From Colletotrichum lupini (taxonomy: Eukaryota > Ascomycota > Sordariomycetes > Glomerellales > Glomerellaceae), in the NCBI RefSeq assembly GCF_023278565.1, contig NC_064680.1, forward strand, positions 1,054,001 through 1,118,000: a stretch of 64,000 nucleotides of DNA, given 5' to 3'. Below, piece after piece: positions 1 to 64,000 of this stretch; positions within the stretch are counted from its first letter, which is position 1, and each line of letters opens with the position of its first letter. The position numbers and the translations under genes were made by a program. The notes under the pieces are model-generated. The model was not told the DNA's origin. It did no database searches and worked only from the letters and a program-made list of their open reading frames with translations.

Positions 1-3000
1 TTTAGATTATAAGATCCGAGGGGGTCTAGTAATAGCCTCTTATTAAATAGTATTACTTTTTTTATAAACTAGCCTTATATTCTAATTAAAATAAGATATT
101 TTAAAAAAAGTATTATTCGAAGTTCGCTTAGGTATTTAAAGCGAGTATTTATATACTCCTAGCTTATAAATACCTCGTCCTCTATATAAGCTTAGTAAAA
201 GCGTAGTTCTTAATTACTAATTATATTTTATATAATATTAATAAGCTAATATAAATAACTAAAACTATTTAAAAAATAACTTTTAATATTACTATTACTT
301 AACTTAGTATTAAAAATAATACGAGTATTAAAGTTTTAGTATTTTTAAATAAAATAATAGGCTTACTATGCTCTTAAAAATAGGTATATTACGTAAAAGT
401 ACTAAAGGATTAGGTATTAGTTATTAAACTTTTTATAAAGCTTAGTCTAAGCTTTTTTAAAAATATGCTTAGTTTTACTAAAAATAATAAGCTTTTATAT
501 TATAAAAACCTTATAATATATATAAAAAGGGGGCTTATTAATAAGTATATTAATATAGACCTTATCCTTATTACTTAGTATAGTTATTACTTATATTAAT
601 AATTAATATCCTTCGTTATTAAACTTATTATTATTATTACTATAACTACGGTCCTTAACCTATTTCTACTTAGCCCTAAGTATAATATTAGAGTTAATAT
701 AATAAATATAAAGTTATTACTAAACGTCCGGGAACTACTCGTTTAATATAGCTTTTATTTATTTATTATAATTTATAATAATAATAATAGAGTAACGGAT
801 TAAGTATTAGTTTATAAATTAGTAAATACTTATTAAAAAACACCGGAAACCCTTTAGTTTTTTATTATTGATAAGGCCGAACGCGGTATTATAAATAGAT
901 TTAAAATAGGTTTACTTAGTAGTTTAGAAAAGAGAGAGCTTAAAGCGATTAGTATTATAAGTATTATTAAAGCTAATTATTTTAAAGAATCGCTTTTATA
1001 TTTAGAAATAGTAGAAAAAGGTCTAAATAAGGCTAATAAGGTAGTTTAGCTCGTTATTTACTTATTTTACTATATATAAAACATTTTACTTATTAAATAG
1101 CTTAATTAACGCTATAGTTAATAAGTATTTAGCTAGTTTCTCTTAGTTTATACGAGCCCTAGCGTTATAAATATCTCGCTAAGTAAATAAGGACTTTAAA
1201 AACTATTCTTAGATAATAATATATACGTTACGTACTTAAATCCTAACTTATTAGCTTATAATTTTAATAATATCCTTAACTAGCTAGGTAAGCTTATAAG
1301 AAAAAAGGTATATAAATATTTTAAAACTAGGCCTATAGTTATATTAGCTATATTAAAGATCTTTATATTATTATAATAATTACTATCCCTCGACCTTAGT
1401 TTTAGTAATTAACTTCTATTTATAGTTATATTTTCGGGATCTTTATTATTTTAAACTTATATTACGGCTAGGCTTAGGATATTTATATTAGTTATATTAA
1501 AATGTATACTAAATATTCTTCTCATTTTACTTATACTTATAATATTTTATAATATTAAAACTATTAATTTTAATAAAAATATTAACTTAATTAAAGAGAA
1601 TATTTGCTATTAGCTTTAGGCCGCTAGGAATTAGTAAGTTTAGGGTTTTATTTAAGGGAGGAGAGGAGGATTTATCATTTTAAGTATAATAAGAAGCTAT
1701 AGTTTAAAAAAATAATAAATTTAAAAAAAGATTTTATTATAAAAGTAAATAAGGTAATAAGTTCGTTTAAGAACCCTACGTTTTTTATTATAAATAGCTT
1801 TATTTATATTATTAAATAAAGCTAGTTATTAACCTTTTATTAGTTTTAATAACTTATATAATAAGCTAAAGAATATTATTAAATTACTTTATAATAAGCT
1901 AGGTAGGTTATTAAAATTTATTAAAAAAAGGAGAAGGACTAGGCTTTAGTAATATTCGGGAGAGGGTAGTATATTAAGTAGTTTATATTTCCTTTAAAAA
2001 ATAACATATAAAGTAAAATATAGGCTATTTAAACTTTTTATTAAAAAGGGGAAGACTACGTATTAACGAGAATTAAGGAATAATAAAAAGTTAAAGAGTA
2101 TTAGTTTTATTAAAGAATTTCTAATTAAAATAAAGAGTTAGTTCTATTCTAATATATTAATATAAATAGTAAAATAATAATCGCGTTTTTTATAATAACT
2201 TAAGTAAAGTATTGTTTATTAGGTTATTATATATATAGGGATTACTAACTTTATAGAACTAGTTAATATTAGTATAGTTTTTATTTAAAATAAGAGACGA
2301 TAATATATTATTATTATTAGAGCGTTAGTGTTTTATAAAATAGCTTTAATTATTTAAATTATTAAATTAAGCTTAGTAATATAAGCTCGGTACATAAGTT
2401 ATTAAAAAAGCTATTTTATATTATATAAACTAATATAGCTTTAAGAAAAAGAAGATATAAGACGTATTAAATTAATAATAGCTTCGTAATAAAGCTCTCT
2501 TAAAGTATAATTATATAAAAGAGATTATAAAAAGAGATAAGTATTTTAAGAAAAAGTAGTAAAATCTAAGTATATTAATAATAAATTTTTAAACTAATTA
2601 GAGGTAGAGAATATTATACGTCCCTAAGAGCTATACGTCCGTATTAATTCGTTATACGTCCTTATTAATTCCCTAATTAAAATAAGGGAATATTAGTTAT
2701 TTATCTTAGGCTCGTAAGGGGGGCTAGGGGAGCTACTACTCTCCCTTAAGGCTATAGCTTTATATTTACGCTTCTTAGCTTCTTATACTATAATAATATA
2801 AGCGTAATTTCTACCCGATCGTTTTAGTAATATTTAAATAAAAATAATACCGTTAGTAAAGATCCTTTCTTAACGATATATATATATAAAAACGTAAGTA
2901 TAAAAATAAAAAATAAGGGTATATATATATAATAATAATATAAATATAAGTTAAAGAGAGAAGGAAAGTTAGTATTATAAATAGTAATAAGAAATTTATA

Positions 3001-3433
3001 TATTTATTACCCTTAACCTATAGGTCGATTATTTAATTAATAAAAAGCCGTCCTTTAGTTATACCTTTTATTAATAATATAACTTTAAAATTATTCATAA
3101 TAATAAATATAAAGGTTAATTTATAACTAATTTACCCCTCGCTTATAACTCTATATATAAACTAATTTATTTTATAATTCCTTTTATAAATAGATTTTTA
3201 TATATTAATATTTAGTTTTCCGCTTTTAGTAGACCTTTTTATAATAATATAAGTAGTTAAGTACGCTTTTTTTAAACGTATATTTGTCTAGGGGGGTATA
3301 TTATAATAGCTTTAACTATTTATAGCCTTATTATATATTATATAACCTCGGTTATATAATTACCGAGGCCTACTTCGCTCGTACCCTTTATATTAAAGCG
3401 AGCTTCGTGCCTATTTCCTATTTCTAATAGACA
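1..3433 (+). mobile_element. RIP-degraded transposon remnant, left side outside window
   Basis: The stretch is almost pure A/T with dense stops in all frames and no open reading frame of note, the look of a repeat destroyed by RIP. The composition switches sharply to ordinary sequence near 3434. The right end looks like the 3' end of an LTR element: a G-run (3291-3296) like a polypurine tract, then a short terminal segment ending in aca. The internal sequence does not resemble the two copia-type copies further right. I could not recognise any protein domain in it, so class and strand are tentative. Confidence 0.6.
3297..3433 (+). repeat. Possible 3' LTR of the left-edge element
   Basis: The segment follows a run of six G and ends in aca. 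It contains a perfect inverted repeat, cctcggt ... accgagg, around 3346-3368, and a second interrupted one built on cgctcg/cgagcg at about 3374-3405. An alternative left end at 3285 gives TGTCTA ... TAGACA as outer inverted termini. The 5' partner LTR lies outside the window, so the borders cannot be confirmed. Confidence 0.35.
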
Positions 3434-3716
3434 ACCGTTCTCTTTATATACGTTAATACCCTTATAATAACTCTACGACAGTGGTCGAATGAAGAAGGCA
3501 AGTCCTGGCCACTGAAAGAAAACAAACGACCCGATCGATCAAATATTTTGCACCTCTGTACCCGCAGTTGCCATTCGAATGAGACATTGTTGCGCAAGGC
3601 TTTGGCACCCAACCTCGGCTTCTCCGGAACCGCCGGAACAACACGTCGGCTCTGACACATAATATCGACCAGAATATCACCTGCCCTCAATGATCATAAG
3701 TCTCGGAGATCCTCGC

Positions 3717-5402
3717 TCAACATTCACCCGTTGCGCTTCCTCCAACACAAGGAGTCCCAGTACAATTGAAGCCCTGCGGGCTCACAGCATTTCCGCAAAG
3801 GTATGAAGTGGCAGCAGTCCCGTTGGCAAACTCCAGGTCGACATCGAAGAGACCGATGTTGGTGCAGGGTGCAACAGCACTGCATTGGAGACTGGCAACG
3901 CGGGATGACTTGGTCGTGCCGACCATGCCATTGAGGGTGATGTCACGAATCTGGAATTGCGAGTTGGTGCAGTTGCCCACTCCAGGTGCGCCGCGGAAAC
4001 GGGTGCACTGGGAGATTGCAAATGCAGCACCGCGCATGCCCTGAACAGTGAGGTTCTTGAAAGACATATCCGACGCAACTGCAGAGTCAAGGTCGTTAGA
4101 GACATCCTCACCAAGAGTATTACTGCGTGTTCACAGCTTCAGACTTACAACCAAGCCCGCCGCCGCCGCCATTGGGAGGGTAGCCGTTCTGATCATCCGT
4201 CCAAGTTTTGAAGTAGACCTGAGGACATCGTTAGCACTGACGGGCTCTCATGGATTTGAAAGAGAAGGGCGAGGAGGACTAACGGCATGCAACGTGCTGT
4301 CAAAGAAGCAATTCTCGACTTTCAGCCTCTCGATGGTCTCAAACTGGTCGTTGTATTGTCCAATGCTACCAAGCGCAATGCCTAAGCCATTGTAGAACTT
4401 GGAGTTTGTAATGCTGACATCAGTGCTGTTTGCCTTGAGAGAGATGCTATCGTCGCCGCTGTAGACAGTCCAGTTATTGAACTTGATGCCGGAGGACCGG
4501 ATCGTGTCGGCTCCGTCCGTGTTCGCTATGCGAAGTCAGCGAGACTCAGTCTCTTGCTAAAGGCAGAGTCTAAAGCATGGTGTTCTGGACATACAGCTTT
4601 GGAATCGGTTTCCGGTGTTGTTGACCAAGATGCTATCGAGGACGACGTTATGAGAGTAGATGATGGACAAAGTCCTGCTAAACTTAGTCACGTTCCACCT
4701 TGTTCTATGGGAATATGCTCATACCACATCTGACTTCTCAAGAAATTTACCCCCTTTACAACAGAGTTCCTCAGCCCGTTGAGAGTGAGAGCATGCGGAC
4801 GACCAGGGTAGTTGGAAGTATTGGCTTGCTGTCTGATCCATTCATACCAGTAGTCGCCGTTGCCATCGAAAGTGCCTTGTCCATGGCCGTTGAGACGAAC
4901 ATTGTTGCCGCCGAGGATGAAGGCGGTGGACTGATTCTGATACCCAACATCCAGGGAGTTGGCGAGCCAGTACGAGATGTTCGTACTCCACTAACAGCCG
5001 GCAGTCTCGCGTTAGCTGATCGCCATAAAACGAAAGTCTTGGTATTGTTTGGCTTGGCGCATCACTCAAATTGAACCAAGATCGGGAAGGGGGGCAACAA
5101 GCCTGCCGTGGACGGTAACGTACCAGTAGAGTTCCCTGAAGATCAATCTCGACGTCGTCCAGCCAAGTGACATTCAGAGCGGAGTTGACAAAGTATGTCG
5201 TTGGCTCGAACACGACCTTGCCGCGCCGGCCGCACTGCGTGAATGCCTCGAGTATAGCAGGAGCGTCGTCGGTCGTGTTGGTCCCGCTGGCCTTGACAAC
5301 ACAAGTCTTGCGTCCAGCGGTGTCTTCAGTCTCTCGGGCACAAACCTTGGAAGCTGAAGCAAGTAGAGTGCAAAGCACGCCAACAGCCCAGGAATAGTGC
5401 AT
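3717..5402 (-). CDS. GH28 exopolygalacturonase-like secreted glycosidase
   Basis: Predicted extracellular pectin-degrading enzyme of glycoside hydrolase family 28 (galacturan 1,4-alpha-galacturonidase type). The chosen start at 5402 gives a clear signal peptide (MHYSWAVGVLCTLLASA). Conserved GH28 landmarks follow in order: NTDGADT, GDDSIS and GIALGSIGQY, then a cysteine-rich C-terminus ending in SATGEC. About six exons with GT-AG introns are needed; the first exon ends near 5124 and the second starts near 4990. The usual GHG histidine motif reads GLG, and the usual RIK region reads YFK. I recall such changes from the exo-acting subgroup, so they need not mean loss of activity. No other pectinase gene is next to it. 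A second in-frame Met at 5447 would put extra residues before the signal peptide and is less likely. Confidence 0.85.
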
Positions 5403-6157
5403 GTTCAAACAACGTGTAACAGGTCCTTTGAGCTGGGCTGAGAACACGGGGTCCAGTGGCTGACGGTTGAAAAAGCGATGAACGACAGGATTGGCTCAGA
5501 ACATCAGCTGAAAGACAGAAGACCCTAGCGCTACCTCCCACCGGCAAACCGTGACGGTGCCCAAGGATTGAATAGTTTCCTAGCATCGTCAAATCGGGCT
5601 TTTCCCGGCCGAGTCTCCGCGATCTCAGCGTCGTGTTTAGTCGGTCGCACTGAAATCTCGCGCCGGATTCCTTGGGGCCAGCATCGGAGTTACATCGTTG
5701 CCGTTCGACCGGTTGGATTTTGCACGAATCATGAAGGAGGAGGTACGCGAAGGCCTAGAGATCTCCACGTTTATGACTAAATTTGTACGGTGTCGATCGG
5801 TTGGCGATTGACAATGCGGAGGCGGGGTGATGCGGGGAAAGCATATTATTTCCCCGGTCACTTGTTGCGCAACGAGAATGACTTCAAAGAACATACATCT
5901 ATCAGTTGCGTACTACATGGCAACCATTGTAAGGCGTGTTACTTTTCCATGAAACTTAAGAGGATATGATCCATTCCTCCTCGAACTCCAAAGGCTTCAT
6001 CACGGGGCAGTATGGGACGAACTTCCTTCGATCCGGGCCCTCCGTGACAATAGCCAACAATGTTCAGACACTCAAATACGTTCCGTTGTGCGAAGGTAAT
6101 TCTCAACTGCATCGGATTCCGAAAGCCCCCTGCTCATACCCAACACCCAATCCAAAT
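5403..6157. other. Intergenic spacer, no gene seen
   Basis: Upstream region of the GH28 gene and downstream region of the CorA-like gene. Only short overlapping frames without family resemblance are present. Base composition is ordinary, so it is not part of the RIP blocks. Confidence 0.6.
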
Positions 6158-7924
6158 TCATACAATGGAGTCACCATCGCTATTGACCTCCTTCGCCATC
6201 TGTTCCCTAGCTTTCTTCTCTTCTGCTTCCATCCACTTCCTCATACCCCAGACAGTGATCAATGTGATCACGATTACAAGGACGCCATAGAGAGCGATCC
6301 ACGGCGAGATGATTTGATTACCATCTGGGGGAGTCCAATTGAAGAAAGACATGGAGAAAAGGGACTTGCGATGCATCAGCTTACTTGTTCTTACGCGACC
6401 GCTCAAATATATTGCAGAAACGGATGAACTTACTGCAAGAAATGTTCCAGGCAGGAAGATCATCCCTAGCAGGGAAATGCTTCTCATTTGGCTGCCATCT
6501 CTCTTCGTAGCATTTGCAATGATGATGGATACTCTAGCGTCTCGTCTCGTGTAGTAGTTTGATTCCTAGCCATGAGCGTCAGTCCCGCAACTAGAGAATC
6601 AACGAAAGCGTTTTGCTAATGCTCACCATTTGTGCAGCTAGGGACATCCCGCCGAGGAGAGCTTCACAGCTTCGGATCTTGCTTCCCAACTCATCAATCA
6701 TCTCGCGTAATCTCATCTCAATCCTGCTTCCTGCTCTTCGTTCTTCGGCATGTTCATCAATCTTATTGCTACCTTCGACAGGTGACTTGAAGTATGTCGT
6801 AGCTAGATTTCCTGAGTGTTCCATCATGTTCTGCAGCTGAGTCCTGAGACTATGGAGTCCATTTTGGAGACTACTGACATCCATCCAAAGTTTGGTCGAC
6901 TCACAATCTCTCGTTTGTGATGTGGGCTCAGAATCTGCCTTCTCAGAAATAGAACTCTGGTCTTCACCTCGAAGCTTGTTTTCCAACTCCAAGATACGTT
7001 TGGCAAGCGCCTCTTTCTCCCTGTCAAGCAAACCTACCAGGCGTGCGCGTTCTAGTTCCGCGAATATTACTGGCATAGCGAGAGGATGAAAGGCCTGTCC
7101 ACCAAAGTCTTCCAGGCACTTAATAGTTGACTCAATGACGGGCTGCGTGCAGCCATACATGGCTGCGTAAGCTGTGCCAAGAGTCGGAAATGAAGTGACT
7201 GACAGCGCAACATCGTCTGGACGATTCACTGTCGGCGGTGGGCTTTCAATGTCGGACTTGCAGTTGTACACTGCGCTTCATGTTAGAGCCTCGAAACTCC
7301 ATGGTGACAACTACCCGGCGGACTCAAAGGGTGGATGTGAATAGCACTTGACAACAGGATAGAGCTCCTCTGAAATGGTTTTCTTACCTATGGATGGCAA
7401 AGAAGTGAGACTGCCCTCCCACCCCACAATGTTGTGGGTGATGAGCGCGGTAGAGGCTCTCTTGAACAGGAGCGCCAGCGAACGGTGCTGATATAGTTTT
7501 TGAGTTATTTTTCTGAAAGTGCTCTTCCCGTATGGCAGTGACCTGGCTCCCAGTGGGTCGGTTGCATCCAGCCTATGATGCATCACAAGCACCAGGCCTG
7601 GCACCTCAAGAGGCGACTTCTCCTATGATGTATGTGGTAAGCAGACTAGCCCTGGTGAAACGGAGAACCATTTGCTCGAGGTACTTACCAATTCTAGCCA
7701 TTTCAGAAACTCATCTTCTGTGGTGAACTCTAAGGTTTTTGGCTTTGAGATGCGATTAATTTTGACTAGGCTGGACTAAAGACACATGAAATAAACTGGA
7801 AAGTCACATGATTGTCAGACTTTCGTAAAGTCACAGTCGATATCTTGAAAGACTCTTCCGGAGAAAATTCAAGTTTATTCAAGTCTCTTTTGAGAAAGTC
7901 TGATCTTTGACTGATCCATTCCAT
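6158..7924 (-). CDS. CorA-like membrane protein
   Basis: Fungal CorA-like (Mg2+/Zn2+ transporter superfamily) protein with a long soluble N-terminus, a coiled-coil-like middle and two C-terminal membrane helices. The first helix lies in a segment reading SLLGMIFLPGTFLA and the second in WIALYGVLVIVITLITVW, followed by a charged tail. The model needs several short introns. The start at 7924 (MEWISQRSDF) joins in frame through an intron at about 7740-7780 to a segment rich in charged residues, then to the block ending near 7311. That block joins the coiled-coil part (7271-6591) by a 45-base intron. An intron near 6400 separates the two helices. Transport activity is not shown: many fungal proteins of this type lack the GMN pore signature, and I see none here. 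It borders the putative incompatibility array. Confidence 0.7.
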
Positions 7925-8804
7925 CGTGACAACAAGTGATACGCGACTTCAGCATCTGGATCAACGAGGGAAAGAGCTAAGGTGTTTTCACGATGTTGGG
8001 CACTTGCTTCAGCTTATACTTGTATAGTGAATCAATTGCACGACTTGCCAGCAAAAGATTCTGGCGTGCATCAGCCCGCTCATTAGTGTGTGTGTAGCAT
8101 TGAAACCCAATGGTCCAGACTGATGTCAACGGCAGTTTCCTGGCCCCCGACCTGCCTGAGACTCTATGTGGATTAAAGGTTCAAACTTGTGCTTTGCCAT
8201 TGACCCTGCGCCATGATGACTGCAGATGCACTCAACTAGACCAATCAGTGCTATATCCGCTCCCGTCCTTTCACGTAACTCGATGAGCTGTTGTTGGTTG
8301 CAATACTGCATGAACAATAACACCGAAATTATGAGCCTGGTAGTGACATACGGTGCCCCGAGCCTCACTTGTGATACAACACACAGCCTGCTTTTTTAGC
8401 GCGACTGAAGGCATTGGGGGTAATGCACGTGGACTAAAAGTCATATCATGATACCTTAGCCGACGCCGTGTGCTGACACCTCTTAGCTCGCGGTGGAAGT
8501 ACAGGCGATGATAAGCCATTTGCCCAGCCATGGCGCCATGTATGCGTGCGCCTGAAAAGGTGCCTCGGGAACTCAGCCACTCACTTTTCTGGATGACACC
8601 GAAGCCACCTTCAGTGGTTCGCAAAATGAAGAACTGCACTTTGCCTCGCTGGAGCCTGGCGAGCATCTGGCTCTGATGATTAAAATGCGAGAATTTGAAG
8701 AATGCGCACCCTCTTTGTATAACTCGCGAAGTCTTCACTAGACAACAAATTCTTTGGTTTGCAAACTTGTATTTGTATTCTTAAAAGCCCCGTCGTTGCT
8801 TTAC
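7925..8804. other. Intergenic spacer, no gene seen
   Basis: Lies between divergent genes (CorA-like to the left, A1 to the right), so it should hold both promoters. A 155-codon minus-strand frame (8271-8738) shows no family resemblance and no plausible exon partners; I treat it as chance. Confidence 0.5.
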
Positions 8805-9156
8805 ATGGATGATACAAATATCCGATCTTGGGCATCAAGGCTCAAGAGCTACATCCCGACTTTCGGCAAACGAGATAAAATGGCCAATACGGAAGAATTT
8901 ATCGCGACCGACACGATAATCGATCGATATGCCGACGTGAAGGTTTTGCAGAAAACGCTTTTGAGATTCAAGTTTCCCAAGGAGACGATTAAGGTGAAGG
9001 TAAGGCGTCGCCCAAGCCTCGCTCCCGTCCTTTCACATCCAGATAACATACTGATTCCTGATTTAGGCAACAAAAGCCGACTGTCTCAAGGTTCAACTTC
9101 CTCGAAAGTTGACCCCAGTGAGTCTAGATATCTCTTGGCTGGATGAATTTCTATGA
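8805..9156 (+). CDS. A1: small protein made of the array's shared C-terminal domain
   Basis: A 94-residue protein of unknown function. Exon 1 is 8805-8999, exon 2 is 9067-9156, with a phase-0 intron (gtaagg ... tttag). After a short basic N-terminus, residues 33-88 match the C-terminal end of A3. A1 reads DRYADVKVLQKTLLRF where A3 reads HRYGNVRVLQKILLAF. After the intron A1 reads QLPRKLTPV and A3 reads QLPRRLTLV. The intron falls at the same codon boundary in both. The start at 8805 (MDDTNIRSW) is preferred to one 51 bases upstream because the upstream residues look like translated leader. No signal peptide or membrane segment is seen. A1 converges on kinase K1, as A3 does on K2. I infer a small adaptor or regulator; the function is not known to me. 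Confidence 0.7.
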
Positions 9157-9712
9157 AGTCATTTCACCGTCTGACCTAGGTGCTTCCCATGAAACTAGGA
9201 GGAGATAGAAAACGTTCACGCTGCCCTCAAGAAGGCGAAAGAGGTAGACTCTGAAGAAGAATGAACTCTTTCGGGACACTTGCAGTGGAGAGAATTAATC
9301 TTGGGCGCATTGTCTGTCATTTTGGGCGTGATTCCGGATCGTGATAAGTAGGTATTAGCTACATCGTCGACGAGCGGGGGTTATGCGTCTGCATGACCCC
9401 TCCTCTCGGTCTCCGTAGATAAGGTAGATGGACGTTCGTGGAACTGAAATACATGTGAAAATAATTCACAATTCCACCGCAAGGAAGCCTGGTGATGACA
9501 GACGTAATTCCTTACCATACTCGAAAATTTGTAAGCGTGCAGTGCCTTCTACTGCCTCCCCAGACTTGCCGTGTTAATAGTGAAGCGGGGATTCCCAATC
9601 CTTGAGTGCCACGTCGTTGCCGTATCTCGCATATTCAAGGTTGAGGTGATGTAACATCCGGTCTTCCACATTGCATCTGCAGGCTTTCAGAATTATCAGC
9701 GAAGGGCTTGCT
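9157..9712. other. Spacer between convergent A1 and kinase K1
   Basis: Downstream region of both genes. No open frame or repeat was recognised. Confidence 0.55.
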
Positions 9713-11533
9713 TCATTCGTCCGTGACTACTTCAGTCGGATGGAGGCTTCGAGTCTGGACCACCTGCTGTTTGAAGCTCTGCTTCCACACTTGCAGAACA
9801 TCTCGAACCTCATTCGACGCTGCCCGCGTACTGCCGTCGATGAGCAGCATTCTTGACTGGACAAGACTTAGGAATCTCTTCAAATACTCTGTGCACCGTG
9901 CATGGGCGCGGAGACGTTGAAATTGCTGACACCAGATTTCCGTCAGCATCACAAATTGGGCAGAATCGTCGATCATTGGATATTCAAACACTCACCGAAG
10001 TAACCGAGGGCTTTAGATCTGCAACAATGGTCCGAGGACCTCTTCTTGGCCACCACCATGTCCCTCGTTGCACCCTCTTCTTGAAGAAAGTATCTTCCAG
10101 TACCGGCGGGAACTCCAGGTCGACATCGATCTCATCTGTCTCCTGAAGGCGGTTTTCGCGGAAGCTCTCGACTCCAGCCCACCCTTCTATGGCCCAGGTG
10201 ATGAAGTCGAGAAACAAGCATCCCAAGCACCATATATCGAACGACTCATCCACCCTGGATCTCTCGAAATCTCTTTCAGGTGGCCGGTATGTCTTTGTCT
10301 CCGCCTTCTGCGTCGGACGTGTCGGAGAATTACGATTGAAAGGCTTAGATAGACCAAAGTCCGTTAGCTTCAAATCGTATGAGACTTTGCCATCGTGGGA
10401 CTGTTGGAAGCAGACAACGTTCTCCGGCTTGATGTCGAGATGAAGTTGGGCCTCGGAAGAGTACCCCCCTTCGCGGGAATCATAGCCATGAACCGTGGCC
10501 AAGGCGTCGGCGATGAAGTAGCATTGGTCTATCATCCATTGAACTGAGTACCAAGAGGGCCAATGCTCCGTTGAATCATGATGTAAGTCGTGCTTTCTCC
10601 ATAAGTCATAGAGACTGTCCCCGTCAGCCCAGGGAAACAGGAGATAATATCGATTTCGGTGTTTGAAGGCAGAAAATAGCGGTGTTATACGGGGATGGGT
10701 TGTCCTTTGGTTGGCAGCAATCTCATCCATAAAAGAAGTTTCGGCAGCCTTGGTCGTATGCTTCTTGTCGGTGATCTTCAACGCAAAATATTCTATAGGT
10801 ATTCCAGCTTGCTAAGACACGAGAAGTTATTAGTAAATATGGCCTGATCGGTGATCAATCCGATTTGCAAACTTGCATCTGAGAAATCGTGATGATCTCG
10901 GTGTATCTTGATTCTTTGCACAAACGAGACTTGTCCATCAAGTATCCTCCCCTGCATGTCGAGCTCTGACCACGGCAACGAAATCTCATCATGCAATAGA
11001 TGATAAGGCTGCTCATCAACCTTTGTCCTTGATTGACTGAAGTACGGAGACCTCATATGCCACTGCAGCTGGTGGAATAGCTCCTGATCATGTGCATCTA
11101 GGGCTTGCAGGACGTCCCGAAGCGCCTCAGCAGCACGGGAAAAGTAGGTTGGCAAGTTTGGATCGCTGCATGGCCAAGCTCCATCACAAATATGAACTGA
11201 AGTTTGATAAATATCCAATATTACTTCCTGTTTCCCAAGGATGAATAATGTTGCGAAGATAATTCTCAGTCCTGTGCACAAAGCATCCTTACAACAAGGA
11301 CATCTTTGATGCTTGCTGGGACTAATGAAACGTGCAATTTCAGCAATTTTAGTCTTGTCGGAGGGAATGAATGTGCTTAACAAGCCTGACACCTTCTTTT
11401 GGTCGAATTGGGACACTAAACTGCCCCGTGGAACGAACCGATTGCGTTTGTCGTTGAGATCTTGGCATGAAGCACGCAGGAGGATGCAGGCGATATCATC
11501 CCTAGCGGCGCCGACGTCGAATGACTGTGGCAT
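9713..11533 (-). CDS. K1: protein kinase with a cysteine-containing N-terminal domain
   Basis: Predicted Ser/Thr-type protein kinase of 561 residues from three exons (11533-10873, 10807-9996, 9925-9713) that join in frame. Residues 1-220 form a domain I do not recognise, with a CPCCKDALCTGLRI motif and an MRSPYF motif that are both conserved in paralogue K2. The kinase part has the beta-3 lysine (YFALK), catalytic loop HLDIKPENVV, DFG (LTDFGLSK) and a YRPPERD activation segment, so it should be catalytically competent. No ordinary glycine-rich loop precedes the lysine. The last exon encodes a helical tail (STRAASNEVRDVL) that aligns without gaps to the K2 tail. Introns at matching places show K1 and K2 arose by duplication. 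It sits between A1 (convergent) and A2 (divergent). A role in an allorecognition or cell-death locus is inferred from context. Confidence 0.82.
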
Positions 11534-12827
11534 TAGGCAAGCTCGGTTTTCGAGACCCGGACTGGTTTTGGAGATCTGTAAGGTATTTCTTAGCGGCCTG
11601 GAATGACTTGGAAATCAGATACGTGCAGAAAGATTGCTTTTTAACCCACAAAAGGCAGGAACATCCACACGAAGCACAACAGTGGACATTACGCTGTGGC
11701 TGCAGCACGCATGCCTCTCTCTGCCATAGTGCGACATGTCGACAGCTAAACAGCGCATGCAGTAAGAAAGCAACCCACCTGTTTACCTGTTCAAGGCTTG
11801 GAGAGAGATCCGTGATAGGTTATGTTGTGAGGAAGTAGTTCGGTGTAGTCGTTTAGTCGAAGAAGCACTACCGGTTTGTTCGGGATTGGATGGATGAGGA
11901 TATGTAGATCTAAGTAGTGGTCATGATCCGCGAAAGAGTTGGACGCAAGTGTGTTTTTGAGCTGTGAAAATGCCGTAAGGCTCCCACGTCCTTTGCTGCC
12001 TGTTTCTGGCGCGGCATTGCCATAGGCGGTGTTGCCATAGCCACCGCTTTGCGCAGCTGACAGTCACAGTTTCCCGTCAATGTGCAGATTTGAACGTGAC
12101 AAATTTGACTCGAAGCTCGAGGCAGGCCGCGAAATTGACGGCCGTAGACACCGAACCCACCTTTCAGAAAAGGATTGAACCAATCGAAAATTATGATTGG
12201 TCTATGATACGATGGGAAACATGAGAGAAGTCGTTCGTCTTCTATGGTGGGAATATCCGACATGCGTATTACACTGGACCATCCACACCGTGACCGCCAG
12301 GCCCTCAGCCTGCTGCACCACACCACTGCCATCCAACATGAAGCCATGTTTTCACCCGATAGCAAGTAGGTACTCCGTAGGCAGCCAGGCATACTGAGCG
12401 ATGTCACTGTCGATCGATAAAACCCCGCACCGGCGGACCGTGCGCTTAAATCTTCAGCCACCGAACCAAAGGGATGGTGTAGTGCAACAAAAGTAAGAAT
12501 GCAGCAGATGCTGGCATTATTAAGGTGCAATCTGATGGGATGCTCGGCATCTATCCGTAATGAAAGGGGGGAAACGAAATATGAAAGGTTTTTCTTATCC
12601 CTAGCAAGACAATATTACTCGCTCAGTAGAAGTCAGTCCGATGCATGTACGTATAGGTGTCCGACGGGGAAATCAACTTGTACTTCTTGCTTCAAGAGGG
12701 CCTGCGATCCTGAATCCCGTCAACCATCCTCATTGTGTTTTTCTCAATAACCTCACGATATTTCTGGGTATATCAAATAAGATTCGATTTCAGTGACTCT
12801 TCAAACCAGCGATTTTCTCTCTTTTCA
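11534..12827. other. Intergenic spacer between divergent K1 and A2
   Basis: 1.3 kb of ordinary composition that should hold both promoters. A 206-codon minus-strand frame at 11910-12530 has no recognisable family, no conserved motif and odd composition; I do not call it a gene. Confidence 0.5.
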
Positions 12828-13214
12828 ATGATTAACTACCTTACCGCCCTGTTTTCCACCTCCCCAAAACCGACTTATCCTCGTTATGACAATTTCAGCT
12901 ACTCTCAGCCATCCACTCGACAAAGTACTGGCTTTTCATCATCGACAACTTCATCATCGGCATACAATCACAATTATGAGAAACAAGAAATATCCGGGCG
13001 ATTTATCAACAAGCGGAAGCTCCAGAAACTCTTAAAGGATCGATTTGGCAACGACTACCAATTGCATGTATGTGCCACAGGACAGCCTACGGCGATCTTG
13101 CTTTCGCTGAAGAATACTAATCGTTGACGCCTGCTACGACAGATGAGGTCAAACAATTATCGTGTATACGCAAGAAGACCACTGAGCGAGGAAGAGATTT
13201 TAAGCTGTTGCTGA
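12828..13214 (+). CDS. A2: small protein with the array's shared C-terminal domain
   Basis: A 103-residue protein. Exon 1 is 12828-13067, the intron 13068-13142 starts gtatgt, contains a good branch sequence (actaatc) and ends acag, and exon 2 is 13143-13214. The N-terminal half is rich in Ser, Thr, Tyr and Pro, hence probably disordered. The C-terminal part (RKLQKLLKDRFG before the intron, YRVYARRPLSEEE after it) follows the A1 and A3 pattern: a K-x-L-Q-K helix, a short strand, a phase-0 intron, then R-x-L-[TS]. A2 is clearly more diverged than A1 and A3 are from each other. It is upstream of and on the same strand as the gasdermin-like gene. An upstream in-frame Met near 12735 is possible but adds hydrophobic leader-like residues. 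Function unknown. Confidence 0.65.
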
Positions 13215-13981
13215 TATAACTTTCTTGAGTTTATAATCTTGCCGTCAAATAGTTAGGAGTTCTTTTACATGTAACAACGCGATTTTCCCGAAGGCCGTCT
13301 TCCTGTTCGCGATATTTCTTGTTTTCCAACTTTTTGCATTGATCAGTTGAAAGGAAAGTAAGGTAGATGTACGGTGTATGTTTCTAGCAACTCACGTTAT
13401 TCTCAATCACGGACAGTGTTATCCCTTGTGGTCCCTCAAAGATGGCCAGGTTGAGCGATTTGTGTGGAAGTAATGATTCAAAGCTACGTATTATGTTACT
13501 CGATGTAGATGAAGGTACGTAGACTTGGCAACTGCGAACTAGTAAGGTACCTATCCCTGATAAATTTGTGCAATGCAGCACCTTCGCAGCCTAGCAATCC
13601 AAAAGGAAATGCCAGTGGCTTGGAGAAATGCCGTCAAGTAACGTCTCAACCCGGCTCCTTCGTAACCTAGCCTGTCAAATCGCAATGGTTTCTGCTTGCA
13701 TGTATGCAGTCTGACGTGTGACTCAATATTACAAGGAGCCTTTACCAGCGTAACGAATAGCACTTGTCCTTCTGAAAAGTGCATAAATCATCTTGTCGAG
13801 GCATGCCTCACTCGATATGTGAATTCCACTTCTCTCATACCATTGCCCTTTCTGTCGGGTGCCCTTCTTCATTGCCCTCTACTATCAGGGCGATTAATTA
13901 TCGATCTTGTCCTTTAGCAAAAGAATTGATGAGAAAAGCCTTTTCTCGTACACCAAGCCACAGTTGAGCATAAACTTGAAA
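13215..13981. other. Spacer upstream of the gasdermin-like gene
   Basis: Between A2 and the gasdermin-like gene on the same strand; it should contain the promoter of the latter. Only short frames are seen. No repeat was recognised. Confidence 0.5.
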
Positions 13982-14887
13982 ATGATCAAGTACTGGTTCG
14001 TCTTGGACCAAACTCATTATGAGGCGCCCGTTTATGTGGATGAGACGTACAGGGAAGCTTGCGGCACTCTTCTTTTGGGACACATCATTCCTGGTATCAA
14101 GAGCCTGGATCAAGTCATCAACAGAGACGAGCTGCCTGGCTTTCCTCGAACCTTTCGGGTCCAACGATCGACACAGAGCAACGTCTCTTGGTCTCGCAGC
14201 ACACAGTTAGATGGCAGTGCCGGCGCGAGCGCAGGTGCTCCAGCTCTTGCCGGGGTAGGGATAAGTATCCAAGCCGGGGTGAAAGTAGGGTCGACTACGG
14301 GAGGCAGTGATTCATGGGAGTTCGATCAGTTGGAGACACAGGCCATTGCGCCTACGACAAACTATATTCAGGATTGCATCAGGGCTCCTCAAGTTGCTGC
14401 ATATGTCAAGCAGCGCAAGACACTGGGCAGCTGGAAGCTTTACATGATTACCGGAATCAAAATTGGAAAAGGCGCAAAACTTGAACACAGAGACTGCCAG
14501 GGAAAATCCGGGGGTTCAAACCCGGGCATGTGAGTTTCAAGCGGACCACACTTCTGTTAGTGAGCCTTACTGACAATTTCAAGCGACATCGCTGATGCCT
14601 TCAATGTGGGAATCGAGGGCCAGTATTCTCGGCTAACCGAGACATCAGTGACAGCTCAATATGACGATGCCTTCATTTGGGCTGTCAGGCTACTTGAGAT
14701 CTCAGGTAGTTGGTTTCATTCAAGTATTGGGCTTGAAGCTGTCACTACGGGAACCACACTTGGTCTAGACAAAACCCAGGCCACTGCCGAAGCAACTGCC
14801 CTTGCCGCCGGGCTGGATAATTATTGTGTAATAAGCTCTGATCATCCAGGGGATGATGAGGAAATCTTGCTTCTCGCTGTCGACTGA
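13982..14887 (+). CDS. Gasdermin-like pore-forming cell-death protein (HET-Q1/RCD-1 type)
   Basis: A 283-residue protein from two exons (13982-14529, 14584-14887) joined in phase 2. The length suits fungal gasdermins, which consist of little more than the pore-forming domain plus a short C-terminal segment. Seen in the sequence: LYMITGIKIGKGAKLE, a glycine/serine turn, GIEGQYSR, then DDAFIWAVRLLEI. The order and spacing match the strand pattern of the gasdermin N-terminal domain (in human GSDMD an LYVVTE strand, later G-GQG and FRVAQLVI). The C-terminal 70 residues end in an acidic helix-like tail (DDEEILLLAVD), a possible autoinhibitory segment. The neighbour is a convergent subtilase gene with only 127 bases between stops. 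Fungal gasdermins are typically encoded beside the protease that activates them (HET-Q1 with HET-Q2 in Podospora). A start at 13907 would add 25 residues. The family call is from pattern recognition, without a profile search. Confidence 0.72.
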
Positions 14888-15014
14888 TTGCAAACACACT
14901 GTCATTGGTAATCATGGCATGTTGATGCCAGACGCATCTAATGTCGTTCACGTTAGAAGAGAGGCTACAGAACTGTATAAATTTTCGCACACTCATAGAT
15001 TAGGCCAAATCTCG

Positions 15015-17687
15015 TCAGTAACGCCAAATCTCATCAGCCAAGTCAAGCGTCTCGATCAATTTGTCGCGCACCGTGATTCTTATCTTATCCCTTGTACTTT
15101 CGTCGAAGCCAAACCCTTCCTTCAAGGGAAGCTGTCGTTGTAGGTTCCCTGGCAACAACTTCCACGGGACGATACACCGATAACACCCATCGGGTTCTGA
15201 AATCATACCAAGTACTTGGGTCAAATGACTCCTGTACTTCAAAACATCCGCAATTTGCTCCCTTTTGCCTTCGGGGTCTCTAACTTGCTTTGAGAAGTTC
15301 AGCAAGAGAGATACTAAGCCGCAGGCAAGCGCAGTCGAGTAAGACGTGCCGGACACCGTTCTGGGTTGTCTTGTGTTATCGGAAAGCTCCACATTCTCGC
15401 CTAGTATGGCAAAGTTGTTCTCATGGCGGCTTGTTGGATTGAGATCATGAGAGTTCTTGATGTTGCCATTCGTTGAAAAAGTACAAAATATGTCCCCACC
15501 CCAAGCGGCTGGGTACGTGATTTGTGCAATGTTTCCGGGATTAGAAGCTGCAGCAAACACATGGATGCCCTTGTTAATAGCATCTTGCAAGGCTTTCCGA
15601 AGATCGGGGACTCTTGTCGTGAACCCAAAGGCCATACAAATGACCTCCGCCTTCTGCTCAACTGCCCAGTTCACTGCCTTGATACATGGCAACGTGAGCT
15701 TTAATCTCGGAAGATTGTGCTTTGATTCAAACTCACATCGACTACTGCCTTTGCAGTACCACCGGTTTCGTTGTTTTTTTCCCAGACTCGAGCCACAAGA
15801 ACATCAGTGGAGTCACACATTCGGTAAATTAGCTTCACAATGTTCGAGCCATGCCCCGTAATATCTGTCATCTGCACTTGCTCGTTCGAGCCATGTCCCG
15901 TAATATCTCTCATCTGTACTTGCTCAGTTCTAGTGAAGTCGCGATATGAGTGGGCTTGAATTCCGAAATGCTTTGCCTCTTCCTGAGTAATACCGGTATC
16001 CAGTACTGCTACTCGAGTCTGGGTAGACTGTTTACGAGAACCTAAAATGGAATAAACGTCATTCATCTTTCTAAACCAGAGTGGAGATGAGTTCTCTCCA
16101 TGACTATGAGCTTTTAGTTAGAAATGAATGCGAAAATAGAGGTTTAGTCGCGTCTTTACCTTCCAGAAACACTGCCGTGGAAGTTTTCTAAACTCAAGGG
16201 GGTCGTCTCATTGACCACGCCTTCGCTGCGGCTTGGTCCCTGTGATGTCGCTCTGGTGAGAAAGTTCAAGTTCCATTCTCGGCATTCTGGTGAGTCGGAT
16301 ATTTCGTATTGTTGCCAGTTTCTCTCCAATAGCGAGATAACTTTGTGATAGATCCACTCATTGGTCGTCATCTCCGCCATTTCCTCAGAATCAGCCGCTG
16401 CCAAACATGATCTTACGGCTTGTTTCACAGATCCGCAAAGGCTGTATTCATAATCACGACTTCTGACCCAACTTTCTAGACAACTGCGTTTTACAGAGAC
16501 TGGCTGAGGACCTCTCGACAGTCTCTTTCCAGTTGAAATTTCCATGAGAATTTGGGCGAATGACAGCATTAGTGTTTCAACAGTGCCTGTCTTGGATGTC
16601 TTGTCTGGAGAGGACGTTTCCTTTTCGTTCTCTAGTCGAATGGACAGATATGGTCTCTCTACATCTATAGTCGGGGGATTTGAGCCATCCGGTGCTCCGG
16701 GGCTCCAAGACAGAAAGATGTTGTCGAGGCTCCACTCATTTCGGACCCACGCGTCCGGTGAAAGATGAACTAAAGCTAGTGCGAGATTCAGGGAGAGTGC
16801 TGCCTTTTCTGCAGGAAGTATGCCGTTGTCCATGGGGAGCTGGTCACGGCTGCCGAACCAACCTTGGTCAAGAAGGTTACCGAGACATTGTGTTGGGGTG
16901 TGAGGCGTCCGATTCGACTTCTTCTCAGTCACAAGAACGACGTGTCTCCTATCGCGAGCTTGCTGGATATTGATATACAGAGGCTTTTTGGACTCTTCAC
17001 AGAGACTTAGAAGCCTGCAGAGGTAATCTTGGTGTGCAGAGGCTTCTACATCGGTATCCTGTCTTCAACCACAGAGGCGTTAGCACCCTTTCAAGGTTTA
17101 CATGTGTTCACGTACATGACTGTGTCGTAAGAAGCTTCATTCCATCCTGAATTCAGTTCCGAGTTGGATGAGAGGAAAAGAGAGAATCGACCGGCTGCAT
17201 CTGTGTTCTTCATACAGAAACCGTTCAAATGAAGACGCGCTATGTGGTTCCCACAACAGCGTGACAGACGCACGAGAACTTCAAATAGATTACTTGAAGG
17301 CTCGGTTAGAAATGTCCTGCGCTCAGATGGTGTTGTCGTCTCGAAAGGAATGTCGCCTCCCATTGTTGTTTGACAAATTACTGAACACCTGCTGAAGTCA
17401 ATCTCGTTCGAACGATCTTGTTGGCCCAAATTCACTGCTAATATCTCCCATTCCTCCAAAGCTTGGCGGTTATCGAATGAACCGGAACCACGTGGATTTT
17501 CTGATTCTTCCGGAAGATAGTCCCACAGCTGTAATATCTTGATATCGGCCACTAATAGCTCGGCATCGTTCCGGAAGTCTAGACGTTGTGGAGACTGATC
17601 AGTCTCGGGCACATCTGCAACTATCTTTTCGACACGTTCTTTGATTCGCCCTAGCAGGCCAGAGACTGGCTTTTCCAACCAGTTCAT
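15015..17687 (-). CDS. Subtilase (peptidase S8) with pseudokinase-like N-terminus, HET-Q2-like partner
   Basis: An 834-residue predicted serine protease from four exons (17687-17112, 17058-16160, 16103-15737, 15677-15015), all junctions in frame. Residues 1 to about 580 resemble the degenerate kinase-like region (DUF7580 type) common in fungal incompatibility-type proteins (for example a WSLDNIFLSW stretch where a kinase has its catalytic loop). The C-terminal S8 domain has the full catalytic set: Asp in VAVLDTGI, His in DITGHGSN, the oxyanion Asn in AASNPGN and Ser in VSGTSYSTALA. There is no signal peptide, so it should act inside the cell. The His motif is present twice in direct tandem. 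The gene converges on the gasdermin-like gene. By analogy with HET-Q1/HET-Q2 I infer that it cleaves that protein near its C-terminus. Confidence 0.8.
15842..15925 (-). repeat. 42-bp tandem duplication over the subtilase His motif
   Basis: Two adjacent 42-base units (15842-15883 and 15884-15925) differ at three positions. They keep the frame and encode EQVQM[RT]DITGHGSN twice, so the protease has two copies of its catalytic HG motif 14 residues apart. Confidence 0.9.
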
Positions 17688-18322
17688 AACATTAGTAGGT
17701 ATCCGACAAGTTGAGGTCGAATGAGGATTGGTCTAGGTGCGTCCTCCAGATCTAAGATACTGCGGAGTTTGATTGTGATAGTAACTGTACTGTCGAGGCC
17801 GAGCAGCGGGTCGCGAGGATGAGGAGAAAGTGTGACGGAGCTCTGTTGTTATCTCCTCCTTCAGCAAATATGGTAAGTATTATCCGTACGATAGGTACTT
17901 TCGAATAAACCTAAATAGAAGGTGTGGGTGGGGCCGCAAACGGGAACGGTTCATGGACATCGGCGCCCCCCCTCGCCTGCTTGGCCATTTCCGTTGGCAT
18001 CCAGTCAAAAGTTCTGATGTCTTGCCGAAGTCACTTCGACCTGCAGGCACCACCCGCCCAGCTGACCGCGCTGCAGGCCTGGTGATATTCACATGTACGT
18101 CCGATGCCACTCTTCATATTGTGACACTCTCAGAATGGAAGGATCAATGTTGGGGCACGTCAATTTGACTCCAGGCCTATTCCCCGAGCCTGATTACGTC
18201 TGACACATCTCCAAGTAAAAATAGTCCCAATCAAACTGCAACTCTGGTTTCTCGGACCAAAGCTTCATATCCACAGCATACTATGCAAACATTTCTCATT
18301 GCGAATTCTTCAGCTCTCCACC
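17688..18322. other. Spacer between divergent subtilase and A3 genes
   Basis: Should contain both promoters. A GC-rich patch lies near 17,920-18,090. No gene was recognised. Confidence 0.5.
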
Positions 18323-20409
18323 ATGGCCGCACCTGCCTTCAATGAGCAAGGTCCTGCGATACATATCGCGGCCCGGGGCTGCGACGATCAGCTCCGCGAT
18401 ATGATACAAACCACCCACCAAGGTAAAACCGCTTTGAAAGAGCTTCAACAAAGGTTTCAGGCCTGGGCAAACAATTCGGGGGTCTTCGCAGAGCAACAAA
18501 TCTGCCTCGACGCTCGATTGAGCGACCACAAGCCGCCGCGATTGATCATTTTGGAGATGATCAAGCTCATACAGCGCAATCTCGAAACTGGTATTTCATC
18601 CCAAGGGGCTGAACCCTACCCTATCTGTAAGCTCACTTTGACACAGCGCGGAGCAACACTATCACTGTGCAAGAGAGCAGACTCGAGACAAAGTTGGGGG
18701 ACAGGTTTCCAGGAACCACTGTCCAATTGAGTGATACCGAGGAACCTGGCCTTGATTTAGATATGAGGTACCTGAACGTCGCCTTCAAGGGGGTATTAGG
18801 CGCTCTTGAAAGGCTCAATCGCATAGCCGCGTTGATCTCAAAATCTTCCAAATTAAGTCGGCCAGCTAGATTGGAAGAATTCATCCGAAGAAATCCACAA
18901 GACTCAGAAACTGAGATAGTCATCAAAGGCATGGTCTCCGGCAAGTTCCCGGACATTCCTGGCTTGCTGAAGACACAACTTATAAGATCCATGATCTATC
19001 GAAGAAAACGACTGGAATACGAATGCGGCAGACGAGAAAGGTTATACAACACACGTGCTGAAGAAGAAAATGCGAGCGCCTGGCATGATGATGGTAAGGC
19101 ATCAACGTATCATCAGTCGGCCTTCAATGAGGGCTATGACGCAATACAATTAGAGCGGACCACCTCAGTCAGCACGACGACAGCAATAGGAACGGAGATC
19201 CAATACCCTCGGCAACCAAAGGCTGAAGCTTCTGAAGACATCACAAGGAAATGTCAGTTCTGTCGCAAGCAATTCCCAACGGAGCAAGTGACTAGAACTC
19301 GGTGGTGGAGGTCAGTACAACTCTTTTCGTCACATGTCCTCACACCACTATGCAGCCCAACCAGAAAGCAACATGGGAATTGATTGAATTAATCATGCTC
19401 CGCGAGTACTTAGGCGTCACGTGGATGAAGACGTAGAGCCGTTTGTTTGCATTTCGGAGAAGTGTGCATATCCCCCTCAAACGTTTGCGAAGTTGACCGC
19501 ATGGCGAACACACATGGAAACCGAACATGGTCTTGACTGGATGCATCACGCTCACCGCCCGCAAGACTCGGAACACGAGCAAAAAGCAGTATGCTTTATG
19601 TGTAAGCAAGTCATATCAGAACAGGAACCGCAGCGAGGGCAATCTGCTGGATTGTCTGAGCCTGTCAACACTACACGCACCACTATCATTCCAGAGAGTC
19701 CAACGCCGAATTATCGACGCCGTCAAGTCCAGTTTGCAGATGACAATAAGGAGCCGAGAGTCGCTCCGGAATCTCGATTGAAGGGAATTGAAGTTACAAG
19801 GACCCATTCCAGCCAAACAAACCTAACAAGCCACATTGCAAGGCATCTTCAATCTCTGTGCTACCAGTCAATCAGCATTGGAGTTGATGATGAAAATACA
19901 GAAGATGGAGATATAGAAGATGAAGGTACAGAAGATGAAGGTACAGAAGATGAAGGTTCAAAAGATGAAGGTACAAAGGTTAGCGACAACACAGAAGGGG
20001 GCGTTGCCGAAGGGGAGAATGAGAGATCCTCGTCCGATGGTATCGATCGTTCCAGCGGTCAAGGTGGGAAGGAAGAAGATGTTTCAGTAGAATCCCAGAA
20101 AAGGGACTTACACACTAACACAAGTTCCCCATCGAAATCAGGCCAGAGGAACGAGTTTCGAGCAACTGACGTAATTTTTCATCGGTACGGCAACGTCCGA
20201 GTCTTGCAAAAGATTCTACTAGCCTTTGGCATTCCAAAGACCGATATCAACATAAGGGTATGATGGCAGCGAGAAATAGATGCTAATACGAGAAACTCCG
20301 TTAACGAAATATACATTGGTAGGCTACAATGGAAATGGGTTTCGAACTACAGCTTCCTCGGCGACTGACATTGGTTCGTCAAGCCTTCTACTCGCCCCAA
20401 ACTGCTTAA
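18323..20409 (+). CDS. A3: AcuF-type C2H2 zinc-finger protein ending in the shared domain
   Basis: A 620-residue protein from four exons (18323-18590, 18647-19310, 19414-20257, 20323-20409), all in frame. Residues 1 to about 250 resemble the helical N-terminus of fungal proteins with an AcuF-like C2H2 zinc finger. The zinc-finger part has CQFCRKQF, then CISEKC and HMETEH, then W; a further H..H pair follows at SHIARH. A disordered acidic tract with tandem DEGTE repeats follows (19,900-19,980), then the last about 60 residues match A1, including the phase-0 intron position (DINIR before, ATMEMGF after). It converges on kinase K2, repeating the A1/K1 layout. No DNA-binding role is proven; the finger could bind protein. 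The start at 18323 sits in a good context (accATGG). Confidence 0.75.
19900..19980 (+). repeat. Short acidic tandem repeat inside A3
   Basis: Units near gaagatgaaggtaca recur four to five times and encode DEGTE/DEGSK repeats. In frame and part of the coding exon; such tracts often vary in copy number between strains. Confidence 0.75.
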
Positions 20410-20705
20410 GTCTTTGCTAAACCAAGTGTGTTAGGAAGAAAAAGAAAATATTATGACCGAATTCGATCTTGAAGCAGCGAAACTCTTTTGGAGCGTACAG
20501 CAGGGAATGCGTATTTAGGATGATTGAGAAGGTGCGAGGCAAATTACAGCATCGGTGTTTTTTTCTTAATTCTACAAATTTCTGAAGACTCATTCGTGCG
20601 TAAGAGACAACCTGAGCATTTAGGACAAGAAATTCAAGACCTTTCAAAGTCGAATGGCCATGACTCTTAGAAACACAAGTCCAATACTTGGCTCTGATTA
20701 TGAAT

Positions 20706-22513
20706 CTACTGTTCCGTGACTCTCCATCGTGCCAATAGGTCGCGGGCCTCAGCCGATGTAGCTCGGTTGCCGCTATCTGCGACAAGCATATTCGATTCCA
20801 TGAATTCAAGCAGAGCAGCAAGGAATTGTGTGCACATAGAGTCATTTAGAAGAGACTCTATTTTCTATGATTGAAGGCAGAGAGTCAGCACATTGTCTGA
20901 TATTAATCACGGCCTGGTCAAATTGGGGGTTGCGTTCGAGCCTCACTTACTATCGTGACTGATTCTTTGAGCACCGGGACCATCTTCGCGCCTTCGAACG
21001 TGGTACTCGTAGTCTTCATCCTATCTGAAATGTCCTTTACTCTACGCATGGAGAAGAAAGTATCTTCTAGAACGGGAGGGAATTCATCGTCGTCGTATGC
21101 GTCGTGTACTTGCTTGAGGCGCTCGGCTTGAAAGTCATCGATCCCAACTGATCCGTTCAGAGCCCAGATAGCGAACTCAAGATAGAGGCAACCCAAGCAC
21201 CATACGTCCCAGGAAGTACCTATCATTGAGTGGGGAAACGCTTCTTCGGGTGGCCGATAAGTCTTGATTTGGACGACGCTGTTCCGCCGCACGTAGCCAT
21301 CAACGACTGGCAAGGCCAAGCCGAAGTCGATTATCTTTAGGATGCATAATGGTCTTCCGCCAATAAAATCAGCAAAACAGACAACATTCTCGGGCTTGAT
21401 GTCTTGATGTAGCTGAGGCTGAAGAGCAAACCCTCCCAACTCGGAGCGATGGCCATGAATGGTGGCAATGGCATCAGCCAGGTTATAGCATTGGTCTGCC
21501 ATCCAGTCCATGGAGTACCGCGGCGCAAAAGAGCTTATGCCTTCTTGGGCACCAACGAGGGAGTACTCGTCCCAGAATTGTCGCAGGTTTCCACCCTGTG
21601 CCCAAGGAAGCACAATGTAGAAGGCGTCTCTATGTTCGAAGGCTGTGAGAAACGCGACAACGTTTGGATGTGTCACCTTCTGATTCGATGCGATTTCGCT
21701 CCTAAATCTTTCTGCAGCGAATTTCAAATTTCGACCCTTTTCGAAGGCTTTCAGCGCAAAACTGTCTCCTGGCATTCCCTAGCTTACTTAGGTTAGAATG
21801 TGAAAAGGATGAACAACGCGTAGGCGGTCGTCAAGAGTGCTTACTAGCGCATGGTGATCTTGGTGAATCTTGATTCTCCGTACAAAGGTTCGTTGGCGTC
21901 TATTCCACTTTTCCCGGACCTCTAATTCTGTCCATGGTAGGCTTACATCGTTTGGAAGTCGTTGGTGATATTCGTGTCCTGACGGAAACATTTTTGTAAA
22001 GTACGGTGATCTCATGGGCCACTGTTCCTGAAATACAAGATCTTTCTCTTCCAAATGGAGAGGTCGGAGAATTTCCTGTATCGCTGAATGATGCGCTGTG
22101 CGCGCATCTGCCGCATTGATCGGCCACAAGCTATCGCAAAGAGAGGGCGAGGCTCGCCAACAACTAATGATCAAGTCTTCTCGGGCCATGGACAGAAAAG
22201 CCGAGAACATGATTCTTAGACCAGTACAGCATGATTCTCCGCACTCGCAGGCCTCCTTTTTCGGACTTATGAAGGTGGCGATTTTGTCAACAAGAGGCTC
22301 GGTATAAACACCAGGATCAAGGAGTATTTGCAGAAACTCTTTGACCCTCTCGCGGCTCAACACAGTGAATAATTGACCTCGAGGAATGAACCATCGACTG
22401 TAATCTTGGAGATCCCTTTGCGAAGTTAGGTGAAGTGATTGCTGGATTACATCGCGCGCTGCTTCAACAAGATTGGGGGAATGGGCCTGGAAGAGAAAGT
22501 CGCATTTTAGCAT
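20706..22513 (-). CDS. K2: protein kinase paralogous to K1
   Basis: A 551-residue predicted protein kinase from three exons (22513-21845, 21778-20951, 20864-20706), all in frame. The N-terminal domain (residues 1-223) has CECGESCCTGLRI and MRSPYF at the same places as K1. Kinase landmarks are SFALK, HQDIKPENVV, IIDFGLAL and YRPPEEA, so it looks catalytically intact. The C-terminal exon encodes MLVADSGNRATSAEARDLL, matching the K1 tail residue for residue in spacing. It converges on A3, whose last coding base is 296 bases away. K2 and K1 share their intron positions, and their partner genes A3 and A1 share the C-terminal domain, so the duplication probably involved the gene pair. Substrates are unknown. 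Confidence 0.82.
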
Positions 22514-23839
22514 TTGATTTAGTCGTAACGGTTGAAAAAAATACTTTCATGCCAGTGGAAGAATAAGTTCGAAGGTAGCTACTAGGAAATTCAACTAACC
22601 ATCGTAACCACTCGTTCACTTGCTCTGATTGAAACAAATGTGCTTGAGCAAAAGAAGCCCTGCTCAAAATAGTTTGCTACCTACGAGAACTGAATAGGAA
22701 TTCGGAGCGCAACCGTCGCTCGTGAGCTGTAATCCATGGCACAGGGTTCCGCGGGCGAGCTCCGTGGCCCAGTGCACCGGACTTCGCCCAGGACGACATG
22801 TGCATTGCCGGTCTTGATCAACTCGTAACGCCAAGTGCGCCTCTCAATACCCCGCGATTGTCGTGGCCACCCACTATTGGCACTCCAGTATCAGTCAATA
22901 TTATGCCGACTTGTGCATTATCACAGGATGAGATATGCTTGGTTATTGGCTTTTAAATGTGTGAGTACTAGGTAGATGGGTATGCAGTAAGCTGCCTGCC
23001 TCCAACGGGATTTGCACAAAACAATCTGCAGTCATGGTTGCATGCATATCAGAGGAGATGTAGCAGCTACTTCAGCTATACCAAACAAGATTTTGCCACT
23101 TTTTGTGAGAATGACTTATGCAGGCTGCATACTACCTCCATGTTGATTTTGGAGATTTGTCCAAGCCAGTCGAGAAAAGAGGAAGTGAAAAGAAACTGAG
23201 CACGTGTCTAAGCACTCGTAGTCAATCCCTTTGAACATTTGCCCCAAGCATCTGATATGTATCTCTGTCATCAGATTTATGCGTGCATGGGTCCAAAAAC
23301 CTTTTATCGTCTCACTCATTCTCTGTCTTAATATCTAAATTTACTAATAAGACTCTGCTCTGCTACAATATCTTGAGTTCCAAAAACTGGGAGCAGTGAT
23401 AAATGATTCTAGCCAAGCTGAGCCATCTAATTCCGAATGAAGATTACTCAATAGATAGAAATTTGGCGTTATTTGTATTTTTGCCACTATAATGCCAAGT
23501 TGGTATCACTTGATCTCATGACCTCGCACTACGAATGCTGCATCGGCAAGTAAATTCAGAACGTAGTCAGGATTCAAGAATGACTTGCGACGTTGACATA
23601 ATGAACTGCGTAAAACCGGACGAACACAGAGTTCACATAGACTTCGCCCTCGCCAGGCTCAGTGGTAACCATCGTGCTACAACTCTATCTTAGGGCTTTT
23701 CCAGTCTGGAATCGGGCTGATTACGTCGATGTTCTTGTATTATCCCGACAGACTATGCCCAGAACGAGCTTCCACTGGTTTTTGTGGACATAGTAACAAT
23801 TAGAATACAGTCGTGAATGGAACCGAGTCAGGATGTGAG
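22514..23839. other. Intergenic spacer before the first copia-type element
   Basis: 1.3 kb of ordinary composition up to the LTR. A 67-codon minus-strand frame at 23116-23319 has no family resemblance. I see no gene. Confidence 0.5.
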
Positions 23840-24044
23840 TGTTAGTATCCCTATTACAAGGTAGTTAGTTCGAACCGTAGTTAATAAAGAGATTAATTAA
23901 ACTATATAAATATTTATATAATAAGTATAAAAAGGAGGTTCTAACTATAGGTTAAGCTAGCTACGATAATTATAAATAGGGCCCCTAATTAGCCCCTACG
24001 TAGTTAGTTATATACCGTAGTTAAATTAAACTTCTAATCTAATA
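23840..24044 (-). repeat. LTR, left end of copy 1
   Basis: 205 bases starting tgttagta and ending (RIP-altered) aata where the right copy has gaca. It is a direct repeat of 31057-31261 with transition differences. Confidence 0.85.
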
Positions 24045-27000
24045 TTAACTTTCTCTTTTTTTTATTAATTTAATTATTATAATTAGAAATATAATTCGAC
24101 CTCGGGCCTATTTACTAAGTCGTCTCCTTTTCCCCCTTTTTTTTATTCTTTTTATATAACCTATCCCTCTATTTATATAATAACTTTTCTATTACTTACG
24201 AATTACTTTAATCCCTTATTTAATACTACTTTTATAAAAGCGTTTACGAGGTTATTTTTATTATTAATCTAACGGATCTTAAGTATCTCGCGCCTTTTAT
24301 ATAATTACTTAAGGGCTATAATATTAATTATAAGCCTCTTTTCCTTCGTCGTTCCTAATTTAATAAAGTATTTATATAATAAATAAGAATTAATATAAAT
24401 AACTATTAAAATAGGTATAAAGCTAATTTAATTAGTAATTTTTTTTAATATTATTAAAATTATATAAGAGAGGTTAACGCCGTTAATTATACTATAAGCT
24501 TCTAATATTAGTATACTTCTCGTTACTTACTTATTTTTAGTTAATAAATAGTAAATTATATTATTATATATAATAAATTCGCTCTTATTTATATTCTTAT
24601 TAATGAGGATAATAATATACTCTAATTATAAAATAAAGTTATTATTATTTATAAATAACTTATTAATAAAGACGTAGAGCTTATTAGTTATAAAGTCGAT
24701 TAAGTAATAAACGAGACCTCGATTAAGATTCGTTTATTATTACTTAAGCCGCTTATTAAGTACCTTAACGTCTCGGTTAGTTAGATTTATAGCCTATGCT
24801 ACTTTAATATAATTAAAAGTTACCTCGGGTTAATAAATATTTATAATATATACCCCTCGCATAAGCTTAGCCTTATACTACTTCTTAATACTAGTTATAT
24901 TTAAATTAATAAGGTTAATTTTCTTATTTTACCCCTTTTATTAAAAAACGACGGTTTCCCTTTTAATTATAAAAATCCCGCCGTTAAATACTAAGGGGGT
25001 ATTTATTATAAAAACCTCTTTTAGCTTCGCTATAAAGCCCGCTTTTTAAAGCTCCTTATTCTCTTTTTTTATAAAGTTAATATTAAATAGGCCTAATATA
25101 TCGTCGGTTTATATTTTAATAATCTTAAATTAATTACCTTTATACTCCGTAACTAATAAGTACGGGTCGTATATAAAAGTAATTATTAATAATTAATTAA
25201 TATAAAAATCGTAATAAGTAGCTTATTAATAAGTGCCCGATTTTATAAGCCTATATAATAACTTAAGCACTTTAATAATCGTACTTTCTAAGTACTTACT
25301 AACTATTTCTTTTAGTAAATAGGCTAGGATTTTCTTTATAAGCCCTATAGCTGATTAGGTATAAGCCTAGGTAATATTACGGCTCTAAATCTCGTATCCC
25401 TTTTTTTATAATAATATTATTAATATTATTATTAATCGTTAGCTATAGCGCTATATAGTAGGTAATTATATAAGTAGCGTTACTTTTTTAACGTTATTAT
25501 ACTTTTAAATTACGTATTTAAACTTTTCGTACGGCTAGGGTATTCTTTTCTTTTTAATCTTACGAACTATTCGTAATTTAAATATATAAAGGTTTATATA
25601 TTTTTTTAAATTATATAGGATAAATTAATAAACCCCTTGATTATAAAGAGTATTTACTTTAATAAGATTTAATCTTTTATATAGCTTTTTAATAATTATA
25701 ATTACGCCTTCTTTACGTAGTTTAATTACTAACTTAAAATCGGTTTTCTTTTTTATTATATAAAAAGTATTAATTACCTCGTTATTAATAATAAATTACT
25801 ACGTTAGGGCTTACTATCGTAGTTTTTTACGACGTCTTATTAGTAATATTAATACCTTTTTAGTAATTTCCTCTTCCTCGTCGTTTATTAATACTATTAT
25901 AACAATTTCGTTAAAAATAATTTCCTATATTTCTACTACGGGTTATATAGTTTCCCCTAGCTCTTCTTTTTTTTATAAGTTAAAAATTACCTCGTTAAGT
26001 TTTTTATAGTACGGTTTAATTACTATAATTAATACTTTAAATAGCTAATTATAATTTCTTATAACTATATAAAAGCGCTCGTTAATAGAAATTAACTTAT
26101 ATAGCCTAGCCTATTATTAAGTAATTTTGCGCTATACTTATATATCCGAATTTAGTAATATATCTAAATTACCCCCTATATCGGGCCTATTATATATAAT
26201 AATTACCTCGTTAACTTACCTTTTTATATTTACTTTGCGTAGTACTTATATTACTTTTTTAACTACTCGGGCTCGTTAGTTCATATTTAATAATAATAAT
26301 AAGGCTAAGGTCGTTTTTCAATATATTTTAAATACTAATAGCGTTAATATAAGTCCGTTAGGCCTTTTAATATTATTATAGTATTTAAGTATTATTTAGA
26401 GGCATTCGTTATTAATAAAATCCGGATTTCCTTTTTTAATCATTCTAAACGCCCTTTTTAATTATTAATATACCCTTTTTACTTTTTTAATACTATAGTA
26501 CGCTTTAATAAGTACGATTTTTAATTATATACTATAAGCCGTCGTATTATCCTTAAATTCTACTAACTTAAAGTTAGTACTAACGTTAGTTTTAATACTA
26601 TTTAGTAGTCCTTAATATATATCGATCTAGCTTTTTTATAGGGCTACTTATACTATCTTTATTTATAAATCCTAGAGGAATTGCCCTATTTAAAAAGATA
26701 TAACTATGTTAATTATATATAATACTAGCCGACTATTTAAATAGAAAATATTAACGACGATTTCCTAGTTAAAGTTAAGCTTATTACGTAATTTAAATTC
26801 AAATCTGCGTAAGCTTTGTGTATTTATTTAGTATTAATAATATACTTTCGTTAACTATTTTAGTACCCCTATTTTAATATTATTATTACTTAATTACTTT
26901 AGGAAGTTATATAGCCTCGTAATTAACGGGTGCCTAAATCTTTAATATAATCTTCTAAGCTTACTTTTTATTAAGTAATTAATTAACTTCGTATTATTAA

Positions 27001-30000
27001 TAAGCTTTATAAACGTATACCCCTATTGTTATTTAACTATTTCGAAATACGTATTACTAAAGATTCTATTCCTCGTATTATTAAGTATAATACCTAATTT
27101 ATCTATATTTTTTAAATATAAGAGAAATAGGGTATTAATAAGTAAAATATAAAAAGTTATCGTTCCGAAGTACGTTTTTACTTTTATTATACTTAGGGTA
27201 ACGATTTCCTTACTTAGGCCGAAACTAATCCTTATAATACCCGTTATTAACGTATTAAGTATTACTAATACGATCTTTTATAATACTTAAAATTACCCTT
27301 TTTTTCTAATTAACTATTATAATACCTTAGTATTTAAAATAATCTTATAGAAATTATTTAAGCCGTACTTTTTACTTATATAAAATACCTATACGAGCTT
27401 AGTATTTAAGGGATTTAAGTAACATAAAAAGGACCCCTCTAGTTACCCCTAGATTTACTTAGTACTATATTCTTTTTTTTTTAAATATTAAAAAAAATAA
27501 TATCTTCTCTTTAATCGTTAAGAGAATAGGCTTTAGCCTTATTAAATTCGCTCTTTTAGCCGTTTTTTTATTTATTATTTAAAGGACCTTTTTTTATTAT
27601 TTATAAATAAAAGCTTATTTATTAAGAGCTTTTATTACCCTCTATTTATTTAGCCTCGTATATCCTTTAAAAGCTAACGGGGTAAAAAAAGAATAGTTAA
27701 TATTATTAATTTTATTATAATTTAATTTATTAATATAAGGGGTAAAATCTTCCTTATCTTCCGAATTTCTTATAGGAGGTATATACTTTAGGCCGCTATT
27801 TTAGCTACTATTACTAAGTTCTATACCCCTAAATCTACTTTTATATATAATAAAGAATTAGTTAAACCGACGAGGGCTAGTTTTATTATTTATTATTCTT
27901 AACTTTTTATATTATTTATATAATTTAGTACGCTCTTCTTTAAAATAATTACTTAATTAATATTTATCCTTTTTATAAATATAATATTACCTCTTTTATT
28001 ACCCTACTTATAAGTTAAATCTCTACTTATTTAATAAATCTAGGCCTCCTTATTAATAATTATTATATTTAGCCTCTTTTCTTTTTTTATTATATATTTA
28101 ATTAACTTAATATTATTAATAAGGGCCGTTATACGCTTAGAAATAGGTTTAGTATAGTATTTTTATTTTAATATTAAAGCTAGATCTTAGCCTCGAGTAG
28201 AGCGTCTCGTAGTTTTTAAATACTTAATATAAGGTTATTTTTATTTCTAATATACGCTAAATTATATTATAAAAATATCTAACTTTCTACTTATTTATCC
28301 CTTTATTTAGCTAGGTTTTTACTAACTTATTAATTTAATTAATAAGTTTTTTAAAGATTTTTACTCGTAATTTACCTTTTATTATCCTAGCTATAAATCT
28401 AAAAAAAATTATTTATAGCTTAAATAAGAGCTCTAAGTTCCTATTATAAGTCTCGAAGTAGCTTCAGATTACGTTAATTATACTAAAAAAGTCGTTTTAA
28501 TTAAAATTACGTACCGCTTCGTAATAATAATTAAAAGCTTTACTTACGAGTACGATATTAATTATTAAATAGTACTAATATTCCCTAATTCCGACTTTTT
28601 CGTAGTAATTATAAAATATTATTAGGGTTTTTTATAAAACCTTATACTTCTCCTTAGAGTATAATTTCTTTTTTAAAAAGATTTTTTTAAAGTTTATAAA
28701 TTACCTCGTATTTATTACTAAATTTTCGGTATTTATATACGATCCTTGCGTTACTACGTATTATTAATAACTTCGGGTCGTTTACCTCCTTTTTTATTAA
28801 CTAATTAGTACCGAATTTCGTATTAATAATAGTAATAAGTTATAAATCGAAAGAAGTAGAATTATTAATTATTATATTTTTAATACTATATTTTACCTCG
28901 GTATATCTTTTTATAATAATAGATTTTTATTAGTAATTATAAAAAAGAAATCTAGGTCGTTTACCCTTTTTTTAAATTCGTTAAAGCGATTATACGCTTT
29001 ATTAACTTATACTTAGTTCTATAATACGAATTCCTCCTCTATAATTATTATTATTAATATTTTATATAGCTCTTACGATTATAATTACGCTAGTAATACC
29101 CCTTATTTATAAAAGAATCTATTAATTACTTTTATAATTCCTAGGCTTATACTCGTAAACTATTTATTTAGTTAGTAATTAAGGTTATTTACGATTTTAC
29201 AAAATAGGGGTTACTCCTATAGCCCCTTTTTTTTATAAACTTTAGTTAAATAGATTAATATTATATTAATCTACTTACCATTAAGCTAATTCGCAATTTT
29301 ATATATTTACGTCCCCTAATAATCTAGGTTAATATTTACTTATTTATAAGGGATTAGGATTCTATTTAGGATCGGGTTTTATCCTCTTTTTCTTTATTTT
29401 AACTTACTAAGGGTCGTACTCTAGCTTATATTTATATTAATAACTATTAATATATTTAATCTTAATAAGGATATATTTAATCCGCGCGCTAGTTATAATA
29501 AATCCGTACTTTCGCTACTTAACGAATTTATTAAAGTTTAAGAAATTCCTACTTCCTCTTACTATCTTATTACTACTCTCGTTTTTACTATTTTTAATAA
29601 TTATTATTACCCTTTTAAATTATTAACTATCGTACTTACTAAGATCCTCCTTTTTATTTAATATAAAAGGGTAAGTTTTAATAATTCCTTTTTATAATAA
29701 TAGTAATAAACGTTTATATTATTATAAAAAAATATAATAATTAGTCTTAGGATCTTTATTAGTTACCGATTTCTACTATTTTATATATTTCTAGCCTCCT
29801 AAGCCTCGTACTTTTTATAATTTCTAAATAGCTTCCTTTTTTAACTTACTTCTTTTAGGGCAGTATTCTATAAAAATAATTAAAAATAAATACTAAGTAG
29901 CTCGTAAAAGAGCTATATAGGCTATTAAGAACTATATAAGCTATTAAGTATAGTTAACGAAGTTAAGCTCTTTTTTTTATAAAATCGTAAATTTTAAGGA

Positions 30001-31056
30001 CTTACTAAAAATACTTATTTATTACTTATATATAGTAGGGTTAAATACTTTAAAAATCTTATCTTTTATGGCCTTTTAGTACCCTATTTTATATTTTTTA
30101 AGTAGTTTTTTTCGTAGCTTAATTATAGTTAAGTAATTATTACTTATTAGCGATCCTTTTTATTACTTAGATCATTTTTTAAAATTAATAATCTCGCACT
30201 AGGAGTTAATATAAAAAAAAGCCTTTTAGCGGCCCTTTAAAAGATTTCTTTTTTTTTTTAAAATCCTCGTTTTTTCAGCCTTTTTTTAAGCTAATAATAA
30301 CTCTAATAAGAGGTCGTAAGACTATTTTAAAATAGCCGCCTTTTTTTTAAATTAATTTCTAAGATTTATAATATTCTTAATTTAATATTATTAAGACCTC
30401 TAAATCCCCTCCTTTTTTATTAAACTATTTTTTATATTATATTCTTAAATAATATTTAAAAAGTAGTTAAGGGAGCTATAAAAAGGTTACTTAAATCGTA
30501 GGCTTAAAGTTATACTTATAAAATCCTCGTAATAATAAACTTTTTTATATCCTATAAATCTCTTAGCTTAATAACTCTTATAAAGTTACTTTTATTACTA
30601 AATAAAAATATTTACGTTTAAAAATCCCCTTTTTTAATTACGTAATACTCTTTTATATTATAGTATTAAGCTCGTTTATTATACTAATTAATTAAATAAA
30701 TAGTTATTACGTAAGTATTTCTTTTTATTAATTTAATTAGTTAATTTCTAATCGTAGGCCGGCTATAGAAAAGTCGTTTAATAAAAAAGCTACTCGGGGT
30801 AATAATAAAAGGCTAGTTACTTAAGTAATTTCGTTAATTAACGTAATTTAATATAATAAACGTCGACCTCTCGTAAGTAATAAAGGGCTATAATTACTTA
30901 ATTCCGTATAGTATTTAAAAATCGCCTCCTTTTTTATTTACTTCTATAAAATTAATTAATACGAATCTCTTATCCCATATAGTATTAAAAAGTCGTCTCT
31001 TTTATATAACGAAATACTTTACTAATTTATAATAATAAAATTTAATTACTAATTAA

Positions 31057-31261
31057 TATTAATATCCCTATTATAAAGTAATTAGTTCGAACTATAATTA
31101 ATAAAGAGATTAATTAAATTATATAAATATCTACGTAGTAAGTATAAAAAGGAGGTTCTAACTATAGGTTAGGCTAGCTATGATAATTATAAATAAGGCC
31201 CCTAATTAGCCCCTGTGCAGTTGGCTGTATGCCGCGGTCGAATTAAACTTCTAATCCGACA
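31057..31261 (-). repeat. LTR, right end of copy 1
   Basis: 205 bases with a RIP-altered start (tattaata for tgttagta) and an intact ccgaca end. The last 60 bases keep GC-rich words lost in the left copy. Confidence 0.85.
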
Positions 31262-31673
31262 GTAAGGTTCACTCTCACTTCGTAAAAACCATGAGCCAAG
31301 AAGCTTACGAGTACCAATAAGTAGTGTTGAGAAGTTAATTTTTATCCATGACCAGTTCAATTTACGTAGCCATGGGTTCATAATGTAATTCGTCCACAAA
31401 TGGCTGCAACACGACTCGTGTAACATGCCAACTCCGTCCTGAAGGAGTTACTATCAGTCAAAGTTAGGCTTTTCTCGGAATCAAAAGCAATATAGGTTGA
31501 TGATTGTTCTCCTGAAATTTGTACATAACGCCACCTTTCCTCTGATCGGCAAGACCTAGTAGGAAGGACTTCTCAACCACCACTATCATTTCATATCATC
31601 TCAGCCACTTGAACAATCAGTCCAACTCGCAAATCAGCAACACGATCACCATCCTCTAGTCCAACCATTCAAA
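31262..31673. other. Unaffected sequence between element and small gene
   Basis: Ordinary composition directly against the LTR; it should contain the promoter of the small secreted protein gene. No other feature was seen. Confidence 0.5.
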
Positions 31674-31918
31674 ATGAAGTTCACTGTCTTCATCACTGCC
31701 TTCACCATCATCAGTGGCGTAGCTGCAAAGGTATTTCCGAATCACTGCGCAGCAGAGCTTTTGCTGTGAGCTATTTGGTGTAGATACAGTGCTAATCCGG
31801 TATCCAGGACTGCTGCTGCAATGTCCTGCCCGCCAACAGGTGCGATTGCAAGGATTCGTATGCCGACAACGTCAACTGCGACGAGATCTGCCGCATCAGG
31901 AACAGCTTCAGCTGCTAA
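31674..31918 (+). CDS. Small secreted cysteine-rich protein, effector-like
   Basis: A 55-residue protein from two exons (31674-31730 and 31808-31918). Exon 1 encodes a clean signal peptide (MKFTVFITAFTIISGVAA) and a Lys. A phase-0 intron (gtattt ... ctaat ... ccag) leads into a mature part of about 36 residues starting DCCCN and ending SFSC. It has eight cysteines in the pattern CCC-x8-C-x-C-x9-C-x3-C-x6-C, consistent with four disulfides. The start context is aaaATGA. It lies in a short unmutated island flanked by a RIP-degraded retroelement and a RIP-degraded DNA transposon, the usual setting for effector or antimicrobial peptide genes. I do not recognise the family. The first exon's Met-to-splice frame and the even cysteine number make the model credible despite its size. 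Confidence 0.7.
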
Positions 31919-32030
31919 GTCATGTGAGATACGTAATGGTCCGACACCAGATTGAACGATTGAATTCCTAGACGGACGTAAGGTTAAAATAGATCCAAAG
32001 CGGGAAAGCAGGATGCTTTAAGTCGACCCA

Positions 32031-32075
32031 CCCCCTTTTGGCCACCCCCCCCTTTTGGCCACCCCATTTCTCCAT
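32031..32075 (+). repeat. Left terminal inverted repeat of Fot1-type element
   Basis: 45 bases matching the reverse complement of 33863-33907 with about one transition. It contains two tandem copies of cccccttttggccacc, which may be transposase binding sites. Confidence 0.9.
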
Positions 32076-33862
32076 CCCAGCCACCGCATTAAAACCCTAC
32101 CCACGATTTTCAAACTACTATAATAATTATAAAAATCGTCTAAATATAATTCTTTTTTATATACTTATTTATTAATATATAATAGTCTAGTATACTAAAA
32201 ATAAAGTTATTCGGGCTCTTAAGGCTATTAAAAAAGGTCTCTTAGTTAATTAGGCTTTAATTAAGTTCGGAGTTCTAAAGTTAACTTTTTATAATTATAA
32301 GAGAGGCTATTAAACGAGGGTAATAGTATTCGTAGACCTCTAGAGGCTTTTTTTATAATAAAAAGACTAGCTAGCTTAGTAAGCTCGTATTTAATATAAT
32401 TTAAATATTATATTAACTTATAAATAGCTTATAAAATTCGCTAAGTAAGTTCTAAGATCTTAGAGGGATATAAATCCTCTTAAAAAGAGATAAATAGACG
32501 CTTTTTTAAAGAGGAACTTATTAATTAAAGTCTAAAGAAGTCGTATTATTAATTTAAAGTATTTAAATAGGGCTATTACTAATATAATTAAATTATAGTT
32601 TAGATTACTTAATATACTAGAGATTAATAATATTAAATAGGTTAATAAGTATAATATAAATAAAATTAGTATTTTAAAGAGTAAGGGATTTAATAGCCTA
32701 GTTTTAAATAAAATAAAAACTATAGTAATATAAAAAAAGGAGCTTAATTCGCATACTTAAGTATTTATAATTAAGTATATTTTTATTAATAGTTAAGCTA
32801 TTAAACTATTAGTTATATATAAAGAAAAGTTAGTATAATAATAGTAGTTTCTATTTAAACTTAACCTTTATACTAATTAAGAGTTTATAATAATAAATAA
32901 TAGCTAGACGATTAATAAAACTACTTTTAAATAGTTAAAAATAGTATTCTTATTATAAACTAAGACCCCCCCCCTTAGGGGGCTTAGTATACTTAATAAG
33001 CCTTAACTATTAGTTTTAAATAACTATAGGAGTTATATAATAATAGAATTTATATAAGAATACTATAAAAATAATATTTATTTACTATTCTTATTGCTAT
33101 ATACTTCTTATATCCTCTAGCTATTAAATATAGCTATTTTTAAACTTATTAAGTCTAAGTATAGGAAGGAGCTTAGTAAGGAGGATATAGTAAATAATTT
33201 TATTATTATTAAAAAGTAGTACTTTTTAAGCTATTATTAAAAAGCTCGTTTAGCTAGTTTAATGTTATTAAATATATAACATAAGTAGAAAGTAATTAGA
33301 TTATATCCCCCTAATATAACTAGACTATTTACTAATTTAATAGTCCTACTTAACCTAGTTATACTAACTAAAAAGACCGCAAATACTAAGTAAGTAATTA
33401 ATAATATTAAAAAAGCTATTAACTAAGTATTAGTGGCGTTTATTATTAACTAGTTAATACTTAAGAAGGCTAGCGAGCTTTGCGATTAGTTAAAGTTATT
33501 TATAGAGCTTAGTTTAGACTATAATACTTAATAACTACTATTTAAAAAAATAAAAAAGGTATTTAGTAAGTAGGCTTACTATTTAGTAATATTTTAGTAC
33601 TATATTCGAGTTTTAAAAGCTAAAGTTAACTAATTAAAGCTATAGAAAAAGAAGAGTATATTAATAAACCTAAATATTAAGTTCGTAAATATCTAGGATA
33701 TATAAAGAGCTTAGGAGGACTTTAATAACTATCTAATTAGTCCTAGTCAACTTATAAGGGTCGAATTACTTAAGGAGAATAATAACTATATTATTATAGT
33801 AGTAGAAGATAATTAATTAATTGAGTATAGTTAGTAGCGATGTTTTAATACTATGTTTTAAT

Positions 33863-33907
33863 AGGGTAGCCAAAAGGGGGGGGTGGCCAAAAGGGGGTGG
33901 GTCGACT
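33863..33907 (-). repeat. Right terminal inverted repeat of Fot1-type element
   Basis: Reverse complement of the left end, with the same two tandem subrepeats and a TA flank. Confidence 0.9.
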
Positions 33908-34779
33908 TATCAGATCGAGTTTACGTTATATATCGGTGCCAATACACTGCCTACATCGTTTATGCAGCAACATGGCTTCCACCATGTGACAGGTGTCTAG
34001 AGTTGCTCTTGCAAATGAATTTTGGATAATGTTGGAGAAAAGCGGCCCATGACTATGTTGCGTATTGGTAGGCGTGTCTGTTAAATCCGTCCGCTTTTCT
34101 GAAACGAGCAATACAGATCACAAAATGCTGTAAGTGTGCTGCCTGTTATCGCAGTTATTTGACAGATAAACAGCGGAGAAGATAGGCTCACTGACCTTTG
34201 AGAATGCGAGCCCTTTCCGCCTGTCTCATGAACGCTTTAACGCCTTGTATTGACCCAAAGCGGCTCGTAGAGTGATTGAAGGAAGAAAGTGCAAAGCCGA
34301 GACGAAGAAAAGAAACCATGTACAGACTCAGTTATAGTTTAATTGAGTTCAATATGTTTGCTCCGGATCCATTGGACGAACGGTCGCTCACTAGATCTTG
34401 GCGGGTAGCAACCTGAAGTAGCACAAGGATCGTGTTGTTACCTTCTCTCGGAGGCTTCACTCCGGTTCCGACCCTGAAGGCAGGATATTCGTGGAATATG
34501 ACCCCACATATTTCGCCAGTGGCCGGAAAGACTTTCTGATATTAGGAAGATCTTGGAAGTTCCTTCAAAGCGTCCGTGAATGCCGAGTAAGCGACCGCCG
34601 GCAAACGTTATGTGAGAAGCGTGAGTGATGATATGGAAGTTACTTAGATGGCAGCTTTATTTAAGAAATGGTCGGCCGGCCGATGTTGAGTGATTGAGAT
34701 GATTGAAGTCTAGATAGACAAGTGTTTCGAGACAATAACTTCGGAGTCATACTATTACAAGTCGCCATCACTGCGGAGA
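33908..34779. other. Intergenic spacer, no gene seen
   Basis: Ordinary composition between the Fot1-type element and the AA9 gene; probable promoter region of the latter. Only short frames were seen. Confidence 0.5.
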
Positions 34780-35812
34780 ATGAAGTACTCGCCAGCCGCT
34801 CTTCTCGCTGTGGCAGCCGCTTCGGCCGAGGCCCACTGTAAGTCTGAATATCAATCACACACAACTCACAAAAAACACAAAGCCGGCGCTGCACGTAGAA
34901 TGGCAACACGTGCGCAAGACGCTCAATTTCTACACCAACGGCCCGGCCGACGGTGTATCGTCGACGCAGATTCGCTGCTATGAAGCAGACGCCGCTGACC
35001 GCGGCACGGTGACAACGCTGCCGGTATCGGCAGGCTCAACAATCGGATTTGCGGCCAACGGGGTTGTAGGACACCCGGGACCGGCGAGCTTCTACATGGC
35101 CAAGGTGCCGACCGGCCAAACCGCGGCGACATGGGACGGCAGCGGGGCGGTGTGGTTCAAGATCTACCACGAGAGGCCGACTATTACGAGCAGTGGATTG
35201 GAGTGGGCTTCTACCAGTGAGTTGTTTCCAATTTTCTGCCTTCTTTTTTGTTGTATCCGGAACAATATGACGGAGAAGAGACTCGGAGAGTGGTGAAGCA
35301 AATGTTGGAAATGGGGGAAACAGGGCAGAAAAGAGGAGAAATGCAGAGACTAGAAGGCTTTCTGCGGGTTTCAAAAGAATAGGGACCCTCCAACTTTTGT
35401 GGAGAGTGTGTGAATCGCGTGCCCGCAACAGATTCCCTTCGCATAGGGCTGATTCAGTGATTTGTGGGCTCGTGGGGGGTTTTCTCGTCAGTTGGACAAG
35501 CAAAAGCTAATTATGAACAACGTCACAGACACTCAAGTCCTCTCCACCAAGATTCCGGCGTGCATCCCATCAGGCGAGTACCTCGTCCGCGTCGAGCACC
35601 TGGCGCTCCATGGCGCCGCCACGGAGGGCGGAGCGCAATTCTACCTCGCATGCGCGCAGGTTTCCGTATCCGGGGGCGGGAGCACCAGCCCATCGGGTCT
35701 CGTGTCGTTCCCGGGGGCGTACAAGTCTACGGACCCGGGGATCCTGTTCCAGCCGTACTGGCCCACGCCGACGAGCTACACTAACCCGGGACCGGCCCCG
35801 TTCAGCTGCTGA
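34780..35812 (+). CDS. AA9 lytic polysaccharide monooxygenase gene, possibly broken
   Basis: Homologous to copper-dependent AA9 (formerly GH61) enzymes that cleave cellulose and related glucans oxidatively. Exon 1 encodes a signal peptide (MKYSPAALLAVAAASAEA) followed by the His expected at mature position 1. The middle exon (about 34,885-35,215) has YTNGP, QIRCYE and VVGHPGPASFYMAK (second copper His). The last (35,515-35,812) has IPSGEYLVRVEHLALH and QFYLACAQVSV (axial Tyr). Both donors (tgtaagt after the His codon, agtgagt near 35,217) are in phase 1, but I find no acceptor giving the right phase for either following exon. Joining at the gtag near 34,897 makes TAA. At the third exon the expected ag before ttatgaac reads aa. 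It may be a pseudogene, a variant splice pattern or a sequence error; the family is certain, activity is not. Confidence 0.75.
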
Positions 35813-36899
35813 AAAGCTTGTGAGGGAGATGCCGGGATCCCGGGAGCTCGGGAGGCGAGGACCGGGGTGGTTTTTGGGTGGTTTGGGTTATTGGGAGGGT
35901 TCCACTTCCCGTCGCAGGGACCGTTCATCCGTCTGATGGTTGATGGGACGTGATGGTGGTCTAGGCTGGGCATGATTCGGCGGACTTTGATTCAACTGAT
36001 TTCCAAGTTTTTGTTGGGGTTCACCTCAATAGGAGACTACGTACCTTACACTATCACACTGCCTATGTCATTCTGAGCCTGGGGCATGATCTGAGAGTCT
36101 CGACCATCATTTCCCCTCTTCCCCCGGTTGCCCCAGGAAAGCCACCCAAGCCACCTGGAGTAGCGTAGGTCGCCGGATTGGAATGTAGCGGAGGTTTCCC
36201 TCCTGGCGACTGGCTCATGGGCTATTTCCAGCATATAATCTGGCGGACTAGCGCGGTGCCGTGGCTGTTTGGGTTAGGTCCGCGCGTCCCGCTTATGGTT
36301 AGGGATGGTCCTGGGATGTTCTGGGATGGTGAGGGATGAGATGTTCGGCTGGCCGCCACAGGGATGCGGGTGATGTCAGGAATTGCGGGGATTTGTACGT
36401 CATTCACGCGAGAGGTGTGGCGCAAAGCTTGAGATCTTCATCGTGCCCTTCTTTCTCTCACTCGTGTTTCCCTCGCTCTCTCACTCGATGATGTCTCTGC
36501 TCAGTCACACCACCCCCGGCCCGGCCACGTCGCCTGCTGTTTTGTTCTGAGCTCCCGTAATTCCCATCGCTCGATCGTTTTCAGTGCCCATTCATATTGA
36601 AAGTACCTTACTTACCTAATCCCCCCTAATTACGTCTCCGTGGTCTGGCCTGATTCCCATCCGTGATCTGCATAGATCTACAACCTAAGCTCACCTCCTA
36701 CAAGTACAATTCACGCCGAGAAGCTCGATACCTCCCTTCCCCGAGTGCTACCCTGTTTCCACATTCCCATCATCTCGTCAAACCCATCTACACCTATCGA
36801 AATTGCGACAAAACTCACCTTCTGGAGGCAACACATGCTCTCGTCACAGTCGATTAAACAGATTACCAAACCCTTACCGCACCCCTATCGAAAGATATC
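35813..36899. other. Intergenic spacer; promoter region of the SnoaL-like gene
   Basis: 1.1 kb with a pyrimidine-rich tract near 36,445-36,490 and long C/T/A-rich leader-like sequence up to 36899, typical of fungal promoters and 5' untranslated regions. No gene was recognised. Confidence 0.5.
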
Positions 36900-37985
36900 A
36901 TGATGAAGATGAACACGGTCACGATGGATGAGTACGGAGCTCCGTGCTTCCCTCACGAGACCCTTCTCACCCCTCCCGAGTCCCCCGAGCTCAAGCCTCC
37001 CGAGGTCCCCGAAGTCAAAGAAGCTGCTTCTGGCAACACCACCAGCATTCCCATCCGCAAGAGCAGAAGCCCCTCCTCCAAGAGATGGAATGGCGACGGC
37101 AAGGGAATCCAGGTCGATATCGGTGCCCGCCTGCGCGAGTACCTCGACTGCCTCAACAACCGCAAATTCGATGTCATCGGCAACCACCTGGCCGACACTC
37201 TGATGCGCAACAACCGCAGCCAGACACGCGAAGAGCACGTCGAACGTCTTCGATCGCGCGTCGAGGGCCTCGCGAGCTTCAAGATCAAAATCGACACCCT
37301 CCTCGTCGACAAGAAGGCCCAGGCCGTGGCCGTGCGATACATCAATCGCGTCACACTCGCCGACGCAATGATGGATGTCGATCCCGTCGGCGCGACATAC
37401 GAATTCGACGAGCAGTGTTTCGTGTGGTTCGACGACAGGGGCAAGATCTCGCGCATGCTTACGCTGCAGGATAACGACGGCATTCGCCTGCAGACACCCG
37501 AGGCCGCGACCACGCCACGCTTCTTCATGCGGAGTCTTCCCGCGGAACCCATTGATCTGGCGGCAACCTACCGCAAGTACGTCGCCAGCATCAATCGGCG
37601 CAGCATGGTCAGGGAGTTCCCTCGCTACTGCAAGAAGGAGCTGCGACACAACAACCGCGTTCTCTCGGTGCAGGACTACGCGCGCAGCATGCAGTACAGC
37701 CAAGAAGCGATTTCAGGACTGTGGTTCAACATCCAGGAGTTGCTCGTCGACGAGGAGACGCAGCAGGTTGCTGTGAGGCTGCAGATCTCGGGGACGCCGG
37801 TGCAGGAGTTTGCGGACGCGAAGCCGAATGGGAAGAGTGTCAAGTTTCACCAGCATTGTATGTATCGCTACGACAAGGGCAAGATTGCCCTTGTATGGGC
37901 GGCGATGGAGCTTGATTCGTACCGCAGACAGTTACAGGAGAAGCCTGGTGACAGGAGAACGTCGTCCATGCTAGGCATCAACTGA
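36900..37985 (+). CDS. Tandem SnoaL-like (NTF2 fold) protein
   Basis: A 361-residue intronless protein with two copies of a SnoaL-like domain, the alpha+beta barrel of polyketide cyclases and many ligand-binding proteins. Repeat 1 (about residues 75-205) starts LREYLDCLNNRKFDVIGNHL. Repeat 2 (about 220-350) starts YRKYVASINRRSMVREFPRY. Each contains a related LVD[KE]..Q.VAVR strand and ends in a Y/W-rich strand with D[RK]GKI. The first 60 residues are Pro/Ser/Glu-rich and probably disordered. No signal peptide or membrane span is seen. The cyclase reaction of SnoaL has not been shown for fungal tandem forms; it could be a binding protein. It is about 16 kb from the PKS-NRPS with a retroelement between, so cluster membership is doubtful. 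Several Met codons lie at the start; I took the first. Confidence 0.8.
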   Translation: MMKMNTVTMDEYGAPCFPHETLLTPPESPELKPPEVPEVKEAASGNTTSIPIRKSRSPSSKRWNGDGKGIQVDIGARLREYLDCLNNRKFDVIGNHLADTLMRNNRSQTREEHVERLRSRVEGLASFKIKIDTLLVDKKAQAVAVRYINRVTLADAMMDVDPVGATYEFDEQCFVWFDDRGKISRMLTLQDNDGIRLQTPEAATTPRFFMRSLPAEPIDLAATYRKYVASINRRSMVREFPRYCKKELRHNNRVLSVQDYARSMQYSQEAISGLWFNIQELLVDEETQQVAVRLQISGTPVQEFADAKPNGKSVKFHQHCMYRYDKGKIALVWAAMELDSYRRQLQEKPGDRRTSSMLGIN

Positions 37986-39143
37986 GCTCAGAGACACAAC
38001 AACTTCAACAGGGCTGTATTGTATTATTAGCTTACGATTTGACGGACTTTGGGTTTACTTTGGAAAGACAGGGGCCGGAAAGGTTCGGAGCGTGGCGCTC
38101 TGACGCTGGGAGTTTTGGATCTTTCTGGGTTCAGGGTCAGCTTTGAGATAATTGTAATACGCGGTTGCTACATGGCAACATATCTCCCCTGAAAGAATTT
38201 AGACACGATTCCTCGGTGACAATATACACACAACCTACTATTTCATATCCAACTGCAACGGAGTTAGCAACGGGAATATCGTCCAGATGATATTCTACTA
38301 AGTCTCTAAATTAGCATATCCGCTATCATTCGGTATCATCTCAGGTCACGGAGTAGGTCATAACACCGGGCTGCCTAACGATGCCAGATCACGAGAGCCC
38401 TGAATGTTAGACAAATTCCTCAAATGAGGAGACTTGCACAAAAACAGCACGTTGTCTTTCGATCTTGATTGACACCACGTCACAGCAGAGTGTTGGGCAA
38501 GGGACCGCTATCTCATCTACTTGTCAATCGTCTGTTACCATCATTTATTCAGCTTCATGTCGCGCTTAAGCGGTTCTTTTGGGATTAAGTCTGCCGTCTT
38601 GTGCAGGGATCAATGCCGGGCAAATTTAGGCACGTTCATCCACTTAGTCCTACCTCTAATCCTTAGGACGCACGTTATGCTGAGATGTGTATCTTGCCGC
38701 AGATTTTCTTCTGCGGCATCCGATCGACTACGCTCCAGTGCAAGACCGAGTAGGAAGCCGCGTCCCTCTCTATAGATACTTTGGTATCTGCTCCACCTCC
38801 CAAAAGCATCCTCTTGATGTTGGGTCGGTCGCTGGGAATGACTTCTGTCAAAGATGGATAGATCTACCTAAGTATTTTAGGTGGGTACATACCCTTTAGG
38901 AACCTATCGCTTGGGCACCCGTCAGCTAAGATACCGTGCCGAGATCGAAGCATCATTGTGGGAAACGTGCCATACAATGCATTGAGTTCAAAGTTCTTTA
39001 CATAAGCCAAAGGGGTTCACAATTGTTTAGGCTGCCGCTTGCTATATAATTACACCGAGGTGTCGTGGTAAAAGCAGTTGCTGTCAATAATATGAAGCAC
39101 GATATCACTCGATAGCAACGCGATATAGTCTACTAAATAAATA
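37986..39143. other. Intergenic spacer before the second copia-type element
   Basis: 3' region of the SnoaL-like gene and 0.9 kb without a recognised gene; composition is ordinary up to the LTR. Confidence 0.5.
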
Positions 39144-39345
39144 TATTAATATCCCTATAACGGGGTAGTTAGTTCGAACCGTAGTTAACGAAGAGATTAA
39201 TTAAACTATTTAAATATTTGCGTAGTAATAAGAAAGAAGTTCTAACTATAAGTTAGACTAGTTATAATAATTATAAATAAGGCCCTTAATTAGCCCCTGC
39301 GTAGTCGGCCGTATACCGCGGTCGAATTAGACTTCTAATTTAATA
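39144..39345 (-). repeat. LTR, left end of copy 2
   Basis: 202-base direct repeat of 46358-46559; the start is RIP-altered (tattaata) and the end is RIP-altered (ttaata for ccgaca). Confidence 0.85.
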
Positions 39346-42300
39346 CTAACTTTCTCTTTTTTTTATTAATTTAATTACTACGGTTAGAAGTATAATTCGA
39401 CCTCGGGCCCGTTTATTAAGTCGTTTCCTTTTCTCCCTTTTCTTTACTCTTTTTATATAACCTATCCCTTTATTTATATAATAACTTTTCTACTATTTAT
39501 AAATTACTCTAATCCCTTATTTAGTACTATTTTTATAAAAGCGTTTACGAGGTTATTTTTATTATTAATCTAACGGATTTTAAATATTTTACGCCTTTTA
39601 TACGATTACTTAAGGGCTATAATATTAATTATAAGCCTCTTTTTTTTTTATTCTTAATTTAATAAGGTATTTATATAGCGAGTAAGAATCGGTATAAATA
39701 ACTATTAAAATAAATAAAAGGCTAATTTAATTAGTAATCTTCTTTAGCGTCGTTAGAATTACGTAAGAGAAGTTAACGCTATTAACTATATTATAAACCT
39801 CTAACGCTAGTATATTTCTTATTACTTACTTATTTTTATTTAATAAATAATAGATTATATTATTATATATAGTAAATTCGCTCTTATTTATACTCTCGTT
39901 ACTTAGGATAATAATATACCTTAATTACGAAATAAGGTCGTTATTATTTATAAATAACTTATTAATAAAGACGTAGAGCTTACTAATTATAAGGTCGATT
40001 AGGTAGTAAACGAGACCTTAATCGAAATTTATTTATTATTACTTAAGCTACTTATTAAGTACTTTAACGTCTTATTTAGTTAAATTTATAGCTTACGCTA
40101 CCCTAATATAATTAAAAATTACTTTAAATTAATAAATACTTATAATATATACCCCTCGCGCGAGCTTAGTTTTATATTACTTTTTAATATTAATTATATT
40201 TAAATTAACGAGGTTAATTTTCTTATTTTACCCTTTTTATTAAAAAATAACGGTTTTTTTTTTAATTATAAAAATCTTATTATTAAATACTAAGGGAGTA
40301 TTTATTATAAGGACCTCTTTTAGCTTCGTTACGAAGCCCGCTTTTTAAAGCTCTTTATCCTCTTTTTTTATAAAGTTAATATCGAATAGGCTTAATATAT
40401 TATTAGTTTATATTTTAATAATCCTAAATTAGTTACTTTTATACTTTATAATTAATAAGCACGGGTTATATATAAAAGTAATTATTAATAATTAATTAAT
40501 ATAAAAATCGTAGTATATAGCTTATTAATAAGTGCCCGATTCTGCGAGCCTATATAGTAGCTTAAGTATTTTAATAATCGTACTTTCTAAGTACTTATTA
40601 ACTATCTCTTTTAGTAAATAGGCTAGGATTTTCTTTATAAGCCCTATAGCTAATTAAATATAGGCCTAAGTAATATTACGGCTCTAAATCTTATATCCCT
40701 TTTTTTATAATAATACTATTAGTATTATTATTAATCGTTAGCTATAGCGCTATATAATAAGTAATTATATAAGTAGTATTACTTTTTTAACGTTATCGTA
40801 CTCCTAAATTACGTATCTAAACTTCTTATATAGCTAGGGTATTCTTTTTTTTTTTAATTTTATGAACTATTCGTAATTTAAATATATAGAGGCTTATATA
40901 TTTTTTTAAGTTATATAGGATAAATTAATAGACCTTTTAATTATAAAAAGTATTTATTTTAATAAAATCTAATCTTTTATACGGCTTTTTAGTAGTTATA
41001 ATTATACCTTTTTTATATAGTTTAACTACTAGCTCGAAATCGGCTTTTTCTTTTATTATATAAAAAGTATTAATTACCTCGTTATTAATAATAAATTACT
41101 ACGTTAAGGCTTACTATTGTAGTTTTTTACGACGTCTTATTAGTAATATTAATACTTTTTTAGTAATTTCCTCTTCCTCGTCGTTTATTAATACTATTAT
41201 AATAATTTCGTTAAGGATAATTTCCTATATTTCTACTACGGGTTATATAATTTCCCCTAGCTCTTCTTTTTTTTATAAGTTAAAAATTACCTCGTTAAGA
41301 TCTATATAGTACGGTTTAATTACTATAATTAATACTTTAAATAGCTAATTATAATTTCTTATAACTATATAAAAGCGCTCGTTAATAGAAATTAACTTAT
41401 ATAGCCTAGCCTATTATTAAGTAATTTCGCACTATACTTATATATTTAAATTTAGTAATATATTTAGATTATCCCCTATATTAGGCTTATTATATATAAT
41501 GATTACCTCGTTAATTTACTTTTTTATACTTACTTCGCGCAGTATTTATATTATTTTTTTAATTACTTAGGCTCGTTAGCTTATACTTAGTAATAGTAGC
41601 GAGGCTAAGGTCGTTTTTAAATATACTCTAAATACTAATAGTATTAATATAAGTCCGTTAAGCCTTATAATATTGTTATAGTATTTAAGTACTATCTAAA
41701 AGCATTTATTATTAATAAAATCCGGATTTTCCTTTTTAATCATTCTAAACGCCCTTTTTAACTACTAATATACCCTCTTTACTTTTTTAATATTATAGTG
41801 CGCTTTAATAAGTACGATTTTTAGTTATATACCGTAAGCTATTATATTATCCTTAAATTTTATTAACTTAAAGCTAGTACTAGCGTCGGTTTTAATACTA
41901 TCTAGCGGTCCTTAGTATATATTAATCTAGCTTTTTCGTAAGACTACTTATACTATTTTTATTTATAAATCCCGGAGGAATTGCCTTACTTAGAAAGATA
42001 TAGCTACGTTAATTATATATAGTACTAACTAACTATTTAAATAAAAAATATTAACAACGATCTCTTAGTTAAAGTTAAGCTTATTACGTAATTTAAACTT
42101 AAATCTGCGTAGGCTCTGCGTATTTATTTAGTATTAATAATATACTTTTATTAACTACTTTAGTACCCTTATTTTAATATTATTATTATTTAATTACTTT
42201 AAGAGGTTATATAGCCTCATAACTAACGGGTACCCGAATCTCTAGTATAGTTTTCTAAGCTTACTTTTTATTAAGTAATTAATTAACTTCGTATCGTTAG

Positions 42301-45300
42301 TAAGCTTTATAAATATATACCCCTATTATTATTTAACTATTTTAAAATACTTACCGCTAGAGATTTTATGCCTTATATTATTAAATATAATACTTAGTTA
42401 ATTTATACTTTGTAAATATAAGAGAAATAGGGTATTAATAAGTAAAATATAGAAAGTTATTGTTCTAAAGTACGTCTCTATTTTTATTATACTTAGGGTA
42501 ACGATTTCCTTATTTAGGCCGAAACTAATTTTTATAATATTTATTATTAATATATTAAGCGTTATTAGCGTAATCTTTTATAGTACTTAGAATTACCCTT
42601 TTTTTTTAATTAACTATTATAATACCTTAGTATTTAGGATAATCCTATAGAAATTATCTAAGCCGTACTTTTCGCTCGTATAAAATGCTTATATAAGCTT
42701 AGTATTCGAGGGATTTAAGTAGTATAAAAAGGACCCCTCTAGCTACTCTTAAATATACTTAGTACTATATTCCTTTTCTTTAGATATTAAAAAAAATAGC
42801 GTCTTCTCCTTAATTATTAAGAAAATAGGCTTCGGCCCTATTAAATTCGCCTTTTTAGCTACCTTTATATCCGTTATTTAAAGGACCTTCTTTTATTATT
42901 TATAAATAAAAGCTTACTTATTAAAAGCTTCCGCTACTCTTTATTTATTTAGCTTTATATATTTTCTAATAACTAACGGGACGAAAAAAAAATAGTTAAT
43001 ATTATTAATTTCGTTATAATCTAATTTATTAATATAGGGGGTAAGATCTTCTTTATTTTTTAAATCTCTTATAGGGGGTATATACTTTAGACTACTACTT
43101 TAACTACTATTATTAAGTTCTATACCCCCGGATTTTCTTTTATATATAATAAGGAATTAATTAAACTAATAAAAGCTAGTTTTATTATTTACTACCCTCG
43201 ACTTTTTATATTATTTATATAATTTAGTATGCTCTTTTTTAAAATAGTTACTTAATTAATATCTATTCTTTTTATAAATATAATATTACCTCTTTTATTA
43301 CCCTACTTATAAATTAAATATCTACTTATTTAATAAATCTAAGCCTCTTTATTAGCGATTACTATATCTAGCCTCTTTTCCTTTTTTATTATACATTTAA
43401 TTAACTTAATATTATTAATAAGGGCCGTTATATACTTAGAAGTAGGTTTAGTATAGTATTTTTATTTTAATATTAAAACTAGATCTTAGCTTTAAGTAGA
43501 GCGTCTCGTAGTCTTTAAGTACTTAGTATAGGGTTATTTTTACTTTTAGTATATACTAAACTATAATATAAAAATATCCGACTTTCCGCTTATTTATCCC
43601 CTTATTTAGCTAGGTTTTTACTAGTTTATTAATTCGATCGATAAGCTCTTTAAAGATCTTTACTTATAATTTACCCTTTATTATCTTAGTTATAAATATA
43701 AAAGAATTGCTCGTAGTTTAAATAAAAGCTCTAGGTTCTTATTATAAGTCTCAAAGCGGCTTCGGATTATATTAATTATACTAAAAAAGTCGTTTTAATT
43801 AAAATTACGTACTACTTCGTAATAGTAATTAAAGGCTTTACTTACGAGTATAATATTAATTACTAAATAGTACTAGTATTCCCTAATTCCGACTTTTTTA
43901 TAATAATTATAAAATATCGTTAGGGTTTTTTATAAAACCTTATACTTCCCCCTAGAGTATAATTTCTTTTTTTAAAAAGATCTTTTTAAGGTTTATAAAT
44001 TACTTCGTATTTACTATTAGATTTTTAATATTTATATATAATCCCTGCGTTATTACGTATTATTAGTAACTTTAAGTCGTTTACCTCTTTTTTTATTAAC
44101 TAATTAGTGCTAAACTTCGTATTAATAATAATAATAAGTTATAGATCAAAATAAGTAGAATTATTAATTATCGTACTTCTAGTACTATATTTTGCCCCGG
44201 TATATCCTTTTATAATAATAGATTTCCGTTAGTAATTATAGAGAGGAAATTTAAGTCGTTTACTTTTTTTTTAAATTCGTTAAAGCGATTATATACTCTA
44301 TCGACCTATACTTAGTTCTATAATACGAATTCCTTTTTTATAATTATTATTACTAGTATTTTATATAGCTCTTATAATTATAATTACGCTAGTAATACCC
44401 CTTATTTATAAAGGAATTTATTAACTATTTTTATAATTCTTAAGCTTATACTTACGAACTATTCGTCTAGCTAGTAACTAAGGTCGTTTACGATTTTATA
44501 AATAAGGGTTACCCTTATAGCCCCTTTTTTTATAAACCTTAGTTAAATAAATAAATACTACGTTAATTTACTCGCTATTAAGCTAATTTATAATTTTATA
44601 TATTTACGTCCCCTAATAATTTAGGTTAATATTTACTTACTTATAAGGGATTAGGATTCTATTTAGGATCGGGTTTTATCTTTTTTTTTCTTTTTTTTAA
44701 CTCGCTAAGGGTCGTGCTTTAACTTATACCCGTATTAGTAGTTACTAGCGTATTTAATTTTAATAAAAGTATATTTAATCTGCGCATTAGTTATAATAAA
44801 TCCGTACTTTTATTACTTAACGAATTTATTAAAGTCTAAAAGATTCTCGCTTCTTTTTACTATCTTATTACTACTCTCGTTTTTATTATTTTTAGTAATT
44901 ATTACTACCCTTTTAAATTATTAATTATTATACTTACTAAGATCCTCTTTTTTATTTAATATAAAAAGGTAGGTTTTAATAGTTCTTTTTAATAATAATA
45001 GTAATAAACGTTTATGTTATTATAAAAAAATATAATAATTAATCTTCGGATCTTTATTAGTTATTAATTTCTATTATCTTATATACTTCTAGCTTCCTAA
45101 GTCTCGTACTCTTTATAATCTCTAAATAGCTTCTTTTTTTAACTTATTTTTTTTAAGATAGTATTTTATAAAAATAGTTAAAAATAGATACTAGGTAGCC
45201 TATAAAAGAGTTATAGAGGCTATTAAGAACTATATAAGCTATTAAATATAATTAATAAAGTTAAGCCCTCTTTTTTATAAAATCGTAGATTTTAAAAACT

Positions 45301-46357
45301 TATTAAAAATACTTACTTATTACTCGTACGTAGTAGGGTTAAATACTTTAAAAATCTTATTTTTTATAGCCTCTTGGTACCCTATTTTATATCTTTTAAG
45401 TAGTCTTTTTTATAACTTAATTATAACTAGGTAATTATTACTTATTAGCGATCCCTTTTATTATTTAATTAACTTTTTAAAATTAATAATTTTATACTAA
45501 GAGTTAGTATAAAAAGAAGCCTTTTAGTAGCCCTTTAAAAGATTCTTTTTTCTTTCTTTTTAAATCCTCGTCCTTTTAACCTTTTTTTAAATTAATAATA
45601 ACTTTAATAAGAGGTCGTAAAACTATTTTAGGGTAGCTACTTTCTTTTTAAATTAATCTCTAAAATCCGTAATATTCTTAACTTAATATTATTAAGACTT
45701 CTAAATCCCCTTTTCTCTTATTAAACCGTCCCTTATATTTTATTTTTAAATAATATTTAAAGAGTAGTTAAGGGAGCTATAAAGAGGTCGTTTAGATCGT
45801 AGGCTTAAAGTTATATTTATAAAATCCTTATAATAATAGACTTTTTTATATATTATAAATCTCTTAGCTTAATAACTCTAATAAAGTTATTTTTATTACT
45901 AAATAAGAATATTTATATTTAAAAATCCTTTTTTTTAATCGCACGGTACTCTTTTATATTATATTATTAAGCTCGTTCGTTATATTAATTAATTAAGCGG
46001 GTAGTCGCTATATAAGTATTTCTTTTTACTAATTTAACTAGTTAATTTCTAATTATAAGCCGGCTATAAAAAAGTTATTTAATAAAAAAGCTACTCGAGG
46101 CGATAGTCAAAAGCTAGTTACTTAAATAGTTTTATTAATTAACGTAGTTTAATATAATAAACGTCGACTTTTTATAAATAATAAAGGGCTATAATTACTT
46201 AATTCTATATAATATTTAAGAATCGCCTCCTTTTTTATTTATTTTTATAAGGTTAATTAATATAAATCTCTTATCCCGTGCGGTATTAAAAAGTCGTCTT
46301 TTTTATATAGCGAGATACTTTACTAATTTATAATAATAGAATTTAACTACTAATTAG

Positions 46358-46559
46358 TATTAGTATCTTTATAATAAGGTAGTTAGTTCGAACCGTAATT
46401 AATAAAGAGATTAATTAAACTATTTAAATATCTACGTAGTAATAAGAAAGAGGTTCTAATTATAAGTTAGGCTAGCTATGATAATTGTAAATAGGGCCCC
46501 TAATTAGCCCCTACGCAGTCGGCCGTATGCCGCGGTCGAATTAGACTTCTAATCCGACA
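46358..46559 (-). repeat. LTR, right end of copy 2
   Basis: 202 bases ending ccgaca. It shares the sequence around gttagttcgaaccg and gccgcggtcgaatta with the other three LTRs. Confidence 0.85.
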
Positions 46560-46724
46560 GAACAAGAGTAATAATAAAGCCCTATAATATAATGTGCAGC
46601 CGCTATCATGTTCGATCTCAATGGAATTTCGTAGAGGGGCGTTTAATAGCTAGAAATTATGCTCATATCCCGATCATTTCGATATCTCTACCCCATTAGT
46701 AGCACCTTAAACGATATGATTAGC

Positions 46725-47862
46725 TTAGACATGGACAGAAAGCCAAAGACCCATACCCAGAGCCGTTTTAATGCTGCCATAGATGGCAAACTGGCCAGCG
46801 GTGAGCCCACCAATCATAAATAGACGTGCTGGAAGCCCAGAAAATGAGCCACGGACTCCGAGCTCGCCCGCAATCTTGTAAAGACGAAACGCGGTACTTT
46901 CACCAGGCAATCCCTTTGTCTTGTTGATTTTGGACAGCATGGTGTCAGCTGGTTGCGAGATAACAGCCGCGGCACAACCTGATAAGAGACCGGATCCCAT
47001 GTTAATTATGAGCTGGGTAGTGCCGGTTTTGGAGTTATCGAGACGGGCGAAGAAGAACTCGGAAATCTTTTCGAATGAAACAAATTTGGTAACGGTGTAT
47101 GGAACTCTTTACTAGTATCAGTATGTGCAGCTACCCTCCCCGAGAAGTAAGGTCATGAAACACAGCTTACTGTTTGAATAAGATGGGGCCGAATCCGGAG
47201 TAAAATGCACCAACACCCTCTTGCTTCAGAATCTTGCTAAAACCACCTACCAACCCGTGGGCGAAGCCAGGCACGGATACGAGTCTAATGCGAGTAGCTT
47301 CCGCGGGACAAAGTGTGACAGCAGAGCAACACTCAGCACAGGCTGCCGAGATGGAGTAGACTGCAGTACGGTTCCTTCTTGCTTTCTCGAGCCCAACGAT
47401 CTCAATTGATTGTTTCTTGAAAAGTTCATACAGGCCAAACTTGACGCCTCCTTGGATAAAGTAGCCGGTGAACGTCGGGCCCAGACCTGTGAGTAGAGCA
47501 CCGACACCTTCATTGCGTATCAGTTGGCGGAAACCAGCGATCATACCGCGGTTATAAGTTGCTGGTTCAAGTTGGATCTTCGTCTTGACACTATGGTATT
47601 GTTATGAGTCTAGCATGTGAGAGAAAAGGTGATAAATGACGTACACATCGACGGGTGTGAAGACAGCGTGAGTTATGGAGTAACCCAAAGCGCCAGCAAG
47701 CGCGAATCGAGCATATAGATCCAGTCCTTCTGGCTTCTGCATGTTGGCTTGAGCCTGAATGGCAGGATATGCGGCAGCCATTGCGAACTTTACGAGCGTG
47801 AAGGATACGGCCCCGAGAGAAGCATGTGTGTAACGAGGTGGAACGATGAGGGAGAACATCAT
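46725..47862 (-). CDS. mir1: Mitochondrial phosphate carrier (MIR1/PiC type)
   Basis: Inner-membrane carrier importing inorganic phosphate into the matrix for ATP synthesis. It has three mitochondrial-carrier repeats with signatures [16 protein letters not shown] and PADTMLSK. The body matches yeast Mir1 closely ([57 protein letters not shown]). Three exons: the first ends in the VDV codons near 47,647, the second spans about 47,573-47,167, the third about 47,109-46,725; junctions keep the signatures in frame. The start at 47862 gives a short N-terminus before the first repeat. It lies beside the ceramide synthase/PKS-NRPS genes. Most ascomycetes have a housekeeping copy, so whether this is that copy or a cluster-associated duplicate cannot be told from the window. 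Confidence 0.9.
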
Positions 47863-49321
47863 TAAGAAAACAGTCTCATGGGACGCATGCTATGACTCGG
47901 CGGGTGATACCGGGTTGTCTCGGCGAGCATTGAACGCCGTATATTACTGTCGCCGATTCCCCACTAGACCCCGACCGGGTACCTTGATCAGCGGCCGCAC
48001 ATAACATGGGAAATCCGTCTCCATACAAGCCGGAAGAGATATGTAACCGGCCGACATATAACTTCTCCTTCCTCTCTTTTCCTGCTGTCCGCTTGTAGGA
48101 TTATTGCGACAGCAGCGTGGCCTCAATTGTAGGCATACCGCTTTCCCCCGGCCGACGAATCTTATCGGTCCCCGGGTTCCCGGAGGTGTGGATCCCCGAG
48201 GATCCGTCAGATACAGCGAATCAAAACCCTTCACTCGGTTCAGGTGGGTCGCAGCTCCGTGCGTCGCTTGATATTGCCCGGAGCTCTCGGTCGATGGGGC
48301 TTCCACAGCCGGAGGGGTTATCGGTGGCATATCGCAGTTCACTATCATTTGCCGAAGCAAGCTGCATACGTTTCCTTCGTGGTTTTTATATTTCCATTGC
48401 TAGCAGACTTTGGTAAATGCTCTGACCTCCCAAAGTATGCGATCTTCAGAGTCTATGGGCAGAAGTAAGTCGGTGCTGAAGAGCAAGAATGATTGATCGG
48501 GTCCGAGAAGGTCAATATATCGGCGCACGTCAGCTTTCTAGAGCAAAAGTGAAAGACCAATATCTCTATCATTTTATCGAGACTTTTCCATTCAGTTGAT
48601 TCGGGTTCCCGCGGGCCTACGGATAGCTAAGCCTCAGGATCCACCGGCGAATACAATCTGCGGACCTGGGGCGATGGAAGGATGACAAGCACCCATGTCA
48701 GCTTATCCTGATTGGTGCAGGGATGGCCTGATGCTGATTTCCCCTGAGTCTTGCATGCCCTGCACCTTCGTTTTTGCGGTCAGTTGGCGATCGCGAATGT
48801 CATTGAGGAGTGGAAATCCAACACATAGGTCGCTGTGATGACTTGCAGTTTGCGAAAGGTACTTGGCATCCACCCTGATGGAAGCCTCTAAAGTTCAGCC
48901 CTATTGTCCCACGGGCGGCTTCAAGATGCAGACACACAGTTTGCCCTAGGGCAAACAAACTTGAAAGTTGGGAAATGCCTGAGATCTTAACGGCCGCCAG
49001 TTCCAAGATCCCGCCCGCCCAAATGAACATCCCTGCATTCCCGCCGCCTTGTCTCACCGCCCCCTGCGAGGCGCGAAGAAAGGGTCCAACCTGCTCAGCT
49101 GGCAGCTTTGGTCTCGCCCTGTTGGGGGAAGGGGGCCGCCGGCAGGGGAATATTGTTACTGTTACTTCTTTAAGCGACTCGCGCTTATGGGCACTTTCTC
49201 AACAGTTTTGTCACACAACTTTCTGCTCGAGAAACACACTGTTTGATTCCTTTTCGCCTCGGCATCTTCTCGTGGAAAGCTGAGCTGAGCTGAGCTTCGC
49301 CTCGACTGCGTGACAAGGACC
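47863..49321. other. Intergenic spacer between divergent carrier and ceramide synthase genes
   Basis: 1.46 kb that should hold both promoters. GC-rich patches occur near 48,120-48,330 and 49,000-49,150. Frames on both strands are short and unconvincing. Confidence 0.5.
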
Positions 49322-50907
49322 ATGATCGAACCCACCACCGAGATCGCGCATACGAAGCGCGCTTCGCCTGTCGCATCCAGGGCGCCCAGGCTTGCTCACT
49401 CACAAAAGTTAAAGACCATTGACACGAGCCGGAGGAAGAAGCTTGTCCAATGGCTCTTTGACAACCAGACAAGTACGTCGCGAAGAGTGGAGGGAAGCTG
49501 ACCACATCTACCGATGCCGTGCATCACACCCATTCATCCTACGAGTCAATGCTGACCTGAAGTTCTCTAATTGAACAGACCTTGCCTTCCATACAACTGC
49601 CCCTCTACTCCTCACACACATCTGCATCCCCGCGGCACGTCCGTATACATCCAAGTTCATCAAACTCTCATATTACAACACGACAACCGGCAAGTATGGC
49701 GCCGGCCACGACGACCTCTACTTTGTCGCATTCTGCGTGGTTCTCCTCATTGGCATCCGAGCCGCGCTGATGCGCCACGTTCTTGAGCCCCTCGGCCGGC
49801 ATTGGGGCATATCGAAGAAGAAGGATGTCGCGAGGTTCTCAGAACAGGGCTCGATGCTCACGTACTACAGTGTCCTATGGCCAGTGGGAATGGTATAGTA
49901 GATTCGCATTCTCACCTCGTGGGCATATTGTCAACTAACCGGCGAGTTCCTAGTACCTCTATTGCAAGGCGCCATACTACCTTAACATGAAGGAGCTGTG
50001 GAACAATTGGCCCCAGCGAGAGCTCGGCGGGTTGATGAAGGGATATATCATGGTACAATGGGCATACTGGGTCCAGCAGGTCATCTCAGTGAATATTGAG
50101 GCTCGGCGCAAGGACTACTGGGAGATGATTGTGCACCATGCCATCACCATCTCCCTCATTGCCGCATGCTACGCGTATCACCAAACCCGCGTTGGTCATC
50201 TCATCTTGGTCTTGATGGACGTCATTGAGTTGATCTTCCCTGTCAGTCCTCCTTGAAATAACGTCACGCACCAAAGCACCTGCTAACAGTCCCGACAGCT
50301 GGCCAAGTGCCTCAAATACATCGGTTTCACAACCCTCTGCGACGTTATCTTTGGCGTCTTCCTCTTGGTCTGGGTCTGGACGCGTCACGTATTCTACCTC
50401 ATGACCTGTTGGAGCGTCTACTATGATCTGCCCCGATCTCTTAAAGAGCCATGCTTTCGAGGCGCTCCGGGCAATATTGAAGGCCCTTTCCCGGCACCTA
50501 AAGAGGGGTGGTCCCACCTTCTCGAACCGTTCAAGGACCCCGCGGGCACGGTATGCTTCACCGACGGCATTCGGTACGGCTTCTTGACTTTTCTCCTTGC
50601 ACTTGAGCTTGTCATCTGCGCGTGGTCGTTCTTCATTATTCGTGTCTCAGTGAGAGTGCTCAAGGGGGCTCCCGCCGAGGATGTTAGGAGCGATGTTGAT
50701 GACGAGGAAGAGGAGGAGGAGAAGATCGAGTATGAGGAGATCGAGGCCATTGAGGAGGATGTTGGCGTGGAGTCTATTGACCTAAAGGCTTGGGACAGGT
50801 CGCCTTCCCGGAAGGAGTCTTCGAGCTCTAGGGTGAGTGGCGTTAGGACGCACAGCGGCCGGAAGGAGTTGCTCAATAGAATCGGGTGCGAGAAACAGAT
50901 TGATTGA
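49322..50907 (+). CDS. Ceramide synthase (Lag1/Lac1 family), copy 1
   Basis: Predicted ER membrane sphingoid base N-acyltransferase joining a fatty acyl-CoA to sphinganine or phytosphingosine. It has four exons: 49322-49472, 49579 to about 49,894, about 49,953-50,240 and about 50,300-50,907. The TLC domain has several hydrophobic spans and the motif RRKDYWEMIVHHAIT with the paired His. The next acidic motif reads LMDVIELIFPLAKCLKY, so the second Asp of the usual D-x-x-D is Glu. The C-terminus carries a long acidic tract (DDEEEEEEKIEYEE) common in fungal Lag1 proteins. Copy 2 follows 1.2 kb downstream on the same strand, and a PKS-NRPS gene comes next. In the fumonisin cluster, ceramide synthase genes FUM17 and FUM18 sit likewise and give self-protection. 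Confidence 0.88.
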
Positions 50908-52074
50908 GGGCTGCGACGATGATACGCTACATTGGCTGGCCAAGACTCGCAGACACAATAGACTCCAATTCTCCAGTTCATGACATACAACTTGCTAGAT
51001 TTCTACTCTGATACTCGTGTTATCCACCCATTCATATCGTGAGACTCTAGTACGTCTACATCAAAGAGTAGCGATTCTCTCTTCTAAGTCCCAGTTTTTA
51101 CGTTTACCCTCCACTACAATGGATAATCAGTTCATAAACCACTTCCGTCGAAATTGAGTAGTTTCAGAGAGGTCTGGTCCCAAAGCACCATTTTCTGGAG
51201 GCGATGTGCAGCTCCAGTCCCCTCATGAACCGGGACAGAGTGAGACCCGCTCCATTCGGAGCAATATGACGACATAAACCCTCCGATTCGGAGGGTAAAA
51301 AACTCGTACGCGTCTCAATTCTCCAGCTCGACCCTCTCCCCCTTTTCCATTCCTCAGCCTCCCGCAACAATTCTATTATCCGCCAGGGTCTGGTGGGGAT
51401 GGCGAATGGCAGCCACCGTTGGAAACGTGGGTCCATATGCTGTGATTGGAGGCTGCCGAGACATGGACATTCGCATGTTCACCGGACTCAGCTGAGAGGC
51501 TTCTCAACACAGAACTTCGGACTTCACAAACTTAGATGCAACTATACGAATGCTCGCGGAGCTGAAACCAAAGCTCGTAAAAGGCGCGCTGTATGAGCTG
51601 TACATATATCCCATAAATCTTCGATTACTATCAAAGGACTCCGTCTCCGTCCTCCAACGGGATAAAAGCTCAATCTTCCCCTTCTGGACTTCTGCTGACG
51701 CCCCCGTTTGATTAATTGTGAGCCACACACACCGACCAACAGTAGCCCCTGCATTAAGCTATCCCAAGACGGACAGCTCTCTAGTTGCGCCTGGCCTGCC
51801 TGTGTTCGGGACGCCCGCTCAAATTATTTGATCCCCTAATGATCTCCAGTCTTGCGACTCTTTTTCTTTGCGCATCGTGGAGGTGTGAGACGCGGAATTC
51901 TGAAGACAGACCTGCACCCAACCTTAACTGTCTTGATCATTTGGATCAATGATCGGAAGCTAAGGTGTCATTTGACAAGTCGAATTCACCATTAGGACGA
52001 CGACCAAACGATCGCGACGACGAAGCACTTCACGAACTCCCGCCGAGACCCAAAATCCCACGATCTCTTGCAAC
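50908..52074. other. Spacer between the two ceramide synthase genes
   Basis: 1.17 kb holding the terminator of copy 1 and promoter of copy 2. Only short frames were seen. Confidence 0.5.
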
Positions 52075-53301
52075 ATGGGCGCAAACTACATGGAACTCCA
52101 GCCAGGCGCTCAGGTCCCGCCCCAAATGTTGAAGAGCCGCCAGACAAAAAGCTACTCGAAGCGCAAGAAGACAAGGGTATTCGCTCTCCTGCGCCGTCGG
52201 ACCTGGGCGTTCCCCTTGTTCCTCACGATCGCGATCCTCTCTCTCTACGCCGTCAATCCGACCAACTCTAACCCGACGTACCACTTCATATTTCCCTCCT
52301 ACAAGCTCGACGATGACAGCGTCGGGACAATTCAATATGGCAAGGGACCTTGTGACATCGCCTTCGTTGCCTTCTACACAATATTCCTCACCTTCACCCG
52401 TGAGGTCTGCATGCAAGAGCTCCTGACACCCCTCGCTCGCGCATGGGGCATCAAGTCCCGCGCCAAGCGCGCACGCTTCGCGGAGAACATGTACACAGCA
52501 CTCTACGTGACCGTCATCGGGCCCTGGGGTCTCCACGTCATGAGCCGTACGCCAGTGTGGTATTTCGACACCCACGGGATGTATGAGGGCTTCCCGCACC
52601 GCACGCACGACGCTAGCTTCAAGTGCTACTACCTACTACAGGCAGCGTTCTGGGCGCAGCAGGTGGTGGTGATGGTGCTGGGCTTGGAGCAACGGCGCAA
52701 GGACTTTCATGAGCTTGTCGCGCACCACGTCGTCACGGTTGCGCTCGTTGCGCTGAGTTATCGCTTCCATTTTGCGTATATGGGTATTGCGGTGTACATC
52801 ACGCACGATATCAGCGATTTCTTCCTGGCAGTGTCAAAGTCGCTGAATTATCTCGACAACAAGCTTCAGGGGGTGTCGTTTGGGGTGTGTATCGCCGTGT
52901 GGATCTACCTCCGGCACTACATCAATCTGCGGATTCTCTATTCTGCGCTGCCTGGATCCGAGTTCAGTACCGTTGGGCCATATGAGCTGAACTGGGAGAC
53001 TGAGCAGTATAAGTGTCCCCTGTCAAACTTCATCACCTTTGGCCTCTTGGCTTTGTTGCAGGCACTGAACCTGTTCTGGCTGTATTGCTTACTGCGCAGC
53101 GCTTACAAGTTTGTCTTCTTGGGGGTTGCCAAGGATGATAGATCGGAGGATGAGGAAGTTCCCACAGCTCAGCGGGTCGTTCAAAAGGAAGGACATGTAA
53201 TGACAGCGTCGGATGTGTCATCCCACAGTCTTGATGAATCCAGGCCTCTATTATCGCAAGACTCTGTGCAGCAGAGAAGGCCTAGAAAGGCCACGACATA
53301 G
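52075..53301 (+). CDS. Ceramide synthase (Lag1/Lac1 family), copy 2
   Basis: A 408-residue intronless ceramide synthase predicted to sit in the ER membrane. A basic N-terminus (KSRQTKSYSKRKKTR) precedes the first membrane span (about residues 45-60). The TLC domain contains RRKDFHELVAHHVVT with the paired His and THDISDFFLAVSKSLNY with the full D-x-x-D pair, so it looks catalytically intact. It differs strongly from copy 1 and lacks its introns, so the two are not a recent tandem duplicate. It converges on the PKS-NRPS gene with 385 bases between ends. Either copy might be a resistant or extra target for the megasynthase product, or a biosynthetic enzyme acylating an amine; the housekeeping alternative cannot be excluded. 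Confidence 0.9.
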   Translation: MGANYMELQPGAQVPPQMLKSRQTKSYSKRKKTRVFALLRRRTWAFPLFLTIAILSLYAVNPTNSNPTYHFIFPSYKLDDDSVGTIQYGKGPCDIAFVAFYTIFLTFTREVCMQELLTPLARAWGIKSRAKRARFAENMYTALYVTVIGPWGLHVMSRTPVWYFDTHGMYEGFPHRTHDASFKCYYLLQAAFWAQQVVVMVLGLEQRRKDFHELVAHHVVTVALVALSYRFHFAYMGIAVYITHDISDFFLAVSKSLNYLDNKLQGVSFGVCIAVWIYLRHYINLRILYSALPGSEFSTVGPYELNWETEQYKCPLSNFITFGLLALLQALNLFWLYCLLRSAYKFVFLGVAKDDRSEDEEVPTAQRVVQKEGHVMTASDVSSHSLDESRPLLSQDSVQQRRPRKATT

Positions 53302-53686
53302 TCGAGGTGGAGAGAAAACAAGCAGTCAGACAGAGTGGAAAATTAGCGCGAGACTGTTGAAGGTTCGCACAACATGGCATGGAAGTCTAAGTGAGCAGAT
53401 GAAGTACGTATAGTTGTTGACCCCACTAAGGTTTGGCTATGTGATACTACGTTAGGCGGAGGTCGGTGAAACCGTAATTCAACTCAGTACTGGCGTAAAA
53501 GGGGGATGTTTTAATCTCGAGACTCACAATGATGATATGCTTACACCAAGTTGAAGGGAAGGCATGAATCTCAAAACATGGAAGACCTCTATTACATAAT
53601 GGGTAGTGTGCAACAGTACGATGACACCAATGACGACGAAAAGCATCCGATACAACCAAAACTCCAAGTAAACTCCATGTAATGAA
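53302..53686. other. Spacer between convergent ceramide synthase and PKS-NRPS genes
   Basis: Only 3' regions of the two genes; nothing else recognised. Confidence 0.55.
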
Positions 53687-56600
53687 TCATCGCCTCAGCA
53701 ACTTCGGCAGATTCATCGGCTCTCCAGACCCCAGCGAACTCCGGAACACGGCAGCCATAGCAGGCGATAGGCCAATCTCCTCCGCGCGATCAATCCACTC
53801 ATTTAGAACTAATGCCTCAACAGCTTCTCCCGTCTCAGTCTCCAAATGCTCTCTTATCTGGCTTACATCCAACTCCAAGTCGCCAGACTCGTGAATGTAC
53901 ACAACTTCATCCTCCTTAGACCCAGACATGACGGCACTCACCACCCCACTGGTGACCGTCTCCGGCTTCACCAAGTCGACAAAGCCGCTCAGACCCGGCG
54001 CGGCCGGCACGGCGCGTACGCGTCGTGAGTAATCGAGCATGTTCTGCAGGACATCAGCAGCCGGGTTCTCGCCGGTCCTGTCGGCCTCTGGACGCATGAT
54101 GCTCGACGGACGATGAATGTAGATCGGCAGACCGATTTGTCCGTGAATGTTCTCGAGGTATACCTCGCTGGCCCACTTAGATGCGACGTAGCCGTGTTGG
54201 CCGTCCGCCGGGGGCATGTGTTCGCGGACCGAGACTTCGGCCAGCTCCTTGAAGGGGGTGTACATGGCAACACCCGTGGTGGACACATAGTGCAGCGGGA
54301 TCTGCCGGGGGCTGCACAGCCGGACGAGCTCTTGCGTTGCCCCGAGGTTTGCAGCGCGGAGTGAAGGGTAAGTCTTGAGATGCGAGACGTCCGCGCCGTT
54401 ATGGATCACCGCATCGGCGGATTGGAAAATGATGTGGGCTGCTTCTTCCGTGAGACCGAGGCGAGGCAAGCTGAGGTCGCCTTCATAAAACTCTGCCTTT
54501 GGCCCAAGCTCGGAAAATAGATCTTGGCGAGCTTGGTCCTTTAGGTTCCTGACCGCTATGCAAATGACCTTCTCGATGTTCTCGTTCTCGACAAGGGATC
54601 CGGCTAGGTAGTGGCCGAGGAAACCAGTGACTCCGGTCAAGACAACAGTGCGAGGGAGCTTCGCAACAGGCTCGGCAGTGTCTCGCTCAGAAACTATATC
54701 TCCTGGCAGCAGAGCGGTTTCGATTGCCCAATCGATCTGCTCTTCGAGCGCCGCCTCAGTGTCGTCAATCCCGGGAAGAAGCCGGGCCATCGACCTCAGG
54801 GTGGTAGCTTGGAAAAGCTTGGGCAGTGCGATGAAGATGCCGAGATGCGCACGGATCCGACCCTGAAGCTCAATCAGGAGAAGAGAGTTACCTCCGATGG
54901 TAAAGAAATCGGAATCTGCCTCGATGTCGTGCAGTCCAACCAGCTCTTCAGGGATCACAATTTCCCAGTAGCTCTGGAGTGTCTTCTCGGCCGTGGACAG
55001 TCTCTTGGACCCTTCGGAACCATCTCCATCATGCTCAGCACGATGGAAAAGCCCCTGCGAGATCGGCAAGGAAGCGATGGCCCGTCTGTCGACCTTGCCA
55101 GCTACCGTTCTTGGAAGCGAGTCAATCGGTATGAGGGCCGAGGGGCACATGTTTCGTGCCAATGGTAATTCTGCGAGAAGCTTCTTGAGGAACTTGCTCG
55201 TGGAGCCGGTCAGGCTCTCACCCGAGAAGACGACATGGACGACCATGAACTTGACCGACCCGTCAGAGGTGCTGCGGAGAGAGGCCACGGCATCGGCGAG
55301 AAGACCGTTGGAAGCTTGCACGACGGTATTCTCCACGTCCCTCAGATCAATACGCACACCATTGAGCTTGATCTCTGTGTCGTCTCCGATGCGTCCCTTC
55401 AAAACGAGGGTGCCATTGGGCTGCAGATATCCAACATCGCCTGTTCGGTACATGGTCGCCCATCCGCGCTTCAAATCGTCCTCGGTTGCAAAGGGATCCG
55501 GCAAGAAGGATGTCTGAGTCCGGTCCTCCATGTTCAAGTAGCCCTTGGCAACGCCAACACCACCGATGGCAATCTCACCAGTCTGACCAACTGGCTGAAG
55601 GTTCAGACTGGCGTCCAGAATATAAAATCGCTCATTGGCGGAGGCCACTCCAACGGGGATGGTTCCGTGATAGAATCCAGGCTCACGGTACGACAGCTCC
55701 ATTTTGGTAGATCCACATGTTGTCTCTGTGGGACCGTACACATTAAACAGTCGGAGGCCGTCGCGGTCCACCTCACGGAAGAGCTGTAGAAGCGGCTCGG
55801 TGACGGCTTCTCCGGCGACTAACGCCAGGCGCCAGACAGAGGACCGCAATGTTGCCTGGTTTTCCCGCCTCAACCAATCCTTGTACTCAGTTGGAGTTGC
55901 GTAGGTGGCCGTCACACCTTGACTCTTGATAAGCTCGACCGTCGCGTGCGAGTCGGCGCGCAGAGTGTGAGACACCGTGTGCAGCTGGGCTCCCGCGCCG
56001 AGAGCCAGGAAGATTTGCGTCACGGATAGGTCGAAGCTCCAAGCGCTCTGCTGGAGAACGACATCATCTTGGTTTAGCTCGTAGGTCACCGCGCAGTGAT
56101 CGAACTCGTGCTTCAAGCTGCTATGGCGTAAAATGACTCCCTTCGGGGTTCCTGTTGAGCCGCTGGTGTACAGAATGATGGCCGCTGCGTCCGGTTGAGC
56201 GAGGTTGGGAACCTCTTTCTCACCTAGCTCTTTCAAGGCTGACACGTTGACTATAGAAGTACCTCTCTCGAACTCCAGATTGGTTGCATCGTCTTTCGTC
56301 AAGTCGTGAACTAAGATTGAGGATGGCTGGCTGTCGCGCACGATCAGTGATAGCCTGGCGACTGGCGTGTTGACGTCAAGCGGGACATAGACAGCTCCGA
56401 TTCTGAGGATCGCGAGGAGAGAAGGTATCCAACAGATTGATGGGTGCTGGAAGACAGCGACTCTGGAACCGGGCTGCACACCTTGACGAAGGAGTTTCGA
56501 TGCGATCGCGTTCGTCATAGTAGAGAGTTTTGCATAGGTAATTGAGCCACTAGCGTCGTCGGTCACGGCAACTCTCTCCCTGACAGTCGGGAAGAAGCTG

Positions 56601-59600
56601 TCGAATCGATGAATGAGGGTTTCGGGCCAAGATGAGTTGAAAGTCGCGCCTGAATGGATGTTAGCAACCTGGTATGGTACATAGTCAAGATACCGCTCTT
56701 TGGTGAACTTACCGCGACCCAATGTAAGAGCCTTCTGCAGAACAGCTGGTCTAAAGTGCCAAGTGCTACCAACAGCCTCATCCGGTGCGTTTGCGAACTC
56801 GCGAAGAATATCCTCGTATCCATGCTGCAAAATCTGCGCATCAGACTCCGTGTACAAGGACTCTTGCAAGTTCAAGAGAATGCGCGTATCACCAGTAGTG
56901 TTGTTGATCACGGTGAATGTAATGTCGTAAGGAAGCTCAGCCATCTCCTGCTTCATCATCGTCATCCTGCATCCGAGGAACTTTTGGCCGTCTTCAAGGT
57001 CGTTCTCGGCGTAATTCATGAATGCCTGCGCCAAAGGCGTGTGGGTAGCCTGACGTGAGATGCGGAGCTCATTCAGGATTACCTCAAGTGGGATCGAGTT
57101 GGCAAGAACAGCAAAGCTCTTCTCCCGCGCCTCGTCCAAGGCACTAAAGAAAGGCTGCTCCGCGTTGGCGACCATGCGTAGGGGCAACATGTTGAGGAAC
57201 GGGCCGATGCCGGTGCGCATACTATCGTCTCGCCGGCAGCTGTCTGCGATACCGATACAGACGTCGGTGGTGCCGAGGAACCTGTGCAGGAGTATCTTGA
57301 AGGCCGCGAGGTGGAAGTGGAACGGCGTGGCGCGATACTTTCTAGCTACCTGACGGATCTTTGCTGAGAGCTGTTTGTCGATGCGGAAATCTGGAATGCG
57401 GGAGGCGTAGCGCTCAAGAGGCTGCCGCTCAGAGATCTGGCTGCGATGGAGGGATAGAGGATCGGGAATAGTGGTAAACTCGTGGCGCCAGAATTTGATG
57501 GCCTCGTCCCATTCTCCGGATGAGTACTGCCTTTGCTGGTCATCAGAGTAATCGAGGTATTGGAGAGGGTTCGGGTCGAGGGGATATCCGTTGTAGAGTC
57601 GCTCCAGGTCGCCCATGACAGCGTCATTGCTGGCTCGATCGAAAAAGATGTGGTGAGAACTCATCAAAAGGTAGTGATCCCGTGGCGAGTATGAGAGTAG
57701 AATCGTCCGGCTGGTCTCGCCTCGGCTAAGGTCGAAGACATGGCCCCGGAGTGCTGCGTACTCATCGAAGAGTTCGCTCTTGGTGTAGATCCTCTTGTGC
57801 TCGAGGGCGAAAGACGGGGTCTTCATGACTCCTTGACTGGGCTGGCCGTCGCGCTCGCAGATGCAACTACGCAACGACTCGTGGCGTTCTCCCAAGGCTC
57901 GAACAGCGCGGGAGAGATCGGGAATTCGCACTTCCCCGCTAAGATGAAGCATAACTGTGTTGTTCAGAGTGGTCTTGTCAGGCAAGAGTTCGTGCACAAA
58001 CAAGAATACTGACTGGGTGTAAGACAAGCGCCCGAACCTTTCCAACTGAACTTCCTGAGGTCTTGCCTCTTTCTCCTCCTTAATTCCGAGATCGCCATTG
58101 ACTACAGATGAGTTCTCTGTCTCGGGGGCAGTCGAAGGTGGTGTTCCAGACTTTTGGGATGACTCCTCGGAAGATGGTGATGTGTCCTCAGACTGAGAGG
58201 AGGAGAACAGCTTGGGTGCCAGCTCTTCCGGTATCTCCTCCACAGCGTGGTCGATGAGACTCTGGAGTGCTTCACCCTTGAGAATTCGAAGCGCAGGAAT
58301 GTTGACCTGAAAGTTGTTGAGGAACCAAGAACGGATCCTGACGGCGACTAGAGAGTCGAGACCCAGCTCGTCGGTGCGAACGGCGGGTGTGATGGCATAG
58401 TCGTCGCTGAGATGGAGCATCTTGCGCATCTCGGCAATGAAAGATTCTGGTGTTGTGTTAGTCATTAAGCTTACGGGAATTAGGAACAGAAGTAGTTATG
58501 ATCTCACCGGTGATGATATTCTCAACGTCATCTCTCGTTGTCGCAGCGGCCAGTTGGTCCTTGATAGACGGGCCATCCTGCGCATTAGCCGCGCTCGTGT
58601 CCTCGACAGCGGCTCTCTCCGTAAGACACGCGAACTGAGGATAGCTGTACCACTGCGGCCGGTTAGGCGCGTTGGCCGGCATCCGTCTCAGTCCGATGGA
58701 GATCTGCCATTCGGCACCCGATTCAGGATGACCATATTGAATGGCCTCTGCCAGTGTCTGGTGAACATCGTACTCCGAGATAGTCAAGAGACCTCGCTCA
58801 AAGGAGGGTCGAGTGAGGACATTGCCCTTCTCGCGGGTGATGTAACCTGTACCCATGATCAAGCCGAGCTCCACAACCGACGCGGGCAAGCCACGTTTGC
58901 GTCTTTGCTGCGCCATGCCGCTCATGAAGAGGTTGGCGGTGGTGTAGCCAGCCTGGCCTGGATTACCTGCGACGGTGGCGACGGAGGAGAAAAAGATGAA
59001 GAAGTCCAGTGGCTCATCTCCCAAGACACGATCGAGGTTCAGACTACCCTCGACCTTGGGACGGAGAACGCGGCTGAAGTCCCCGAGTCCCATGTCGCGG
59101 AGTGCCATATCGAGCAAAATCATGGCGCCTTGGTATATACCAGCGATCGGAGGCAACGTGGTGGATATCTCGCGATGTGTCTGCGAGAGAGCGTCGTAGT
59201 CGGTGAGGTCACTGCATTTCCCATGTTAGTCTATGCCTTCAACCTGGTATGACGGTCAGCTTACCATGCAACGATACGAACCACTGCGCCTCTCGCTTCT
59301 GTAATCTTAAGCCACGTCTCATCGACCTTCGGATTGCGACTAGTGATAACTAGGTACTTGGCGCCATTACGAATCATCCAGTCTGCGATAGAGATTCCAA
59401 GATCTCCAGACAGTCCAACCAACCAATAAGTCCGATCAGCCTTGAACTGGGCAGTTGTGGGTTGGACTGTGACAGAGACAGAAGAGGCGTTCCAGTCGAC
59501 AATGGTAAGGGGAGCAGGAGTTTCCTTGACCGTCTCGAGATCTTGGATACCGATTAGGCTAGTTGTCGCATCATCCTGCGTACGGTTCTCAAGAGCTGAA

Positions 59601-62600
59601 CCGGCATCGGTCGCTGCAGTTGCCAGTAGCTTGTTGACGTCATCGACAGACGTTCGGCTCATCTTTGCAGCCGCGGCAAATAGAGAAGACACATTGACAA
59701 CAGGGATACTGGGTGGAAGAGACAGAGACACTGGTGATGGACCATCTTGTGCTGCAAAGTCGATATATCGGGAGATGTTGGTGGGGAGAAGCGCCCTGAT
59801 CTCAGATAGGCGCATGTACCGTCCGACGTAGACAGCATTAGTGTGCTTCGCAATCTCTCGGGAAGAGGTAGTGAAAACCAAATTGATGCCAGCAAGCTTA
59901 GCATGTCTAATGAGTAGCTTCGCTACCGCCTGAGGAGCGTTGTGAGCTAAGAGAGTGTCGCTTTCGGTGAGGGAGCCCACAAGTTCTGGCATCAGAAGTT
60001 GCGCAGCGACATCTGCCAAAAACACCGCCGCAGACTCAAGCGCAACGGTAGAAGCGACGAGGCACTTCTTGGATATGTTGACGACTGAGGCAACAGACTC
60101 GGAAAGTCCAACGTACTGAGTGCCACTCGTTGCGCAGCTTCCCAGCACCAAGAATGCATCCCCACCGTCAGTCTTAATGGCATCCAAGGTGGAATGCGTC
60201 ACCTTCAAGGTGACTGCGCTGCCATCGGAGAGGCCGCTGGCAAGGGAAGGCCGTTCGACAAGTATATGCCGGTCACCGGCACTCTCAATAACGATTTGAG
60301 AGGTCAGAGTCTGAGCGTCCTTCACAATCGTCCTGCGCGCCGAGTTGTAGCGATCATTGGCGGTGCTGACAGGTCTCATCCGGGGAACCAACTGGCGTCC
60401 GTCTGAGTCGATGACGATCTCAGACTCGACAGACCAAAGGGACTTGCGTTGGCTTTGATCTTGGACCGAACCGGACATTTGGAAGCGCAGGACAGACTCC
60501 ACCAACGCTCTGGCGTCGACACGGTGCGCATCTTGGAAGTCGATGAACTGGTAACGGATCTCTGGAATCTCCCACAAGGCCGATCGGGCGAATCCGACAC
60601 CCATGTTACCGAAGGGATTGTCGACCATGCGATCTTGAGTGATCCATGCGATAGACTTCTCAGATCCGAAGAGATGCTTGAGGCCAGCCCAACGAGCAGC
60701 TGTGATGTCTTTGAAGACGGGATGGTCGAGGTCCTCGAGAACAAGGATTGTAGCTTTCTCGTTGATTTCGACATCATCAAGTCTCTCCAGCGACTCAACC
60801 ACCGTAATCTCATCGCAGAAAGCATGGATCAGCTTTCGAATGTCCTGCACCAAACGAGAAACACGCAAAGTGGCTCCTCCAATGATGAAGAGATGCTTGA
60901 TGACAGCTTGTCCAACAAATAGCGATGGAGATGCCAAGAGAGGCTCCCGAATGAACTCGACCCAGTCATCAACAGCCTGCGAGACCATGACGGAGTTGGG
61001 GAGAGACATGGCATCCTTGACGGGCGTCATGGTATCGACTCCTGAGAACCCAGTCTTGCGCAGGATGGCATCCCACTTGGACTCAGAAACGCAAGCACCC
61101 AGGGTTCTGCCCTCCTCAACACCTTGCCACCATCCTGGCAGACATCCGAAGAGCGCGGTGCCACGGATGATGTCGGTATTTGTGACCTCGTAAAGAACAA
61201 GGTAACCACCAGGCTTCAGAAGCGATCGCACGCGGCGCACAGTCTGCTCAATGCTCTTGGTGGCATGTAGCACGAAGGAGGCGACGACAATATCATATGA
61301 ATGCTCTTCGAAACCCTGAGTCTTCATATCCTGCTCAAGGTCCAGAACACTGTACACCATGCGATCCTCGAATGCCTCAAACTCCGCCTCGGCCTTGTCG
61401 AAGAAGGCCGCCGAGACATCGGTGAAGGTGTATGATGCGAAACTGTCGTCCACCCGCTTGAAAATCTCTCTAGTAGCCTGCCCGGTGCCGGCGCCGACCT
61501 CCAGAATCTTGCTCTCGGGATAGCGCTGGAGGATCTGCACGACAGTCTCAGCTAAGAGATCGGTGCCTCGGGTGATACTTCGGGCTTGAGCGTAGTAGTC
61601 GGCGAGCAGTCCGTTGTTCATCAAGTGCTCGAGCATGGTTGTCTCTCCCAGAATCGCTCGCGGCATCTGATCCCCGACAATATGCATGGCCTTGACCTCG
61701 GGTTGATCAGAGAACGGTTTGGACAGGGCTAAAATGTCTTCCAAAGTGTCGTTGAGCCATTCCTTCTTGGCGTAGCGATGCTTGCCTTGCTGGACGAGCT
61801 TGTGAGTATGCGAAGCGAAAGATAGATAGGCGGCATTATACGGGTCAGATCTCCCGGGGTGATCCTCTGGAATCTGGCCTTCCAGCTGTCGGAGGTAGAA
61901 GTAGCTGCCACGCTCTAGAATGACTGCCATCTCCTTGTCCTGAGCAGAGGCATCGTAAGTGCCAGGGATGTCAGCATTGGGCTCAGAATGCACCCAGTGC
62001 GTAGCATAGAACTGCTGCTGATCATCTGCTGGGGAAGCAGGAGTGAAGGGGACAACGTGGAGTCCTTCCACCTGAACAGCAGTGAACTCTCCATCTTGGT
62101 CATGGATGTCGACATCGCCCTGGAATCCAGAGGTATCCGCAGACTCAGTGTCGTCGGCCATGGATGCGACGAATGGGACTTCAGCAGCGCCTGACCAGTG
62201 ACGCCCACACAAGGAAGGGTTGATTCTGATCTTGTCAATGCGTGTCGGCAGATGCAGACTCCAAAGTCTGCCATCTTTAGGGTAGCTGAAGGTTAAGATT
62301 ATGGAGTGGAAGGCTGCGTCCAAAACCGCGGGGTGGATGATGAGAACCTCGTCATCAGACTCAGGTGCTGTCAAGGCGAGAGAGCCAGACGCCCTGCCAA
62401 GCTTTCTCTTCAAGTCAGACAGAGCTTTGAAGGGACCCGTGTACCCGTAGCCGACATCGTTGAGGGAAGAGTACGCGAGCTCTGTATCGACGTCCACCAT
62501 GTAAGGCTCGATCCGAGCAGTCGCGGGCAGCGTGTCACGAGACGCCTCTCCAAGTGAGACGGAGATTTCGCAACTTGCGACGAGCTGGAAGTCCTTGTGT

Positions 62601-64000
62601 GATCCTATACATGCCTCATACGTAAAGTGGGCTGTGATAGAAGCAGGGTCGTCGCGGATGATGTTGCTGATGACGGACCGAACCTCGATGCCAGACTCTT
62701 GCTCATCGTTTCCGAACACCAAAGCCTGATGAATCACCAAGTCGTTGATTTCCATGAGCTGAACCGGAGTCTCTTCCGCAAGGAAGGGAATGGTCTCAAA
62801 CGCCGTGGCAGCGTACGCAGCTGCGGGGAAGACCGTCTGGCCTTGGATTCTGTGGTGGTGAACCCAGGGGAGATCATGAGGGCGCAGGATCGCCTTCCAT
62901 GTGACCTGGTGTGCTGAGCTCTGGGGTTGCAAGTCTCCGAGAAGCTGGTGAACGGGTTGACTCCTTGTGCGCAGGTTCTTTGATAAGTTGGACTCGTGCC
63001 AATACCCTTGAGAGTGATTCCATTGATATGTTGGCAAATCAGATATGAAGTGGTGCTGCTTCGGTCCGCTAAGTGCAGATTCGTAGCGATCAAAGTCGAT
63101 GATGAGGTTGTCAACGTGGGTCCACACATAACCGATTGCAGAGGAAACACTCTGGACTGCGTTGGTGTTGCGCTGGAGTAAGCCAGTATACGGGATTTCA
63201 ACTTTTTTCTCCTTGAGCGTGTCAAGAACGGGACCCTTGAGAGCAGGGTGAGGGCCGACTTCAATGGCAGCGTCAAAAGGACCAAGTTGCATTGCCTTTT
63301 CGACTGCCTGCATGAAGAGCACTGGCGAGAGGAGGTTGTCGACCCAGTATGAGGCATCAAAACTGTTTGACGCGTCGAGAGACCGGTCCGGGTTGACACT
63401 GGAGACCCAAGTGCACTTGGAGTCAGATTGCTTCATCTGGATGGCGAAAGGCTTCATGGACTCGAGATACGGCTGGGAGCAAGGGACCATGTGGTGTGAG
63501 TGGTAAGCCTTGTCCACTCGCAGGCGTCGAACGAACTTGCTCTCGTCCTCGAAAATGTCAATCATCTCCTCAATTGCATCTTCATCGCCAGAGATGGTGA
63601 TGCTGGAGGAAGAGTTGCATGCGGCAACCTTGACTCTGCCTAAGAAGTAGTCATCGTTGCAGATAGATTCGGCGTCCTCCAAAGTCGTTCCGACCGCTAA
63701 CATCGCACCTTGCACCCCCTCTGGACCTTCAGCCAAACGCGAATGAAGGCCACGGTAGTATGCGATGCGAATAGCGTCAATGGCAGATAGGGCTCCAGCA
63801 GCAAAGGCTGCCCCAATCTCTCCAGAGGAGTGACCAACTACCGCAGCGAAGTTGATACCGCTTTGACGAAGAAGCTCAACAAGGATGACTTGAACAGCAG
63901 TGCACAGAGGTTGTGCAACTGACGCACTTCCAATCTGGCTCGTCTTCGCTTCAGCAAGCAGTTGTTCTCTCAGAGTCCAAGCCGGGCGATCCGTCTCGGG
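53687..64000 (-). CDS. Hybrid PKS-NRPS, 5' part beyond the window
   Basis: Iterative highly reducing polyketide synthase fused to one NRPS module. Introns at about 59,207-59,270 and 58,448-58,508 join in frame, so this is one gene. Domains along the protein: AT (GHSSGEIGAA, about 63,050-64,000), DH (HHRIQGQTVFP; LDAAFH), C-methyltransferase (LEVGAGTGQ, about 61,500), KR (GLSGDLG; FSSVATVAGNPGQAGY), ACP (LGLDSLVAV, near 58,350), C (SSHHIFFDRA, Arg where Gly is usual), A (YTSGSTGTPKG; YGPTETT; AGKVDRR), T (IGGNSLLLIEL, near 54,880), and R (TGVTGFLG; GYVASKWASE). The KS should lie beyond 64000. I see no convincing ER. The R domain keeps Tyr and Lys, so release may be reductive (aldehyde) or Dieckmann-type (tetramic acid). 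Aligning the A domain by eye to PheA gives D-L-T-Y-L-A-V-C-G for the first nine specificity positions; no amino acid is assigned. Two ceramide synthase genes adjoin its 3' end. Confidence 0.93.
53690..54660 (-). other. Terminal R domain of the PKS-NRPS
   Basis: NAD(P)-binding thioester reductase-like domain (TGVTGFLG near 54,630). The HYVSTTG and GYVASKW segments supply Ser/Thr, Tyr and Lys of the short-chain reductase triad. In fungal PKS-NRPSs this fold either reduces the thioester or closes a tetramate ring; sequence alone does not decide here. Confidence 0.8.

What the first reader, a model, noticed from the sequence alone, without database searches (positions are those of the whole stretch)
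13982..17687. Gasdermin-like gene convergent with a subtilase gene: a HET-Q1/HET-Q2-type cell-death pair
Seen: a 283-residue protein with gasdermin-like strand order next to, and tail-to-tail with, an intracellular subtilase bearing a full catalytic set. Established: in Podospora, HET-Q1 (gasdermin) is activated by C-terminal cleavage by the subtilase HET-Q2, and fungal gasdermin genes are often beside protease genes. Inference: this pair is a programmed cell-death or allorecognition switch, here with a pseudokinase-like N-terminus on the protease.
Basis: partly seen in the sequence, partly recalled or inferred. Interest (0 to 1): 0.9.

Follow-up and report, generated by a model that had tools for sequence, protein, structure and literature searches.

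The report
RCD-1-type gasdermin with subtilase partner
In the plant-pathogenic fungus Colletotrichum lupini a gene for a pore-forming gasdermin (closest solved relative: Neurospora RCD-1) lies tail-to-tail, 127 bases away, with a gene for a subtilisin-type protease that is predicted to cut it and so would kill the cell, and the predicted sensor half of that protease has a different family tree from its catalytic half, which likely reflects sensor swapping between fungi.

Summary
A two-exon, 283-aa gasdermin gene (13982-14887, +) converges on a four-exon, 834-aa protease gene (15015-17687, -) with DUF7580 in front and a complete S8 subtilase behind. Sequence decides the gasdermin claim: the window protein alone matches the solved RCD-1-1/RCD-1-2 chains at E 2.9e-30/3.7e-27, and the fold model of a 99% identical orthologue finds the RCD-1 pore first (E 2.2e-16). 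The interpretation needs three corrections. (1) It is RCD-1-clade, not HET-Q1-clade, but carries a 45-aa acidic C-tail that RCD-1 lacks, about the size of the piece HET-Q1 loses on cleavage. (2) Both genes are in one genome, as in ordinary gasdermin/protease (Q2L) clusters, not idiomorphs like het-Q1/het-Q2. (3) The protease is mosaic: residues 1-466 group C. abscissum with C. nymphaeae, while the catalytic half and the gasdermin group C. abscissum with the window (0 of 2000 permutations reach the break statistic). Best reading: a DUF7580-gated subtilase clips the gasdermin tail and triggers death; cleavage and trigger are untested. The window protease also has a 14-residue tandem duplication of its catalytic-His motif, absent from the six relatives aligned. 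New variant of a known kind.

The parts
13982..14887 (+). RCD-1-clade gasdermin gene, 283 aa; exons 13982-14529 and 14584-14887, intron 14530-14583
   Evidence: Gene model; PDB matches; fold; tree
13982..14749 (+). Pore-forming core, residues 1-238 (matched by RCD-1-1 over residues 2-238); spans the intron
14750..14884 (+). C-terminal tail, residues 239-283: 45 aa, 4.6 kDa, 9 Asp/Glu and 1 Lys/Arg; beyond the RCD-1 match; predicted inhibitory and predicted to be cut off
   Evidence: inhibitory role inferred
14888..15014 (.). 127-bp gap between the two convergent genes
15015..17687 (-). DUF7580-subtilase gene, 834 aa; exons 17687-17112, 17058-16160, 16103-15737, 15677-15015
16312..17300 (-). 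DUF7580 domain, residues 130-441: predicted sensor/regulatory part, possibly degenerate kinase
16207..16239 (-). Recombination-type break, residues 466-476, between sensor and catalytic halves
15249..16021 (-). Peptidase_S8 domain, residues 520-757; Asp527 at 16000-15998, His576 at 15853-15851, Asn660 at 15542-15540, Ser726 at 15344-15342
15842..15925 (-). In-frame tandem duplication of 42 bp (14 aa) carrying the catalytic-His motif; 93% identical copies
   Evidence: absent from P0007-P0012

Best explanation
This is a two-gene cell-death module in which a DUF7580-subtilase, predicted to be held off until its front half senses a trigger, would cut the 45-residue acidic tail from the neighbouring RCD-1-clade gasdermin, so that the freed core likely forms pores and kills the cell. 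Shown here: both genes and their domains, the intact catalytic set, the gasdermin fold by homology, the tail missing from RCD-1, linkage in related fungi, and the conflicting trees of the two protease halves. Inferred: that the tail inhibits, that this protease cuts it, that DUF7580 senses, and that the output is death. The tail-to-tail order puts the protease's catalytic end next to its presumed substrate gene, so recombination at residues 466-476 can exchange sensors without parting enzyme and substrate.
For: Gasdermin: window protein alone vs RCD-1-1 E 2.9e-30 and RCD-1-2 E 3.7e-27; six-sequence profile vs RCD-1-1 9.4e-41 and HET-Q1 2.3e-4; model of P0001: best PDB hit RCD-1 pore E 2.2e-16, TM (target) 0.74, rmsd 6.1, then bacterial gasdermins, GSDMD and GSDME further down. 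Tail: the RCD-1 match ends at residue 237/238; [quoted passage not shown] HET-Q1 loses 40 residues (PMC10989679, passages). The first 14 tail residues are 12/14 and 13/14 identical in C. costaricense and C. nymphaeae (C. abscissum as stand-in for the window). Protease: DUF7580 + S8, triad. Pairing: 4 of 6 gasdermin records share a contig with a protease record. A second DUF7580 + S8 gene lies 1.4 kb from another gasdermin gene at C10:2421893-2426217 of the same genome. Mosaic: residues 1-466 have 104 sites grouping C. abscissum with C. nymphaeae against 18 grouping it with the window; from 476 on, 4 against 79; 0 of 2000 permutations as extreme. Trees: sensor abscissum+nymphaeae 96/100; catalytic window+abscissum 100/100; gasdermin window+abscissum 99/98. 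Printed background: ~63% of fungal gasdermin genes cluster with S8 protease genes (PMC10197012, section 15); protease domains may be fused to 'predicted kinase-like domains' (PMC12881547, section 20).
Against: No cleavage, inhibition or death was tested. The tail is modelled below pLDDT 50, so no docking onto the core is predicted. It is less conserved than the core (29/45 vs 194/238 and 193/238; 13/45 vs 84/218 in C. eremochloae). The nearest characterised relative, RCD-1, works without proteolysis (PMC12547243, passages). In this genome only 2 of 6 gasdermin-like loci found have an S8 match within 10 kb. Linkage elsewhere is by shared contig, not measured distance. The duplicated His motif might impair this allele.
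Confidence: 0.72

Rival explanations
1. RCD-1-type trigger without protease: death occurs when two divergent gasdermin alleles meet after hyphal fusion; the protease is a bystander or a separate regulator.
For: RCD-1 clade membership. Two records named C. lupini carry gasdermins 129/183 identical and proteases about 53% identical, so divergent versions exist under one species name. RCD-1-1 and RCD-1-2 are 40% identical over 240 residues.
Against: The window clade keeps a 45-residue tail that RCD-1 lacks, and keeps a catalytically complete protease on the same contig in four other records. Whether the two C. lupini versions are alleles at one place, and whether both records are truly one species, could not be checked.
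Confidence: 0.15
2. The pair is real but switched off or altered in this strain: the 14-residue duplication at the catalytic His spoils the protease, leaving a silent or decoy allele.
For: 42-bp tandem duplication over the His motif, absent from all six aligned relatives, including the otherwise ~99% identical catalytic domain of C. abscissum.
Against: The reading frame is kept, the second copy sits in the native sequence context GHGSNIVKLIY, and the rest of the triad is intact. The copies already differ at 3 of 42 bases with the frame open.
Confidence: 0.2
3. HET-Q1/HET-Q2 system: a gasdermin/subtilase allorecognition pair of that family.
For: Gasdermin plus subtilase, tail of similar length, divergent versions between records.
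Against: Gasdermin is RCD-1-clade; the genes share one genome, whereas het-Q1 and het-Q2 are idiomorphs; HET-Q2 is 388 aa against 834 aa with DUF7580 here.
Confidence: 0.08
4. Chance neighbours with unrelated functions.
For: 4 of 6 gasdermin-like loci in this genome have no S8 match within 10 kb.
Against: Shared contigs in four other records, a second DUF7580-S8/gasdermin pair in the same genome, and the same tree for gasdermin and catalytic half.
Confidence: 0.03

Closest known systems
Neurospora crassa RCD-1-1 / RCD-1-2 (PDB 8JYX, 8JYY, 8JYZ)
   Same: Closest solved relatives by sequence (about 30% identity over 241-243 residues) and by fold
   Different: RCD-1 is 257/244 aa, lacks an inhibitory C-terminal domain and is activated by pairing of two alleles without cleavage (PMC11760362; PMC12547243). 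Here there is a 45-aa tail and a protease next door
Podospora anserina HET-Q1 / HET-Q2
   Same: Gasdermin controlled by a subtilase that removes ~5 kDa from the C-terminus (PMC12881547, PMC10989679): the working model used here
   Different: Distant gasdermin (E 2.3e-4 with the profile, none with the window protein alone); idiomorphs, not linked partners; HET-Q2 is 388 aa; P1 residue F238 has no established counterpart here
Fungal Q2L gasdermin/protease two-gene clusters
   Same: Gasdermin beside a multidomain S8 protease with a non-protease sensor part (PMC10197012 section 15)
   Different: Architectures named there are mainly ANK, TPR and WD40 repeats or NLR; a review figure legend mentions fusions to predicted kinase-like domains. 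DUF7580 by that name is in none of the held papers. Sensor/catalytic mosaicism was not seen in the passages I read
Bacterial gasdermin-protease operons (bGSDM)
   Same: Gasdermin with a short C-terminal inhibitory piece and a protease beside it (PMC12881547)
   Different: Only weak sequence match (PADLOC bGSDM E 0.0089 for P0001, none for P0003)

Membership tests
Gasdermin superfamily (fungal gasdermin) | Sequence homology to a proven gasdermin | tested here: met
   phmmer of window protein: RCD-1-1 E 2.9e-30, RCD-1-2 E 3.7e-27
Gasdermin superfamily (fungal gasdermin) | Gasdermin N-domain fold | tested here: met
   Model of 99% identical P0001: RCD-1, bacterial, GSDMD and GSDME structures among the 24 best hits. 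Mean pLDDT only 62.8 because the ends are disordered; core blocks mostly 80-95 with loops below 50
Gasdermin superfamily (fungal gasdermin) | Membrane pore formation / death on expression | not testable with these tools
   Needs expression
RCD-1 clade | Groups with RCD-1 rather than other fungal gasdermins | tested here: met
   97/96 for window clade + RCD-1 + P0039; 91/85 for window clade + RCD-1 (HET-Q1 is a long branch)
RCD-1 clade | No inhibitory C-terminal part | tested here: not met
   45 residues beyond the RCD-1 match; whether they inhibit is untested
HET-Q1/HET-Q2 system | Gasdermin is the HET-Q1 orthologue or close kin | tested here: not met
   No HET-Q1 match at E <= 10 with the window protein; outside in the tree
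HET-Q1/HET-Q2 system | Idiomorphic: the two genes in different strains | tested here: not met
   Both in the window; shared contigs in four other records
HET-Q1/HET-Q2 system | Protease removes the gasdermin C-terminus | not testable with these tools
   Needs co-expression
Q2L gasdermin/protease cluster | S8 or CHAT protease gene within 10 kb of a gasdermin gene | tested here: met
   127 bp apart
Peptidase S8 | Family match and Asp/His/Ser triad with oxyanion Asn | tested here: met
   Pfam E 2e-17; residues
Protein kinase / pseudokinase (DUF7580) | Kinase homology of DUF7580 | tested here: inconclusive
   hhalign probability 75.6, E 2.4e-5 over 108 columns with 11 kinase ORFs; 0.22 with two window kinases; controls 0.11 and 0.06. 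No Pkinase match in Pfam at E <= 1; model unreliable there

The most novel reading that the evidence does not exclude
A missing link between the two known ways of firing fungal gasdermins: an RCD-1-lineage gasdermin still under protease control, from which tail-less, partner-less, allele-paired RCD-1 was derived by losing tail and protease; and a locus whose convergent gene order welds protease to substrate while the DUF7580 sensor is exchanged between species, a plug-in recognition head for pyroptosis-like death.
Probability: 0.35. Interest if true: 0.82.

Novelty: new variant of a known kind. Interest (0 to 1): 0.6.

Why it matters
RCD-1 is the textbook case of a gasdermin that needs no protease. 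A close relative with a tail and a linked protease suggests that this mode is a loss, and makes that testable by removing the tail. The sharp break inside the protease shows which half varies independently of the killer, so the recognition part of a gasdermin system can be mapped by swapping natural halves.

Tried and rejected
Pfam, NCBIfam and PADLOC give no usable gasdermin call: libraries lack the family, not evidence against it. AlphaFold on the protease from six sequences gave mean pLDDT 54 with DUF7580 mostly below 50; no fold is claimed from it and it was not fold-searched. No CHAT protease lies within 10 kb of the gasdermin-like loci found; the two CHAT matches are elsewhere. The HET-Q1 filing was rejected. 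The idea that a kinase family is general to gasdermin loci was not borne out: the N-terminal region of the flanking kinases is found at three places, two of them in this window, and the kinase near the C10 pair is only about 30% identical in the kinase domain. I looked for the primary papers of Clave 2022 and Daskalov 2019; they are not held, so their content is taken from reviews. Papers: PMC12881547 section 20 and passages; PMC10197012 section 15 and passages; PMC10989679, PMC12547243, PMC11760362, PMC13304501 and PMC9262711 passages only; PMC11138114 abstract and outline. Literature searches on this locus: 'gasdermin' + 'Colletotrichum' gave 8 papers, none about such a pair by title; 'DUF7580' gave 0; one search gave reviews already seen, RCD-1 papers and unrelated work.
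Full report
What is there. The window is bases 1054001-1118000 of contig C7 of a 63.4-Mb genome. C7 is 4,999,002 bases long, the contig length of the C. lupini record P0002, whose protein is 261/261 identical to mine where both have residues; I therefore take the genome to be that C. lupini assembly. The gasdermin gene has two exons, 13982-14529 and 14584-14887. The protease gene runs 17687-15015 on the other strand in four exons. The two end 127 bp apart, tail to tail.

Gasdermin. Pfam is silent, but the protein by itself matches the solved chains of RCD-1-1 (E 2.9e-30, residues 2-238) and RCD-1-2 (E 3.7e-27) and nothing else convincing. A profile of six Colletotrichum sequences gives RCD-1-1 at 9.4e-41 and HET-Q1 at only 2.3e-4. 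When paralogues from C5 and C10 are added, HET-Q1 rises to 2.8e-10 and bacterial gasdermins appear at 0.006. The model of the 99% identical C. abscissum protein (37 sequences; mean pLDDT 62.8, core blocks mostly 80-95) finds the RCD-1 pore first (E 2.2e-16; TM 0.74 by target, 0.49 by query; rmsd 6.1), then RCD-1-2 crystals, bacterial gasdermins, GSDMD, Trichoplax gasdermin and GSDME, and then perforin-like proteins. In a 27-row tree the four window-clade proteins, both RCD-1 proteins and one metagenome protein form a supported set (97/96) without HET-Q1, which is a very long branch.

Tail. RCD-1 similarity stops at residue 237-238. The remaining 45 residues weigh 4.6 kDa and hold nine Asp/Glu and one Lys/Arg. 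RCD-1 is reported to lack an inhibitory C-terminal part (PMC11760362, passages), while HET-Q1 loses 40 residues to HET-Q2 at F238 (PMC10989679, passages). The first 14 tail residues are nearly unchanged in C. costaricense and C. nymphaeae (12/14, 13/14), the middle is variable (9/20, 10/20), and the end is partly kept (8/11, 6/11); in C. eremochloae these are 6/14, 6/20 and 1/11. I infer that the conserved stretch right after the core is where regulation or cutting happens. The model does not place the tail (pLDDT below 50).

Protease. DUF7580 (residues 130-441) precedes Peptidase_S8 (520-757), and the triad with oxyanion Asn is present. No propeptide-inhibitor family was found at E <= 1. All six relatives found have the same two domains. 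DUF7580 aligns collinearly to a kinase profile over 108 columns (probability 75.6, E 2.4e-5; controls 0.11 and 0.06; only 0.22 against a two-sequence profile of the window's own kinases), so a degenerate kinase is plausible, not shown. In this genome DUF7580 occurs at seven places by my reading of eight matches. Two have an S8 domain (window and C10), and both have a gasdermin beside them. Of the other five, the C3 gene starts with a HeLo domain (E 7.9e-28), the C1 start is a sub-threshold HeLo match (E 0.14), and the C5 and C9 starts have no Pfam match though they look similar by eye; the fifth was not scanned.

Mosaic. Against C. abscissum the window protease is 92/129, 127/171 and 101/141 identical in residues 1-129, 130-300 and 301-441, but 85/85, 109/110 and 73/74 in 561-650, 651-760 and 761-834. 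C. abscissum against C. nymphaeae is the reverse: 115/129, 158/171 and 126/141 in front, 63/85, 88/110 and 51/74 behind. A maximum-chi-square scan puts the break between residues 466 and 476 (18:104 against 79:4; 0 of 2000 permutations as high). With C. costaricense or C. lupini BDP67 as third sequence the window stays closest to C. abscissum in both halves, so the conflict concerns C. nymphaeae alone. Trees agree: sensor abscissum+nymphaeae 96/100, catalytic window+abscissum 100/100, gasdermin window+abscissum 99/98. Enzyme and substrate thus share a history that the sensor does not. Exchange between species, or old shared polymorphism, are both possible; the latter is known at het genes of Aspergillus fumigatus (PMC11138114, abstract).

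Duplication. Bases 15842-15925 are two 42-bp copies, 93% identical, giving EQVQM(R/T)DITGHGSN twice. None of P0007-P0012 has it. Its effect is unknown.

Pairing elsewhere. Four gasdermin and protease records share contig lengths; distances are unknown. In the window's genome I found six gasdermin-like loci (C7 window; C5 twice, one frameshifted; C10; C9; C7:902245). S8 matches lie within 10 kb of two and CHAT of none. These searches list best candidates, so counts are lower bounds.

Comparison. Reviews state that ~63% of fungal gasdermin genes cluster with S8 and 19% with CHAT protease genes (PMC10197012 section 15) and that proteases may be fused to predicted kinase-like domains (PMC12881547 section 20). 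The kind is therefore known. What I did not find in print is an RCD-1-clade member with tail and linked protease, or a sensor/catalytic mosaic. The primary survey (Clave 2022) was not available to me, and may contain the first.

Verdict. Gasdermin and protease identity: firm. Functional pairing by tail cleavage: likely. HET-Q1/HET-Q2 family: no. Allorecognition: open.

Noticed in passing
window 18299-20263 (+): A gene divergent from the protease, no Pfam match in its three ORFs. Its second half has only two other matches in the genome: C7:901630-902082 (E 1.2e-6, 27%), which is in one open frame with a gasdermin-like domain (C7:902245), and a 43-residue match at window 8874-9002. Its first half has one weak match at C1:4871293 (E 0.007, three stops inside), next to and divergent from a DUF7580 gene. 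Possible third component.
   Followed up: partly
window 8754-9146 (+) and 20147-20260 (+): A shared ~36-residue motif (20 of 36 identical) in a small ORF and at the end of the 18299-20263 gene; each is followed by a convergent kinase gene.
   Followed up: partly
window 9984-11533 (-) and 20918-22513 (-): Two paralogous kinase genes flank the pair on either side (36% identical in the N-terminal part, 44% in the kinase part); the N-terminal region is found at three places in the genome, two of them these.
   Followed up: partly
L009 (C10:2420001-2429900): Second DUF7580 + S8 / gasdermin pair, same strand, gasdermin of another clade; the protease frame has in-frame stops, which may be introns or damage.
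   Followed up: partly
L006 4388-5307 (C5): Another RCD-1-like gasdermin copy whose matches change frame near 4790, without an S8 match nearby; an intact gasdermin of another clade follows at 7958-8812.
   Followed up: partly
P0005 and P0010 (C. lupini BDP67): A second record under the name C. lupini carries a much diverged linked pair (gasdermin 129/183 identical; protease 53%). P0005 ends where the window gene has its intron.
   Followed up: partly
window 1-4000, 24001-34000, 38001-46000: AT-rich blocks, mostly 21-31% G+C (38001-40000 is 37%), around gene-bearing stretches of 44-58%.
   Followed up: no
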